Source: Burkholderiales bacterium
GTDB taxonomy: Bacteria; Pseudomonadota; Gammaproteobacteria; Burkholderiales; Burkholderiaceae_C
Length of the DNA: 64,000 nucleotides
Assembly (NCBI GenBank): GCA_016185015.1
Contig: JACPOI010000031.1
Span: 39,691 to 103,690, forward strand
Direction: 5' to 3'
Part shown: piece after piece, positions 1-64,000 of the stretch
Layout: every line of letters starts with the position of its first letter
How positions within the stretch are numbered: the first letter of the stretch is position 1
Notes under the pieces: generated by a model
The model's input: only the letters and a program-made list of their open reading frames with translations
Database searches by the model: none
What the model was told of the DNA's origin: nothing
Translations under genes and position numbers: made by a program

Positions 1-615
<615 letters not shown>

Positions 616-770
616 TCAGTGCAACAGGGCTGAGATGTCTTCACTGACGTGGTCGGGCGCACACGCGGCGATGGGGTCGCCCATGTTGTAGCCATAGGGC
701 AGTGCCCATACGCAGACACCGGCGTTGCGCGCCGTGGCGACGTCGATGGACGAATCGCCGACGAACCCTC
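616..770 (-). pseudogene. phosphoglycolate phosphatase C-terminal remnant
   Basis: GFVGDSSIDVATARNAGVCVWALPYGYNMGDPI, HAD motif, no N-terminal portion. Confidence 0.7.
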
Positions 771-1040
771 GCACACGTCCTCGTCCTTGCAAGCGACATC
801 GGCGATCGTGCGCTTCTACCGGTCGGTGCGTTTCGGAGTGATCTTGGCAATCTGCTGAAAGCACAGGGACGCGAGGTGCTGGCGAGAGACGCTCCCGAAG
901 TCCTGGGCTTTCTCAAGCGCATCAATGGCACTGATGCGGATGGTGATCTTTTCGTAAGCGCCGGGCTCCCCGCAACGTGCCTTGAGGGTGTCACCGTCGG
1001 AGGCAGCTACAACCAAACACAGCAGGGCACCCACTTGCAA
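771..1040 (-). pseudogene. staphylococcal nuclease-like (thermonuclease) fragment with in-frame stop
   Basis: VAASDGDTLKARCGEPGAYEKITIRISAIDALEKAQDFGS..LCFQQIAKITPKRTDR*KRTIADVACKDEDV; TAG where a Tyr is expected. Confidence 0.6.
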
Positions 1041-1132
1041 AAAGACAGATGCTTGCGGCTCACTAAAACTTCCACGCCGGCCACAGTGCGTCTTCATGTC
1101 GTTGCTCCAGCGCCCACAAGCGCCACAACGAA

Positions 1133-1600
1133 TTGCTGCAGGCACACGGCGTGCAAGTCATCGACAACATAAACATGGTGACCTGCGGTGGGCAGGCGAC
1201 GATCCCGATCGTGGCAGCCGCCTCACGGGTCTCGAAAGTGCACTACGGCGAAATCGTCGCATCGATCGTGAGCAAGTCGGAGGGCCCCGGAACGCGGGCC
1301 AACATTGATGAGTTCACGGAGACCACGCGCGCGGTGATCGAGAAGCTCGGCAGGGCCGAACGCGGCAAATCCATCATCGTGCTCAACACGGCAGAGCCAC
1401 CGTTGATCATGCGCGATACCGTGTTCGGTTTGTCCGAACTGGTCGACCAGGCGTTGGTGGAGAAATGCATTCTGGACATGGTGGCGGACGTGCGTGCCTA
1501 CGTGCCGGGCTACCGCCTCATGCAAGAAGTCCCGTTCGAGGTGGTGCCGCCGCACGCACCGCTGAACGCGCCCGGCATCGGGCCTGGGGTCCGTCTTCCC
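1133..1600 (+). pseudogene. acylating acetaldehyde dehydrogenase (MhpF/DmpF-like) internal fragment
   Basis: [64 protein letters not shown]; both ends missing. Confidence 0.75.
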
Positions 1601-1731
1601 TTGGGCATGCCTGAAGATCAAGGACGGCGGCTATGCCAATCGTCACTGTTAGTTCTAATTTCTGCTCGGCGAAGCGTTCATGGCCCGGCCGTCGTGAAGG
1701 AGCGCCCACCCTCTGGCGCGCCCGCTTGATC

Positions 1732-2275
1732 TCATCGCCGTGCAGGCGACGCATGCCGCAGGTTGTCCCGCACGGTGGTAAGTTTGGCCCCGAGCGCGAG
1801 CGCATAAGTGGCATGGGTGTGGCGCATACAGTGCGGGCTGACACGCCGCAGTTTCTCAGCCGTGGACGGATTGTCCGCCTGGACGACTTCCGCCACCTTC
1901 GTGAAGAAACGGCGCATAACACTCCACTGCCGTGAGGCAGTGATGCCAGCTGCATCCTCCTGATCGAGGCTGCCAATGCGCGGCGCTCGCGGGTCCCAGC
2001 GCGCCGGCGTGATCGGCAACTTGCGCTGCATCAGGTAGCGAGACAGCGCCGCACGGGCCAGCGACGGCAACGCCACTTTGCCGGGTTTGCTGCCCTTGCC
2101 CACCAGGTGCAGCCCGTCGTCCCCATGCGCATCGACCTCAATCTGCCCCAGCGTGGCCCCACCAATTCCCCGATGCGTAGGCCCGTCGCGTACGCGAAAT
2201 CCAGCACGAAGCGAAGGCGCTGCGCCGCTGGCGCTTGCCATCCATGTCCCAATTCCAGGCCTTCGGCCACGGTCT
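1732..2275 (-). pseudogene. tyrosine recombinase/phage integrase remnant, frameshifted
   Basis: [20 protein letters not shown] in one frame, [14 protein letters not shown]...VSPHCMRHTHATYALALGAKLTTVRDNLRHAS in another. Confidence 0.75.
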
Positions 2276-2440
2276 GAATCGGAGTATGCCAACCGTGCGT
2301 AGCGCGCGGTCTGGTGTTCAAGCTATCGGCAATGTCATCGAGTTCGGCCTGGCTGAAGATGAAGACGCTGAGGCCGGTGCCCTTGGGTAAGTACTGACGG
2401 ATGAGCCCGTTGGTGTTCTCGCAGGTGCCGCGTCCGCCTC
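2276..2440 (-). mobile_element. IS30-family transposase C-terminal remnant
   Basis: [51 protein letters not shown]. Confidence 0.75.
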
Positions 2441-3353
2441 AGCGTGACGGACCCGGCCGTGGACGGTGCTCGAACAGCCAGTCCTTGAACGCCAGCGCTG
2501 CGGGCGAGAGTCGCTTGCCGCGCGGGTACACCACGTGCCAGCGACGGATCAGCGGGAACCCCACCACGTCCAGCAACACCAACTCGCCCAGCGCCAGTTC
2601 CGACACCACGGTGGTGGCCGACAGCACCGCCAGCCCCAAGCCGCCGGCCACGGTCTGCTTGATGGCTTCGTTGCTGCCGACTTCGAGCCGCGTTTTCAGC
2701 CTGACGCCTTGGCCAGCGAAGAACTTCTCGGTAGTCAGCCGGGTGCCCGAACCGGGCTCGCGCAGGACGAAGGGCTCGTCCTTCAACCGCTTCGGCGACA
2801 GTCGCTGCCTGCCCACCAGCGGATGGCTTGGCGGCGCCACCAGCACCAGCGGGTTGTCGGCAAAGTCTTCGCAGACCACGTCCATATTCTCAGAAGGCTG
2901 ACCCATGATGTACAGGTCATCCTGGTTGCTGGCGAGCCGCAGCAACAGGTTCTCGCGGTTGCACACCACCATCGCCACGTCGATGCCCGGGTGGGCCGCA
3001 CAGAAGCCGCCCAGCAGCTTGGGCACGGTGTATTTCACCGTGGTCAGTATGGCCAGTTTCAAGCTGCCTTTTTCCACGCCCTGCAGGGCCGCAAGGTCCT
3101 GCGACAGGCGCTCCATACGCGACTCGATGTCGGCGCAGGCGTCGGCCAGGGTCTGACCCGTCGCGGTCAGAAAGATCTTCTTGCCCAGCTGTTCAAACAG
3201 GGGCTGCCCCACCGTCTCGGACAGTTGCTTGACTTGCAGGGACAGGGTCGGCGGCGAGAGGTGCAGCTCCTCCGCTGCGCGCGCAAAGCTGTTGTGGCGC
3301 GCCACGGCCAGAAAGATGCGCAGCTGGTGCAGGGTGGCGTGGCGCAGGTTCAT
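2439..3353 (-). CDS. cbbR: LysR-type regulator CbbR (carboxysome-proximal copy)
   Basis: N-terminal LysR HTH, divergent to cbbL, CbbR-like effector domain. Confidence 0.9.
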   Translation of the reverse strand: MNLRHATLHQLRIFLAVARHNSFARAAEELHLSPPTLSLQVKQLSETVGQPLFEQLGKKIFLTATGQTLADACADIESRMERLSQDLAALQGVEKGSLKLAILTTVKYTVPKLLGGFCAAHPGIDVAMVVCNRENLLLRLASNQDDLYIMGQPSENMDVVCEDFADNPLVLVAPPSHPLVGRQRLSPKRLKDEPFVLREPGSGTRLTTEKFFAGQGVRLKTRLEVGSNEAIKQTVAGGLGLAVLSATTVVSELALGELVLLDVVGFPLIRRWHVVYPRGKRLSPAALAFKDWLFEHRPRPGPSR

Positions 3354-3400
3354 GATTTATTCTAGTAAAAGATAACAATACAAACATTTTACTTTTTCTT
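3354..3400. promoter_or_regulatory. candidate LysR/CbbR box between cbbR and cbbL
   Basis: TTAT-N11-ATAA dyad (3357-3375) in AT-rich divergent intergenic region. Confidence 0.4.
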
Positions 3401-3509
3401 ATTCTGCACCACGCACACAATCCGCACCAGTTCAGCGCACATCCACCCCAAAACGGGACGCACTGGGCGCCCCATTTGCAACCCCCAAAGTTTTCAACGA
3501 GGAGCGAAC

Positions 3510-4931
3510 ATGGCTGTCAAGACTTACAACGCCGGCGTCAAGGAATACCGCCAAACCTACTGGATGCCCGAGTACACCCCCTTGGATACCGACATCCTGG
3601 CGGTGTTCAAGATCACGCCGCAGCCTGGCGTGGATCGCGAAGAGGTGGCGGCCGCCGTGGCGGCGGAATCGTCCACCGGCACCTGGACCACGGTGTGGAC
3701 CGACCTGCTGACCGACATGGACTATTACAAGGGCCGCGCCTACCGCATCGAAGACGTTCCGGGCGACGACACCTGCTTCTACGCCTTCGTGGCCTATCCG
3801 ATCGATCTGTTCGAAGAGGGTTCGGTGGTCAACGTGTTCACCTCGCTGGTGGGCAACGTGTTTGGTTTCAAGGCGCTGCGCGCCCTGCGCCTGGAAGATG
3901 TGCGCTTCCCCATCGCCTACATCAAGACCTGCGGCGGTCCTCCCATGGGCATCCAGGTCGAACGTGACATCATGAACAAGTACGGTCGCCCGCTGCTGGG
4001 TTGCACCATCAAGCCCAAGCTGGGTCTGTCGGCCAAGAACTACGGTCGTGCCGTGTACGAGTGTCTGCGCGGTGGTCTGGACTTCACCAAGGACGACGAG
4101 AACATCACCAGCCAGCCCTTCATGCGCTGGCGCCAGCGTTTCGACTTCGTGCAGGAAGCCACCCTGAAGGCCGAGCGCGAGACCGGTGAGCGCAAGGGAC
4201 ACTACCTAAACGTGACCGCCCCCACGCCCGAAGAGATGTACCGCCGCGCCGAGTACGCCAAAGAGATCGGCGCGCCGATCATCATGCACGACTACATCAC
4301 CGGCGGCTTCTGTGCCAACACCGGCCTGGCCAACTGGTGCCGCGAGAACGGCATGCTGCTGCACATCCACCGTGCCATGCACGCCGTGATCGACCGCAAT
4401 CCGCACCACGGCATCCACTTCCGCGTTCTCACCAAGATCCTGCGCCTGTCGGGCGGTGACCACCTGCACACCGGCACCGTGGTGGGCAAGCTCGAAGGCG
4501 ACCGCAACTCGACACTGGGCTGGATCGACCTGCTGCGCGAATCCTTTGTTCCCGAAGACCGCTCGCGCGGCATCTTCTTCGACCAGGACTGGGGTTCTAT
4601 GCCCGGTGCGCTCGCAGTGGCCTCAGGCGGCATCCACGTCTGGCACATGCCTGCGCTGGTCAGCATCTTCGGCGACGACTCGGTGCTGCAGTTCGGTGGT
4701 GGCACCCTGGGTCACCCCTGGGGCAACGCGGCCGGCGCCTGTGCCAACCGCGTGGCACTGGAGGCCTGCGTGCAGGCCCGCAACGAAGGCCGCCCGCTGG
4801 AAAAAGAGGGCAAGGACATCCTTACTGCTGCCGCAGCGCACTCGCCCGAACTCAAGATCGCCATGGAGACCTGGAAAGAGATCAAGTTCGAGTTTGATAC
4901 CGTGGACAAGCTCGACATCGCCAACAAGTGA
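3510..4931 (+). CDS. cbbL: RuBisCO form I large subunit (IA type)
   Basis: [24 protein letters not shown], full-length 473 aa. Confidence 0.98.
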
Positions 4932-4985
4932 TCAGTTCACAGCGCGTCCGACCCCACCCCTCATCCCCTCTGAAAGGAAACTGAC

Positions 4986-5312
4986 ATGGCTGTCCAGGCT
5001 TACAAATCGACCCAGAAGTACGAGACCTTCTCTTATCTGCCGCCCATGACGGCAGAGCAGGTTCGTCGGCAGATCGCCTACTCCATCGCACAGGGCTGGA
5101 ACCCGGCGGTGGAGCACACCGAAAAGGGCACATCCGCCACAAGCAACTTCTGGTACATGTGGAAGCTGCCGCTGTTTGGCGAGCAGTCGGTGGATGCCGT
5201 GCTGGCCGAGGTGGAGGCCTGCCACCGCGAGTTCCCCAACCACCTGGTGCGTGTGATCGCCTATGACAACTACTCGCAGAGTCAGGGCATGTCTTTCGTC
5301 GTCTATCGCTGA
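4986..5312 (+). CDS. cbbS: RuBisCO small subunit
   Basis: [33 protein letters not shown]. Confidence 0.97.
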
Positions 5313-5319
5313 GAGAACA

Positions 5320-5340
5320 GGTGCGGCCACTGGCCGCACC
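5320..5340 (+). promoter_or_regulatory. intercistronic hairpin between cbbS and csoS2
   Basis: Perfect 9-bp inverted repeat GGTGCGGCC-ACT-GGCCGCACC, no T-tract. Confidence 0.6.
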
Positions 5341-5377
5341 CAAGAACTGAACCGATCCCCATTGCAAGAGGTTTGAC

Positions 5378-7702
5378 ATGACATCCATTGGCTCAAGCGC
5401 AGTTCAAGTGACCCTTTCGGGTCGCGAATTGGCCCTGCAGCGGCGCCAGGCCATGGCTTTGCGCGGCAAGGCCGGTGTGGTCAGGTCCGCTGCAGCGCAG
5501 TCGGCGGTTGCCGCAGTGCCCAGGCCTGCGATGGCGATGGCCAGGTCGACGCCACGCACCGCCGTGGCTGCTGTCGAGCGTTCGGCAGCGGTCATGGCGC
5601 CGACGACGAGCGCGGCCCGCCAGCGCCGTCAGGCCTTGAGTCAGTCGGGAAAATCGGCGTTGGGTGTGCAGGCTGCGGCCACGCGACCGGCGCGGACACG
5701 GGCACCGGTGGCCTTGCCGCAGCAAGCGCTGGCTGCCGACTGCGGCTGTGGTTGCAAGGGTGCGGGCTGCGCGACCGCTTCAGGTCCGCTCGAGTCGTCT
5801 GTTGTGCAACCCGCTTTCAGTGGGGCACACGCTCCATATGCACCCGCCATGGACACGGGTTCGACCCGTGCGCTGGCCCGCGCCCGCCGTGTTGCCCTGG
5901 CCACCGATGGAAAGAAGGCCATGCTTCGCGTGGCCCAAGCCACCCGGCTGGCCGCCGTGCTGCCCCAGCAAGACTGGCAGCAGGCGATTGAAAAAGGTGC
6001 GTCGGGCCGCGAAGTGGCCAAGCAACGCCGCCTGGTGCGTGCGCTGGTTGGTCGCGAAGACACCGGCTCGGCAGCACCCCGGCCCAATGGCCGCATGCGC
6101 GCCAAAAATGAAACGACTGCTGCGCCGCCCAAGGTGGCCATCGGTCACACACTGTCCGGCCAGTCCGTCACTGGCACCCCGGTGGACAGCAGCCGCAAAG
6201 TGACCGGCAACGAAGCCGGTGCCTGCAAAAGCATCACCGGCACCGAATACCTGAGTCTGGAGCAGTTCAGCTCCGTGTGTGGCACCCGGCCCGCGCCAGG
6301 TCCGGCCAAGGTGGCGGTGAGCAGCACCTTGCGCGAACAGAAGGTGACGGGCACCGAGGTCGGTCGTTCGGCCCATGTGACGGGTGACGAGGCCGGATCG
6401 TGCCGCAGCGTCACCGGCACAGAGTACCTGTCGCGTGAGCAGCAGCAGACGGTTTGTGATGCCGTGCCCCTGCCCGGCCCGCGCAAGGTCAGTGTCATGT
6501 CGTCGCAAGGCGGACAAGCGGTGTCGGGTGTCGAGGTCGGGCGTTCCGTCAAGGTCACGGGCAACGAGCCCGGTGCCACGCGGCAGCTGACCGGCAGCCA
6601 GTACTTCAACGCCACCGACTTTGGCCAACCCGCCGGTCGCGAGGCTCCCCCGAAAGTGGCCACGGTGCAGACCCTGGCGGGCAGCACGGTCACCGGCACC
6701 AAAGTCGGCCTGAGCTCCAAAGTGACCGGTGACGACCGCGGCGGATGCCGTGCCGTCACGGGCACCGATTACATCAGCGCCCGCCAGCAGGGGGCGGTGT
6801 GTGCCACCACCGAGCTGGTGCAGCCCGTGCGCAAGGTGGGGCAGGACCAGACCTGGAACAACCAGACCATCACCGGCACCCGGCTCGGGCGCTCAAAGCA
6901 GGTCACCGGCGACGAGCACGGCGGCTGCGCACCGATCAGCGGCACGGCATACATTGGCACGCAGCAGTACCAGGGCTTTTGCGAACCCGCGCAACGGGAC
7001 TCCCAGCAGGCACTCGGTCGCCGCGAAACGCTGATCTCTGCCGCCACCGTGACGGGCGACCGCCCGGGGGCCGGTGGCAGCGCGATGACGGGTGACCAGC
7101 GCGGCGCCTGTGGCCCCATCAGTGGCACCCCTTATTTTGGCGCCGACAACCTGCCCAAGCAGTGCAGCACCAGCGGTCGTTTTGTGGTCCCGGCTCGCCC
7201 GGAAAAAACCGCCACGCCAGCCGCCGCGGCCAAGGACTTCAGCATCCGCCCACCATCGCGCCAGGCGCAAGAACGGGCCTCGGGCGCCGTCACGGGTTCG
7301 GCGTTCAGTGGTCAGCGCATCACCGGCACGGTCAACAAAGGCGGTGGCCTCATTACCGGCACCCCCGAGTTTCGCCACCGCGAGAGCGAGCCCGTGGCAG
7401 CGCCGCAGCAGGAAGAGGTCAGCGCGGCTGCGGCCACCCGGCTCACCGGTGAAGGCAGCCAGTCGGGTGCCCGCATCAGTGGCTCGGCCTGGCAGACTTC
7501 CGGTCGTGTGACCGGGACCGAAGGCACTTCATCGCTGGCCCGCAACCCGTCGCAGCGCGGTGAGGCGCGTGGCCAGGGCATGTCGGCGCTGCAGTTCCGC
7601 AAGGTCGAACGTGTCGAGCAGCCGCAGAGCCGGGTCACCGGTTCGTCCGGCAACACCGCCAAGGGTGCTGCCGTGACCCTGTCGGGCGGCGCGCGCGGTT
7701 GA
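5378..7702 (+). CDS. csoS2: carboxysome scaffold/assembly protein CsoS2
   Basis: Basic N-terminal region (RRQAMALRGKAG-type repeats), many VTGT/VTGDE..G-C middle repeats, C-terminal region; between cbbS and csoSCA. Confidence 0.96.
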   Translation: MTSIGSSAVQVTLSGRELALQRRQAMALRGKAGVVRSAAAQSAVAAVPRPAMAMARSTPRTAVAAVERSAAVMAPTTSAARQRRQALSQSGKSALGVQAAATRPARTRAPVALPQQALAADCGCGCKGAGCATASGPLESSVVQPAFSGAHAPYAPAMDTGSTRALARARRVALATDGKKAMLRVAQATRLAAVLPQQDWQQAIEKGASGREVAKQRRLVRALVGREDTGSAAPRPNGRMRAKNETTAAPPKVAIGHTLSGQSVTGTPVDSSRKVTGNEAGACKSITGTEYLSLEQFSSVCGTRPAPGPAKVAVSSTLREQKVTGTEVGRSAHVTGDEAGSCRSVTGTEYLSREQQQTVCDAVPLPGPRKVSVMSSQGGQAVSGVEVGRSVKVTGNEPGATRQLTGSQYFNATDFGQPAGREAPPKVATVQTLAGSTVTGTKVGLSSKVTGDDRGGCRAVTGTDYISARQQGAVCATTELVQPVRKVGQDQTWNNQTITGTRLGRSKQVTGDEHGGCAPISGTAYIGTQQYQGFCEPAQRDSQQALGRRETLISAATVTGDRPGAGGSAMTGDQRGACGPISGTPYFGADNLPKQCSTSGRFVVPARPEKTATPAAAAKDFSIRPPSRQAQERASGAVTGSAFSGQRITGTVNKGGGLITGTPEFRHRESEPVAAPQQEEVSAAAATRLTGEGSQSGARISGSAWQTSGRVTGTEGTSSLARNPSQRGEARGQGMSALQFRKVERVEQPQSRVTGSSGNTAKGAAVTLSGGARG

Positions 7703-9216
7703 GTACCCAAGGCTCCAGGGACACCACGGTGAACACGCTCAAACGCCTTGCCGCCATGCGCTCAGTCGCAGGCCTGCGCCAGCCGCAGGACCTGGACAAC
7801 CCGGCGTGTGTCGTGGGTGCCAACCAGCGCTGCGAACACGCGTTGGTGGACCAAGCGCTGAACGAGCGCCTGTATGCCTACGAGCAGCGGGTGCGCGGGC
7901 GCTTCGCTCCTATCGGTGGCTTGCTCAAGACCTTGTCCGCGTTGCAGCATGAGCTGGACTTCGCGGTGCGTGCCCAGCAGTTGGCGCAAGCCCAGCTGGG
8001 CTATGCGCTGCCGCAAGCGCTGCTGAACGACGCCTGGATCAGCGGTCTGGATCTGCGTGCCCTGCATGCGCACTGCATCTTTCGCAGTTTCAAGGCCTGC
8101 ATTGAAGGTGCTGCGGTCGACCAGGCGCCCTGGCTGGAGCGCATGGCGATCAATGAAGCGTTCCTGCGCTCGTGTGGTTACCACACGGTGGATCTCAGTC
8201 CCTGTGCCGACGGTCGCCTGCAAGGTCTGCTGCCATTCGTGCTCCGCATTGCGCCGAACGACGCGGTCACCGTCAAGGCTTACGCCGGTGCGTTGTTCGA
8301 TGTCGAGGCCGACGTGGTCGACTGGACGCGCCGCGAGCTGGAACGTCTAAGCGGTGGCATGGTGGGTGCCGAGAGCTGCAACTACTTGAAGATCGCGGTC
8401 TACCACTACAGCACCTCCAACCCCTGCCACCAGGGCTGCGCCGCCCACGGCAGCCAGGACCACCTGGCCACCATGGCGGCAACCGCCAAGCTCGATGAAC
8501 TGCGCGCCGCCGTGGACAACAGCTTTGGCCGGGGCGCTGCGCCCGAGACGCTGCTGATCGGCATGGACACCGACACCGATGCGATTCGCGTGCACCTGCC
8601 CGATGAGCAGTCGGCCAACTGCCCGCTGCGCTATGCGGAGAGTGCGCAGCTCTTTCGCGACACGCTGGGCCTGAGCGCGCCCGCTGCGCGCGAGGCGATT
8701 GCCCGCGCCGTGGAGAGCGCCGCGCGCGATGGCGGCCTGCGTCCCGGCATGCGCCAGCTCGTCGAGCGCCTGCTGGAGGCCAACTTGTCGCAGATCGAAT
8801 ACGTGATCCAGCACCACGAAGGCCGCTACGCCGACATCGGGCACAACGAACGCTTCATTTGCGCGGGCGAGGCCATGAGCGAGCTGCAGTTGCGCAACAA
8901 GTTTTACTTCGCCCACCTCGACACCGTGGAAGAGGGAGCGCCCGACCTGGACGTGGGCATCAAGATATTCACCGGGCTCAACGTCAGCCGCGGCCTGCCG
9001 GTGCCGGTGCTGGTGCACTTCCACTATGCGTCCCGCGTGCCCGGTGCCCGCGAACGCGCGATCAGCCGCTGTCGGCGGGTCAGGTCGGCCATCGAGTCGC
9101 GCTACGCGTCCCTGCATGCACAGGGTCTGCTGCATTGCCAGATGGCGGTGAGCGACCAGGACGGCAGCGAGCGCTGCGCCTGGATCGACGCGTCCACCGT
9201 TACCAGCGGTCATTGA
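7699..9216 (+). CDS. csoSCA: carboxysomal beta-type-like carbonic anhydrase CsoSCA (CsoS3)
   Basis: TTG start overlapping csoS2 stop; 505 aa, CsoSCA motifs, syntenic position. Confidence 0.93.
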   Translation: MSTQGSRDTTVNTLKRLAAMRSVAGLRQPQDLDNPACVVGANQRCEHALVDQALNERLYAYEQRVRGRFAPIGGLLKTLSALQHELDFAVRAQQLAQAQLGYALPQALLNDAWISGLDLRALHAHCIFRSFKACIEGAAVDQAPWLERMAINEAFLRSCGYHTVDLSPCADGRLQGLLPFVLRIAPNDAVTVKAYAGALFDVEADVVDWTRRELERLSGGMVGAESCNYLKIAVYHYSTSNPCHQGCAAHGSQDHLATMAATAKLDELRAAVDNSFGRGAAPETLLIGMDTDTDAIRVHLPDEQSANCPLRYAESAQLFRDTLGLSAPAAREAIARAVESAARDGGLRPGMRQLVERLLEANLSQIEYVIQHHEGRYADIGHNERFICAGEAMSELQLRNKFYFAHLDTVEEGAPDLDVGIKIFTGLNVSRGLPVPVLVHFHYASRVPGARERAISRCRRVRSAIESRYASLHAQGLLHCQMAVSDQDGSERCAWIDASTVTSGH

Positions 9217-9241
9217 AGTCCACAGCCGACAAGAGGCATTT

Positions 9242-9499
9242 ATGAAGATCATGAAAGTCGAGAAAACGCTGGTGTCGACAAACCGGATCAACGCGTTTGG
9301 ACACCGGCCTTTGCTGGTGGTGCAGGACAAGGCGGGCGGCGCGCGCAGCGTGGCGGTGGACGCCGTGGGTTGCATCCCCGGAGACTGGGTGATTTGTGTC
9401 GGTTCGTCGGCAGCGCGGGATGCTGCGGGGAGCCGCGAGTTTCCGTCCGATCTCACCATCGTCGGGATCATCGATCACTGGCAAGGGGAGGCGGTCTGA
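9242..9499 (+). CDS. csoS4A: carboxysome vertex pentamer protein CsoS4A
   Basis: Small BMC-P/EutN-like protein, syntenic. Confidence 0.92.
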   Translation: MKIMKVEKTLVSTNRINAFGHRPLLVVQDKAGGARSVAVDAVGCIPGDWVICVGSSAARDAAGSREFPSDLTIVGIIDHWQGEAV

Positions 9500-9744
9500 T
9501 GGACATCATGCGCGTCAAAGACGAGTTGGTGTGCACGCGCCGGGTGCCGGGCTTGCGCTCGGCTTCGCTTCGGGTGCTTCAGAGTCAGCAGGGTGATCTG
9601 TCGGTGGCCACCGATGCGGTGGGCGTGCCGGAGGGCAAATGGGTGTTCACCACCAGCGGCAGCGCGGCGCGGCTGGCGATGAGCGACCCGCAGGTCATCA
9701 CCGACCTGACCATTTGCGGAATCATTGATCAGTGGGATCCGTGA
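9499..9744 (+). CDS. csoS4B: carboxysome vertex pentamer protein CsoS4B
   Basis: MDIMRVKDELVCTRRVPGL...CGIIDQWDP; ATG overlaps csoS4A stop. Confidence 0.92.
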   Translation: MDIMRVKDELVCTRRVPGLRSASLRVLQSQQGDLSVATDAVGVPEGKWVFTTSGSAARLAMSDPQVITDLTICGIIDQWDP

Positions 9745-9842
9745 GACCGCGATGGACGGGCGGTGGGGTAGACGAAGGCCTTGAGACTTCGAGGTGGTTT
9801 GGTTTTAGTTCTGGTTCTTTTTGTTCATGAAGGAGTATTGAA

Positions 9843-10139
9843 ATGGCTGATAACAGAGGCATTGCCCTGGGCATGATTGAAACGCGTGGCTTGGTGCCCG
9901 CCATTGAAGCGGCGGACGCGATGACCAAGGCCGCCGAAGTGCGTCTGGTGGGTCGTCAGTTCGTCGGTGGCGGCTACGTCACAGTGCTGGTGCGTGGCGA
10001 GACCGGTGCCGTCAACGCCGCGGTGCGCGCCGGTGCCGATGCCTGCGAGCGCGTGGGCGACGGCCTGGTGGCCGCGCACATCATCGCCCGTGTACACAGC
10101 GAAGTGGAAGGCATGCTGCCCTCCACGCCTTCCGCCTGA
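9843..10139 (+). CDS. csoS1: carboxysome shell hexamer CsoS1 copy 1
   Basis: [49 protein letters not shown]. Confidence 0.96.
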   Translation: MADNRGIALGMIETRGLVPAIEAADAMTKAAEVRLVGRQFVGGGYVTVLVRGETGAVNAAVRAGADACERVGDGLVAAHIIARVHSEVEGMLPSTPSA

Positions 10140-10196
10140 ACGTTCTGCACCCCCGCAGACTGGGCACCCCCCATCACCCCCAACGAGGAGATAGAC

Positions 10197-10489
10197 ATGG
10201 CTGACAACAGAGGCATTGCCCTGGGCATGATTGAAACGCGTGGCCTGGTGCCCGCCATTGAAGCGGCGGACGCGATGACCAAGGCCGCCGAAGTGCGTCT
10301 GGTGGGTCGTCAGTTCGTCGGTGGCGGCTACGTCACGGTGCTGGTGCGTGGCGAGACCGGTGCCGTCAACGCCTGCGCGCCGGTGCCGATGCCTGCGAGC
10401 GCGTGGGCGACGGCCTGGTGGCCGCGCACATCATCGCCCGTGTGCACAGCGAAGTGGAAGGCATGCTGCCGTCCGCACCGACCCCCTGA
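10197..10489 (+). pseudogene. csoS1: carboxysome shell hexamer CsoS1 copy 2, frameshifted by a 4-bp deletion as read
   Basis: Identical to copy 1 up to GAVNA, then GCGG missing near 10373 (gtcaacgcc[gcgg]tgcgcgccgg); downstream nucleotides remain homologous in another frame. Confidence 0.8.
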
Positions 10490-10546
10490 TCTGGCTCCCA
10501 GATCCGATACCCACAACAATGCTCTGCGGAGCGATGGAGAACCCAA

Positions 10547-10897
10547 ATGGCCAATGTACGAGCTGCGGTGAGCGGTGTTGCCCTGGGCATGATTGAAACG
10601 CGCGGCCTGGTGCCCGCCATTGAAGCGGCGGACGCGATGACCAAGGCCGCCGAAGTGCGTCTGGTGGGTCGTCAGTTCGTCGGTGGCGGCTACGTCACGG
10701 TGCTGGTGCGTGGCGAGACCGGTGCCGTCAACGCCGCGGTGCGCGCCGGTGCCGACGCCTGCGAGCGCGTGGGCGATGGCCTGGTGGCCGCGCACATCAT
10801 CGCTCGCGTGCACACCGAAGTCGAAGGCATGCTGCCGACCGCCCCCGATGGCGAAGGTGGTGGCCTCGACGGTGAAATCACCATGGTGCGCAGCTAA
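10547..10897 (+). CDS. csoS1: carboxysome shell hexamer CsoS1 copy 3 with extended N- and C-termini
   Basis: BMC-H core identical to copy 1 plus tail [20 protein letters not shown]. Confidence 0.93.
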
Positions 10898-10930
10898 CGC
10901 CCTGTCGGTCGCCGCTGACACCCTTGGACC

Positions 10931-11368
10931 ATGAACGCAGATCCCCGCACCCTGGGCTGGCTGAGTCGGGCACTGACGCATGAACTCGGTGCCGTTCAGC
11001 AGTACCTGGCGCAAAGCGCGTTGGCGCGACTCTGGGGCGAGGTGCAACTGGCCGGGCATTTGCAGCGCGAAGCGGCCGAGGAGCTGGGGCATGCCGAGCG
11101 GCTCATGGAGCGTTTGATTTTGCTGGGGGTGGCCCCCAGCGCCAGCGTTCTGGCACCTGTCCGGCTGGGGCGCACGGTTGAACAATTGTTGCGGGCCAAC
11201 CGGCAAATGGAGTTCGACGCGGTGCACCTGTACCAAGAAGCCCTGTTGCACGCCACCCGTGTGCGCGATGGGGATGTGGCCGAGCTGATGAGGTCCATTC
11301 TTGAAGAAGAAATGGCGCATCTGGCCGACATGGATCACCTCATGACGGAGCAAATCAACCATGGCTGA
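10931..11368 (+). CDS. ferritin-like/bacterioferritin-like protein of cso locus
   Basis: LSRALTHELGAVQQYLAQS...EELGHAERLMERLI..EEEMAHLADMDHLM ferritin-like helices. Confidence 0.85.
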   Translation: MNADPRTLGWLSRALTHELGAVQQYLAQSALARLWGEVQLAGHLQREAAEELGHAERLMERLILLGVAPSASVLAPVRLGRTVEQLLRANRQMEFDAVHLYQEALLHATRVRDGDVAELMRSILEEEMAHLADMDHLMTEQINHG

Positions 11369-11621
11369 GCAACCCGATGGCTGGGAGTCCCGCGGCAAGC
11401 AGCCGACGCTGTTCCGGCGCTTTGATTTCGAGCGCTATGGTCAGACGCGTGACTTCGTGGACGCGTTGTCGGCGCTGACCGAGGCCCAGGGCGTGCACCC
11501 GCAAAACATCAATTTTGGCAGCACCTATGTGAACGTGACGCTGGATCCGAACGCGGCCGGTCTGGCCGATGCCGATCTTGCGGTGCGTATCAACGCTTTG
11601 TACCACCCTGCGGGCGTCTGA
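11361..11621 (+). CDS. pterin-4a-carbinolamine dehydratase-like RuBisCO assembly factor (acRAF)
   Basis: LFRRFDFERYGQTRDFVDALSALTEAQGVHPQNINFGSTYVNVTL. Confidence 0.85.
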   Translation: MAEQPDGWESRGKQPTLFRRFDFERYGQTRDFVDALSALTEAQGVHPQNINFGSTYVNVTLDPNAAGLADADLAVRINALYHPAGV

Positions 11622-11623
11622 CC

Positions 11624-12259
11624 ATGCCGACCCAGGTCACGGCGGTCATCAACCAGAAGGGCGGCGCGGGAAAGACCACGCTGGCCATGAACCTGGCCGC
11701 CGGCCTGGCCCGGCGCGGCAACACGGTGGTGATCGACCTCGATCCCCAGGGCTCTTCGGTGCAGTGGGCCAGCCAGGGCAGTGCGCCGTTTCCGGTGTCG
11801 GTCAAGCAGCTTCAAGGAAAGTGGGATGCGCGCAGCCTGCGCCAGACGTTTCGGGCCTTTGCCCACGTGGTGCTGGACTGTCCACCGTCGCTGGAGAGCC
11901 ATGCTTCGGTGCAGGCCTTGCGTGCCTGCGATCTGGCGCTGATTCCAGTGTTGCCTTCGCCGGTGGACCTGTGGGCCAGTCTGCGCCTGCCGCTGGAGAT
12001 CGAAGAGGCGCGCCGCCTGCGGCCTCAGATCCGGGCCTACCTCGTGCTCAACCAGATGGAGCCGCAGAGCGCGTTGTCCGGGGCCATGACCGAAGCCCTG
12101 GCCGACTTCGGACTGCCGGTTCTGCAGGCCACCGTACGGCGCCGTGCCGCCTTTCGCACCGCTGCGCTGGACGGCGTGTCGGTCTACCAGATGGGTGGGC
12201 GTGGCGCGCCCGCCGCCGCAGACATCGAAGCCATCATCCACGAGATTCTTGAACCATGA
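11624..12259 (+). CDS. ParA-type ATPase, carboxysome positioning McdA-like
   Basis: INQKGGAGKTTLAMNLA deviant Walker A; cso locus position. Confidence 0.87.
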   Translation: MPTQVTAVINQKGGAGKTTLAMNLAAGLARRGNTVVIDLDPQGSSVQWASQGSAPFPVSVKQLQGKWDARSLRQTFRAFAHVVLDCPPSLESHASVQALRACDLALIPVLPSPVDLWASLRLPLEIEEARRLRPQIRAYLVLNQMEPQSALSGAMTEALADFGLPVLQATVRRRAAFRTAALDGVSVYQMGGRGAPAAADIEAIIHEILEP

Positions 12260-12468
12260 CCAACCTAAAAGACAAGCTCTCGGCTAGCGTGCGCCAGGCC
12301 AAGACCCGCACGCAGCCGGTTGCACCTGTCACCGCCAAAACCGGTCGCTCCCCGGTACCTACCGCCACCAAGGCGACGGCGCCCAAGCCCGTTGCCGCAA
12401 AGCCAGTGGCCACCCAGGCGCCGACCCACAGCGGCATCGCTTTCCCGGATCGCGTGTGGCCCGATTGA
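12256..12468 (+). CDS. McdB-like small disordered protein
   Basis: 70 aa, Pro/Ala/Lys-rich, C-terminal FPDRVWPD, overlaps McdA-like stop. Confidence 0.7.
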   Translation: MTNLKDKLSASVRQAKTRTQPVAPVTAKTGRSPVPTATKATAPKPVAAKPVATQAPTHSGIAFPDRVWPD

Positions 12469-12501
12469 ACCCAGGTTGAACGATGTTTGAGGGGACCCTC
12501 C

Positions 12502-13416
12502 ATGCCTAACGATTTCTACTCCAGAACCTATTCGCCGCGCCAGGAAGCGCTGGCGCGCGCCAGCCAGCAGGCGCCCCAGGCCTCGCTGCGCCAGGCCTCG
12601 GCCACCTCCACAGACGCTGATGTGCTAGCGCCGCACCGGGTGCGCAGCGAGCCCTACTACCGGGTGGTGGCCGACGAGGTCGAGCTGTACGAGGCGGCGT
12701 ACTCGGTGCGCATGCCCATGATGCTCAAAGGCCCCACCGGCTGTGGCAAAACACGCTTTGTCGAGTACATGGCGTGGAAGCTGGACAAACCATTGATCAC
12801 CGTGGCCTGCAACGAAGACATGACCGCCTCCGATCTGGTGGGTCGCTATCTGCTGGATGCCCAGGGCACGCGCTGGCAGGACGGTCCGCTGGCGGTAGCG
12901 GCACGCCATGGGGCCATCTGTTACCTGGACGAGGTGGTTGAGGCACGCCAGGACACCACCGTGGTGATCCACCCGCTGACCGATGCGCGCCGCGTGCTGC
13001 CGCTGGAAAAAAAGGGCGAACTGCTGCAGGCGCACCCCGACTTCCAGATCGTGATTTCCTACAACCCGGGCTACCAGTCGCTGATGAAGGACTTGAAGCA
13101 GTCCACCAAGCAGCGCTTTGGCGCGCTGGATTTCAGCTACCCCGAGCACGACACCGAGGCCGAGATCGTGGCGCACGAGTCGGGTGTGGGCCTGGATGTG
13201 GCCAAGAAGCTGGTGCACATCGGCGAGCGCGCGCGCAACCTCAAGGGCCACGGCCTGGACGAGGGCCTGTCCACCCGCATGCTGATCTACGCGGGTTCGC
13301 TGATTGCCCAAGGCGTGTCGGCGCTGGCCGCCTGCCGGGTGGCGCTGGTGCGCCCCATCACCGACGACCCCGACATGCGCGACGCGCTCGACGCGGCCGT
13401 CACCACCTACTTCTGA
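12502..13416 (+). CDS. cbbQ: RuBisCO activase AAA+ subunit CbbQ
   Basis: [21 protein letters not shown], MoxR-type AAA+. Confidence 0.94.
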
Positions 13417-13442
13417 GTCGGCAGCCGCACCGCACCCGTCCC

Positions 13443-15797
13443 ATGGCCATCCACCTCGACGACCACGCTGAGCTTCTGGCGGACTTGCCGCAAGACGCAC
13501 AGGAGGTGCTGCGCGCGGCCTGGGGCGAAGCGGCGCGGGTGTTTTCGGCGCGCGGGCTGGACAACTATCTCAAGGGCGCGGTGGCCCTGCACCAGCTGGG
13601 GCGCGGCGAAGAACTGGTGGTGAGCTTCATCCAGACCATGCCCGAGGTGGCACGCGCCATCGGCGAGGATGTGCTGCCCGACGTAGTCAACTTCCTGCTC
13701 GGCATGGCGTCCAAGACCTCCGGTGCGGTGCTCGCGCTGATCGTGGGCACGGCGCCGCTGGCGGCCAGCCGCCTGGGTGACGAAGAGCTGTTTCGCCACT
13801 ACCTGAACGTCTTGTCCATCGTGTTGGCACAGGCGCCACGCGGCCTGCGCCCGATGCTGGAGAACCTGGACCGCCTGCTGTCCCAGCTCACGCTGGGCGG
13901 GTTGCGGCGCTGGGTGATGTGGGGCGCGCAGGCCTACAAGGCCGACTTTGAGGGCCAAGTCAGGTACTTCTCGCTGCAAAGCGGCGATGCGTTGTCGGTG
14001 CTGCAGCAAGAGCGCAAGGGCACCTTGTTCGTGGACGTGCAGCGCCGCCTGAACATCTATCTGCGCGCCATGTGGGGTCGCGACGTCTTTCTGCGCCCGA
14101 CCGCCGGCGACTACGAAAACCGCGACGGGCTCAAGCCGTACATCGAGCGCTTCTGTGTCCACATCGCCGATGCCTACGACGACTTCCGCCCCCAGGGCGA
14201 TGACACGCCGGACGGCGGCGTGGTGGCGGGGGTCGAGGTCTACCGCGCCGTGGTCAACCACTGCGCGGCGCACCTGATGTTCACGCAGGCGCCGCTGTCG
14301 CTGCAGACGCTGAACAACACGCAAAAGGCGATCATCGAGGTGGTGGAAGATGCGCGCGTGGAGGCGCTGGCCTGCAGCCGGTTTCCCAACATGCGGGCAG
14401 CCTGGCTGGTGTTTCACGCGCCCTCCGATGCGGCCGAGCCCACCAGTCTGGGCGACCTGCTGAACCGCCTGGCGCGGGCTTTGCTGGAAGAACAGTCGAG
14501 CGACCCGCACCCCTGGGTGCAGGAAGGCGTGGCGCTGTTCCGGGCCGAGGCCGACCTGTCCAGCAACCAGCTGAGCTGGAACATCGGCGTGGCCCTGGCG
14601 CACAGCCTGGGCCCGCTGGACCTGCCCGAATACAACCCGCGCACCGACGGCCTGCGCGCGCTCTACCGCGACGACAACCGCACCGTCTGGGCGTCCGAGG
14701 CCTACGACGAGGCGGCGGCGCTGGAAGCCACCTGGGCCCCGAAGCAGGTGCGCAAGAAGGTCCGCCTGATGGAGATGGTCAACGAGACCAACAACGAATT
14801 TGCCGGCGATGACGCGCAGGAAATCTGGGTGCTGCCGAGCGAGTTCTACCTCGACCAGGAAGGCGTGAGCATCAATTCGCTGGAGGGCCGCCCGCCCGTG
14901 GCCGACCCGGTGCATTACCACGAGTGGGACCACCAGATCCAGCTAGAGCGCCCGAGCTGGGTGACGGTGCTGGAGCGCCAGCCGCCGCTGGGCGAGCTGG
15001 CGCTGATCGAGCAGATTGAGAGCGACCACAAGCCGGTGATGTCGCGCCTGAAGTTCCTGATCGGTTCCATGATCCCGCAGGGCATGCAGCGCATCCGGCG
15101 GGTCGAAGACGGTGACGAGCTGGACATCAATGCAGCCGTGCGCGCCATGATCGACATCCGCATGGGCCAGCAACCCGATACCCGCATCATGATGCGCAAC
15201 CAGCGCAGCGAGCGCGACTTGGCGGTGATGGTGCTGCTGGACATGTCCGAGTCGTGCAACGACAAGGTGCGCGGGCAGGACTACAGCATCATGGACCTGT
15301 CGCGCGCCGCCACGGTGCTGTTGTCGGACGCTCTGGACCGCATTGGCGACCCCTTCGCGTTGCACGGGTTTTGCTCCGACGGCCGACACGATGTGCACTA
15401 CCACCGCTTCAAGGACTTTGACCAACCGTACAACGCCCTCGTGAAGGCGCGGCTGGCGGGCATGAAGGGCGCCTACTCCACCCGCATGGGTGCGGCCTTG
15501 CGCCACGCAGGCGCGGCGCTCAAGCTACAGCCCAGGCGCAAGAAGGTGTTGTTCATCATCACCGACGGTGAACCGGCCGACAACGACGTGCGCGACCCCC
15601 AGTACCTGCGCCAGGACACCCAGCGCGCGGTGCAAGAGCTTGCGCGCGATGGCATCACCGTCTATGCCCTGAGCCTGGACCCGCACGCCGACCAGTACGT
15701 GGCGCGCATTTTTGGCGCCAAGAATTTCACCGTCATCGATCATGTGGAGCGCCTGCCCGAAAAGCTGCCGCTGCTCTACATGGGCCTGACCCGCTGA
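13443..15797 (+). CDS. cbbO: RuBisCO activase vWA subunit CbbO
   Basis: C-terminal [15 protein letters not shown] vWA MIDAS-like; follows cbbQ. Confidence 0.93.
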
Positions 15798-15811
15798 GGC
15801 CGAGGCGATCC

Positions 15812-16441
15812 ATGGACATCAGCCTGCGCGCCTTCGTATTCATCGACTCGTTGCAGCCGCAACTGGCCTCGTACCTGGCCACCTCGTCCCAGGGCTTTCT
15901 GCCGATACCGGGCGACGCCTGCCTGTGGGTCGAAGTCGCGCCCGGCATGGCGGTGCACCGGCTGTCCGACATCGCGCTCAAGCGCACCAATGTGCGCATG
16001 GGCGAGCAGGTCGTGGAGCGCTCGTTCGGCTCGATGGAAATTCACTACCGCAACCAGAGCGAGGTGCAGGAGGCCGGGCGCATCATGCTGGAGCAGCTCG
16101 GTGCCCAGGAGGGGGACCGCATGGCCTGCCGCATCGCCTGGAGCGAGGTCATCTGCGCCGTCACCCCCGACCATGCCACGCTGATCAACCGGCAACTGCG
16201 CAAGGGCTCGATGTTGCTGCCGGGCAAGAGCATGTTCATCCTGGAAACCGAGCCGGCCGGTTACATCGTCTATGCTGCCAACGAGGCCGAAAAGGCCGCC
16301 AACGTGACCTTGGTGGATGTCAAGGCTTTCGGCAGTTTTGGCCGCCTCACCATGATGGGCACCGAGGCCGAGGCCGAGGCGGCCGCGCAGGCCGCGCACC
16401 GCGCCATTGACCAGCTCAACCGCCAGGCGCGGCAGGACTGA
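15812..16441 (+). CDS. csoS1D: tandem-BMC shell protein CsoS1D
   Basis: [31 protein letters not shown]...[19 protein letters not shown]...[38 protein letters not shown]. Confidence 0.92.
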
Positions 16442-16449
16442 AATAGCCC

Positions 16450-17274
16450 ATGGACATCAACTCCACTACCAAGAAGCTGCTGTTCAACACCGTTCGCGTG
16501 GACACGGTGCTGGAAGATGGCAGCGAGGGCTCGGGCACCGCGTTTGTCGTCAGCCATGCGCACGCGCGCGGCAGCCACACCTTCATCGTCACCAACCGGC
16601 ATCTGGTCGAAGGGGTGCGGCGCGGGGGGCTGGTGTTCACCCAGAAGCGCCATGGTCAGCCGCTGTTGGGTCAGCGTTTCCAGCTCAACATCGATGATTT
16701 TCCGCAGGCCTGGTTCGGGCATCCCGACCCGGCGGTGGACTTGGCCATCGTGCCCATGCGCCCGCTGGAGCAGGCCGCCAACGCCCAGGATGTTGAGCTG
16801 TACTACCAGCCCATCGACACGCGTCTGGTGCCCGATGAGGCCGCCACCCGCGCGCTGGACGCACTGGAAGAAGTGCTGTTCGTGGGCTACCCCAGCGGCG
16901 TGTGGGACCAGGTCAACCTGATGCCCATCCTGCGGCGCGGCACCACGGCCACACCCATGGCGTTGAACTTCGAGGGGCGGGCCGAATTCCTGATCGATGC
17001 CGCCGTTTACCCCGGCTCCAGCGGCAGCCCGGTGTTCGTCTACCTGCCCGAGACGCTGCGTCCGCAGCAGAGCGTGGGCAAGAGATTCCTGTTCGCGGGC
17101 GTGGTGGCGGCGGTTTTCTTCCGCGAAGAGGCCAATCACCCGGTGGTGGCGCCCGTGCCGCCCAACAACCAGGGCATGGTCATGGGCTCGGAAATGATCG
17201 ACCTGGGCCTGGTCATCAAGTCGCAGGCGGTGGTCGAAGTCATCAACGCGTACCTGGGCAAATGGCTCGAATAG
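16450..17274 (+). CDS. trypsin-like serine protease domain protein in cso locus
   Basis: FIVTNRHLVEG / DLAIVPM / YPGSSGSPVFV: candidate His-Asp-Ser triad. Confidence 0.8.
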   Translation: MDINSTTKKLLFNTVRVDTVLEDGSEGSGTAFVVSHAHARGSHTFIVTNRHLVEGVRRGGLVFTQKRHGQPLLGQRFQLNIDDFPQAWFGHPDPAVDLAIVPMRPLEQAANAQDVELYYQPIDTRLVPDEAATRALDALEEVLFVGYPSGVWDQVNLMPILRRGTTATPMALNFEGRAEFLIDAAVYPGSSGSPVFVYLPETLRPQQSVGKRFLFAGVVAAVFFREEANHPVVAPVPPNNQGMVMGSEMIDLGLVIKSQAVVEVINAYLGKWLE

Positions 17275-17326
17275 GGCCCCTGCCCTGATCCGACCACAAC
17301 CACAACCACAACAGTGCCGAGACAAC

Positions 17327-17629
17327 ATGCAAGACAAGATCATCTACAGCGGTTTCAACCAGGATTCGCACGGCATGACCACGCTCGGGCGTGTCGTGCT
17401 CGATGCATGGTTGTTCCAGCTGCTGCCGCGCAGTGAAGACTGCGCGGGTTGGGACCTGAGCCGCATGCAGCAACTCATGGACAAGGTGTCGAAGACCTGG
17501 GACGAACACGGCGCCTTACCCAGCCGGTTGCCGCCCGCGTTGCAGCAAAGCCATGCCGAACTGTATGCCTGGGCCGCGGCGCGTGGCCGAGGGCTGGGCT
17601 GGAATCCTGAGCTGGGTGACGACGAGTAG
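17327..17629 (+). CDS. small conserved-looking protein of unknown function
   Basis: 100 aa ORF between protease and SulP genes, same strand. Confidence 0.6.
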   Translation: MQDKIIYSGFNQDSHGMTTLGRVVLDAWLFQLLPRSEDCAGWDLSRMQQLMDKVSKTWDEHGALPSRLPPALQQSHAELYAWAAARGRGLGWNPELGDDE

Positions 17630-17770
17630 GGCGTAGTGCGCGCTGCGTCCTGGGCGCTGTATGGCCTGGCGCCGCGTCAGGCAGCGTTCGTTTTGTGTTT
17701 GTTCATCGTTTTGGGGTCAAACCATGTCTGACTTTGATACCGCCCAGTCGCGACCCATCGGGGAGGTGAG

Positions 17771-20014
17771 ATGGGATTAGAGACCACGCCCGCCAGCGGC
17801 TTTGCCGGGCTCAGGCACTGGCGCCATGACGCGACAGCCGGCCTGCAGGTGGCGCTGCTGTGGATGCCGTTTTCCCTCGGGGTGGCGCTGGCATCGGGCG
17901 CCCCGGCCATCGCCGGCCTGATTTCGGCCATCGTCGCGGGCCTGCTGTATCCCCTGCTGGGCGGCTCGCACGTCACCGTCAGCGGGCCGGCGGCGGCGCT
18001 GGCTCCGGTGCTGCTGTGGGGCATGCTGCTGCTGGGGCACGGCGATCTGGCGCTGGGCTACCCGCTGGTGCTGGTGGCCATCGTGCTCACGGGCGTGCTG
18101 CAACTGTTGCTCAGCGCCCTGCGCGCCGGGCAGTACGCCGCCATGCTGCCGGCCACCGTGGTGGAGGCCATGCTCGCGGCGATTGGCATCATGATCATCG
18201 TGCGCCAGGTTCCAGCGCTGCTGGGTGCGCCGTCCATTCCCTCCAAATCGGTGCTGGACTCCATCGGCAATTTGCCGCAACAGCTGGTGCAAGCGCAGTG
18301 GTTGGTGGCGGGGGTGGGCATCGTCAGCCTGGGGCTGATGTTTGCACTGCGGCGCAAGCTCAACGGACTTTGGCGCTGGCTTCCGGCGGCGATCGTCGTG
18401 GCCGGTTTTGGCGTGCTGGCCAGCTCGCTGCTGGGCTTTGATGCGAAGCTGCGCATCGCCATGCCCGAGCACGTGCTGGATGGCATTCACTTTCCGGCGT
18501 TTGCCCATTTCCTGTCCAGCCCCGATCTGTGGCTGACGATGGCGCTGGTAGTGTTCACCTTCACCATGATCGACGGCGTGGAGTCGGTCGCCAGCGTGAA
18601 GGCGGTGGACAAGCTCGACCCCTGGCGGCGCAAGTCCGATGCCAACAAGACCCTGCGCGCCATGGGCGTGTGCAACCTCACCTCGGGCATGATCGGCGGG
18701 CTCACCGTGATCCCGAACGCGGTGCCCAGCCGCGCCAACATCGACGCCGGTGCGCGCACCCTGTGGTCCAACCTGTACAGCGGTCTGTTCCTGCTGCTGT
18801 TCGTGCTGGTGCTGCCCGATGTGCTCCGGCTCATCCCGCTGGCGGCCATTGCCGGCATCCTGATCTACATCGGCTGGCGCCTGTGCGAGCCCGCGCTGTT
18901 CACGCGCATGCTGGCCATCGGCCGCGACCGCTTTGTGGTGTTCGTCGGCACCGTGTTGGCCATTTTACTGACCGACCTGCTGCTGGGCATGTTCATCGGC
19001 GTGGCCATCGAACTGGTGCTGCTGGTTTATTTGTTGATGCCGTCGGTGCGGCTGGTGCTGACCGGGCGAATGGACTGGGGCACCTCCAGCCGCCTGCTGT
19101 GGACCAACTTCACCAGCATGTTCCGCAGCCCGGTCATCAAGCACCGCAGCGAGGAGCACGCGGGCCAGACCGTGCATGTGCTGACGCTGGGCTCGCTGGT
19201 CGGCTTCAACCTGCTGCCGCTGGAAAAAGCGCTGGCGCGCCTGCCGCAGAGCGACGGTGTGCGGCTGCGCTTCACCGAGTCGGCACGCATTATCGACCAC
19301 ACGGCGGCCGAGTTTCTGCAGCACTTCGAGGAAGAAGCGGCCGCCCACGGGCGGCCATTTTCGGTGGACGGTATCGAGCGCTTTCATGCCTTCTCGGCGC
19401 ATCCGCTGGCCGCCCGCATGCAGGAGCCGCACATTGCGCAGCGAATCGCACAGCGCGACGAGCGTGCACAGCAGATGGCGGCGCTGGCCCAGCGGCTGGG
19501 GCTGGCCTTCGCGCCGCAGGTCGCGGCCATCATCAACCGCCACGATTTTGTCTACCTGCGGCGCGGCGATCAGCGCGAGATCAGCAACCTCATGCACGGC
19601 GCCTGGGCCGGTGGGCAGATTCGGCTGTTCGACTACAGCCACACTTCGGCCCCTGACTACCACGTGCCGCACCGGCACACGCTCATGATGTACGAGCTCC
19701 CGGCCGACTCGACGCAGCCCGACTTCGTCCTCACGCCCGGGCACTACCTGGAGCGCTATCTCGTCAACCTGAGCGAGCGTTCCGACGTCGCTGCGGCGCC
19801 CGGCTACCGGCTCTACATGCCGCCGGGACAGGGGCTCCCGGACATGCCACCGGCGGTGCTCGATGCGCTGGAGCGCTTTGGCCCGCTCTACATTGAAATC
19901 CGTGGGCGCGTCGTGCTCGCCTTCTGCCCGCAGCGGGAGTTGGAGGACGCACAGCACACCGAAATGCTCGTTACTCTGGCAACGGCGCTCGCAGACCACT
20001 CCGCAGTGACTTGA
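17771..20014 (+). CDS. SulP-family anion (probable bicarbonate) transporter with STAS-like region and additional C-terminal domain
   Basis: SulP core (VSGPAAALAP..., TFTMIDGVESVASVKAVDKLDPWRRKSDANKTLRAMG), about 250 aa extra C-terminal region. Confidence 0.85.
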   Translation: MGLETTPASGFAGLRHWRHDATAGLQVALLWMPFSLGVALASGAPAIAGLISAIVAGLLYPLLGGSHVTVSGPAAALAPVLLWGMLLLGHGDLALGYPLVLVAIVLTGVLQLLLSALRAGQYAAMLPATVVEAMLAAIGIMIIVRQVPALLGAPSIPSKSVLDSIGNLPQQLVQAQWLVAGVGIVSLGLMFALRRKLNGLWRWLPAAIVVAGFGVLASSLLGFDAKLRIAMPEHVLDGIHFPAFAHFLSSPDLWLTMALVVFTFTMIDGVESVASVKAVDKLDPWRRKSDANKTLRAMGVCNLTSGMIGGLTVIPNAVPSRANIDAGARTLWSNLYSGLFLLLFVLVLPDVLRLIPLAAIAGILIYIGWRLCEPALFTRMLAIGRDRFVVFVGTVLAILLTDLLLGMFIGVAIELVLLVYLLMPSVRLVLTGRMDWGTSSRLLWTNFTSMFRSPVIKHRSEEHAGQTVHVLTLGSLVGFNLLPLEKALARLPQSDGVRLRFTESARIIDHTAAEFLQHFEEEAAAHGRPFSVDGIERFHAFSAHPLAARMQEPHIAQRIAQRDERAQQMAALAQRLGLAFAPQVAAIINRHDFVYLRRGDQREISNLMHGAWAGGQIRLFDYSHTSAPDYHVPHRHTLMMYELPADSTQPDFVLTPGHYLERYLVNLSERSDVAAAPGYRLYMPPGQGLPDMPPAVLDALERFGPLYIEIRGRVVLAFCPQRELEDAQHTEMLVTLATALADHSAVT

Positions 20015-20078
20015 CGGCACCTGATCCGGACCTGATTGGCCCGGTCAACGACACGTTCCGTCAGCCCTGCCGCCCTGC

Positions 20079-20999
20079 TTATTGGGCTTCGCGGAACAAG
20101 CTCGCCAAGTGGGCTTCCGCGTGCTCGAGCATGAAGTACCTGAACGCTTCGGCGGCGGGCGATAAATGCTTACCCGAGGCATACACGACATGCCAGCGGC
20201 GCATCAGTGGCATGCCTTCCACTGCGGGCGCGGCGATGAGGCCGTTCTTCCACTCGAGTTCGATCGTGTGCAGCGACAGCAGGCTGACCCCCATGCCGGC
20301 CATGACGGCCTGCTTGATCGCCTCATTGCTGGGCATCTCCATCACGAAGGTCGGCTGGATGCGATGCCGCTCCAGGTACTCGTGGAGCACGATTCGCGTA
20401 CCCGAGTCGGCCTCGCGCACGACGAACGGCTCTTCCGCCAGCGCCGCCGCCGGCACGGCTTCGGCGCGTGCGAAGCGGTGGCTCGGCGAGGTGACAAGTA
20501 CGTGCGGATGCATCGCGAACGGCTCGGCGCGGCAGGGCACGTCGTTCGGCGCCCGCCCCATCACGCACAGATCCACCTCGGCGGCCCGAAGCATGGCACC
20601 CAGTTCGTCGCGCACGCCCAAGCGCAGCCGAACGTCCACGGCCGGGTGTTCGGCGTGGAACTTCGCCAGCAACTGCGGAAGAAAGTACATCGCCGCGCTG
20701 ACCATGCCGATCGTCAGGCGCCCCGACTCCAGGCGGCTCAGCCGCGCCATCGCATCCTGCGCATCTTTCAACGTCGCCAGCAGCTTGCGCGCGTAGACGA
20801 GGAAGTACTCGCCCGACGTGGTCAGCGACATGCGCCGCCCCGTGCGATCGAACAGCGTCTGGCCGACCTGGTTCTCCAGCTCCTTGATCTGAAGCGAGAC
20901 CGCAGGGGGTGTCAGGTGCAGCGCCTCGGCAGCGCGCAGCACGCTGGACTGCCGGGCGACCTCGGCGAACACGGTCAGTTGGCGAAAGGTCACGTGCAT
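20079..20999 (-). CDS. cbbR: LysR-type regulator CbbR (second copy)
   Basis: LysR HTH; divergent to rpe-fbp-prk run. Confidence 0.88.
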   Translation of the reverse strand: MHVTFRQLTVFAEVARQSSVLRAAEALHLTPPAVSLQIKELENQVGQTLFDRTGRRMSLTTSGEYFLVYARKLLATLKDAQDAMARLSRLESGRLTIGMVSAAMYFLPQLLAKFHAEHPAVDVRLRLGVRDELGAMLRAAEVDLCVMGRAPNDVPCRAEPFAMHPHVLVTSPSHRFARAEAVPAAALAEEPFVVREADSGTRIVLHEYLERHRIQPTFVMEMPSNEAIKQAVMAGMGVSLLSLHTIELEWKNGLIAAPAVEGMPLMRRWHVVYASGKHLSPAAEAFRYFMLEHAEAHLASLFREAQ

Positions 21000-21308
21000 G
21001 GGGCGTTCGCGCGGCAGGCGCCAGTCAGGATCCTGGCCATTTCCCCTTGACGTGATGAAAGATCACTTGCCGAAGCTCCTGCAAATAGACAACCGGCTTG
21101 CCGATCGGCCGACGCTCTTGTATCGCTTCGCATGTGGGACAGCCGTTTAAGCCCCTTCAAATTCAAGGACTTGCGACTTTCGGATCGGGATTTACCCGAG
21201 GGACATTCGCGCGTGGCACGAAACCTGTTGCAGATGCCACAGTGCCTGCGCAGCGCGCTGATCTTGCGGGTAACACGTTCGATCAATACCAAGATTCACC
21301 TCGATAGT

Positions 21309-21329
21309 TTAGCTTTTGCTAATCATTAG
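21309..21329. promoter_or_regulatory. overlapping dyads upstream of rpe, candidate CbbR operator
   Basis: TTAGC-TTTT-GCTAA overlapping CTAAT-C-ATTAG. Confidence 0.45.
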
Positions 21330-21437
21330 TCACAGAGATTCTAACTTTCATTTATCCAACCAGTCACCTAGCATTCATTCGTTGAAGCAAGTACCCAGAT
21401 GGATCGGCTTAGATCCGACTTTATCCCCGCACACACC

Positions 21438-22118
21438 ATGACCACCTACCACATTGCACCCTCGCTGCTGTCGGCCGACTTCGCCCGCCTTGGCGAGGAG
21501 GTGCGCGCGGTGGTCGAAGCCGGCGCCGACTGGATCCACTTCGACGTGATGGACAACCATTACGTCCCCAATCTCACCTTCGGCCCGATGGTGTGTCAGG
21601 CGCTGCGTCCGCACACAACCGCGCCGATCGACGTGCACCTGATGGTGCAGCCGGTGGACACGCTGGCGCAGGCCTTCTGCAAGGCCGGCGCCGACTTGGT
21701 GAGCTTCCATCCCGATGCCAGCGCGCATGTCGACCGCACGCTGCAGTTGATCAAGGCCGAGGGCAAGCGCTCGGGCCTGGTGTTCAACCCGGCCGCGCCG
21801 CTAGACATACTGGAGTGGACGCTGGACAAGATCGACCTCGTGCTCATCATGAGCGTCAATCCGGGCTTCGGCGGTCAGAGCTTCATTGACTCGGCACTGC
21901 GCAAGATCGAGCAGGCGCGCAAGCTGATCGACCGCAGCGGGCGCGATATCCGGCTCGAAGTCGACGGTGGCATCAAAGTCGACAACATCCGGCGCGCCGC
22001 CGATGCCGGGGCCGACACCTTCGTTGCCGGCAGCGCGATCTTCGGTGCCGGTGACTACCGCTCCGTCATCCAGGCCATGCGCGCCGAGTTGAGCGCGCCC
22101 GGGCCGCTCGTCGCCTGA
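21438..22118 (+). CDS. rpe: ribulose-phosphate 3-epimerase
   Basis: [33 protein letters not shown]. Confidence 0.96.
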
Positions 22119-22192
22119 CGCACATCTCGTACGCCGCGCTTGCCAGACAGCGGTAGCAACCACACCCGAACCACGAACCACAGGGCCCTACC

Positions 22193-23281
22193 ATGCCACT
22201 CTCGCAACGCTGGACGCTGACCCGCTACCTAATCGAGGAACGCCGCCGCTTCCCGCAGGCCAGCGGCGACCTCAACGCGCTGATCCTCGACGTCTCGATC
22301 GCCTGCAAGGCCATCGCGCGCATCGTCGCCTACGGCGCGCTCGACAGCGGCATGGCCGTTCCGGCCGAAGGCGGCGCGGTCAACGTACAGGGAGAGGTGC
22401 AGAAACCGCTGGACGTGCTGTCCAACGAGATTTTCCTGCACATGAACGAGTGGAACGGCGAGCTGGCGGGCATGGCTTCGGAAGAGATGGACTCGCCGAG
22501 CCAGATTCCGCAGGTCTTCCCGCGCGGCAAGTACCTGCTCGTGTTCGACCCGCTGGACGGCTCGTCCAATATCGACGTGAACGTTTCGGTCGGCAGCATC
22601 TTCTCGATCCTGCGTGCGCCGCAAGACGTGATCGACAGTGGCCGCGACGTGACCGAAGCCGACTTCCTGCAGCCCGGTGCCACGCAGGTGGCCGCCGGCT
22701 ATGCGCTCTATGGCCCGACGACGATGCTCGTGCTGACTGTCGGCAACGGCGTGGCCGGCTTCACGTTGAACCCGGATCTCGGTGAGTTCGTGCTGACGCA
22801 CAAGAACATCCAGGTGCCAGCCGACACCCAGGAGTTCGCGATCAACAGCTCCAACAGCCGATTCTGGGAGCAGCCGGTCACACGCTATGTGAATGAGTGC
22901 CTGGCCGGCAAGACCGGGCCGCGCGGCAAGGACTTCAACATGCGCTGGATCGCCAGCATGGTGGCCGAGGCGCACCGCATCCTGATGCGCGGCGGCGTCT
23001 TCTTGTACCCGCGCGACACCAAGGACCCGAACAAGCCGGGGCGGCTGCGCCTGCTGTACGAGGCCAACCCGATCGGCTTCGTGATGGAGCAGGCGGGCGG
23101 GCGCTGCACCACCGGACGCCAGCCGATGCTGGGCGTGCAGCCGACATCGTTGCACCAGCGCATCGGCCTGATCTTCGGTTCGAAGAACGAGGTCGAGCTC
23201 ATCGAGCGCTACCACAGCGAACCCGGGCCAAGCGCAGCACCGCCACCCCTGTTTGCCGAGCGCGGCCTGTTCAGAGCCTGA
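22193..23281 (+). CDS. fbp: fructose-1,6-bisphosphatase class 1
   Basis: [22 protein letters not shown]. Confidence 0.97.
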
Positions 23282-23303
23282 ACCAGAACCATCCGAGAAC
23301 GCC

Positions 23304-24188
23304 ATGAGCCACAAGTATCCGATCATCGCCATCACCGGCAGCAGCGGCGCCGGCACTTCGTCGGTCACGCGCACGTTCGAGAACATCTTCCGCCGCGAGA
23401 AGGTCACCGCCGCGGTCATCGAAGGCGACAGCTTCCACCGCTACGACCGCAAGGAGATGCGCGCGCGCCAGGCCGAAGCCGAAAAGGCCGGCGACAAGAA
23501 CTTCAGCCACTTCGGGCCCGACAACAACCTGTTCGCCGAGATCGAGCAGCTCTTCGCCAGCTACAGCAAGTCGGGCACGGGCAAGCATCGCAAGTACCTG
23601 CATGACCCCGTGGAGGCCGCGCCCTACAAGCAGGAGCCCGGCACCTTCACACCCTGGGAAGACCTGCCCGCCGGCACCGACATGCTGTTCTACGAGGGCC
23701 TGCATGGCGCGGTCGTGACCCCCGAGGTCAACATCTCCAAGCACCCCGACCTGCTGATCGGGGTGGTGCCGGTGATCAACCTCGAGTGGATCCAGAAGCT
23801 GTACCGCGACAAAAACGTGCGCGGCTACTCGGCCGAGGCGGTCACCGACACGATCCTGCGCCGCATGCCCGACTATGTGCACTACATCGTGCCGCAGTTT
23901 TCTCACACGCACGTCAACTTCCAGCGCGTGCCGGTGGTGGACACCAGCAACCCCTTCATTGCACGCGACATCCCGAGCGCCGACGAGAGCATTTGCGTGA
24001 TCCGCTTCGCCAATCCCAAGGGCATTGACTTCCCCTACCTGCTGAACATGATCGACAACTCGTGGATGAGCCGCGCCAACACGCTGGTCGTGCCGGGCGG
24101 AAAGATGGAGATCGCGATGCAGCTGATCTTCACGCCCTACATCTGGCGCATGATGGAACAGCGCCATCGCGCGCTGGGAGCCCTGTAA
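23304..24188 (+). CDS. prk: phosphoribulokinase
   Basis: ITGSSGAGTSSVTRTFENIFRRE. Confidence 0.97.
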   Translation: MSHKYPIIAITGSSGAGTSSVTRTFENIFRREKVTAAVIEGDSFHRYDRKEMRARQAEAEKAGDKNFSHFGPDNNLFAEIEQLFASYSKSGTGKHRKYLHDPVEAAPYKQEPGTFTPWEDLPAGTDMLFYEGLHGAVVTPEVNISKHPDLLIGVVPVINLEWIQKLYRDKNVRGYSAEAVTDTILRRMPDYVHYIVPQFSHTHVNFQRVPVVDTSNPFIARDIPSADESICVIRFANPKGIDFPYLLNMIDNSWMSRANTLVVPGGKMEIAMQLIFTPYIWRMMEQRHRALGAL

Positions 24189-26242
24189 TGGCCGGCACCT
24201 CCACCGACCGCGTACTGCGCCCCGACAGCGGCCGCTACGACGAACTCGCCAACGCGCTGCGCGCCCTGGCCATGGACGCTGTGCAGCAGGCCAACTCCGG
24301 CCACCCCGGCGCGCCAATGGGCATGGCAGAAATGGCCGTGGCGCTGTGGAATGGGCACCTGCGACACAACCCGGCGAACCCGAAGTGGCCGGATCGCGAC
24401 CGCTTTGTGCTGTCCAACGGTCACGCTTCTATGCTGCTGTACGCACTGCTGCACCTGACGGGCTATGAGCTGCCGATCGAGGAACTGCAGCGCTTCCGCC
24501 AATTGCACAGCAAAACCCCAGGGCACCCCGAGGTCGGCCTCACGCCCGGCGTGGAAACCACGACCGGACCCTTGGGCCAGGGCCTGACGAACGCAGTGGG
24601 TTTCGCGCTGGCCGAGAAGCTGCTGGGCGACGAGTTCAACCGCCCGGGACATGTCGTCGTCGACCACAACACCTACGTCTTCCTTGGCGACGGCTGCCTG
24701 ATGGAAGGCATCAGCCACGAAGCCTGCTCGCTGGCCGGCGTGTGGAAGCTGGGCAAGCTGATCGCGCTGTACGACGACAACGGCATCTCGATCGACGGTG
24801 CGGTGCACGCCTGGTTCGCCGACGACACCTCACAGCGCTTTCGCGCCTACGGCTGGAACGTGATCGGCCCGATCGACGGCCACGACACCGTGGCCGTCGG
24901 GCAAGCCATTGCCGAGGCACGCCGATCCGCCGACCGACCCACGCTGATCGTCTGCCGCACCACCATCGGCCGCGGCTCCCCGGGGCGCGCCGGCACCGCC
25001 AAGGCGCATGGCGAAGCCCTTGGGGCCGACGAGATCGCCGCCACGCGGGCCGCGATCGGGTGGCAGGCAGGACCGTTCGAGGTCCCCGACGCCGTGCGCG
25101 CGCGCTGGAGCGCACGCGATCTGGGCGCCAAACGCGAGGCCGAATGGCGCTTGGCCTTCGAGGCCTACCGGACCGAACACCCCGCGCTGGCCGCCGAGTA
25201 CGAGCGCCGGATTGCCGGCGAACTGCCGGCATCGTTCCACGAGGCCGCGCTGGCGGCGATGGTCGAACTCGGACAAGCCACGGCGGCGGTTGCCTCACGC
25301 AAGGCCTCCCAGCAAACGCTGGCCATCCTGGCACCCAAGATCCCCGAGATGCTCGGCGGCAGCGCCGACCTTACCGGCTCGAACCTGACCGACTTCCCGG
25401 GCTGCGGTGCCGTGCGTGCCGGCCAGAGCGGCGGACGCCATATCAACTACGGTGTGCGCGAGTTCGGCATGGCGGCGATCATGAACGGGCTCGCCCTGCA
25501 CGGCGGCTTCATTCCGTACGGCGGCACCTTCCTCACCTTCAGCGACTACAACCGCAACGCCATCCGCATGGCCGCGCTGATGAAGCTGCGCGTGGTCCAC
25601 GTCTTCACGCACGACAGCATCGGCCTGGGCGAGGACGGGCCCACGCACCAGGCCGTCGAGCATGCCGCCAGCCTGCGCCTGATCCCCAATCTCGACGTCT
25701 GGCGGCCCGGAGACGCCGCCGAGACGGCGGTGGCCTGGGCGTTCGCGCTCGAACAACGCACTCGGCCGAGCGCCCTGCTGCTGTCGCGCCAGAACCTGCC
25801 GCCGCAAGCACGAACGCCGGAACAGGTGATGCAGATCCGTCGCGGCGGCTACGTGCTCTCCGACCGTCCGGAGCCGCAAGTGGTGCTGATCGGCACCGGC
25901 TCCGAAGTATCCCTCGCCATCGAGGCGCAGCGCCTGCTCGATGCGCTGGGCATCGCGGCACGGGTGGTCTCCCTGCCCAGCAGCACCGTCTTCGATCGGC
26001 AGGAGACCGGCTGGCGCGAGCAAGTGCTCGGCCGGGGCATCCCGCGCATTGGCGTCGAAGCAGGCGTCACCGCCTGGTGGGGGCAGTACCAGTGTGCAGA
26101 GGCACTGGGCGTCAACAGCTTCGGCGAGTCGGCGCCCGGGCCGAAGGTCTATGAGCACTTCGGCCTCAACGCCAAGGCCCTGGCCGAACTGGCGCGCCGG
26201 CAGGTGGCGCTCGAAGATCGCTTCGTCCGATCCCCCAACTGA
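24188..26242 (+). CDS. tkt: transketolase
   Basis: AMDAVQQANSGHPGAPMGMAEMA; FLGDGCLMEGISHEA. Confidence 0.97.
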   Translation: MAGTSTDRVLRPDSGRYDELANALRALAMDAVQQANSGHPGAPMGMAEMAVALWNGHLRHNPANPKWPDRDRFVLSNGHASMLLYALLHLTGYELPIEELQRFRQLHSKTPGHPEVGLTPGVETTTGPLGQGLTNAVGFALAEKLLGDEFNRPGHVVVDHNTYVFLGDGCLMEGISHEACSLAGVWKLGKLIALYDDNGISIDGAVHAWFADDTSQRFRAYGWNVIGPIDGHDTVAVGQAIAEARRSADRPTLIVCRTTIGRGSPGRAGTAKAHGEALGADEIAATRAAIGWQAGPFEVPDAVRARWSARDLGAKREAEWRLAFEAYRTEHPALAAEYERRIAGELPASFHEAALAAMVELGQATAAVASRKASQQTLAILAPKIPEMLGGSADLTGSNLTDFPGCGAVRAGQSGGRHINYGVREFGMAAIMNGLALHGGFIPYGGTFLTFSDYNRNAIRMAALMKLRVVHVFTHDSIGLGEDGPTHQAVEHAASLRLIPNLDVWRPGDAAETAVAWAFALEQRTRPSALLLSRQNLPPQARTPEQVMQIRRGGYVLSDRPEPQVVLIGTGSEVSLAIEAQRLLDALGIAARVVSLPSSTVFDRQETGWREQVLGRGIPRIGVEAGVTAWWGQYQCAEALGVNSFGESAPGPKVYEHFGLNAKALAELARRQVALEDRFVRSPN

Positions 26243-26253
26243 AAACCACCGAC

Positions 26254-29176
<2,923 letters not shown>

Positions 29177-29189
29177 CGGAACGCCGCCC

Positions 29190-29990
29190 ATGAGCAAACT
29201 CAAAGCACTCCTGTGGGACGTCGACGGCACGCTTGCCGAGACCGAGCGCGACGGGCATCGGGTCGCGTTCAACCTTGCCTTCGAGGCCTTTGGGCTGCCT
29301 TGGCGCTGGGACGATGCCCGCTATGGGCAACTCCTGCAGGTCACCGGCGGGCGCGAGCGCCTGATGCACGATATGAACAGCCGGCCCGACGCACCGCCGC
29401 TGGCCGGCGAGCGCGACGCGCTGGCGCGTGCGCTGCACGCCAAGAAGAACACGCTGTACGCCGAACTGGTCGCCGGCACGGGAATCCCGTTGCGCGGGGG
29501 TGTGCTCGAGTTGATGCACGAGTGCCTTGACCAGGGCGTTCGCATGGCCATCGCGACGACGACGAGCCGCTCCAACCTGGAAGCCCTGATGCGCAAGCAC
29601 ATGGGTGAGCGCTGGGCTGATTGGTTCGGCGCTGTCGTTTGCGGTGAGGACGTGCAGCGCAAGAAGCCCGATCCCGAGGTCTTCGTCAAGGCCATGCAGG
29701 CGCTGGGCGTCGGTCCGCTCGAAGCCGTCGCCCTCGAGGACTCGCCGGGTGGCGTGGCGGCGGCGCGTGCCGCCAATTGCCCAGTCATCGTCACCCGCAG
29801 CTTCTACTTCGCCCAGGCGGCGGTCGAGGGCGCCATCGCCGTCGGGCTGGGTCTGCACACGCGCGAAGGCTGGCGCCCTGCGCCGGGTGCTCGCTCTCCG
29901 CAGCCAAACGCTGGCCAGGATGACCGCATCCGTCTGGCCGACATCGCCGACTGGTTCACGCAACGCGACACGATCAGCGACTACCCCTAG
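29190..29990 (+). CDS. cbbY: CbbY-like HAD phosphatase (xylulose-1,5-bisphosphatase-like)
   Basis: [35 protein letters not shown]. Confidence 0.88.
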
Positions 29991-30052
29991 CCAGCCCGCT
30001 TCCCGCATCCCACCGACTTCCTGCCCACTCAACGACTTCACCGGAGAACCCC

Positions 30053-31090
30053 ATGGCCCTCGTTTCATTGCGCCAAGTGCTCGACCACGCCGCCGAATAC
30101 GGCTACGGCGTGCCAGCCTTCAACGTCAACAACCTCGAACAGGTCCACGCCATCATGGAGGCGGCGCAGGAAACGCAGTCACCGGTGATCCTGCAAGCCT
30201 CGGCCGGTGCGCGCAAGTACGCCGGCGAGCCCTACCTGCGCCACCTGGTGCTGGCGGCCGTGGAGATGCACCCCGATATCCCGATCGTGCTGCACCAGGA
30301 CCACGGCGCCTCGCCGGCGGTGTGCCAGCAGTCGATCCGCTCGGGATTCACCAGCGTGATGATGGACGGCTCCTTGCTCGAAGACGCGAAAACGCCCGCG
30401 AGCTACGACTACAACGTCGAGGTCACGCGCAAGGTCTGCGAGATGGCGCACTCGATCGGTGTCTCGGTCGAAGGCGAACTTGGCTGCCTGGGTTCGCTCG
30501 AAACCGGTGAGGCCGGCGAGGAGGACGGCGTCGGTGCCGCGGGCAAGCTCACGCACGACATGATGCTCACGAACCCCGAGGAGGCGAAGGACTTCGTCGC
30601 GCGCACCGGCGTCGATGCGCTGGCCATCGCCATCGGCACCAGTCACGGCGCCTACAAGTTCACCCGGCAGCCCACCGGCGACATCCTGGCCATCGAGCGC
30701 ATCGCGCAGATCCACGCCGCGGTGCCGAACACGCACCTGGTGATGCACGGTTCGTCCAGCGTGCCGCAGGAGTGGCTGGCGATCATCCGCAAGTACGGTG
30801 GCGACATCAAGGAGACATACGGCGTGCCGGTCGAGGAGATCCAGCGCGGCATCAAGAGCGGCGTGCGCAAGATCAACATCGACACCGACATTCGGCTGGC
30901 GATGACCGCGGCGATGCGCCAGGTGTTCGCCGAGCACCCGAGCGAGTTCGACCCGCGCAAGGCTTTGCAGGCGGCGAAGAAGGCCGCGCGCGGCGTGGTC
31001 AAGGCGCGCTTCGAGGCCTTCGGCTGTGCCGGCCAAGGGGCCCGCATCAAGCCGCTGCCGCTCGAGGCAATGTCGGCCCGCTACGTGTGA
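30053..31090 (+). CDS. fba: fructose-bisphosphate aldolase class II
   Basis: [28 protein letters not shown]. Confidence 0.96.
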
Positions 31091-31109
31091 CGCGCGAGAG
31101 CACTACAGC

Positions 31110-32528
31110 ATGCGCCGTCACCGCAACGCCAAGATCGTCGCCACCCTCGGCCCGGCCAGTTCCGACAAGGACACGATCCGGCGGCTGTTCGCCGCCGGCG
31201 TCGATGTCTTTCGCCTGAACTTCAGCCACGGCGACGCGGTGGCGCATCGTGAGCGCTTCACCATCCTGCGCGAGCTCGAGCGCGAAGCCGGCCGCCCGAT
31301 CGGCATCCTGGCCGACCTGCAGGGTCCGAAGCTGCGCGTGGGCACGTTTGCCGAGGGCTCGGTGATGCTGGCCGAGTCGCAGCCGTTCCGGCTCGAACTC
31401 GACGATGCGCCGGGCGACACGCGCCGCGTCGGCCTGCCGCACCCTGAGATCTTCGCGGCACTGGCGCCGGGGGCCGAACTGCTGCTCGACGACGGCAAGC
31501 TGCGCTTGGTCGTCGAGCGCTGCGGCGCCAGTTTCGCCGACACCCGTGTCGTGATTGGCGGCAAGCTGTCCGACCGCAAGGGCGTCAACGTGCCCGGCGT
31601 GCTGCTGCCGATCAGCGCACTGACCGCCAAGGACCGGCGCGATCTGGCGCTGGCGCTCGAACTCGGCGCGGACTGGATCGCCCTGTCGTTCGTGCAGCGG
31701 CCCGAAGACGTGGCCGAGGCGCGAACCTTGATTGGCCAGCGCGCGGCCATCGTGGCCAAGCTCGAGAAGCCTTCGGCCATCGAGCAGCTGGACGCCATCG
31801 CCGAATGCGCCGACGCCGTGATGGTGGCGCGCGGCGATCTGGGCGTGGAACTGCCGGCCGAGCGCGTGCCCGGCATCCAGAAGCGCATCTTGCAAACCTG
31901 CCGCCGGCTCGGGCGCCCGGTGATCGTGGCCACGCAGATGCTCGAGTCGATGGTGACGAGCCCGGTGCCCACGCGTGCCGAGGCCTCGGACGTGGCCACT
32001 GCCATCTACGACGGCGCCGACGCCGTCATGCTGTCTGCCGAGTCCGCCGCGGGCCGCTACCCGGTCGAGGCGGTGGACATGATGAGCCGCCTGATCACCG
32101 AAGTGGAAGCCGACCCGCAGCACCAGCAGCTGATGAGTATGTCGCGCCCGAGCGCGCCCGCTACCGCAGGCACAGCCGACGCCGTGTGCTGCGCCGTGCG
32201 CCATGCCGTCGCGCTCGTGCACGCGAGCGCCATCGTCTGCTACACGAGCTCGGGCCACACCAGTTTGCGCGTCGCCCGCGAGCGCCCCGAAGCGCCGGTA
32301 CTGAGCCTGACGCCGAACCTGGGCGTCGCGCGCCGCCTGGCCCTGGCCTGGGGCATCCACTCGGTACACATCGAGGACGCGGCAGATGTCGATCAGATGA
32401 CTGCCAAAGCCTGCGCCGTCGCGCAGCAGGAGGGTTTTGCCGAGAGTGGCCAGACCATCGTCGCCATCGCGGGGGTGCCATTCGGCACGCCCGGCACGAC
32501 GAACCTGATGCGCATCGCGACGGTGTGA
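31110..32528 (+). CDS. pyk: pyruvate kinase
   Basis: AKIVATLGPASSDKDTIRRLF; MVARGDLGVELP. Confidence 0.96.
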   Translation: MRRHRNAKIVATLGPASSDKDTIRRLFAAGVDVFRLNFSHGDAVAHRERFTILRELEREAGRPIGILADLQGPKLRVGTFAEGSVMLAESQPFRLELDDAPGDTRRVGLPHPEIFAALAPGAELLLDDGKLRLVVERCGASFADTRVVIGGKLSDRKGVNVPGVLLPISALTAKDRRDLALALELGADWIALSFVQRPEDVAEARTLIGQRAAIVAKLEKPSAIEQLDAIAECADAVMVARGDLGVELPAERVPGIQKRILQTCRRLGRPVIVATQMLESMVTSPVPTRAEASDVATAIYDGADAVMLSAESAAGRYPVEAVDMMSRLITEVEADPQHQQLMSMSRPSAPATAGTADAVCCAVRHAVALVHASAIVCYTSSGHTSLRVARERPEAPVLSLTPNLGVARRLALAWGIHSVHIEDAADVDQMTAKACAVAQQEGFAESGQTIVAIAGVPFGTPGTTNLMRIATV

Positions 32529-32568
32529 TTCCTGCCACGTCCTGACAGAACACAAAGCAGCACCCCCG

Positions 32569-33954
32569 ATGGACCCCCTCCTCCTGGCCCGCGCCCAGTT
32601 CGCCGCCAACATCACCTTCCACATCCTGTTCCCGTCGATCACCATCGCGCTGGGCTGGTTGCTGATGTTCTTCCGCTGGCGCTGGCGCCGCACGCAAGAG
32701 GGCGCCTGGCTTGCGGCCTACCGCTTCTGGACCAAGGTGTTTGCGCTGACCTTCGCGCTGGGCGTGGTCAGCGGCGTGACGATGAGCTTCCAGTTCGGCA
32801 CCAACTGGCCCGGTTTCATGGAGCGCGCCGGCAACGTCGCCGGCCCGCTGCTGGGCTACGAGGTGCTGACCGCCTTCTTCCTGGAAGCGGGCTTCCTCGG
32901 CATCATGCTCTTCGGTCACGGGCGCGTGAGCGAGCGCGTCCATGGCTTCGCGACCTTCTTCGTCGCCTTCGGCACCACCGTGAGCGCGTTCTGGATCCTG
33001 GTGCTCAACTCGTGGATGCAGACGCCCGCCGGGCACGAGATCGTGGAAGGCGTGTTCCACGTCAAGAATTGGGCCGAGGTCATCCTCAACCCCTCGTTCC
33101 CCTACCGCTTCGCCCACGTGCTGCTGGCTTCGGGGTTGACCTGTGCATTCGTGCTGGCGGGCGTGAGCGCCTGGCAGGTGCTGCGCGGTTCGGCTCCGCA
33201 GATGGCCCCGCGAGTGCTGCGCGTCGGCGTCACCTGCGCGGCATTGCTGATCCCGGTGCAGATCTTCGTCGGGGACCTGCATGGATTGAACACGCTCGAG
33301 CATCAGCCGCAGAAGGTCGCGGCGATGGAAGGCGTCTGGCAGACCCAGCGCGGCGCGCCGCTGCTGCTGTTTGCCTGGCCCGACGAGGCCACACGCAGCA
33401 ATCGCTACGAGATCGGCATCCCAAAAGGCGCCAGCATCATCCTCACGCACGATTGGGACGGAGAGATCAAGGGCCTCGACGAGTTCCGCGATCGGCACCC
33501 GCCCGTGGCGCCGGTGTTCTGGGCGTTCCGCGTCATGGTCGGTGTCGGCACGCTGATGCTGCTGGTGAGCTGGGTGTCGTGGTGGATGGGGCGCCGCGCC
33601 GGCTGGCGTGCCGCCGCGTTGAAGCGACCGCTGCTGTGGGTTCTCGTGGGCATGACCTTCTCGGGCTGGGCGGCCACGGTCGCGGGCTGGTACGTCACCG
33701 AGATCGGCCGCCAGCCCTTCATCGTCTACGGCCTGCTGCGCGTGGCCGACGTGGCCTCGAACGTACCCGGTTCGATGATCGCGTTCACGCTGGCGATCTA
33801 TGTCACGCTGTACCTGGCCTTGCTCGTCGCCTACGTTCTCGTTCTGAAGCACATGGCCGAAAAGCCCGAGGATCTGTCGCCGGCCATCGCCGCCCCGGGG
33901 GGAGCGCCGGTCGCTGCCGCCATGTTCCCGACGCGTGGTGGCGAGCCCCGATGA
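32569..33954 (+). CDS. cydA: cytochrome bd-type ubiquinol oxidase subunit I
   Basis: LARAQFAANITFHILFPSITIALGW; VSGVTMSFQFGTNWPGF. Confidence 0.94.
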   Translation: MDPLLLARAQFAANITFHILFPSITIALGWLLMFFRWRWRRTQEGAWLAAYRFWTKVFALTFALGVVSGVTMSFQFGTNWPGFMERAGNVAGPLLGYEVLTAFFLEAGFLGIMLFGHGRVSERVHGFATFFVAFGTTVSAFWILVLNSWMQTPAGHEIVEGVFHVKNWAEVILNPSFPYRFAHVLLASGLTCAFVLAGVSAWQVLRGSAPQMAPRVLRVGVTCAALLIPVQIFVGDLHGLNTLEHQPQKVAAMEGVWQTQRGAPLLLFAWPDEATRSNRYEIGIPKGASIILTHDWDGEIKGLDEFRDRHPPVAPVFWAFRVMVGVGTLMLLVSWVSWWMGRRAGWRAAALKRPLLWVLVGMTFSGWAATVAGWYVTEIGRQPFIVYGLLRVADVASNVPGSMIAFTLAIYVTLYLALLVAYVLVLKHMAEKPEDLSPAIAAPGGAPVAAAMFPTRGGEPR

Positions 33955-34946
33955 GCTTCGACCAGGCCCTGCCGTTGATCTTCCTGGCTCTGATGGGCCT
34001 GTCGATGCTTGTCTATGTTCTCAGCGACGGCTACGACCTGGGCGTGGGCATGCTGCTGCCACGCGCCACCGACGCCGAGAAGGACATCATGGTGGCCTCG
34101 ATCGGGCCGTTCTGGGACGCGAACGAAACCTGGATCGTGCTGGGCGTGGGCATGCTGCTGATCGCCTTCCCGAAAGCCCATGGCCTGATCCTGACCGAGC
34201 TCTACCTGCCCGTGACCCTGATGCTGGTCGGCCTGGTGTTGCGCGGCGTGGCCTTCGACTTCCGCGTCAAGGCGCACGACAGCCACAAGGCGGCTTGGAA
34301 CCGGCTCTTCTTCGGCGGCTCGCTGCTCGCGTCGATGATGCAAGGCTGGATGCTCGGGCGCTACATCAGCGGCTTCGGCGAGGGCTGGAACTACCCGCTG
34401 TTCGCGGCTGCCATCGCGCTGACGCTGCCGGCCGCCTACGTGCTGCTGGGCGCCGCCTGGCTCGTCATGAAGACTGAGGGCGACTTGCAGGCAAAGGCCG
34501 TCGGCTGGGCGCAGCAGGCCTGGTGGCCGGTGGTGCTGGGCATGGTGCTGATCTCGATGGCCACGCCCTGGATCAGCACCACGGTGCGCGAGCGCTGGTT
34601 CGCGCTGCCGCAGATCATCGCGCTGCTGGTGATTCCGGCCACCACCGCGGGCGCGCTGCTGGTGTTGCGCCGCGTGCTGCCGACGCGCTTGGTGCGCGGC
34701 GAGCTGTGCTGGCTGCCGTTCGTGCTGTTGATCGCCGTGTTCGTGCTCGGCTTCGTCGGCCTGGCCTACAGCATCTATCCCTACGTCGTGATCGACAAGC
34801 TGACGATGTGGCAGGCCGCCAGCAGCCCGGCCACGCTGAAGGTCACGCTCGTCGGCGTGTGCATCTCGGTGCCAGCGATCGTTGCCTACACCATCTACTC
34901 GTACCGCGTGTTTGGCGGCAAGGCGACGGAGCTGCGCTATGGGTAG
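33951..34946 (+). CDS. cydB: cytochrome bd-type ubiquinol oxidase subunit II
   Basis: VLSDGYDLGVGML; PFWDANETWIVLGVGMLLIAFPKAHG. Confidence 0.94.
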   Translation: MSFDQALPLIFLALMGLSMLVYVLSDGYDLGVGMLLPRATDAEKDIMVASIGPFWDANETWIVLGVGMLLIAFPKAHGLILTELYLPVTLMLVGLVLRGVAFDFRVKAHDSHKAAWNRLFFGGSLLASMMQGWMLGRYISGFGEGWNYPLFAAAIALTLPAAYVLLGAAWLVMKTEGDLQAKAVGWAQQAWWPVVLGMVLISMATPWISTTVRERWFALPQIIALLVIPATTAGALLVLRRVLPTRLVRGELCWLPFVLLIAVFVLGFVGLAYSIYPYVVIDKLTMWQAASSPATLKVTLVGVCISVPAIVAYTIYSYRVFGGKATELRYG

Positions 34947-35727
34947 CCGACGCCGCAACTTCCTGGTGGCCGGCAACTGGAAGATGAACGGCAGCTTGGC
35001 CGGCGTGCAGGCGCTGGCGGCTGCGAACGCCGACGGTGCCATGGCACGCCTGAACCTCGTGCAGCTGGTGTTGTTCCCGCCCTTCCTGTACCTGCCCGAG
35101 GCGCAACGATGCCTGGGCGACAGCGGCATGGCCTGGGGCGCCCAGAACGTCTCGGAGCATGAAAGCGGGGCCTACACCGGCGAAGTGTCGGCCCAGATGC
35201 TGCGGGAGTTCGGCTGCGCCTGCGTGCTGGTCGGCCACTCGGAGCGGCGCGCACTGTTCGGCGAAAGCGACGCCGTCGTCGCACACAAGTTCCTCGCGGC
35301 CAGCCGGGCCGGCATGACGCCCGTGCTGTGCGTCGGCGAGTCGCTGCAGGAGCGTGAGCAAGGCGCTACCGAGGCCGTGGTGGCGCGCCAGTTGCGCGCG
35401 GTGCTCGATCTCGCCGGGGCGAGCGCGTTCACCGATGCGGTCGTGGCCTACGAGCCCGTGTGGGCGATCGGCACCGGTGCCACGGCCACGCCCGAGCAGG
35501 CACAGGACGTTCACGCGTTCATCCGCCGCTGCCTGGCCGAGGCGGATGCGGAGATCGCCGCGGGCGTGCACATCCTCTACGGCGGCAGCATGAAGCGGGC
35601 CAATGCGCGCGAGCTGCTGGCGATGCCCGACGTCGATGGCGGCCTGCTGGGCGGGGCCTCGTTGAACGTCGACGAGTTCATGGCCGTAGCCATTACGGCA
35701 CAGCGGCTGGCGCAGGGGGTCACTTGA
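34939..35727 (+). CDS. tpiA: triosephosphate isomerase
   Basis: [23 protein letters not shown]. Confidence 0.96.
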
Positions 35728-36386
35728 TGACGCAGGACGAGATCAAGGCCATGGTCGCCCGTGCGGCGCTGACGCACGTGCCGCCCGGCGGCATCATCGG
35801 CGTGGGCACCGGATCGACGGTGAACCACTTCATCGACGCGCTGGCCACTCTGCGCGAGGGCATCGCCGGCGCGGTGTCGAGCAGCAACGCGAGCACGGCG
35901 CGGCTGCGCGGCCACGGCATCCGCGTGCTCGAGGCCGGCGATGTCGAACAGCTGGCGTTGTACGTGGACGGAGCCGACGAGATCGACCCGCGCGGCCACA
36001 TGATCAAGGGCGGCGGCGCGGCGCTGACGCGCGAGAAGATCGTGGCCGATCTGGCGCAATTTTTCCTGTGCATCGCCGACGCCTCCAAGCAAGTGGGCGT
36101 CCTGGGGCGCTTCCCGCTGCCCGTGGAAGTCATCGGCATCGCTGCGAATCGCATCACGCGCCGCTTCGAGGCCATCGGCGGGCGCGCGGCTCTGCGCCAG
36201 GGCGTGGTCACCGACAACGGGCATCCGATCCTGGACGTGCATGGCCTGGTCATCACCGATCCGGCCGCGCTGGAAGCCGAGATCAACCAGTGGCCGGGCG
36301 TGGTCACCGTCGGGCTCTTCGCGCGCCACCACGCCCACCTGTGCCTGCTCGGCAGGGTTGACGGCGTTCAGGTGCTTCACTTTTGA
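35727..36386 (+). CDS. rpiA: ribose-5-phosphate isomerase A
   Basis: [42 protein letters not shown]. Confidence 0.95.
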
Positions 36387-36396
36387 CCGGCAACGC

Positions 36397-36426
36397 CGAT
36401 GGCGATGATCCGCACGACCGCCATCG
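36397..36426 (+). terminator. inverted repeat just after rpiA, possible operon-end structure
   Basis: CGATGGCG-N14-CGCCATCG, 10 nt after stop; no T-tract. Confidence 0.3.
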
Positions 36427-36611
36427 ATCCTGGCGCCCGACACTCGGTGCTGCGGGTGGCCAAAAGGGGTTCTCCGGGGCACGCCTCTTGCGTCGCAGTC
36501 TCCCGGGTGCAAACAGCGTTTGCACCACTGCCACCCAACGGCCGATTGGGCTTGCCCGAATGAGGCGGCCTTGGGCCACGCCCGAAAACAAACCCTTTGG
36601 AGACTTACCTC

Positions 36612-37256
36612 ATGACCCTTGCCAAAACCCTGGCACTCGCCGTCCTCGCCCTTGCTCCCGTGCTCGGCACCGCGACCGCTCACGCGCAGACCGGCCCCTG
36701 GCTGGTTCGCGTGCGCGCACTGCACATCGACCCGGCGAACAACTCCAGTCCGATTCCCTCGCTGGCCGTGCCAGCCGACGCCATCCTTGTCAAGGACAAG
36801 TGGGCCCCCGAGCTCGACATCTCGTACTTCTTCACCAAACAAATCGCTGCCGAACTGGTGCTGGCTTTCACCAAGCTCGACGCGCGGGTGACCTCGAGCG
36901 CGGTCGGTGCATTCGATGCCGGGTCGTTCAAGGCCCTTCCCCCGACGCTGACCGTGCAGTGGCACTTCCTCCCCGACGGGCAGTTCCGTCCCTACGTCGG
37001 CGCCGGCATCAACTACACGAACCTGTCCAGCGTCAAACTGGGCAACGGCGTGACCGGGCCGCTCACCCTCGACCGCAACAGCTTCGGACCGGCTCTCCAG
37101 GCAGGAATCGATATCGGCCTCGGCGGTCCCTGGTCTTTGAACATCGACGTGAAGAAGGCCTGGATCCGTACCGACCTGAAGTCGGGCGGCACCACGATTT
37201 CCAAGCTCAAGGTCAATCCTGTGCTGGTCGGAGTGGGTGTCGGATACCGCTTCTGA
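36612..37256 (+). CDS. OmpW-family outer membrane protein
   Basis: Signal peptide, GPWLVRVRALHIDP...FRPYVGAGINYT..VLVGVGVGYRF. Confidence 0.9.
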   Translation: MTLAKTLALAVLALAPVLGTATAHAQTGPWLVRVRALHIDPANNSSPIPSLAVPADAILVKDKWAPELDISYFFTKQIAAELVLAFTKLDARVTSSAVGAFDAGSFKALPPTLTVQWHFLPDGQFRPYVGAGINYTNLSSVKLGNGVTGPLTLDRNSFGPALQAGIDIGLGGPWSLNIDVKKAWIRTDLKSGGTTISKLKVNPVLVGVGVGYRF

Positions 37257-37810
37257 TGCTCAAGCGCCGGCGCTTCGGTACCGGCGTGTCGACGCCTGCC
37301 GACGCCGCAGTGGCGCGGGCGCTGTTGCCGCTGTGCGCGCAAGACGGCTCGACCACGCGCCTGTGCGAGACGATTGCCGGCGGACCGATCCAGCTGCACG
37401 TCTTGGAGCAACGTGCGTGCAACGATCCGCCCGAGCCCGTGCGCTGCGCCCTGCCCGGCACGCGCCTGATCGAACGCTTCAGCTGCCTGGCCTCGCGTGG
37501 TGCAGTGATGCTGGACAGCCTGGCGTACGTCACGACGCAAACGCTGCCGCGCGACGTGGCCCAGGAGATCGAAGGCGGCGAGAGACCGATCGGGCATCTG
37601 CTCGAGCGACTCTGGATCAGGCGGGCACCTTGGGCCCGATTGGACGACGCGCTGTGCGCGCGGCCGTGGGCAGTGGTCGGATGGCCCGATGCCAGCGCGA
37701 CCCGCACTTATACAGTCGAGACGCCCGATGGACCGTGGATGGTGATCACCGAGACGCTCCGCAACGGCATGCTGAAGCCCCACCCGATTGAAGCCGGGCC
37801 GAAACCATGA
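37256..37810 (+). CDS. chorismate lyase-like family protein
   Basis: LIERFSCLASRGAVMLDSLAYVTTQTLP...RRAPWARLDDAL. Confidence 0.55.
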   Translation: MLKRRRFGTGVSTPADAAVARALLPLCAQDGSTTRLCETIAGGPIQLHVLEQRACNDPPEPVRCALPGTRLIERFSCLASRGAVMLDSLAYVTTQTLPRDVAQEIEGGERPIGHLLERLWIRRAPWARLDDALCARPWAVVGWPDASATRTYTVETPDGPWMVITETLRNGMLKPHPIEAGPKP

Positions 37811-39153
37811 CCGACCCTGACACGCCACCACCACCGGGCCACCCCGCCGCGCTGGCCCTGCCTGCCGACGCCGCCGAGCGGCGCGCCCTGCACGACGAGG
37901 TGCACGCACGGCCGACGGCGCGGATTCGCCTGCCGGCCCTGGTGCTGCAGGTCGCCGTGCTCAACGAAGGTGTGCCGATCGAGCGCGAGCTCGAGCACCT
38001 GCGGCAGCTGCCGGGCCAGCGCCTGCTGATGGGCGAGCAGTTGGCCGGCCACTTCCTGCGCCTGCGCCTGCCTTGCGGCACGCTGAAGTGGGAACGCCAC
38101 ACCGAAGTCACGCGTTACTCCCTCGTGCAACCCTTGCCCGCCGAGGCGACCCAGGGCGCGAGCGATCCCGAGTTGCTGGCCGCGCTGGTCATCGACCATG
38201 AGTGGCTGCGCGGCATCCCCGGGCACACGCTGGCGGCGATCGAACTGGTCATCCTCGCCGGCAGCGCCGAGGAGGTCGCGGCGCCGCTGGAGCGCGCACG
38301 GCACTGGTTCGGCGATCGCACGGTCGTCGTTTCACTCGTGGGGCGCAACGGCCACAGCTGCGTGGTGAGCGATTTCCGGCTGCGCGCGAGCGGCTACGAG
38401 CGCATGGTGGTGATCGCCCAGACCGGTACCGGCGAAACGCGCGTCGGGCGGCTGGCGGCACGGCTGCTCGAAATGGAGACCTACCGCCTGCTGGCCCTGC
38501 GCGGGCTGCCGGTGGCCAAGTCCTTGCAGACCCTGCTGCGCGAGGCGGAGCACGCCGTCTCCGAGCTGACATCGCTGACGGAGGCGCGGGACCTGCACGA
38601 CGCCGTGCTTCTGGACACGCTGACTGCCGTGGCTGCCCGCGTCGAGCGGGCCACGGCGATGCACAGCTACCGGTTCTGCGCCACCGAGGCCTACTACGCG
38701 CTCGTGCGCTCGCGCATCGACGAGCTGCGCGAGCAGGCCATCCCCGGCACGCAGACGCTCGGCGAATTCCTGCTGCGCCGGCTCGCGCCCGCGATGGCCA
38801 CCGTGGAATCGGCCGCCAGGCGACTGGCATCGCTGTCGCAGCGCATCGAGCGTGCGGGCGCGCTGCTGCGCACACGCGTGGACATCGCCCGCGAAGCGCA
38901 GAACCAGCAGCTGCTGGCCAAGCTGGCTCGGGGCCAGCAACTCCAGTTGAAGCTGCAGAGCACGGTCGAGGGCCTGTCGATCGCGGCGATCTCGTACTAC
39001 GTGGTCAGCCTTCTGCTGTACCTTGGCAAAGCGGCCAAGGCGGCGGGTGTTCCCATCCACCCTGAACTCGCCGCCGGCGCCGCGATACCGCTGGTGCTGT
39101 GGGGCGTGTGGCGATTGACGCGCCGGATTCACAGCCGAGTCGAGGGGCATTGA
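37807..39153 (+). CDS. DUF3422-family protein
   Basis: RRALHDEVHARPTARIRLPALVLQVAV.. and C-terminal helical/TM region. Confidence 0.75.
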   Translation: MTDPDTPPPPGHPAALALPADAAERRALHDEVHARPTARIRLPALVLQVAVLNEGVPIERELEHLRQLPGQRLLMGEQLAGHFLRLRLPCGTLKWERHTEVTRYSLVQPLPAEATQGASDPELLAALVIDHEWLRGIPGHTLAAIELVILAGSAEEVAAPLERARHWFGDRTVVVSLVGRNGHSCVVSDFRLRASGYERMVVIAQTGTGETRVGRLAARLLEMETYRLLALRGLPVAKSLQTLLREAEHAVSELTSLTEARDLHDAVLLDTLTAVAARVERATAMHSYRFCATEAYYALVRSRIDELREQAIPGTQTLGEFLLRRLAPAMATVESAARRLASLSQRIERAGALLRTRVDIAREAQNQQLLAKLARGQQLQLKLQSTVEGLSIAAISYYVVSLLLYLGKAAKAAGVPIHPELAAGAAIPLVLWGVWRLTRRIHSRVEGH

Positions 39154-39237
39154 GTCCGATGCGCCCGCTGCAAAGACCGTCGAGCCAGGGACTCGGTTTC
39201 GGCGCGGACCCTTTCACCCGCCCATAATTGGAATGCC

Positions 39238-40158
39238 ATGTCGAACCCCACACTGCTCGCGCGCCACGCGATTCCCGGTCACGTGAGCCTGCGCATCGGG
39301 ACCAACGGGCTGGCCTTTGCCGACATCGACAACGCGCACGGCAGCGCCAGCCTGTGCTTGCAAGGCGCCCACCTGATGAGCTGGCGACCGAAGGACCAGG
39401 CCGAACCCGTGGTCTGGTTGTCACCGCTGGCCACGTTCGCGCCGGGCAAGTCGATTCGCGGCGGTGCGCCCGTGTGCTGGCCGTGGTTCGGCCCTCATGT
39501 CACGGAAAGCGGCTGGCCCGGCCACGGCTTTGCACGCACGGTGCCCTGGGAACTCTGCGACACGGCGGCGCTGCCCGACGGCTCGACAAGCATCGGCCTG
39601 ACCCTGACGCCGACCGAGGCCACGCGGGCGCAGTGGCCGCACGAAGCCCGGCTGGCGCTGAGGGTCAGCGTCGGCAGGCGCTTGCGCATCGAGCTGACCA
39701 CGCACAACCCCGGCCCGCAGGACCTCGTCCTTGGCGAGGCCTTGCACACCTATCTGGGCATCAGCGACATCGGGGCCGTCGAGGTGCAGGGCCTGGACGC
39801 GTGCGAGTACGTGGACAAGGTGGCGGGCGCTGTGCGCAAGGTGCAGCGGGGCGCCGTCCGGTTCGCGGGCGAGGTGGACCGCGTCTACCTGAACACCGGC
39901 GCCGACTGCGTGATCGTCGACCCTGGGCTGCAGCGTCGCATAGAGATCGCGAAGACGGGCAGCCGTGCCACCGTGGTCTGGACGCCCTGGGCGGAAAAGG
40001 CCGACAAGATGGGCGACTTCGGACCCGGCCGCGCCGGACAGGGCGGTTGGCGCGAGATGGTCTGCGTGGAGTCGGCCAATGCTCTGGACAACGTGGTCAC
40101 CGTGCCGGCCGGCGGCAGCCACACCCTGTCGGTGAGCTACGCCGCGCTGCCGCTCTGA
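39238..40158 (+). CDS. D-hexose-6-phosphate mutarotase (aldose 1-epimerase-like)
   Basis: LCLQGAHLMSWRPKDQAEPVVWLSPLATFAPGKSIRGGAPVCWPWFGPH. Confidence 0.9.
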   Translation: MSNPTLLARHAIPGHVSLRIGTNGLAFADIDNAHGSASLCLQGAHLMSWRPKDQAEPVVWLSPLATFAPGKSIRGGAPVCWPWFGPHVTESGWPGHGFARTVPWELCDTAALPDGSTSIGLTLTPTEATRAQWPHEARLALRVSVGRRLRIELTTHNPGPQDLVLGEALHTYLGISDIGAVEVQGLDACEYVDKVAGAVRKVQRGAVRFAGEVDRVYLNTGADCVIVDPGLQRRIEIAKTGSRATVVWTPWAEKADKMGDFGPGRAGQGGWREMVCVESANALDNVVTVPAGGSHTLSVSYAALPL

Positions 40159-40190
40159 AGGCTCGCACCGCTCCAACAGGAGAACCGTCG

Positions 40191-40304
40191 ATGGCGATCG
40201 TCAGCTTGCCGACCCAGCCCTTTGCCGGCCAGCAGCCCGGCACCTCGGGCCTACGCAAGAAGGTGGCGGAGTTCCACCAGCCGCACTACCTGGAGAACTT
40301 CGTT
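40191..40304 (+). pseudogene. pgm: phosphoglucomutase N-terminal fragment (38 codons)
   Basis: MAIVSLPTQPFAGQQPGTSGLRKKVAEFHQPHYLENFV, then homology stops abruptly. Confidence 0.85.
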
Positions 40305-40318
40305 TGGATTGGAGCACG

Positions 40319-40639
40319 ATGGACCGCGTTGCTCTGAACCTGCTGCGCATGCGGATCGGGGAGATGCCGTCGTCTGGCATGTCGACGCAGATGGCACCGT
40401 TCCCGGCCAACCAGATTGAGTTCCAGGCCATTCTCGACCGCCTAGCGGACCTGCCTGCCGAGGATCTTGTGGGTCGTCTGGACATCGGCGGCTTCGCGCC
40501 GCATCCGGTTGAACTCGGTGGCATCGAACAGCGTTGCGCCGAGTGCATCTACTACCTGCCACACCGGAAGTGGTGCGACCTGCCCGAGTTGCCAGTCCCG
40601 GTCGAGCCGCAATGGTGGTGCCGGCTGTGGAAGCTCTAG
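40319..40639 (+). CDS. small four-Cys protein, HiPIP-like motif, paralog 3
   Basis: CAECIYYLPHRKWCDLPELPVPVEPQWWCRLWKL. Confidence 0.75.
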   Translation: MDRVALNLLRMRIGEMPSSGMSTQMAPFPANQIEFQAILDRLADLPAEDLVGRLDIGGFAPHPVELGGIEQRCAECIYYLPHRKWCDLPELPVPVEPQWWCRLWKL

Positions 40640-41161
40640 TCCAAGCTAATCTTAGTGCCCTCTTGATTCGCCTCGGCCATGGCCTCCGGCTCAAGTTTCT
40701 CCGCATAACTGTTGAACCGTATGAACAAGTCCCAGCCTGCGAGCAGAACACCGCAAGAGGCGACGATGCACGACGCAAAGTACAACTGACGTGGGTCCTC
40801 GTGCGCGGCCTTGAAGGTTGCAACAAGTCCTTCAATGGCAAGCGCCACAACAACGACAACCAGAAATCTCGACAAGAACCGCTGCACCCGTGTAGGGCCG
40901 CTCACGTGAACGCGAGCGCTGCCAGTGATGGACGCCGAGAAGCGCCGCAGCCCCTGTCCGCTATGGCCGCTGCAGCCGTGGCTGGTTGCCGGCATCGGCC
41001 AGCGAGATCATTGACACCACAATGTCTTCGGCCAGCGGGGTGGGTCGAGCGGATGGAGTCCTCGGAACAACAGGTGTACTCCAGCCCATAACGCCACAGC
41101 ATCGGTGTGCGCGGCTTGTTCTCATGCCCTGGCGGCGCGTCACCTCGTAGAACGACTTCAT
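40637..41161 (-). pseudogene. degraded membrane protein gene (glycosylation-pathway-annotated family, tentative)
   Basis: Reading continues across three minus frames: [28 protein letters not shown].. / [18 protein letters not shown].. / VQRFLSRFLVVVVVALAIEGLVATFKAAHEDPRQLYFAS. Confidence 0.5.
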
Positions 41162-41530
41162 GTAGATGTCTCCGGGCCTTGACCTCGGATGCCCGGAATG
41201 GCGTGATGGGTCGTCACTTCTTGCTCACGCTTCGTGCCAGCTGCGTTCGAACCTCCGCGAAACACGGATGACTGGCTGGCAAATCCTTGATTTGTTTCCT
41301 TTTTTCAGGCGATTTAGGGTCTCGGTCAGCCGCGTCCACAATGTTTGACAGGCAAGTACATTGGCACGCAACCGCGCGGTGCGCCAACAAATAGCCAGCC
41401 GGCTAGATAGCAAACTTAGTTTTCATAAGGTGTTTACCTAATAGACGTTCTCGAGCCGTTGGTTAATCTTGCGATAGCAGCTAGTAGCGAACCCCGGCGT
41501 GGCCCAAGAGCCAGCAAGGAGACAAAATTT

Positions 41531-42589
41531 ATGGAGACAAGCACGGCGCCCGCTTCGGGCCGACCGGATGGCCGAAGCCTCTTCACGGTGGCCGACGCCG
41601 AGGTGCAATCGGCGCTGGCTCTGGCGGAAGACGGCGAGGCCGCGCCCGAGGAACGGGCCGAGATGCTGATGGAGATCGCCCGCGGTCTGCAGATCAAGCC
41701 GCGCTCGCCGCGCCAGTTGCACGATGCGGTGGCGCTGTACGAGCGGGCACTGGCGCTGGTTCCACCCACGTTCGCGTTGCTGGCCGCGCGCATTCGAGCC
41801 CGCCAGGGCACGGCCTACCAGACCCTGCCCGATGGTGGTACCGCCGCACTCGAATCGGCGCGCGACTGTTTCGAGGCCGCTCGCGCCGACCTGGCCACCC
41901 ATGGCCTGGCCGAAGAAGTGGCCGAACTCGACCTGAACCTGGGCCTCGTGACGCAGACGCTTTGCGCTGCTCACCGGGCGACGATCCAGGAGGCGATCGC
42001 GCATTACCACCGCGCCCTGCGCGTGTTCACCAAACAAGCTTGGCCGCGCGAGTTCTCGATCCTGCACAACAACCTGGCGATCGCCTACCTCTCGATTCCG
42101 GCCACCGACGAACGTGCGCGCATGCGCGAGGCGCTCGCCGTGCAGTCGTTCGAGGAGGTGCTCGGCATCGTGACGCTGGTGGACCATCCCAGCGAGTACG
42201 CGATGACGCAGAACAACCTCGGCAACGCGCTGCAGTACGCGCCGAGCAGTCATCCCGTGGCCAACCTGCTGCGTGCAGTGGAGGCGTACGACGAGGCGCT
42301 GAAGGTGCGCAACCCGCGCGACATGCCGGTGGAGTACGCCAACACCGCGGCCAACAAGGCCAATGCCCTGCTCAACCTGCCGGACGACCCCGAGCACCCC
42401 GAGCTGGGCAACCCGGGCAACACCGCGAAGGCGCGTGCGCTGTATCGGGAGGCGCAACGACTCTTTCAGTCCGCGGGCCTGGACGACGCTGCGGCCACGG
42501 TGGCCGACGCACTCGCCGGCATCGATGCCTCGCACGCCGACTTCGGCGCCTCACGCGTCCCCGGTGATGCCGGGCCGACCGAACATTGA
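41531..42589 (+). CDS. TPR-repeat protein of hydrogenase island
   Basis: Helical repeats AVALYERALALVPPTFALLAARIRARQGTAYQTL...FSILHNNLAIAYL...AMTQNNLGNALQYA. Confidence 0.85.
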   Translation: METSTAPASGRPDGRSLFTVADAEVQSALALAEDGEAAPEERAEMLMEIARGLQIKPRSPRQLHDAVALYERALALVPPTFALLAARIRARQGTAYQTLPDGGTAALESARDCFEAARADLATHGLAEEVAELDLNLGLVTQTLCAAHRATIQEAIAHYHRALRVFTKQAWPREFSILHNNLAIAYLSIPATDERARMREALAVQSFEEVLGIVTLVDHPSEYAMTQNNLGNALQYAPSSHPVANLLRAVEAYDEALKVRNPRDMPVEYANTAANKANALLNLPDDPEHPELGNPGNTAKARALYREAQRLFQSAGLDDAAATVADALAGIDASHADFGASRVPGDAGPTEH

Positions 42590-42645
42590 CCAGAACTCCT
42601 GGTTCAGGAGCATCCACCAAACCATTGACCAACATGGAGCAAACG

Positions 42646-42837
42646 ATGACTGTGACCCTCGTATTGATGTGCCTGGCCGCCGTGCTGGCGGGCGCGGCGG
42701 GCGGTGCCGCAACCGGCGTGAAGCTCGGCGGCCAGGCGATGGGCAACGAGATCGCCGCCTTCATGGGCGCCTTCTTCGGCCTCGCCGCAGTGGTGCCCGC
42801 CGCGGTGGTGGCCGTGCTGATCCACGCTTTGCGCTGA
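42646..42837 (+). CDS. small membrane protein A
   Basis: Hydrophobic Gly/Ala-rich two-helix ORF preceded by GGAG Shine-Dalgarno-like sequence. Confidence 0.65.
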   Translation: MTVTLVLMCLAAVLAGAAGGAATGVKLGGQAMGNEIAAFMGAFFGLAAVVPAAVVAVLIHALR

Positions 42838-42856
42838 ACGCGCCAAGGAGCAAACG

Positions 42857-43075
42857 ATGTTCGATATGGTGCTCAATTCGATCAAGCTGTTCGTCGCCGG
42901 CAAGCTGTTCCGCGACAACTGGGCGTTCTTCCGCCAGCTCGGCGCCGGCTTTGCCGTGACGCTCGCGCTGATGCTCGCGCTCGGCTGGCTGAACCCCTGG
43001 CTCGGCATGGTGGCCGGTGGTGCCTTCGGCGGCGCGCTGATGCCGTGGCTGTTCCGCAACCTCAAGTACAACTGA
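42857..43075 (+). CDS. small membrane protein B
   Basis: 72 aa, hydrophobic helices, AAGGAG upstream. Confidence 0.65.
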   Translation: MFDMVLNSIKLFVAGKLFRDNWAFFRQLGAGFAVTLALMLALGWLNPWLGMVAGGAFGGALMPWLFRNLKYN

Positions 43076-43095
43076 AGAACCCGAGGCCCAGCCCC

Positions 43096-43980
43096 GTGAA
43101 CGCAGCGACCCACGACGACAGCGAGCGGCTGGCCCACATGGCCACCGAGGTGGCGGCGCTGCAGGCCATCGGCCAGGCCTGGCCGCTGGAGCAGCGCGCC
43201 GTGCTCGACAACCTGCGCGGCGCCATTGAGGCCCTGCACCGCGAGGCGCTGGTGCGCCTGCTCAAGGGGCTGCGCGACGAGCCGGCGGCCGCGGCCCGGC
43301 TGCGCGAGCTGGCGTCGGACCCGTTCATTTATGGCGTCCTGCGGCTGCATGGTCTGGTGCGCGAGCCGCTGGAGGCGCGGGTCCGCGCCGCGCTGGAGTC
43401 GGTCGCACCGATGCTGGCCGAGCATGCCGGCGGTGTCGAGCTGGTGGCGATCAAGCTGCCCGACACCGTCGAGGTGCGCTTGACCGGCAGCTGCCAAAGC
43501 TGTCCGGCATCGGGCCAGACGCTGTCCGAAGGCGTGGAGCGTGCGATCAAGGAGCATGCGCCGGAGATCGTCCGCGTCGTCCAGGTGCGGCGCTCGGCCG
43601 AAACGCGGGCGCCCGGCGAAGCGGTGCCGATTCATTTCGTCAGCCCCTTCGCCAAGGCCGAGGATCGTGGCTTCGTCGATCTTTGCGCCGTGGACGAACT
43701 GCCGCAAGGCCAGGTGGCGGCGCGTACGCTGCGCGACGAGGCCTTGCTGCTCTACCGCGACGGCTCGCAGGTGTTTTGCGTGGCGAACGCCTGCGCGCAT
43801 CTCGGCATGCCACTGGACGATGGCGCTGTCGCCGAAGGCGTGATCGAGTGCCCGCATCACGGCTTCCGCTACCGCCTGGATACCGGCGAATGCCTCGACG
43901 TGCCCGAGGTGCAACTGGTGGTGCACGCCGTTCGTGTGCGCGGTGGGCGCGTCGCGGTGAAGCTGGGAGCGTCGGCATGA
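43096..43980 (+). CDS. NifU C-terminal-like plus Rieske [2Fe-2S] fusion protein
   Basis: GSCQSCPASGQTL (NifU CxxC) and CAHLGMPLDD...CPHHGFRYRLDTGEC (Rieske); GTG start proposed. Confidence 0.88.
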   Translation: MNAATHDDSERLAHMATEVAALQAIGQAWPLEQRAVLDNLRGAIEALHREALVRLLKGLRDEPAAAARLRELASDPFIYGVLRLHGLVREPLEARVRAALESVAPMLAEHAGGVELVAIKLPDTVEVRLTGSCQSCPASGQTLSEGVERAIKEHAPEIVRVVQVRRSAETRAPGEAVPIHFVSPFAKAEDRGFVDLCAVDELPQGQVAARTLRDEALLLYRDGSQVFCVANACAHLGMPLDDGAVAEGVIECPHHGFRYRLDTGECLDVPEVQLVVHAVRVRGGRVAVKLGASA

Positions 43981-45155
43981 ACGGCATCGCGGCTGCCGCG
44001 CCCGTCAAGGTATCGCTCGCACGGCCGCGCGAGCGCGCAGTTGCCCCGGCGGCGCTTGCCGCGGCCGGCGCGCGTGTCATTCTCGGCCTGCACGACCCGC
44101 TGTCCGGCGTCGCCCTGACGCCCGCCGCAAACACCCTGTTCGGACCTCGCGGCGCGGCGGTGACCGCCGACGGCGCCTTGTGGGTTGCCGACACCGGCCA
44201 CCACCGGCTGCTGGGCTGGCCGGCGGTGCCTACCGGCGATGGCGAACCCGCTTCGTGGGTGATCGGACAACCCGGCTTCGACCGCGAGGGCCGCAATGCG
44301 CATGCCGAGGTCAACGGCGCCAGCTTGAACGTGCCCACCGGCGTGTGCGCTTGCGGCGAGGGCCTTGCAGTCGCCGACGCGTGGAACCACCGCGTGCTGA
44401 TCTGGCACCGTGCGCCGCGGCACAGTCAACAGCCGGCCGACGTGGTGCTGGGCCAGGCCGATGCGCACGCCGGGTTGGCCAACCGCGGGCTCGACACGCC
44501 TGCGGCCGACACCCTGCACTGGCCGTATGGCGTGTTCTGGGACGGTGCGCGCCTGTGGGTGGCCGACACCGGCAACCGCCGCGTGCTGCGCTTCGACGGC
44601 CTGCCGGCGCGTGACGGGCAGCGCGCCAACCTCGTGCTCGGCCAGCCGGACTTCGTGCACCGCGACGAAAACGCCGGTGGCGTCACGCAGGCCACGATGC
44701 GCTGGCCCCATGCGCTCGCCGTCTGGCAGGGGCATCTATGCGTGGCCGATGCCGGCAACAACCGCCTGCTGCTGTGGCGCGGCGACCCGGCCAGCAACAT
44801 GGCGCGCAGCGACCTCATCATCGGTCAAGGCGAGATTGACGCGCTGGATCACAACCGTGGTGAGTACTTTCCCAGCGCCCGCAGCCTGAACATGCCTTAC
44901 GGCCTGGCGGTGCATGAAGACCGGCTCTTCGTTGCCGACACCGCCAACTCACGCGTGCTGCGCCTGGACGCACCTGCCGAGCGCGAGGCGCGCGCGGTGG
45001 CCGGGCAGGCGAGTTTCGTCGACAAGGGTGACAACCGCTGGCTGCCGGCGGTGCGCGACTCGCTGTGCTGGCCGTATGCCATCGCGATTCAAGGCAACAC
45101 CGCGATCATCGTCGACTCGGGCAACAACCGCATCCTGTTGTGGGACGTCGCGTGA
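43977..45155 (+). CDS. NHL-repeat beta-propeller protein
   Basis: Repeated LWVADTGHHRLLGW / VADAWNHRVLIW / LWVADTGNRRVLRF / VADAGNNRLLLW units. Confidence 0.88.
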   Translation: MNGIAAAAPVKVSLARPRERAVAPAALAAAGARVILGLHDPLSGVALTPAANTLFGPRGAAVTADGALWVADTGHHRLLGWPAVPTGDGEPASWVIGQPGFDREGRNAHAEVNGASLNVPTGVCACGEGLAVADAWNHRVLIWHRAPRHSQQPADVVLGQADAHAGLANRGLDTPAADTLHWPYGVFWDGARLWVADTGNRRVLRFDGLPARDGQRANLVLGQPDFVHRDENAGGVTQATMRWPHALAVWQGHLCVADAGNNRLLLWRGDPASNMARSDLIIGQGEIDALDHNRGEYFPSARSLNMPYGLAVHEDRLFVADTANSRVLRLDAPAEREARAVAGQASFVDKGDNRWLPAVRDSLCWPYAIAIQGNTAIIVDSGNNRILLWDVA

Positions 45156-47584
45156 TGAGCGCCGCGCCCGCCACCGCAGTGCTGACCGATCGACCCCATG
45201 CGGCGCCGATGTGCGGCGCACGCTTGCAGGTGCGCGGCATCGTTCAGGGTGTCGGCTTCCGGCCGCAGGTGCTGCACCTGGCGCGCGCGCTCGGCGTGGT
45301 GGGCAGCGTTCACAACGAAGGCACGATGGCCATCGTCGAAGCCTTTGGCCCCGGGCCGGCGCTCGCCGAGTTCGAGCAGCGGCTGCGCACGCTCGACCAC
45401 GGCGGCGCCCGCATCGATGCGCTGCTCGCGCAGCCGCTCGCCGTGCCGGCGGCGCTGCCTTCGACCTTCTCGATCGCCGACAGCGCGCTGGCGCAGCCGG
45501 GCCTCGGCGTGGCGCCCGACTGGGCCATCTGCCCGGCGTGTTGTGCCGAGACACTGGATCCTTTCGCGCGCCGCTACCGCTATGCGTTCACCGCGTGCAC
45601 CGCCTGCGGCCCGCGCCTGAGCGTGTTCGAACGCGCCCCCTACGACCGCGCGCGTACGACGATGGCGCCCTTCCCGTTGTGTGCGGCCTGCGCGCGCGAA
45701 TACGGCGACACCGACGACCGGCGCTTCCACGCCCAGGCGATGGCCTGCCACGCCTGCGGCCCGCGCGCCACGCTGCGCCGTATCGACGGCAAGCCCTTCA
45801 GCCTGGAGGCCATGACCGCGCTCGACGACGCGGATGGCGCCACATCGTTGCTGGGGCGCGGCGAGTTGGTGCTGATCAAGGGCCTGGGCGGCTACCAGAT
45901 CGCCTGTGACGCGACACACGCCGACGCGGTGGCGCGGTTGCGCGCACTCAAGCGCCGCGAAGGCAAGCCCTTCGCGTTGCTGGTGCGTGACGTCGAGATG
46001 GCGCGCCAGTGGTGCCTGTGCGACGACGTGGCCGAGGCCGCGCTCGCCAGCCCGGCCGCGCCGATCGTTTTGCTGCCGCGGCGCGCCGATGCACCGCTGG
46101 CCGACGGCGTCGCACCCGGCCTGCCGACGCTGGGCGTGATGCTGCCAAGCACTGCTCTGCACCTGCTGCTGATGCGGCGCCGCAAGGCGCCGATCGTGCT
46201 GACCAGCGGCAACCTGAGCGAAGAGCCGCAAGCGATACGGCTGGACGAAGCTTCGGCCCGCCTGGGCCCCTCCATCGCGTGGGTGCTCGACCACGACCGT
46301 GCGATCCAGCGGCGGGTGGACGATTCGGTCGGCCGCGTCGTCGGCGGCGCCTTCCGGGTCATGCGTCGCGCGCGTGGCTACGCCCCGGCGCCGCTGCCGC
46401 TGCCCGAGGGTTTCGACCACCGCACCAAGGTGCTGGCGCTCGGCGGCGACCTGAAGAACACCTTCGCGCTGGTGCGCGATGGGCAGGCGGTGCTGTCCCA
46501 GCACATCGGCGACCTGCACGATGCCGCCTGCCTGGCCGACCAGCGGCGTGCGCTGGCCGACTACCTCGCGTTCTACGCCTTCGAGCCCGACCTCGTCGCC
46601 TGCGATCTGCATCCGGGTTATGCCTCGACGCAGCTCGCGCACGAGCGCTGGGCCGACCGACAGGTCGGCGTCGGTCACCACCATGCGCACATCGCCGCCT
46701 GCCTGGGCGAGCACGGGTGGCCGCTGCACGGCGGCAAGGTGCTCGGCATAGCGCTCGACGGCATCGGCATGGGCGAGGACGGCAGCTTCTGGGGCGGCGA
46801 GTTCCTGCTCGCCGACTACCGGCAGGCGCAACGCGTGGGCACCTTCAAGCCGGTGGCCCTGCCGGGCGGCGACCTGGCGGCACGCGAGCCCTGGCGCAAC
46901 ACCTATGCGCAGTTGATGGCCGAGATGGGTTGGCCGCGCTTCACGAGCAACTATGACGAGCTGGAGCTGCACCGCTTCCTCAGCGCCAAGCCGCGCGAGA
47001 TGCTTGATGCGATGCTTGCCAAACCGGCCCTGGCGCCGCGTGCCAGCAGCGTCGGGCGCTTGTTCGATGCGGTAGCGGCTGCCATCGGCATCTGCCGCGA
47101 CAACGTGGCCTACGAAGGCGAGGCAGCGATGGGCCTGGAATCTCTGGTCACCGCGCAAGACCTCGACGAGAGCGCCGACCTCGACTACCCGTTCGCGATT
47201 CCTCGCTTGGACAAGGGCAAGGGCCTGCCCTACGTCGAGCCTCTGGGCATGTGGCAGGCCCTGCTCGGCGACCTGATTCTGGCCACACCCGCGGCCCGCA
47301 TCGCTGCGCGCTTTCACCGCGGGCTGGCGGCGGTCATCGTGCGCATGGCGCAGCAAGAGGCCGAACGTCACGAGCTGACGACCGTTGCCCTGGGCGGCGG
47401 CGTGTTCCAGAACAAGGTGCTCACCGAACTCGTTCTGCGCGGGCTCGAGGCGGCGGGGCTGAAGGCCCTGCTGCCGCGCCAGGTGCCGGTGAACGACGGC
47501 GGGCTTGCCTGGGGCCAGGCGCTGATCGCACTGGCCCGCGCCAGCCAGGACGAACAACGACAGGAGAAGATCCCATGTGTCTAG
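45155..47584 (+). CDS. hypF: carbamoyltransferase HypF
   Basis: RGIVQGVGFRPQVLHLA acylphosphatase; CPACC.. zinc fingers; carbamoyltransferase domain. Confidence 0.95.
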   Translation: MSAAPATAVLTDRPHAAPMCGARLQVRGIVQGVGFRPQVLHLARALGVVGSVHNEGTMAIVEAFGPGPALAEFEQRLRTLDHGGARIDALLAQPLAVPAALPSTFSIADSALAQPGLGVAPDWAICPACCAETLDPFARRYRYAFTACTACGPRLSVFERAPYDRARTTMAPFPLCAACAREYGDTDDRRFHAQAMACHACGPRATLRRIDGKPFSLEAMTALDDADGATSLLGRGELVLIKGLGGYQIACDATHADAVARLRALKRREGKPFALLVRDVEMARQWCLCDDVAEAALASPAAPIVLLPRRADAPLADGVAPGLPTLGVMLPSTALHLLLMRRRKAPIVLTSGNLSEEPQAIRLDEASARLGPSIAWVLDHDRAIQRRVDDSVGRVVGGAFRVMRRARGYAPAPLPLPEGFDHRTKVLALGGDLKNTFALVRDGQAVLSQHIGDLHDAACLADQRRALADYLAFYAFEPDLVACDLHPGYASTQLAHERWADRQVGVGHHHAHIAACLGEHGWPLHGGKVLGIALDGIGMGEDGSFWGGEFLLADYRQAQRVGTFKPVALPGGDLAAREPWRNTYAQLMAEMGWPRFTSNYDELELHRFLSAKPREMLDAMLAKPALAPRASSVGRLFDAVAAAIGICRDNVAYEGEAAMGLESLVTAQDLDESADLDYPFAIPRLDKGKGLPYVEPLGMWQALLGDLILATPAARIAARFHRGLAAVIVRMAQQEAERHELTTVALGGGVFQNKVLTELVLRGLEAAGLKALLPRQVPVNDGGLAWGQALIALARASQDEQRQEKIPCV

Positions 47585-47856
47585 GAATCCCGGGCCGCAT
47601 CGAGGCCATCACCCGCCCCGAAGCCAAGCTCGCCCTGGTGGACGTACTCGGCGTCAAGCGCGAGATCAACATCGCCTGCATCGTGCGCGAAGGCGAGCCG
47701 CTCGAGGAATGCATCGGCGCCTGGGTGCTCGTTCACGTGGGCTTCGCGATGAACCGCGTCGACGAGCACGAGGCGATGTTGACGCTGCAATTGCTCAAGG
47801 AACTCGGCGACGCGCAGGTCGAACTCGAGAGCTACAAGACACGGGCCGTGGTGTGA
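47575..47856 (+). CDS. hypC: hydrogenase chaperone HypC
   Basis: MCLGIPGRIEAI. Confidence 0.95.
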   Translation: MCLGIPGRIEAITRPEAKLALVDVLGVKREINIACIVREGEPLEECIGAWVLVHVGFAMNRVDEHEAMLTLQLLKELGDAQVELESYKTRAVV

Positions 47857-48590
47857 ACGCATCGAAGGACAAGGCGGCACTCGGCGCCCTGTACCCGCAT
47901 CTCGCGCCTCGCGCGGCGACCACGGGCGAAGCTGCGCAGGATGCACGCGACGCACTGCGCCTCGAAGCGGCGCTGCGCGAAGCGATGGTGGCCAAGTGGC
48001 GCGACAGTGTGGCCGTGAAGACCCGCTTCTTCGAGGCCCACGGCAACGATGTGCTGCGTGCGGCCCAGTTGCTGGCCGAGGGCTTTCGTCACGGCGGGCG
48101 CCTGTACACCATGGGCAACGGCGGCTCGAGCTGCGACGCTGCGCATGTCGCCGTCGAGTTCCAGCATCCGGTGACCGCCGGGCGCCCTGCGCTCCCGGCG
48201 CACAACTTGGCTCAGGACATGGCCATGCTGACCGCCGTCGGCAACGACGTCGGCTTCGACGAGGTGTTCGCGCGCCAGATGCCGGGGCTGGTGAAGGCCG
48301 GCGACATGGTGCTGGGCGTGTCCACCAGCGGTAACTCGCGCAATGTGTTGCGCGGTCTCGAGGCCGCGCACGATCTGCAAGCCAGCACGCTGGCGCTGGC
48401 CGGTGGCGATGGCGGTGCGATGGCGCGCTCGGCGAGCGTCGATCTCACCCTGCTCGTGGACAGCGACAGCATCCACCGCATCCAGGAGACGCATGTGGCG
48501 ATCTACCACGTGCTGTGGGACCTCGTGCACAGCCTGCTGGCCGACGACCGGCCGGCGCGCGCGTCGGCCCCGAAAGGAAGAACTCCATGA
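47853..48590 (+). CDS. SIS-domain (GmhA-like) protein between hypC and hypD
   Basis: GRLYTMGNGGSSCDAAHVAVEFQHP...DMVLGVSTSGNSRNVLRGLEAA; GTG start. Confidence 0.88.
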   Translation: MNASKDKAALGALYPHLAPRAATTGEAAQDARDALRLEAALREAMVAKWRDSVAVKTRFFEAHGNDVLRAAQLLAEGFRHGGRLYTMGNGGSSCDAAHVAVEFQHPVTAGRPALPAHNLAQDMAMLTAVGNDVGFDEVFARQMPGLVKAGDMVLGVSTSGNSRNVLRGLEAAHDLQASTLALAGGDGGAMARSASVDLTLLVDSDSIHRIQETHVAIYHVLWDLVHSLLADDRPARASAPKGRTP

Positions 48591-49726
48591 AGTACGTCGA
48601 TGAATTCCGCGATCCGCTGGCCGCGCGCGCGTTGCTGCGCGAAATCGCCGGCGCCACCGAGCGCCTGGGCGCCAGCCTCGAACGCCCGCTGCAGATCATG
48701 GAGGTATGCGGCGGCCACACGCACTCGATCTTTCGCTATGCGCTGAAGGACCTGATCCCGCCCGCGCTCGAGTTCGTGCATGGCCCGGGCTGCCCGGTGT
48801 GCGTGCTGCCGATGGGCCGGGTCGACGACTGCGTGGCCATCGCGAATGAGCCCGGTGTCATCTTCACCACCTTCGGCGACGCGATGCGCGTGCCCGGCTC
48901 CAAGGGCTCGCTGCTGCAGGCGCGCGCCGACGGCGCCGACGTCCGCATGGTCTATTCGCCGCTGGACGCGCTCGAGATCGCGGCCGCGAACCCGGGCCGC
49001 GACGTGGTGTTCTTCGCACTCGGCTTCGAGACGACCATGCCCTCCACCGCGATGACGGTGCTCGAAGCGAAGCGGCGCGGCATCGGCAACTTCTCGCTGT
49101 TCTGCAACCACATCACGATCGTGCCGACGATCAAGGCCATACTCGACTCGCCGGGCATGACGATCGACGGCTTCCTCGGGCCTGGCCATGTTGCGATGGT
49201 CTCGGGCACCGCGCCTTTCGAGTTCATCGCCGCCGAGTACGGCCGGCCGCTCGTGATCTCGGGCTTCGAGCCGACCGACATCCTGCAAAGCCTGCTGATG
49301 GTGCTGCGCCAGCTCGAGCAGGGCCGCGCCGCGGTCGAGAACCAGTACGCGCGCCTCGTCGACCCGGGCGGCAACGCAGCAGGGCTGGAGGCGATCACCG
49401 AGGTCTTCGAGCTGCGCGAGTTCTTCGAGTGGCGCGGCCTGGGCTCGATCGACCACTCGGGTGTGCGGGTGCGCGAGGCCTACGCGGCCTTTGATGCCGA
49501 GCGCCGCTTTTCTGTGCCTGGCGCGCGCATTGCCGACCCCAAGAGCTGCCAGTGCGGCGAGGTGCTGAAAGGCGCGATCAAGCCGCCGCAGTGCAAGGTG
49601 TTCGGCACCGCCTGCACGCCGCAGACGCCGCTCGGCGCGTTGATGGTCAGCAGCGAAGGGGCGTGCGCGGCGTATTACCAGTTCGCGCGGCGCGAGCCGG
49701 TGATCCCGATCGCGGTGGCCGCATGA
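48587..49726 (+). CDS. hypD: hydrogenase maturation protein HypD
   Basis: MEVCGGHTHSIFRYALKDLIP; HGPGCPVCVLP. Confidence 0.96.
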   Translation: MKYVDEFRDPLAARALLREIAGATERLGASLERPLQIMEVCGGHTHSIFRYALKDLIPPALEFVHGPGCPVCVLPMGRVDDCVAIANEPGVIFTTFGDAMRVPGSKGSLLQARADGADVRMVYSPLDALEIAAANPGRDVVFFALGFETTMPSTAMTVLEAKRRGIGNFSLFCNHITIVPTIKAILDSPGMTIDGFLGPGHVAMVSGTAPFEFIAAEYGRPLVISGFEPTDILQSLLMVLRQLEQGRAAVENQYARLVDPGGNAAGLEAITEVFELREFFEWRGLGSIDHSGVRVREAYAAFDAERRFSVPGARIADPKSCQCGEVLKGAIKPPQCKVFGTACTPQTPLGALMVSSEGACAAYYQFARREPVIPIAVAA

Positions 49727-50778
49727 CGCCAACCCCCACGCCCAAGGACGCCTGGAGCGGCAAGCGCGTGTCGATGGCGCACGGCGCCGGCGGGCGGGCG
49801 ATGCGCGAGCTGGTCGCCGGTCTCATCGCACCCGCCTTCGACAACCGCTGGCTGGCGCCGCTGGAGGATCAGGCACGCTTTCCTTACGAAGAGATTCCCG
49901 CCGGCTCGTCGCTCGCGTTCACGACCGACAGTTACGTAGTTTCCCCGATCGAATTCCCCGGAGGCGACATCGGCACGCTCGCCGTCTGCGGCACGGTCAA
50001 CGACCTGGCCGTCGGCGGCGCCATCCCGCGCTGGCTCAGCTGCGGCCTGATCCTGGAAGAAGGCCTGCCCTTCGACACCCTGCGCAAGGTGTTGCACAGC
50101 ATGGCGCGCAGTGCGCGCGAGGCCGGCGTGGCTATCGTCACCGGCGACACCAAGGTCGTTGAACGCGGCGCCGCCGACGGGCTGTTCATCAACACCGCAG
50201 GCATCGGCACCATTGCCGCGGGGCGCCAGACTGGCGCACGCGAGGTGCGGCCGGGCGACCGGCTGATCGTCAACGGCACCCTTGGTGACCACGGCGTGGC
50301 CGTGCTGGCTGCACGCAACGACATGGCGCTGCAGATTCCCGTGCAAAGCGACTGTGCACCGCTGAACGGGCTGATCGAAACCATGTTCGCCGCCGCGCCG
50401 CGCCTTCACTGGCTGCGCGATTGCACGCGCGGCGGCCTGGCGACGGTGGCCAACGAGTTCGCTGCAGAAAGCCGCATGCCATTGCGCCTGGAGGAGTCCG
50501 CTTTGCCGGTCGCGGACGTGGTGCGCGGCGCCTGCGAGATGCTGGGGCTCGACCCGCTCTATCTGGCCAACGAGGGCAAGCTGGCGGCGCTGGTGGCGCC
50601 GCAGGACTGCGACGCGGTCCTTGCGGCGATGCGCTCGCATCCTCTGGGCCGCCGCGCCGCCGTGGTGGGCGAAGTGCTGGCGCACGGGCATCCCGGCCTG
50701 GTGACGTTGCGCTCGGCCTTCGGCGGCGAGCGCGTGGTGGATCTGTTGCACGGCGACCAGTTGCCGCGCATCTGCTGA
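49723..50778 (+). CDS. hypE: hydrogenase maturation protein HypE
   Basis: HGAGGRAMRELV; C-terminal PRIC. Confidence 0.95.
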   Translation: MTPTPTPKDAWSGKRVSMAHGAGGRAMRELVAGLIAPAFDNRWLAPLEDQARFPYEEIPAGSSLAFTTDSYVVSPIEFPGGDIGTLAVCGTVNDLAVGGAIPRWLSCGLILEEGLPFDTLRKVLHSMARSAREAGVAIVTGDTKVVERGAADGLFINTAGIGTIAAGRQTGAREVRPGDRLIVNGTLGDHGVAVLAARNDMALQIPVQSDCAPLNGLIETMFAAAPRLHWLRDCTRGGLATVANEFAAESRMPLRLEESALPVADVVRGACEMLGLDPLYLANEGKLAALVAPQDCDAVLAAMRSHPLGRRAAVVGEVLAHGHPGLVTLRSAFGGERVVDLLHGDQLPRIC

Positions 50779-50796
50779 GCTGCCAGGACCCTAGCC

Positions 50797-51144
50797 ATGC
50801 ACGAACTCGGCATCACACGAAACCTGGTGGCCATCGTTGCCGAGGCAGCGCAGGGGCGGCCGGTGCGCAAGGTGTGGCTCGAAATCGGCACGCAGACGGC
50901 CCTGCTGCCGGACTCGGTGCGTTTTTGCTTCGATGTCGTTCGGCAGGGAACGCTACTGGAGGCGGCCGAACTCGAGATCGTCGAGGTCGCGCCGGGCTGG
51001 CTCTGCGAAGACTGCGGCACGCCTGCGGGTGGTGAGGCCGAGGCCATGCCCGCGGCTTGCGCCCACTGCGGCGCGACCCGCTGGCGCCGCCGCACCGGAC
51101 AGGAACTCAACGTCAAAGCAATGGAGGTGGAAACATGTGTGTAG
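50797..51144 (+). CDS. hypA: nickel-insertion protein HypA
   Basis: MHELGITRNLVAIV; Zn-finger CEDCG..CAHCG. Confidence 0.95.
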   Translation: MHELGITRNLVAIVAEAAQGRPVRKVWLEIGTQTALLPDSVRFCFDVVRQGTLLEAAELEIVEVAPGWLCEDCGTPAGGEAEAMPAACAHCGATRWRRRTGQELNVKAMEVETCV

Positions 51145-52073
51145 TCTGTGGTTGCAACAGCAAGGCTGATGTTCGTGTCGAAGGGGACACCGACGAGCAC
51201 GAGCATGTGCTTGCGGACGGGTCGCGCACGCGCCATCGACACGCGCCGGACGAGGGGCATGGCCAGGCTGGCGGTGCGCATGCTCACCCGGTCTTGAACG
51301 CCCACGATCACGATCACGATCACGATCACGATCACGATCACGATCACGATCATGGTCACAGTCACTCGCATGCGGCTCACCGCCAGGACGCTCCGGCCGA
51401 GCTGGTGGCACTGGAGACGGCGTTGCTGGACAAGAACCAGCGCATCGCCGAACGCAATCGCGGCTGGTTGTCCGGCCGCGGCGTGCTGGCGTTGAACCTG
51501 ATGTCCAGCCCCGGTTCGGGCAAAACCACGCTGCTCGTGCGCACGCTGCGTGACCTGAGCGGCGAGTTTCCGATGTGCGTGGTCGAGGGCGACCAGGAGA
51601 CCAGCGCCGACGCCGACCGCATTCGCGAGACCGGCGCGGCAGCGATCCAGATCAACACCGGCGCGGGCTGCCACCTGGAAGCCGACATGATCGAGCGCGC
51701 GGTGCAGCGCTTGGCGCCGGCTTCGGGCAGCGTGGTCTTCATCGAGAACGTCGGCAACCTGGTCTGCCCTTCTCTGTTCGACCTCGGCGAGCGGGCTCGC
51801 GTGGTGGTGTTGTCGGTGACCGAGGGCGACGACAAGCCGCTGAAGTACCCGCACATGTTCCGCAGCGCCGACCTGATGATCACGACGAAGATGGATCTGG
51901 CGCCGCACGTGGCCTTCGATGTCGGCCGCGCGGAGCGCCATGCGCGCAGCGTCAATCCGACCATCCGTTGCCTGCGCCTGTCGGCCACGCAGGGCGAAGG
52001 GCTCGACGAGTGGTACGGCTGGCTGCGCGCGATGCGCCGCATCGACCCGTTGGTGCGGCCGAGTTCTGCCTGA
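51135..52073 (+). CDS. hypB: nickel-insertion GTPase HypB with His-rich N-terminus
   Basis: MCVVCGC; (HD)n; NLMSSPGSGKTTLLVRTL. Confidence 0.95.
   Translation: MCVVCGCNSKADVRVEGDTDEHEHVLADGSRTRHRHAPDEGHGQAGGAHAHPVLNAHDHDHDHDHDHDHDHDHGHSHSHAAHRQDAPAELVALETALLDKNQRIAERNRGWLSGRGVLALNLMSSPGSGKTTLLVRTLRDLSGEFPMCVVEGDQETSADADRIRETGAAAIQINTGAGCHLEADMIERAVQRLAPASGSVVFIENVGNLVCPSLFDLGERARVVVLSVTEGDDKPLKYPHMFRSADLMITTKMDLAPHVAFDVGRAERHARSVNPTIRCLRLSATQGEGLDEWYGWLRAMRRIDPLVRPSSA
51303..51350 (+). repeat. 8 x CACGAT hexamer microsatellite inside hypB
   Basis: 48 nt perfect tandem repeat encoding His-Asp x8. Confidence 0.95.
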
Positions 52074-52080
52074 GTCCGCC

Positions 52081-52791
52081 ATGGACGTCCTCATGATCTT
52101 CGGGCTGGGGCTGCTGCTGGGAATGCAGCACGCCACCGATGCCGACCATCTGGCCGCCGTTGCGACGCTGGCCACCCGCGAGCACTCATTGGCGCGCGCG
52201 CTGCGTCTGGGCGCCGCCTGGGGGTTGGGCCATTCGCTGGTGCTGCTCGTCGTCGCCGGTGCGGTGACTGGTTTGGGCTGGGTAATGCCGCCCCAATGGG
52301 CACTGCGCTTCGAGCAGGCGGTCGGTGTATTGCTGATCATGCTCGGTGCGCGGCTGGCATGGCGCTTGTGGAAGGATCGAGTGCACTTTCACGGCCATGG
52401 CCACCCTGGCCGGGCGCCGCACTTCCACGGGCACTCTCACGACCCGCGCGCCGCGTCCGAGCCTAGGCCGGCACACGCCACCGACCCGCACCGCCATGCA
52501 CATCGCTTGCCCGCGGCGAGCATGCTGGTTGGCATGCTGCACGGCTTGGCAGGTTCGGCGGCGCTGGCGTTGCTGGCCTTGGGCGCTCTGCCAACTCCAG
52601 CGATGCAGCTGGGGTACATCGCGACCTTCGGCATCGGATCGATCGTCGGCATGGCGTTCCTCACCGGCGCGCTGAGCGTCACCTTGCGGCTCACCGCCAA
52701 GCGACTGACGGCCTTGCATCGCAGCTTCACCATCGTCATCGCCTGCAGCTCGATGGCGATTGGCGGGCACCTGGCGTGGTCGTCGACATGA
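52081..52791 (+). CDS. nickel/cobalt transporter-type membrane protein
   Basis: GMQHATDADHLAAVATLA, His-rich loop HFHGHGHPGRAPHFHGHSHD. Confidence 0.8.
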   Translation: MDVLMIFGLGLLLGMQHATDADHLAAVATLATREHSLARALRLGAAWGLGHSLVLLVVAGAVTGLGWVMPPQWALRFEQAVGVLLIMLGARLAWRLWKDRVHFHGHGHPGRAPHFHGHSHDPRAASEPRPAHATDPHRHAHRLPAASMLVGMLHGLAGSAALALLALGALPTPAMQLGYIATFGIGSIVGMAFLTGALSVTLRLTAKRLTALHRSFTIVIACSSMAIGGHLAWSST

Positions 52792-54308
52792 ACACGGCCC
52801 AGGTCCACCCCAGTGTGCCCAAGCTGAGCACGGCCAAGGCGGCATCGCAAGTCCAGGCGTGGCGGGTCACGCTGGTCGGTCCGCGCCTGATCGAAGACAA
52901 GGCTTTGCTCCGGCAGTTCGGCGCCGAGTACCGGGTGCGCGTCTTCAGCCGGCTGCGCGAAGCCGCTGCATCTTTGGACGATGAGCACGACCGCGCCGAC
53001 GTGGTGGTGGCTGAACAGTCGCTCGTCGATGGCGCCGGCGTTGACCTGCTGCGAGATCTGCGTACCCGCGCGCCAGAGACGATACGCGTGTTGCTGCTGG
53101 ACAATGCCGAAGCCGAGGTCGTGCAGCAGGCGGTGAACGATGCCGCTGTCTACCAGGTGGTGATCACGCCTTGGCAGAGCGAGTCGCTGCGCCTGTTGCT
53201 GCGGCGGGCGCTCGAGTCGCGCGAGCTGGCGCGCATCCATCGCTACCTGTCACGCGAGTTGAAGTTCGCCGACGCCGTGGTGACGCGCCAGAGCGAAGGC
53301 ATGCGCGCCGTCCTGCAGGAGGTGTACTCCTTCGACCGCATGGTCTTCGTCAGCCACGCCATGGCGGAGGTTTGCAACCTTGCGCGCAAGGCGGCGCCGA
53401 CCGACCTGCCTGTGCTGATCGAAGGCGAGACGGGTACCGGCAAGGAATTGATGGCGCGCGCGATCCACCTGTTCAGCCAGCGCCACGCCTTGCTGTTCAT
53501 GGCCGTCAACTGCGCGGCTATCAACGACGATCTGCTGCAAAGCGAGCTCTTCGGTCACCGTCGCGGCGCGTTCACTGGCGCAACCACGGACCGCCTGGGC
53601 CTTTTGCAGGCTGCCGAAGGCGGCACAGTGTTTCTCGACGAGATCTCCGAGATCTCACCCAGCATGCAGGTGTCGCTGCTGCGCTTCCTGCAGGAAGGGG
53701 AAGTGCGGCCCATCGGTTCCGACCAGACGCGCCGCTGCGACGTGCGCATCGTCGCAGCGTGCAATCGGCCGCTGCGCCAGTTGGTCGATGAGGGCAAGTT
53801 CCGCCAGGACTTGTACTACCGCCTACGCGGCTTCGAGTTGCGCATACCGCCGCTGCGTGAAAGGCCCGACGACATCCCGCCGCTGGTCGCGCACATGATC
53901 GAGAAGTACGGGCGATTGACGTCCAGGCGAGTGGCCGGCCTGACGCCCGATGCGATGGCACGGCTGTGCGCCTTTCCGTTCCCCGGCAACGTGCGCGAAC
54001 TGGAAACCGAGATCCGACGGCTTGTGGCTTTGGCCTCGGACGGCGAAATCATCACCGAACGACACCTGCCGCCGGAGATTGCCAAGATCGTTCCACTGCC
54101 GGTGGCCCGGTTGAGCAACGTGAACCTCCTGCTTCCCGGCCGGACGCTGAAGGAGAAAGTCGAAGCATTGGAAGAACGGTTGGTGCGCGACACGCTGGAT
54201 CGTTCGAAGTGGAACCACACCCGTGCTGCGCAAGAGTTGGGGCTGTCCCGCGTCGGCCTGGCCAACAAGATCAAGCGCTACGGTATCCGCCGCGCCGGTG
54301 ACGAGTGA
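52788..54308 (+). CDS. hoxA: sigma54-dependent activator, HoxA/HupR-like
   Basis: GETGTGKELMARAIH, SELFGHRRGAFTGA (GAFTGA), C-terminal Fis HTH; degenerate receiver. Confidence 0.85.
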   Translation: MNTAQVHPSVPKLSTAKAASQVQAWRVTLVGPRLIEDKALLRQFGAEYRVRVFSRLREAAASLDDEHDRADVVVAEQSLVDGAGVDLLRDLRTRAPETIRVLLLDNAEAEVVQQAVNDAAVYQVVITPWQSESLRLLLRRALESRELARIHRYLSRELKFADAVVTRQSEGMRAVLQEVYSFDRMVFVSHAMAEVCNLARKAAPTDLPVLIEGETGTGKELMARAIHLFSQRHALLFMAVNCAAINDDLLQSELFGHRRGAFTGATTDRLGLLQAAEGGTVFLDEISEISPSMQVSLLRFLQEGEVRPIGSDQTRRCDVRIVAACNRPLRQLVDEGKFRQDLYYRLRGFELRIPPLRERPDDIPPLVAHMIEKYGRLTSRRVAGLTPDAMARLCAFPFPGNVRELETEIRRLVALASDGEIITERHLPPEIAKIVPLPVARLSNVNLLLPGRTLKEKVEALEERLVRDTLDRSKWNHTRAAQELGLSRVGLANKIKRYGIRRAGDE

Positions 54309-54373
54309 CCGGCGCGCAGTGAGTGCCTCGCCGGACTCGCCTGTCAGAGCCTGCCACCCCCGCGTCCCCGCCG

Positions 54374-55045
54374 ATGAACGTCGCTGCCTTGATCTTCGAC
54401 GTCGATGGCACGATGGCGGACACCGAAGAGGTGCATCGCGTGGCCTTCAACCTGGCATTCGAGCGCCTGGGCGTGGGCTGGTCCTGGAGCCGCGCCGACT
54501 ATCTCCGGCTGTTGGCCGTGACGGGGGGCAAGGAACGCCTCGTGTTTCATATCCGCTCGCTGCCCCTCACGGCGCGCGAGAGGAATCGGCTGCTGGGCCT
54601 GGTACCGCGGATCCACACCGAGAAGACGAAGTTCTACATTTCCGCCGTGCGTGACGGGGCTGCGCCGCTGCGTGACGGCATCGCCCGACTCCTCTGCGAG
54701 GCACGAAGCGCTGGATGTCGTCTCGCCATCGCCAGCGCATCCACGACCTCGAGCGTGCACGCCCTTCTGCGCAAGGCGCTGGGTTCGCGCGGCCCTGAAC
54801 TCTTCAGCGTGATTGTCTGCGGCGAGCATGTGCGCGCCAAGAAGCCCGAGCCCGACGTCTACGAGATCGCACTGGCTCGTCTTAACCTGCGCCACGACCA
54901 GGCCATCGCGTTCGAGGACTCGACCAACGGTCTGCTGGCGGCCGAGGCCGCGGGCCTTTGGACCGTGGTGACGCCGACGCTCTGGACGGCGGCCGGGCAT
55001 TTCGACCTGGCGGGGCTGCAACTGCCGCGTCTGGGCGACCCTTGA
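54374..55045 (+). CDS. CbbY-like HAD phosphatase (second paralog)
   Basis: [33 protein letters not shown]; similar to 29190-29990 product. Confidence 0.85.
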   Translation: MNVAALIFDVDGTMADTEEVHRVAFNLAFERLGVGWSWSRADYLRLLAVTGGKERLVFHIRSLPLTARERNRLLGLVPRIHTEKTKFYISAVRDGAAPLRDGIARLLCEARSAGCRLAIASASTTSSVHALLRKALGSRGPELFSVIVCGEHVRAKKPEPDVYEIALARLNLRHDQAIAFEDSTNGLLAAEAAGLWTVVTPTLWTAAGHFDLAGLQLPRLGDP

Positions 55046-55208
55046 TATCCCTTGCCTTCAGAACCGGGCCGCGACATGCGCGATCACCCATGGCTAAGCT
55101 ACGCCGAACTCTCCAGAAGAGCGTGCGTAGGACTCAGTTGGCGATGAGACCTCGCCAAGGGCTCGCTCGCAGTTCGAGCCGCTGACATAGAGCGGGCGTC
55201 GTTTCGAT

Positions 55209-55526
55209 TCACCGCGTGCGCCCGAACCGGTACGCGCCACGCCCTGTATCGAACTCCAAGCTGAAGGTCATCGGCTCCTGCGCGTCATCGACCCCCTGCG
55301 AGCGCAGGAACTCCTGCGCTTCGATCACCCTGTCTCCGCGTGCGTTGCGTTGCTTCAGCTGCAACCCACCCGCTCCTGCCTTGAGCGGAATGAGCCACCA
55401 GCCGTCGTCGCGGGCGAGCAGCGCCACGGCGGGGAACCCGTCCAGCACGCGTTCGTAGGTCTGCGCCGGCACATGCAAGCGACCGGCGCGCACTTCCACC
55501 AGCGTCTCGAGGCTGTCCTCATCCAT
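55209..55526 (-). CDS. conserved-looking hydrogenase-island protein of unknown function
   Basis: About 105 aa ORF overlapping maturation protease 3' end on same strand. Confidence 0.6.
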   Translation of the reverse strand: MDEDSLETLVEVRAGRLHVPAQTYERVLDGFPAVALLARDDGWWLIPLKAGAGGLQLKQRNARGDRVIEAQEFLRSQGVDDAQEPMTFSLEFDTGRGAYRFGRTR

Positions 55527-55989
55527 CGCCACGTACCAAGGGTTCGAGCATGCACACCACGCGCGCGGCGGCAGCACGGACTGGGTCGGTCAGTTCGAGG
55601 CCGAAACCGATATCGCCCGCTTCGATCAGGATGACCTCCGCGTGATCGGCAAAGGACTCGCCGAACATCCTGCTGCCGGCATACAGCGCATGATCCCAAC
55701 GCAGACCATGCAGACTGAACCCGTGCTCTACGGGCGTCATTGCCTCCTTCGCGGGAAGGCGGAAGATCGCACCCGCCGAACTCCCGCTGCGGCACGCGTC
55801 GACGATGACCACGCGTTCGGCGCCGCGCACGCGAAACATCACATCCATGCCGCTGGTGCCGGCATCAATCAGATCGACGCCCTCTGCGGTGCATCGGCGC
55901 AGCTGACGCACGACTTCGATACCGACCCCATCGTCTCGACGCGCAGGGTTGCCGCATCCGATGACCGCCAAGCGAACGCGGCTGCCCAT
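55519..55989 (-). CDS. [NiFe]-hydrogenase maturation protease (HupD/HyaD family)
   Basis: LAVIGCGNPARRDDGVGIEVVRQL...VDLIDAGTSGMDVMF. Confidence 0.88.
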   Translation of the reverse strand: MGSRVRLAVIGCGNPARRDDGVGIEVVRQLRRCTAEGVDLIDAGTSGMDVMFRVRGAERVVIVDACRSGSSAGAIFRLPAKEAMTPVEHGFSLHGLRWDHALYAGSRMFGESFADHAEVILIEAGDIGFGLELTDPVRAAAARVVCMLEPLVRGDG

Positions 55990-55996
55990 AGCAGAA

Positions 55997-56326
55997 TCAG
56001 ACACGCCACAGCACGCAGGCCCACTCGGGTTCGACTCCAAGCTTCAACTCCGGGAGGTCGCAATACCGTCGATGCGACTCATAGTACATACACGTGCGAC
56101 AGGCTTGTTCGATCTCCGGCGCCTCATCGGCAACGTAGGGCTGCAGCGTGAAGCCCGCGACCCGGAGCTTGTCTTCCAGTCGATCCGGCGCAATCGCTTG
56201 CAGCGCGTCAACCGTCCTGCGCACGTCAGCGCTCTCATATGCCCGATCCTGCCACGCTGTGTGCAGGCCATCGGCCAGAGCGCTGCGGATCAGCTCGCGT
56301 TGCCGTGAGAGTTCTTCTTCCGACAT
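55997..56326 (-). CDS. small four-Cys protein, HiPIP-like motif, paralog 2
   Basis: CRTCMYYESHRRYCDLPELKLGVEPEWACVLWRV. Confidence 0.78.
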   Translation of the reverse strand: MSEEELSRQRELIRSALADGLHTAWQDRAYESADVRRTVDALQAIAPDRLEDKLRVAGFTLQPYVADEAPEIEQACRTCMYYESHRRYCDLPELKLGVEPEWACVLWRV

Positions 56327-56344
56327 GCTTACCTCCGCCCGAGC

Positions 56345-56659
56345 TCAGATACGCCACAGACGACACCACCAGTCGGGCTCGGCCGGCAGATCCAGCTCGG
56401 GCAGATCGCACCACTTGCGGTGCACAAGGTAGTACATGCATTCCTGGCAGCGCATGCGGTCTTCGCCGTAAGGCTTGTCGATCCAACCGGTGAGCACCAT
56501 CTTTCCCACCACGTCATCGGCATCCAAGTCACGGCACTGATCTAGCAGCGCCGCGAACTCCGTGCTCGTGTACGGAAACGGTTCCGTCTGGGTCCGCAGG
56601 CCGTCGGCCATCAGCTTGGCCATGCGGGCGCGGATGCTGCCGTCGGGGTCTATCGGCAT
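56345..56659 (-). CDS. small four-Cys protein, HiPIP-like motif, paralog 1
   Basis: CQECMYYLVHRKWCDLPELDLPAEPDWWCRLWRI; immediately downstream of large subunit gene. Confidence 0.8.
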   Translation of the reverse strand: MPIDPDGSIRARMAKLMADGLRTQTEPFPYTSTEFAALLDQCRDLDADDVVGKMVLTGWIDKPYGEDRMRCQECMYYLVHRKWCDLPELDLPAEPDWWCRLWRI

Positions 56660-56763
56660 GGTGCTGTCCTCGTGAGTTCGTCGTTCTTGATTCGCCCTCG
56701 CATTATGCAACAGCGCGGCGCGAAGGGTCACTCGCGCCGCACCGCGCCGCGCCCCCACCGCAC

Positions 56764-58362
56764 TCAGGCGGTTCGGAAGCGAGCCAGTTCCTTGCCTGTC
56801 TTGGCGTCGTGGGCATGCACTGTGCAGACGAGGCACGAGTCAAACGAGCGCGCGACATGCCCGACCTCGACCGGATCCGAAGGATCGGCAATCGGCGTGC
56901 CGATCAACGCCTGCTCGATCGGCCCGAGTTGGCTCTTGCCGTCGCGCGGGCCGACGTTCCAGGTCGTGGGGGCGATGATCTGGTAGTTCTTGATCTTGCC
57001 GTCCTTGACTTCGATCCAGTGGCACAGCGCACCACGGATCGCCTCGGTCGCACCCCAGCCGCGGCCGTCGCGCTCGCGCGGCTTGATGTACCAGGGGTCG
57101 TTGAGCTTGAACTCGCGCAGGCAGCGTTCGGCTTGCCGGTACAGCTTGATGGTCTCGTGCATGCGGCCGATCTGGCGCAGGTGCACGCTGGCGCCACCCA
57201 TCTTCTTGTACATGTCGAGGATGAGCGGATCGTAGTGCTGCCAGCTCTCGCCATGCTTGCCGCCGGCAATCAACTGGCGCGCGAGCGGGCCGGCTTCGAG
57301 GCGGCCATCGTCCGTGTGCGTGACGGCAGTGGACCACGAGTACTTGCCGTTGTGATCGATGGCATTCTTCTGCACCGGCTTGGTCGTGCGATCAAAAGGG
57401 TGCACGTCGGCGGAGCCTTCGTCATACCAAGCGTGAAGAGTGTTCTCACGCAGGAACTTCTGGTCCATCACCTTGTGCGTGTCGGTCTTCCCGTCGTACA
57501 CACCGCTTTTCATGATGACCGCAGCATTGCGTCCCTCGATCGTCGGCTTTTGGTACTTGTCCTCGTGCGGAAGATAACCCCAGCTGATGTACTTACCCAA
57601 GCCCGCGCCGTAGGTATCCAGACCGATGTCCTGTCCCATACGCCAATAGAAGCCGAGGTCCGAGTTCGCGTGCGCCGGTGACTCGTCCAGCCAGGCCATG
57701 AAGTCGTCGTAGCTCTTGATCTGTTCGTAGCGCTCGAGCGAGCATCCGAGCCAGAGGCTTTCGAGCCAGTTCTTCTTGAAGTACTCGAGCAGCGACCAGG
57801 CGCGCGTGATGTCGGTCAGTGTCGGCGCGCACATCACACCGCCCGGGACCATGTAGCTCGAATGCGGCCACTGGCCACCCAGGAGCGCGTAGATTTCGAC
57901 CGGCTTGCCCGAGATCGTCACGCCTTGCTCGTACGAGGTGCCAGTGAATGGCGAGAAACGCTTCACCGCTTCCTCGTAGTACTTGCTCTTGCGGTAGTTT
58001 TTGTTGGTGAGATCGATCGCGTACAGGCCATAGAAGTAGCGCGGCTGGCTCTGCAGGCTTTCGACGATCTGGCCCAGGTTGCGTGCCAGGATCGCGTTGC
58101 GCGGCACCTCGGTCTGCCAGGCCGTGTCGAGCGCCCACGCGGCGCAAGTCAGGTGCGAAGCGCCGCAGATGCCGCAGGCGCGCGGCGTCACGACAAGGCC
58201 GGCTTGCGGATCCTTGTCCTTGAGGATGATCTCGAAGCCGCGGAACAGCTCCGCTTGCGTCCAGGCGCTGGTGACGACGCCATCTTTGATGTCAACACGA
58301 ATGTCGAGATCGCCTTCCACTCGACCGACTGGCGAAATGTCTAGGGTTTGAACTTGAGACAT
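56764..58362 (-). CDS. [NiFe]-hydrogenase large subunit, actinobacterial type (group 1h/5-like)
   Basis: RACGICGASHLTCAAWALD ... DSCLVCTVH with short C-terminal extension AHDAKTGKELARFRTA. Confidence 0.92.
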   Translation of the reverse strand: MSQVQTLDISPVGRVEGDLDIRVDIKDGVVTSAWTQAELFRGFEIILKDKDPQAGLVVTPRACGICGASHLTCAAWALDTAWQTEVPRNAILARNLGQIVESLQSQPRYFYGLYAIDLTNKNYRKSKYYEEAVKRFSPFTGTSYEQGVTISGKPVEIYALLGGQWPHSSYMVPGGVMCAPTLTDITRAWSLLEYFKKNWLESLWLGCSLERYEQIKSYDDFMAWLDESPAHANSDLGFYWRMGQDIGLDTYGAGLGKYISWGYLPHEDKYQKPTIEGRNAAVIMKSGVYDGKTDTHKVMDQKFLRENTLHAWYDEGSADVHPFDRTTKPVQKNAIDHNGKYSWSTAVTHTDDGRLEAGPLARQLIAGGKHGESWQHYDPLILDMYKKMGGASVHLRQIGRMHETIKLYRQAERCLREFKLNDPWYIKPRERDGRGWGATEAIRGALCHWIEVKDGKIKNYQIIAPTTWNVGPRDGKSQLGPIEQALIGTPIADPSDPVEVGHVARSFDSCLVCTVHAHDAKTGKELARFRTA

Positions 58363-58386
58363 GGTTTTAGCTTTCTGTGTAGGGAT

Positions 58387-59349
58387 TCAAACCACGAAGA
58401 TGTCTTCTTCGGCCCACTTGGGCGCGGCGTTTTTGGCCGCGGCAGTGAGCGCGAGGTAGCCCTTCTTGTCGACGCCGGTCGGCATGTCCTTGGGCACGCC
58501 CATGACGGTTTGCGTCTTGAAGACCGTGCCGGGCGCGAGGTCGAAGAACGGGAACTCGGGCTCGGTGCAGCCCATGCACGGCATACCCGCGCGCGTCTTG
58601 CTCGACTGACGGTTCCACAGGATGCGGTTGCACGGAGAGTGCGTCATCGGCCCGCGGCAGCCCAGGTCGTAGAACAGGCAGCCCTTGCGCTGGCCAAACT
58701 CGGTGGCGCTGACCTTGTAGGCGAAGTGCATGTTGCGCGTGCAGCCGGTCTGCGTGAACGACTGGAAGAAGGTCTTCGGGCGCTGGAACTCGTCGAGCGT
58801 GATGTCGGCGGTGCGGCCCGTGGCGACTGCGACGACGATCTGCGTGATCCAGTCCGGGTGCGCCGGACAGCCGGGGATGTTGATGACAGGCAAGCCGGCC
58901 TTGGACTTGTAGGCTGCACCAAGGGCGCCGCCGTTGGCGCGCTTCAGGAACTGAAGTCCCACCGACTCGGACGGGTTCGGGGCCGTGGCCGGAATGCCGC
59001 CCCAGGTGGCACAGTCGCCGACCGCGACGGTGAAAGCAGCGACCGCCGAAAGCTCCTTGACCCAGTCTTTCATCGGCCGGCCGCAGAAACGGTTCCACTC
59101 GCCGGTGCCGTTGGGCGCGTTGACCACGCTGCCTTCGAACACGAAGATGTCCAGCGGCTTGCGGCCACTGGTCAGGTCCAGCAGCAAGGCCTTCAGGTTG
59201 TCGCCCAGTTCCACGCCCAAGGATGGATGCCAGAGAATATTGATGCCGAAATCGGTGACCAGATCACAAGCACTGGGTTCTTCGGCGTTGAGGAAGGACA
59301 TCGTGTTCCCGGAACACGCGCCTCCCTGAAGCCACAAAAGGTTTGCCAT
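58387..59349 (-). CDS. [NiFe]-hydrogenase small subunit, actinobacterial type
   Basis: MANLLWLQGGACSGNTMSFLNAEEPS...VAVGDCATWGG...NIPGCPAHPDW; Cys-rich C-terminal clusters. Confidence 0.92.
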   Translation of the reverse strand: MANLLWLQGGACSGNTMSFLNAEEPSACDLVTDFGINILWHPSLGVELGDNLKALLLDLTSGRKPLDIFVFEGSVVNAPNGTGEWNRFCGRPMKDWVKELSAVAAFTVAVGDCATWGGIPATAPNPSESVGLQFLKRANGGALGAAYKSKAGLPVINIPGCPAHPDWITQIVVAVATGRTADITLDEFQRPKTFFQSFTQTGCTRNMHFAYKVSATEFGQRKGCLFYDLGCRGPMTHSPCNRILWNRQSSKTRAGMPCMGCTEPEFPFFDLAPGTVFKTQTVMGVPKDMPTGVDKKGYLALTAAAKNAAPKWAEEDIFVV

Positions 59350-59405
59350 GGAGTCTCCTGGTTCGTAAATGACGTTGCCAAACGGTTGCATCGCGACCGT
59401 AAATA

Positions 59406-59421
59406 CGCATGAGGCGTGCCT
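59406..59421 (-). promoter_or_regulatory. candidate sigma54 (-24/-12) promoter for hydrogenase structural genes
   Basis: Minus strand AGGCACGCCTCATGCG: GG-N10-GC, near consensus TGGCACG-N4-TTGC; about 57 nt upstream of ATG. Confidence 0.6.
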
Positions 59422-59627
59422 GACTGGGCCTCTTTGCCCAGAACATAGGGAATACCACGAAGGAGAGGCCGCCAATGGCGGGGTTCTCAGTCTGGCTGTG
59501 GCTCATTTCGGTCTGGATTGCGCGCGCAGACGCCGCATCGCTCGCCACCGCCCCACACACAGTGCAAAGTTTGTTGGCTGGTCGGCCGAAAGTGCAAAGC
59601 TAGTTCGCGTCCTCGATCGCATCACAC

Positions 59628-59935
59628 CCGCTCGTCTGGTCCGTCGGCGTCCGAAGCCAGCAACACGAGTCCCAAGCATGTCGCCGCCAGCAGCATCCCT
59701 GGGAAGCAGGCGTGCCACCAGCCGCGCAGCCCATGTGCCTGACCCGACTGGATCAGAATGCCCCAACTCAGCCGATTGGGGTCGCCCGCGCCGAGGAAGC
59801 ACAGCCCGGGCTCGATCAGAAGCGCGCTGGCGAAGATCAAGGGCAGCTGAGGCCAGGCCAGCGGCAGCACGTTGGGCACCAGAGGCCTCGCGGCAATAGA
59901 AGCCGTCCCGCTTCCCTGCAGCCGTGCGGCATCGA
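59628..59935 (-). pseudogene. ABC transporter permease (oligopeptide/nickel type) C-terminal remnant
   Basis: LVPNVLPLAWPQLPLIFASALLIEPGLCFLGAGDPNRLSWGILIQSGQ. Confidence 0.75.
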
Positions 59936-60928
59936 CGAATAGGCACCGAGTGCCGAGGCCGAGAAAAGGCCACTTGCTTCCACCTCGGCGTTGGCAACAC
60001 GTCCGAACACAGCGCAAGCAAGATCGCCCAGCTCCTCGATCTTCTTGATCTCGATGTCCGCGGCTGCTTCCTTGAGTGTGGCGGCGATGACCGGAAGGTA
60101 CAGGTCGGCCTCCTGGGGCTGGTACTTCTGCAATGTGCGCAGCGCTCGAACCAATTCTTCCGGGCGACGGCCAAGCAGTCCGAATGCGTGGCTGGCCACC
60201 GGCTGGCTGGGAATGACTTTGACGCCCTCCTGGTGCAGTGTCTGGAGCACGTATTCCACGTAGTCCTCTCCCAGCGTCGGGTAGTCGACCGACGTGGCTC
60301 CTTCGAAGGCGTTTTTCCCCTGCACCGTCATCCCCACCACCTGGGCACGGTGTGAGCCGGTACCGATGAAGATGAAGTGGCCAGGAGTGTCCGGGGTCAA
60401 GTTGACCGCGTCGCGCGCGGCCTTGAAGGCTTGCATGAGGGCAATGCCGGCGTCTGAGGTGAGCATGTGCTGGACTTCGTCCACGATGAATACCAGATCC
60501 GTTTTTGCCTGGCCAATGACTTCCTGCGCGACCTGAGCGATGGTGACACTGTTGGCCGTACCGAGGTCCGCAATCTCAAAGCCGAAGGTGAAGCCCGCAC
60601 CGCCCACGTCCAGGCTCTTGATCCTCTTCAGACGAGACAACACGGTGCCGCTCGCGGATTGCAACTCTTTCAACGCCGAGCGCAGTGCGGCGTGGATCAG
60701 GGTGCTGGGGTCTGCGCTGACGTCAGACCACAGGTCGACATAGACCACCAGTGCGCCAGCGTTCTCCAGTGCGGGGATCAGGTCCTGGCGCAAGAAGGTG
60801 GATTTGCCGGTGCGGCGCAGGCCAGAGAGGAACAAGCCTGAGCGAAGGCCCTGGTCGAGCACGCCGGGGCTCAGCAGTTGCTTGGCCATGTCGTGCGCGA
60901 GGTCGGGGCGGTGGTAGATGGGACTCAT
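59936..60928 (-). CDS. AAA ATPase (ORC/Cdc6-like P-loop family), 3' end truncated/fused to permease remnant
   Basis: LFLSGLRRTGKSTFLRQDLIPAL; VFIVDEVQHML; out-of-frame permease sequence follows. Confidence 0.75.
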
Positions 60929-61236
60929 AGCCTAAGTTATTCAAACGGGATAACTAGCGATTCTGCCTAACTCGGCCCAACTTGCAAGGGCCGCACCGTG
61001 GAGAAGGCTCAAACCAGCTGGTGCCGTGGCCTGCGGTCACTGCCGCCGCGCGCGCTTCGGCCACCCCGGCGCGGGCTGAGCGTTTACAACTTTACTGGTC
61101 TTGAGGGTTACAAATTTAGTTGTCTGGGCGCGGGAATTTTCGGCATTTAAGAACCACGGGTGCCTAACCGTTATTAGATAAACGCAGCTGCTTAACTTGG
61201 AAAATGGTCGCGCTCAATCTTTTGCGGACACAACGC

Positions 61237-61689
61237 TCAGGATTGACGTGAAGTAATGGCATCCCCTGAGGCGTACCAATCGAGGAAGCGACGCTGAACA
61301 CGCTCATGGGTGTTCGCATCGCTCACACGAGGTTCGTAAGGTGCGTAGATATGCACATACAGTGTGTGCTGGCGGGCGTACGACTCACCCCCACGAAGAT
61401 GGTTGCGCCGGACATCGCGCCACTCCAGCGCCTGTGGACTTGCAATGAGAGTGCGCACCCACGCCGGATCGACAACCCGACCCACCCAAGAATAGAGGGT
61501 GGTCAGTTCGCCTGCGTCCATGCTGCGCAACTCGATGATGAGAAGCTCGGTGGCGAGCATGTGGACACCGACGTCGATACGGTGCACGAGACCGACCTCG
61601 GGCGTGCACTTGGCTATGCGTTTATGCGAGCATTCGGTGGTGAAATTTGGTTCATCGTAATGGAATGGTTTGGTCGCTACGGTTGTCAT
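61237..61689 (-). CDS. hypothetical protein
   Basis: ORF with ATG at 61689; no recognised family. Confidence 0.45.
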   Translation of the reverse strand: MTTVATKPFHYDEPNFTTECSHKRIAKCTPEVGLVHRIDVGVHMLATELLIIELRSMDAGELTTLYSWVGRVVDPAWVRTLIASPQALEWRDVRRNHLRGGESYARQHTLYVHIYAPYEPRVSDANTHERVQRRFLDWYASGDAITSRQS

Positions 61690-61846
61690 TTCGTGATCTC
61701 CTTTCATCCAAGCTCTCACGAAATCTTTCCCCGTCAAGTCCACAAAATCCTCTTTTTTCAGATCCTCTCGCTCAGATGTCGATGCCCAAAATCAGATGGG
61801 CATCGACACAAACTGCACTGCCTCAAGCCCCCTGCCGCCGAGGACC

Positions 61847-63118
61847 TCAGCCCAACGGAAGCAACAGGCTCACTGGCTGGTTCTCATCGCTCCAGCGCCG
61901 GTCGTAGGCGGTGGTTGTCGTGATGCAGGCGTGCCCCAGGAAATGCCGCACCTCGTTGAGGTCAGCACGCTCACGCAAAGCGAGCGTGGCGGCCGTGACC
62001 CGCAGCGCATGCGCAGAAAACCTCTCTCCCACCACTCCGATCTGCGCCAGGTAGGGCTGCACAATGCGCTGGGCCACAGCACCAGCAGTGAGTCCAGCAG
62101 ATTTGAGTGCTGTGTCGGACTGCCTTTGACGCCGCGACTGCTGAGAAGCGTTGGTCTGCAAATTGTGGGGAGCCTCCAAGCCGCGCTCCAACGCCGCGGT
62201 GTGCGGCTCGATATTTGGGGCCGTGCTGGCGCGTCGCCCGGTACCCCCTCTGTCATTCAAAAACCCACCCTCCTCCTCCTCAATATGACGAACTTGAGGA
62301 TTGACATCACACCCGGCAGCGGAGTGACGGCGGACTGCCTTCATACGAACGAACAGGCGCTCATCGCTTTGAAGCTGTGCGCCCCTCATCTCCAGGTAGT
62401 GCTGCACCCTCTCGCGCATGAGGGGTGCGGCGGCAATGAACCGCGTCTTGCCACCCTTGCCCATCACACGCAGGTGCGCCACACCCGCGCGCTGACAATC
62501 AAAATCCCGTACGCGAAGGGTGACTACCTCCGCGCGGCGTAGACCGCCCAAGAGCATGACGGCCAAGATCGCACGGTCTCGCACTCCCTTGAGCGTGTTC
62601 GCATCGGGCGCCTCCAGCAGGGCCTGGGCTTGCTCAAGCGACAGCGCCGGGGTCTTGCCCTCGTGGCTCTCCAGGCGCGGCCTGCGCGCACCGCGTGCCG
62701 GGTTCGTGGGGATGAGCTGCTCATCGAGCAGATGCTCCAGCAGCGAGGACAGGGCCGCGAGCTTGCGGCGTTGCGTGCTCGGGGACAGACTCTGGGCCTG
62801 CAGGTGGTGGCGCCAGGCCAGCACATGGGAGCGCGCGACCTGCAGCAACTCGGTCTGGGTTTGCAGCCCTGAGAACGCGGCGAAGTCCCGCACGTCGGCC
62901 GCGTAGGCGCGCCGGGTGCAGGCGCTGGCGAAGTTGGCGAGCCACTGGGTCTCGATGGGCATTAGACCCAGCTGTGCGAAGCGTCTTGCGCCGCTTTCTC
63001 GCTCAGGGTCTCGCTTGACGTTCAGCCCAGGGCCGCACTCGGGGTCGCAGTGGAGGCCGTGGATGTGAGGGGAAATGCGGTCGGGGGAGTGGTCGGAGAT
63101 GTGTTCGATTGAGTGCAT
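61847..63118 (-). CDS. tyrosine recombinase (XerC/D-like) with internal insertion
   Basis: GLRRAEVVTLRVRDFD ... HALRVTAATLALRERADLNEVRHFLGHACITTTTAYDRR. Confidence 0.85.
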   Translation of the reverse strand: MHSIEHISDHSPDRISPHIHGLHCDPECGPGLNVKRDPERESGARRFAQLGLMPIETQWLANFASACTRRAYAADVRDFAAFSGLQTQTELLQVARSHVLAWRHHLQAQSLSPSTQRRKLAALSSLLEHLLDEQLIPTNPARGARRPRLESHEGKTPALSLEQAQALLEAPDANTLKGVRDRAILAVMLLGGLRRAEVVTLRVRDFDCQRAGVAHLRVMGKGGKTRFIAAAPLMRERVQHYLEMRGAQLQSDERLFVRMKAVRRHSAAGCDVNPQVRHIEEEEGGFLNDRGGTGRRASTAPNIEPHTAALERGLEAPHNLQTNASQQSRRQRQSDTALKSAGLTAGAVAQRIVQPYLAQIGVVGERFSAHALRVTAATLALRERADLNEVRHFLGHACITTTTAYDRRWSDENQPVSLLLPLG

Positions 63119-63742
63119 CGATGGTGAGTGTCTCCCCTTCCCTGCACGCTGCAGAAAATTCCGGGGGTCCCTGTATCGATAACATGTGTTTTCGATACGT
63201 CAAGGGCGGGAGCCAAGGCGGCTGAAGTTTTCAGCGGCACATCGGAGGTCATGTGTGCAGCGTAAGCCGTCTTCCTTTCGTAAGGAAAAGAGCAACTGCA
63301 AACCGCCCTTCATCTGCCGGAGAAGCATCTTGCTCGGGCTGCAGTCACAGCGACGTCTGAAGGGAAATCAAATCAAGCGCTGGACTCGCAGGATCGAGAC
63401 ATGTTCTAGATCAGAAGATTGCGCTCCCTCTGACTGAGCACGTCCTGAGGGCCAATCTCCGAATCCACACGCCGCCGCCCTGCGCCTACCTGAATCGAGT
63501 GGAGGTAATGTGGTTCGACTTAAAAGTGTCCGGCTGCAGACGGAGTGTTGCGAACGCTGCGGACCACGAGCGCGCGGGCGCAGGCACGCGCCGAGTGGGT
63601 GCGGCGCTCGGATTGCTTGTGTCCTCCATCACGATCCGGCAGCAGTCCAGCGCCCCCCTTCTCCGCATCTGTATCTCGCGCTGCGATGCTGCACCGCACC
63701 ACGAATGTCCGGTCGAAGTGGTTCAAAGATCACAAATAACTA

Positions 63743-64000
63743 GGGAAGGTCTGAACAAGTCATAAAGCTGCCACGCGCAGCCCGATGCGCAAGGCAACCA
63801 CGACGCGCAGGACCAGATCGCACCTGCCCGAAGGCCGTTTGCGGTGCGATCTGCTCCCCGGCTGCGGCCTCACGCCGCCTGCACACGGCCCACTCCCATC
63901 ATCGCCATGAGCTTCTTGCGCGCCATCCACAGATTGGACAGCGCAAACAGCGTGATGACGTGTGCGGTGTTCTTGGCCAGGCCCTTGAACCTGACCTTCA
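63743..64000 (-). mobile_element. IS5-family insertion sequence, partial (runs off right edge)
   Basis: Terminal repeat GGGAAGGTCTGAACAAGTC at 63743-63761 and transposase C-terminus KGLAKNTAHVITLFALSNLWMARKKLMAMMGVGRVQAA* (63870-64000). Confidence 0.8.

Follow-up and report, generated by a model that had tools for sequence, protein, structure and literature searches.

How does the uptake hydrogenase Huc pass its electrons to the respiratory chain in bacteria that have no HucM? The structural answer exists for mycobacteria only, where HucM is the stalk that brings menaquinone to the enzyme and combines a scaffold with a quinone conduit (PMC10017518), and Proteobacteria and nitrite-oxidising Nitrospira take up trace H2 with an enzyme of this kind but have no HucM. 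The question is raised by a 64,000-nt stretch of Burkholderiales bacterium DNA (GCA_016185015.1, contig JACPOI010000031.1, positions 39,691 to 103,690, forward strand; hereafter the window), which contains hydrogenase genes and three small four-Cys proteins, named here C4A, C4B and C4C (Table 1). The C4A/C4B pair is the obvious candidate for a replacement of HucM, and it probably serves the Huc clade without HucM as iron-sulfur partner subunits because it is encoded right behind the hydrogenase where HucM is missing.

Table 1. Features of the huc region, in positions of the window
Feature	Position	Strand	Description and basis
C4A	56345..56659	-	104 aa; N-terminal three-helix domain and C-terminal four-Cys domain (C71, C74, C84, C99)
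C4B	55997..56326	-	109 aa; paralog of C4A, separate ancient clade
C4C	40319..40639	+	106 aa from ATG at 40319; extra fast-diverging A-type copy
HucL, large subunit, group 2a [NiFe] hydrogenase	56764..58362	-	PDB 7uus/7utd HucL, E 6e-195
HucS, small subunit	58387..59346	-	start taken at MANLLWLQGG; 7utd HucS, E 3e-157
Hydrogenase maturation protease (HycI/HupD family)	55519..56040	-	Pfam PF01750, E 1e-12
Small conserved huc-cluster protein	55209..55577	-	conserved synteny; no Pfam match
TPR-like huc-cluster protein	41459..42589	+	synteny; TPR matches weak
Small huc-cluster protein, hydrophobic by sequence	42586..42837	+	synteny
Second small huc-cluster protein, hydrophobic by sequence	42857..43075	+	synteny
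HucE, NifU-like and Rieske domains	43045..43980	+	Pfam NifU, E 3e-20; Rieske, E 1e-18

The sequence-only reading had assigned the hydrogenase to the actinobacterial type (group 1h), which proved to be wrong. In comparison with PDB entries, HucL matches mycobacterial Huc at E 6e-195 and group 1h HofG only at 3e-37, and the corresponding values for HucS are 3e-157 for Huc and only 2e-33 for group 1h HofK. By these subunit matches, together with the HucE, NHL and TPR neighbours, the enzyme is classified as Huc, group 2a. Its small subunit retains Lys212, Tyr229 and Tyr301 of the Huc menaquinone site, as the site is defined in PMC10017518.

All three four-Cys open reading frames were confirmed at the coordinates first given for them, with translations that match their description. 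They share a domain of the form C-x2-C-x9-C-x14-C ending in W-x-C-x-L-W, and the common motif was borne out by alignment, in which the four Cys and the YY, HR, DLPEL, EP, W and LW residues are identical in all three. Aligned end to end with C4A as the reference, the proteins show 36-47% identity, a likeness that, judged by sequence, is far beyond chance. The final 39 residues are much better conserved (56-67% identity among the three) than the N-terminal part (19-35%). AlphaFold models of C4A (pLDDT 92.5, pTM 0.82) and C4B (pLDDT 96.4) were obtained.

Among 155 relatives, C71, C84, C99, W97 and W102 are invariant, C74 is 99% conserved, and the exact x2/x9/x14 spacing is kept in 152. The A/B split receives a support of 99/100 in the family tree, and C4C, which is also found in a close relative (G571), falls inside clade A on a branch of length 1.59. 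The tree thus describes C4A and C4B as an ancient duplicated pair and C4C as a divergent later A copy, rather than the three carriers with different potentials that had been envisaged. Frateuria retains C4A without C4B in a scattered operon. C4A would be the core partner, and C4B an ancient second copy that has been lost in some lineages. A further locus (L128) gave a partial match with an internal stop.

The genomic tie of the family to a hydrogenase, whose absence would have refuted the sequence-only reading, is strict. In the species-genome scan all 80 family loci adjoin a hydrogenase gene, and in nearly all of them the pair is flanked immediately by hucL on one side and the protease gene on the other; since loci fetched via C4 itself are a biased sample, co-occurrence is taken from searches that began with HucL. 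Among plasmids, the family is present in all 12 records whose HucL has 76-82% identity and in none of the five at 56-58%. Similarly, among 399 Pseudomonadota genomes, HucL at 78-100% and the C4 pair occur in the same four. C4A accompanies every sampled Huc of one clade, comprising Proteobacteria and Nitrospira moscoviensis, and C4B accompanies most. A weak plasmid match from Paracoccus pantotrophus was dropped, its frame having no Cys pattern.

HucM (MSMEG_2261, DUF1641) resembles the C4 proteins as a small extra protein of the huc operon near hucSL, but it is a coiled-coil stalk, its gene lies upstream of hucS, and it is missing where C4 occurs. DUF1641 is absent from each of 40 genomes carrying the family (36 plus G062, G359, G501 and G503). 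In M. intracellulare, Thermus and Sulfobacillus its gene neighbours huc; the mycobacterial DUF1641 protein matches HucM in the PDB. The anti-correlation follows HucL phylogeny: DUF1641 is also absent from six Pseudomonadota whose hydrogenases are more distant and which lack C4, and from the Runella and Hymenobacter huc loci, which have neither protein. Homology between C4 and HucM was rejected (hhalign probability 0.6%; DUF1641 profile unmatched). An earlier description of the conserved C4 pair, or of its anti-correlation with HucM, was not found.

The four-Cys domain had been compared to high-potential iron-sulfur proteins (HiPIPs, PF01355), with which it has in common the C-x2-C, an aromatic residue at +3, C-x-L and the final aromatic-C-x2-aromatic. 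The likeness is measurable: hhalign gives C4 against HiPIP a probability of 12-38%, above all permuted controls, and none of 100 column permutations with the Cys positions held reaches the observed HiPIP profile score. Models of the single proteins give a divided picture: the PDB entry closest in fold to C4A is 3hip, a HiPIP (E 1.3, TM 0.47 by target), and no HiPIP is found among the fold matches of C4B. Membership of the HiPIP family, on the other hand, did not stand. Pfam HIPIP matches none of the three window proteins and is not among the matches listed for 93 family members. The HiPIP motif C-x(6,9)-[LIVM]-x3-G-[YW]-C-x2-[FYW], checked on real HiPIPs, is present in 14/14 HiPIPs and 0/155 C4 proteins; 103/155 match when the Gly is omitted and Ser is allowed before Cys. 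The differences from HiPIPs consist of a third gap of 14 instead of 12-13, Trp where the G-W-C end has its conserved Gly, an extra N-terminal helical domain and the lack of an export (Tat) signal. The last had been noticed earlier and holds, with a median N-terminal hydrophobicity of 0.52 compared to 1.5-2.2 in HiPIPs. The shorter second gap, once regarded as a deviation, is not foreign to HiPIPs, two of which have gaps of 8 (L095) and 9 (L129). Collectively, sequence and models leave the likeness measurable and homology unproven.

That the C4 proteins are genuine HiPIPs, working in soluble form as free carriers, is very improbable. A bona fide HiPIP is indeed one of only two off-family matches at E<=0.01 in the 399 genomes, and 3hip tops the fold list of C4A; however, in addition to the missing motif, Pfam match and export signal, the 39-residue domain profile retrieved 0/15 known HiPIP loci in 143 genomes, and no PDB HiPIP. 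A search of PDB sequences with the full C4 profile returned chance matches only. A zinc ribbon is disfavoured because there is a single C-x2-C knuckle and the other two Cys are isolated. Pfam DUF2284 matched 4 of 93 family members (best E 4e-4).

We give about an even chance to the reading in which C4A and C4B are dedicated to the proteobacterial-type Huc as cytoplasmic partner subunits, acting where HucM acts. The N-terminal three-helix domain would dock on HucSL and the C-terminal HiPIP-like domain would bind one [4Fe-4S] cluster, and the pair would occupy the place of HucM, beside the distal end of HucS. Electrons from H2 could then reach the quinone pool without the menaquinone tube, the pair being either a relay or an adaptor that joins enzyme and quinone. 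This role is supported by the conserved gene order, the joint occurrence with HucL, the duplication into A and B, the invariant Cys residues, the absence of HucM, the conserved residues of the quinone site, the retention of C4A in Frateuria and the HiPIP likeness. Against it speak the dependence of the HucM anti-correlation on HucL phylogeny, the missing HiPIP match for the C4B model, the lack of homology between C4 and HucM and the location beside the protease gene. A broader scheme of two Huc architectures, one with the HucM menaquinone tube and the other, in Proteobacteria and Nitrospira, with a HiPIP-like [4Fe-4S] pair carrying HucS electrons quinone-ward, is put forward tentatively as a possibility.

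It is rather doubtful that the two proteins are instead maturation or protection factors for HucSL that stay outside the final enzyme, for example by inserting or keeping the oxygen-exposed [3Fe-4S] clusters. In group 1d hydrogenases the rubredoxin HoxR/HupI plays a comparable role. The location beside the protease gene, between it and hucL, is also compatible with maturation, several neighbours are maturation genes, and C4A adjoins hypB in Frateuria. Nevertheless, Huc of Actinobacteria, Thermus and Sulfobacillus shares the protease, TPR, NifU and NHL neighbours and has no C4, making a general maturation need unlikely. A purely structural function is judged unlikely too: the C4 proteins would be subunits stabilised by a metal (Fe-S or Zn) that cover a hydrophobic patch of HucSL or set its oligomer and transfer no electrons, as proposed for the gamma subunit of benzylsuccinate synthase. 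HiPIP-fold accessory subunits with structural roles are known (PMC12590467) and HucM itself doubles as scaffold and quinone conduit (PMC10017518), but four invariant Cys surrounded by invariant aromatic residues in 155 proteins suggest more than a scaffold.

The partner-subunit reading has a precedent in paired cytoplasmic HiPIP-fold [4Fe-4S] subunits, namely benzylsuccinate synthase beta and gamma (PMC12590467). These and HPAD gamma (PMC12358834) are small accessory subunits of HiPIP-like fold whose partners, in contrast, are glycyl radical enzymes; no sequence relation between them and C4 was seen. If the reading is true, C4 would add Huc to the settings in which HiPIP-like cytoplasmic subunits occur. 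HucE, on which H2 uptake by M. smegmatis depends (PMC6883350), is likewise an Fe-S protein of the Huc operon, but it has other domains and co-occurs with C4. The carrier idea is not new: passages of a report on Acidithiobacillus ferrooxidans (PMC7735108) propose that a 'putative HiPIP', DN052_04130, links H2 to ubiquinone. The pair, how it is distributed and the lack of HucM are not covered in those passages. DN052_04130 is, like C4, a small putative Fe-S protein beside proteobacterial group 2a hupLS, and the locus tags (NifU 04095; 04125-04130 nearest hupLS), compared by order alone, fit the arrangement C4B-C4A.

C4A and C4B are best read as small Fe-S subunits that serve Huc as dedicated partners in a HucM-less clade, acting at the quinone-reducing end of the hydrogenase; they would bind metal, dock on Huc, and transfer electrons. 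Together with C4C, they are the three small four-Cys proteins picked out from the sequence alone, and all proved to be real ORFs at the positions first stated. By sequence comparison the three are paralogs: C4B and C4C share 36-47% identity with C4A, and 25 alignment columns, the four Cys among them, are invariant. None matches a family in Pfam or NCBIfam. The neighbouring hydrogenase, which the sequence-only reading had assigned to the actinobacterial group 1h type, does not belong to it and is far nearer to solved mycobacterial Huc of group 2a (E 6e-195 for HucL and 3e-157 for HucS) than to group 1h HofG (3e-37) and HofK (2e-33). The huc cluster additionally contains NHL and hyp genes.

Features of the huc cluster in the window
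Feature	Position	Strand	Description
C4C	40319..40639	+	four-Cys protein, immediately upstream of TPR
TPR	41459..42589	+	TPR gene
Small hydrophobic proteins	42586-43075		two, between TPR and HucE
HucE	43045..43980	+	NifU + Rieske
TPR to HucE	41459-43980		with NHL, far from the inverted block
o55209	55209..55577	-	conserved small protein
C4B	55997..56326	-	four-Cys protein
C4A	56345..56659	-	four-Cys protein
HucL	56764..58362	-	hydrogenase subunit
HucS	58387..59346	-	hydrogenase subunit
hucS-to-o55209 block	55209-59346		inverted vs usual order

From ~85,000 species genomes, a single scan recovered 112 relatives, and 80 of these were retained. The proposed genomic link of the four-Cys homologs to the hydrogenase was borne out by strongly conserved synteny with hucS-hucL: regulator, hucS, hucL, C4A, C4B, protease, small protein, TPR, small hydrophobic proteins, HucE, NHL, hypF, and further genes, across Alpha-, Beta-, and Gammaproteobacteria and in Nitrospira moscoviensis. 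When 399 Pseudomonadota genomes were searched from HucL, four contained a Huc-clade HucL, at 78-100% identity; the C4 pair was present in all of these four and in no other, and C4 was found in 0 of the 14 with only more distant hydrogenases (35-41%). Among plasmids, the C4 family is present in 12/12 records with HucL at 76-82% identity and in 0/5 at 56-58% (Runella, Mycobacterium, Hymenobacter, Sulfobacillus, and Thermus).

The Cys are invariant in the C4 family, and in a tree of 155 members the duplication shows as a split, supported at 99/100, into clade A (82 members) and clade B (73 members), nearly every locus carrying one of each. C4A is the core member of the pair. It occurs without C4B beside hucL at some loci, e.g. 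L024, L032, and L079, and in Frateuria, where HucSL is present and HucE lies on a separate contig, C4A is ~11 kb off, adjoining hypB, and a genome search for C4B gave zero matches. The Frateuria huc operon (L183) is spread across contigs, and its divergent group 2a hucSL adjoins another [NiFe] hydrogenase cluster, more distantly related, with a cytochrome b-like ORF.

An orphan protein of a Rhizobacter genome (contig 422, L182:1932-2060; hucL on a different contig) shares the four-Cys domain alone, its N-terminus being unrelated. A weak domain match containing an internal stop (L128:1513-1734), in a genome without hucL, is possibly a decayed relative or chance. Contigs of a Lysobacteraceae MAG (L004) and a Hydrogenophaga MAG (L005) are 99.8-100% and 98.6% DNA-identical to the window yet assigned to different families, which suggests either misbinning or a mobile element.

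The suggested likeness to high-potential iron-sulfur proteins (HiPIPs) held in part. Confident AlphaFold models (pLDDT 92.5 for C4A and 96.4 for C4B) have three helices followed by a small Cys domain. The top match of C4A among 350,542 PDB chains is HiPIP 3hip, although weak (E 1.3), and the C4 profile scores weakly against 14 real HiPIPs (probability 12-38%), a score that none of the permuted controls with the same Cys positions attains; of two off-family matches in the 399 genomes, one is a genuine HiPIP by Pfam (E 4e-20). However, the fold search with C4B gave no HiPIP match, the domain profile retrieved 0 of 15 known HiPIPs in 143 genomes, and 0/155 members satisfy the HiPIP motif because Trp stands in place of Gly. 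The domain is therefore called HiPIP-like, not HiPIP. Benzylsuccinate synthase offers a known case of cytoplasmic accessory subunits with a HiPIP fold and [4Fe-4S] (PMC12590467). PMC7735108 already names a 'putative HiPIP', DN052_04130, beside hupLS of A. ferrooxidans, and suggests that the missing connection to ubiquinone is either this protein or the Rieske protein; by gene count, locus tags 04125-04130 there would fit C4B-C4A.

In mycobacterial Huc, HucM is the stalk thought to carry menaquinone to HucS (PMC10017518). A DUF1641 gene lies near hucS in M. intracellulare, whose protein matches the HucM chain of 7uus (3e-34), Sulfobacillus, and Thermus. DUF1641 was found in 0/40 C4-bearing genomes (36 including G000 and N. 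moscoviensis L013, plus G062, G359, G501, and G503), by a search detecting positive controls in 3/14 known genomes. It is likewise absent from six Pseudomonadota without C4, and neither was found at the Runella and Hymenobacter huc loci; the mutual exclusion thus tracks phylogeny and alone is no proof of replacement. Lys212, Tyr229, and Tyr301, which hold menaquinone in Huc HucS (M. intracellulare numbering, same residues there), are conserved in C4-type HucS, so its quinone site is probably retained. Two huc loci on Bacteroidota plasmids (L119 and L172) that lack both HucM and C4, whose HucS differs at the C-terminal end, possibly represent a third architecture.

C4C is A-type in the 155-member tree, with a branch length of 1.59. 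Its identity to C4A is 67% in the Cys domain and 35% in the N-terminal part, so the Cys domain seems to be under constraint. A close relative carries C4C too, making an assembly artefact unlikely. The location of C4C near the usual junction point of the inverted block suggests that it originated together with the rearrangement. The two small hydrophobic proteins, kept in many C4-type clusters, are possible membrane contact points.
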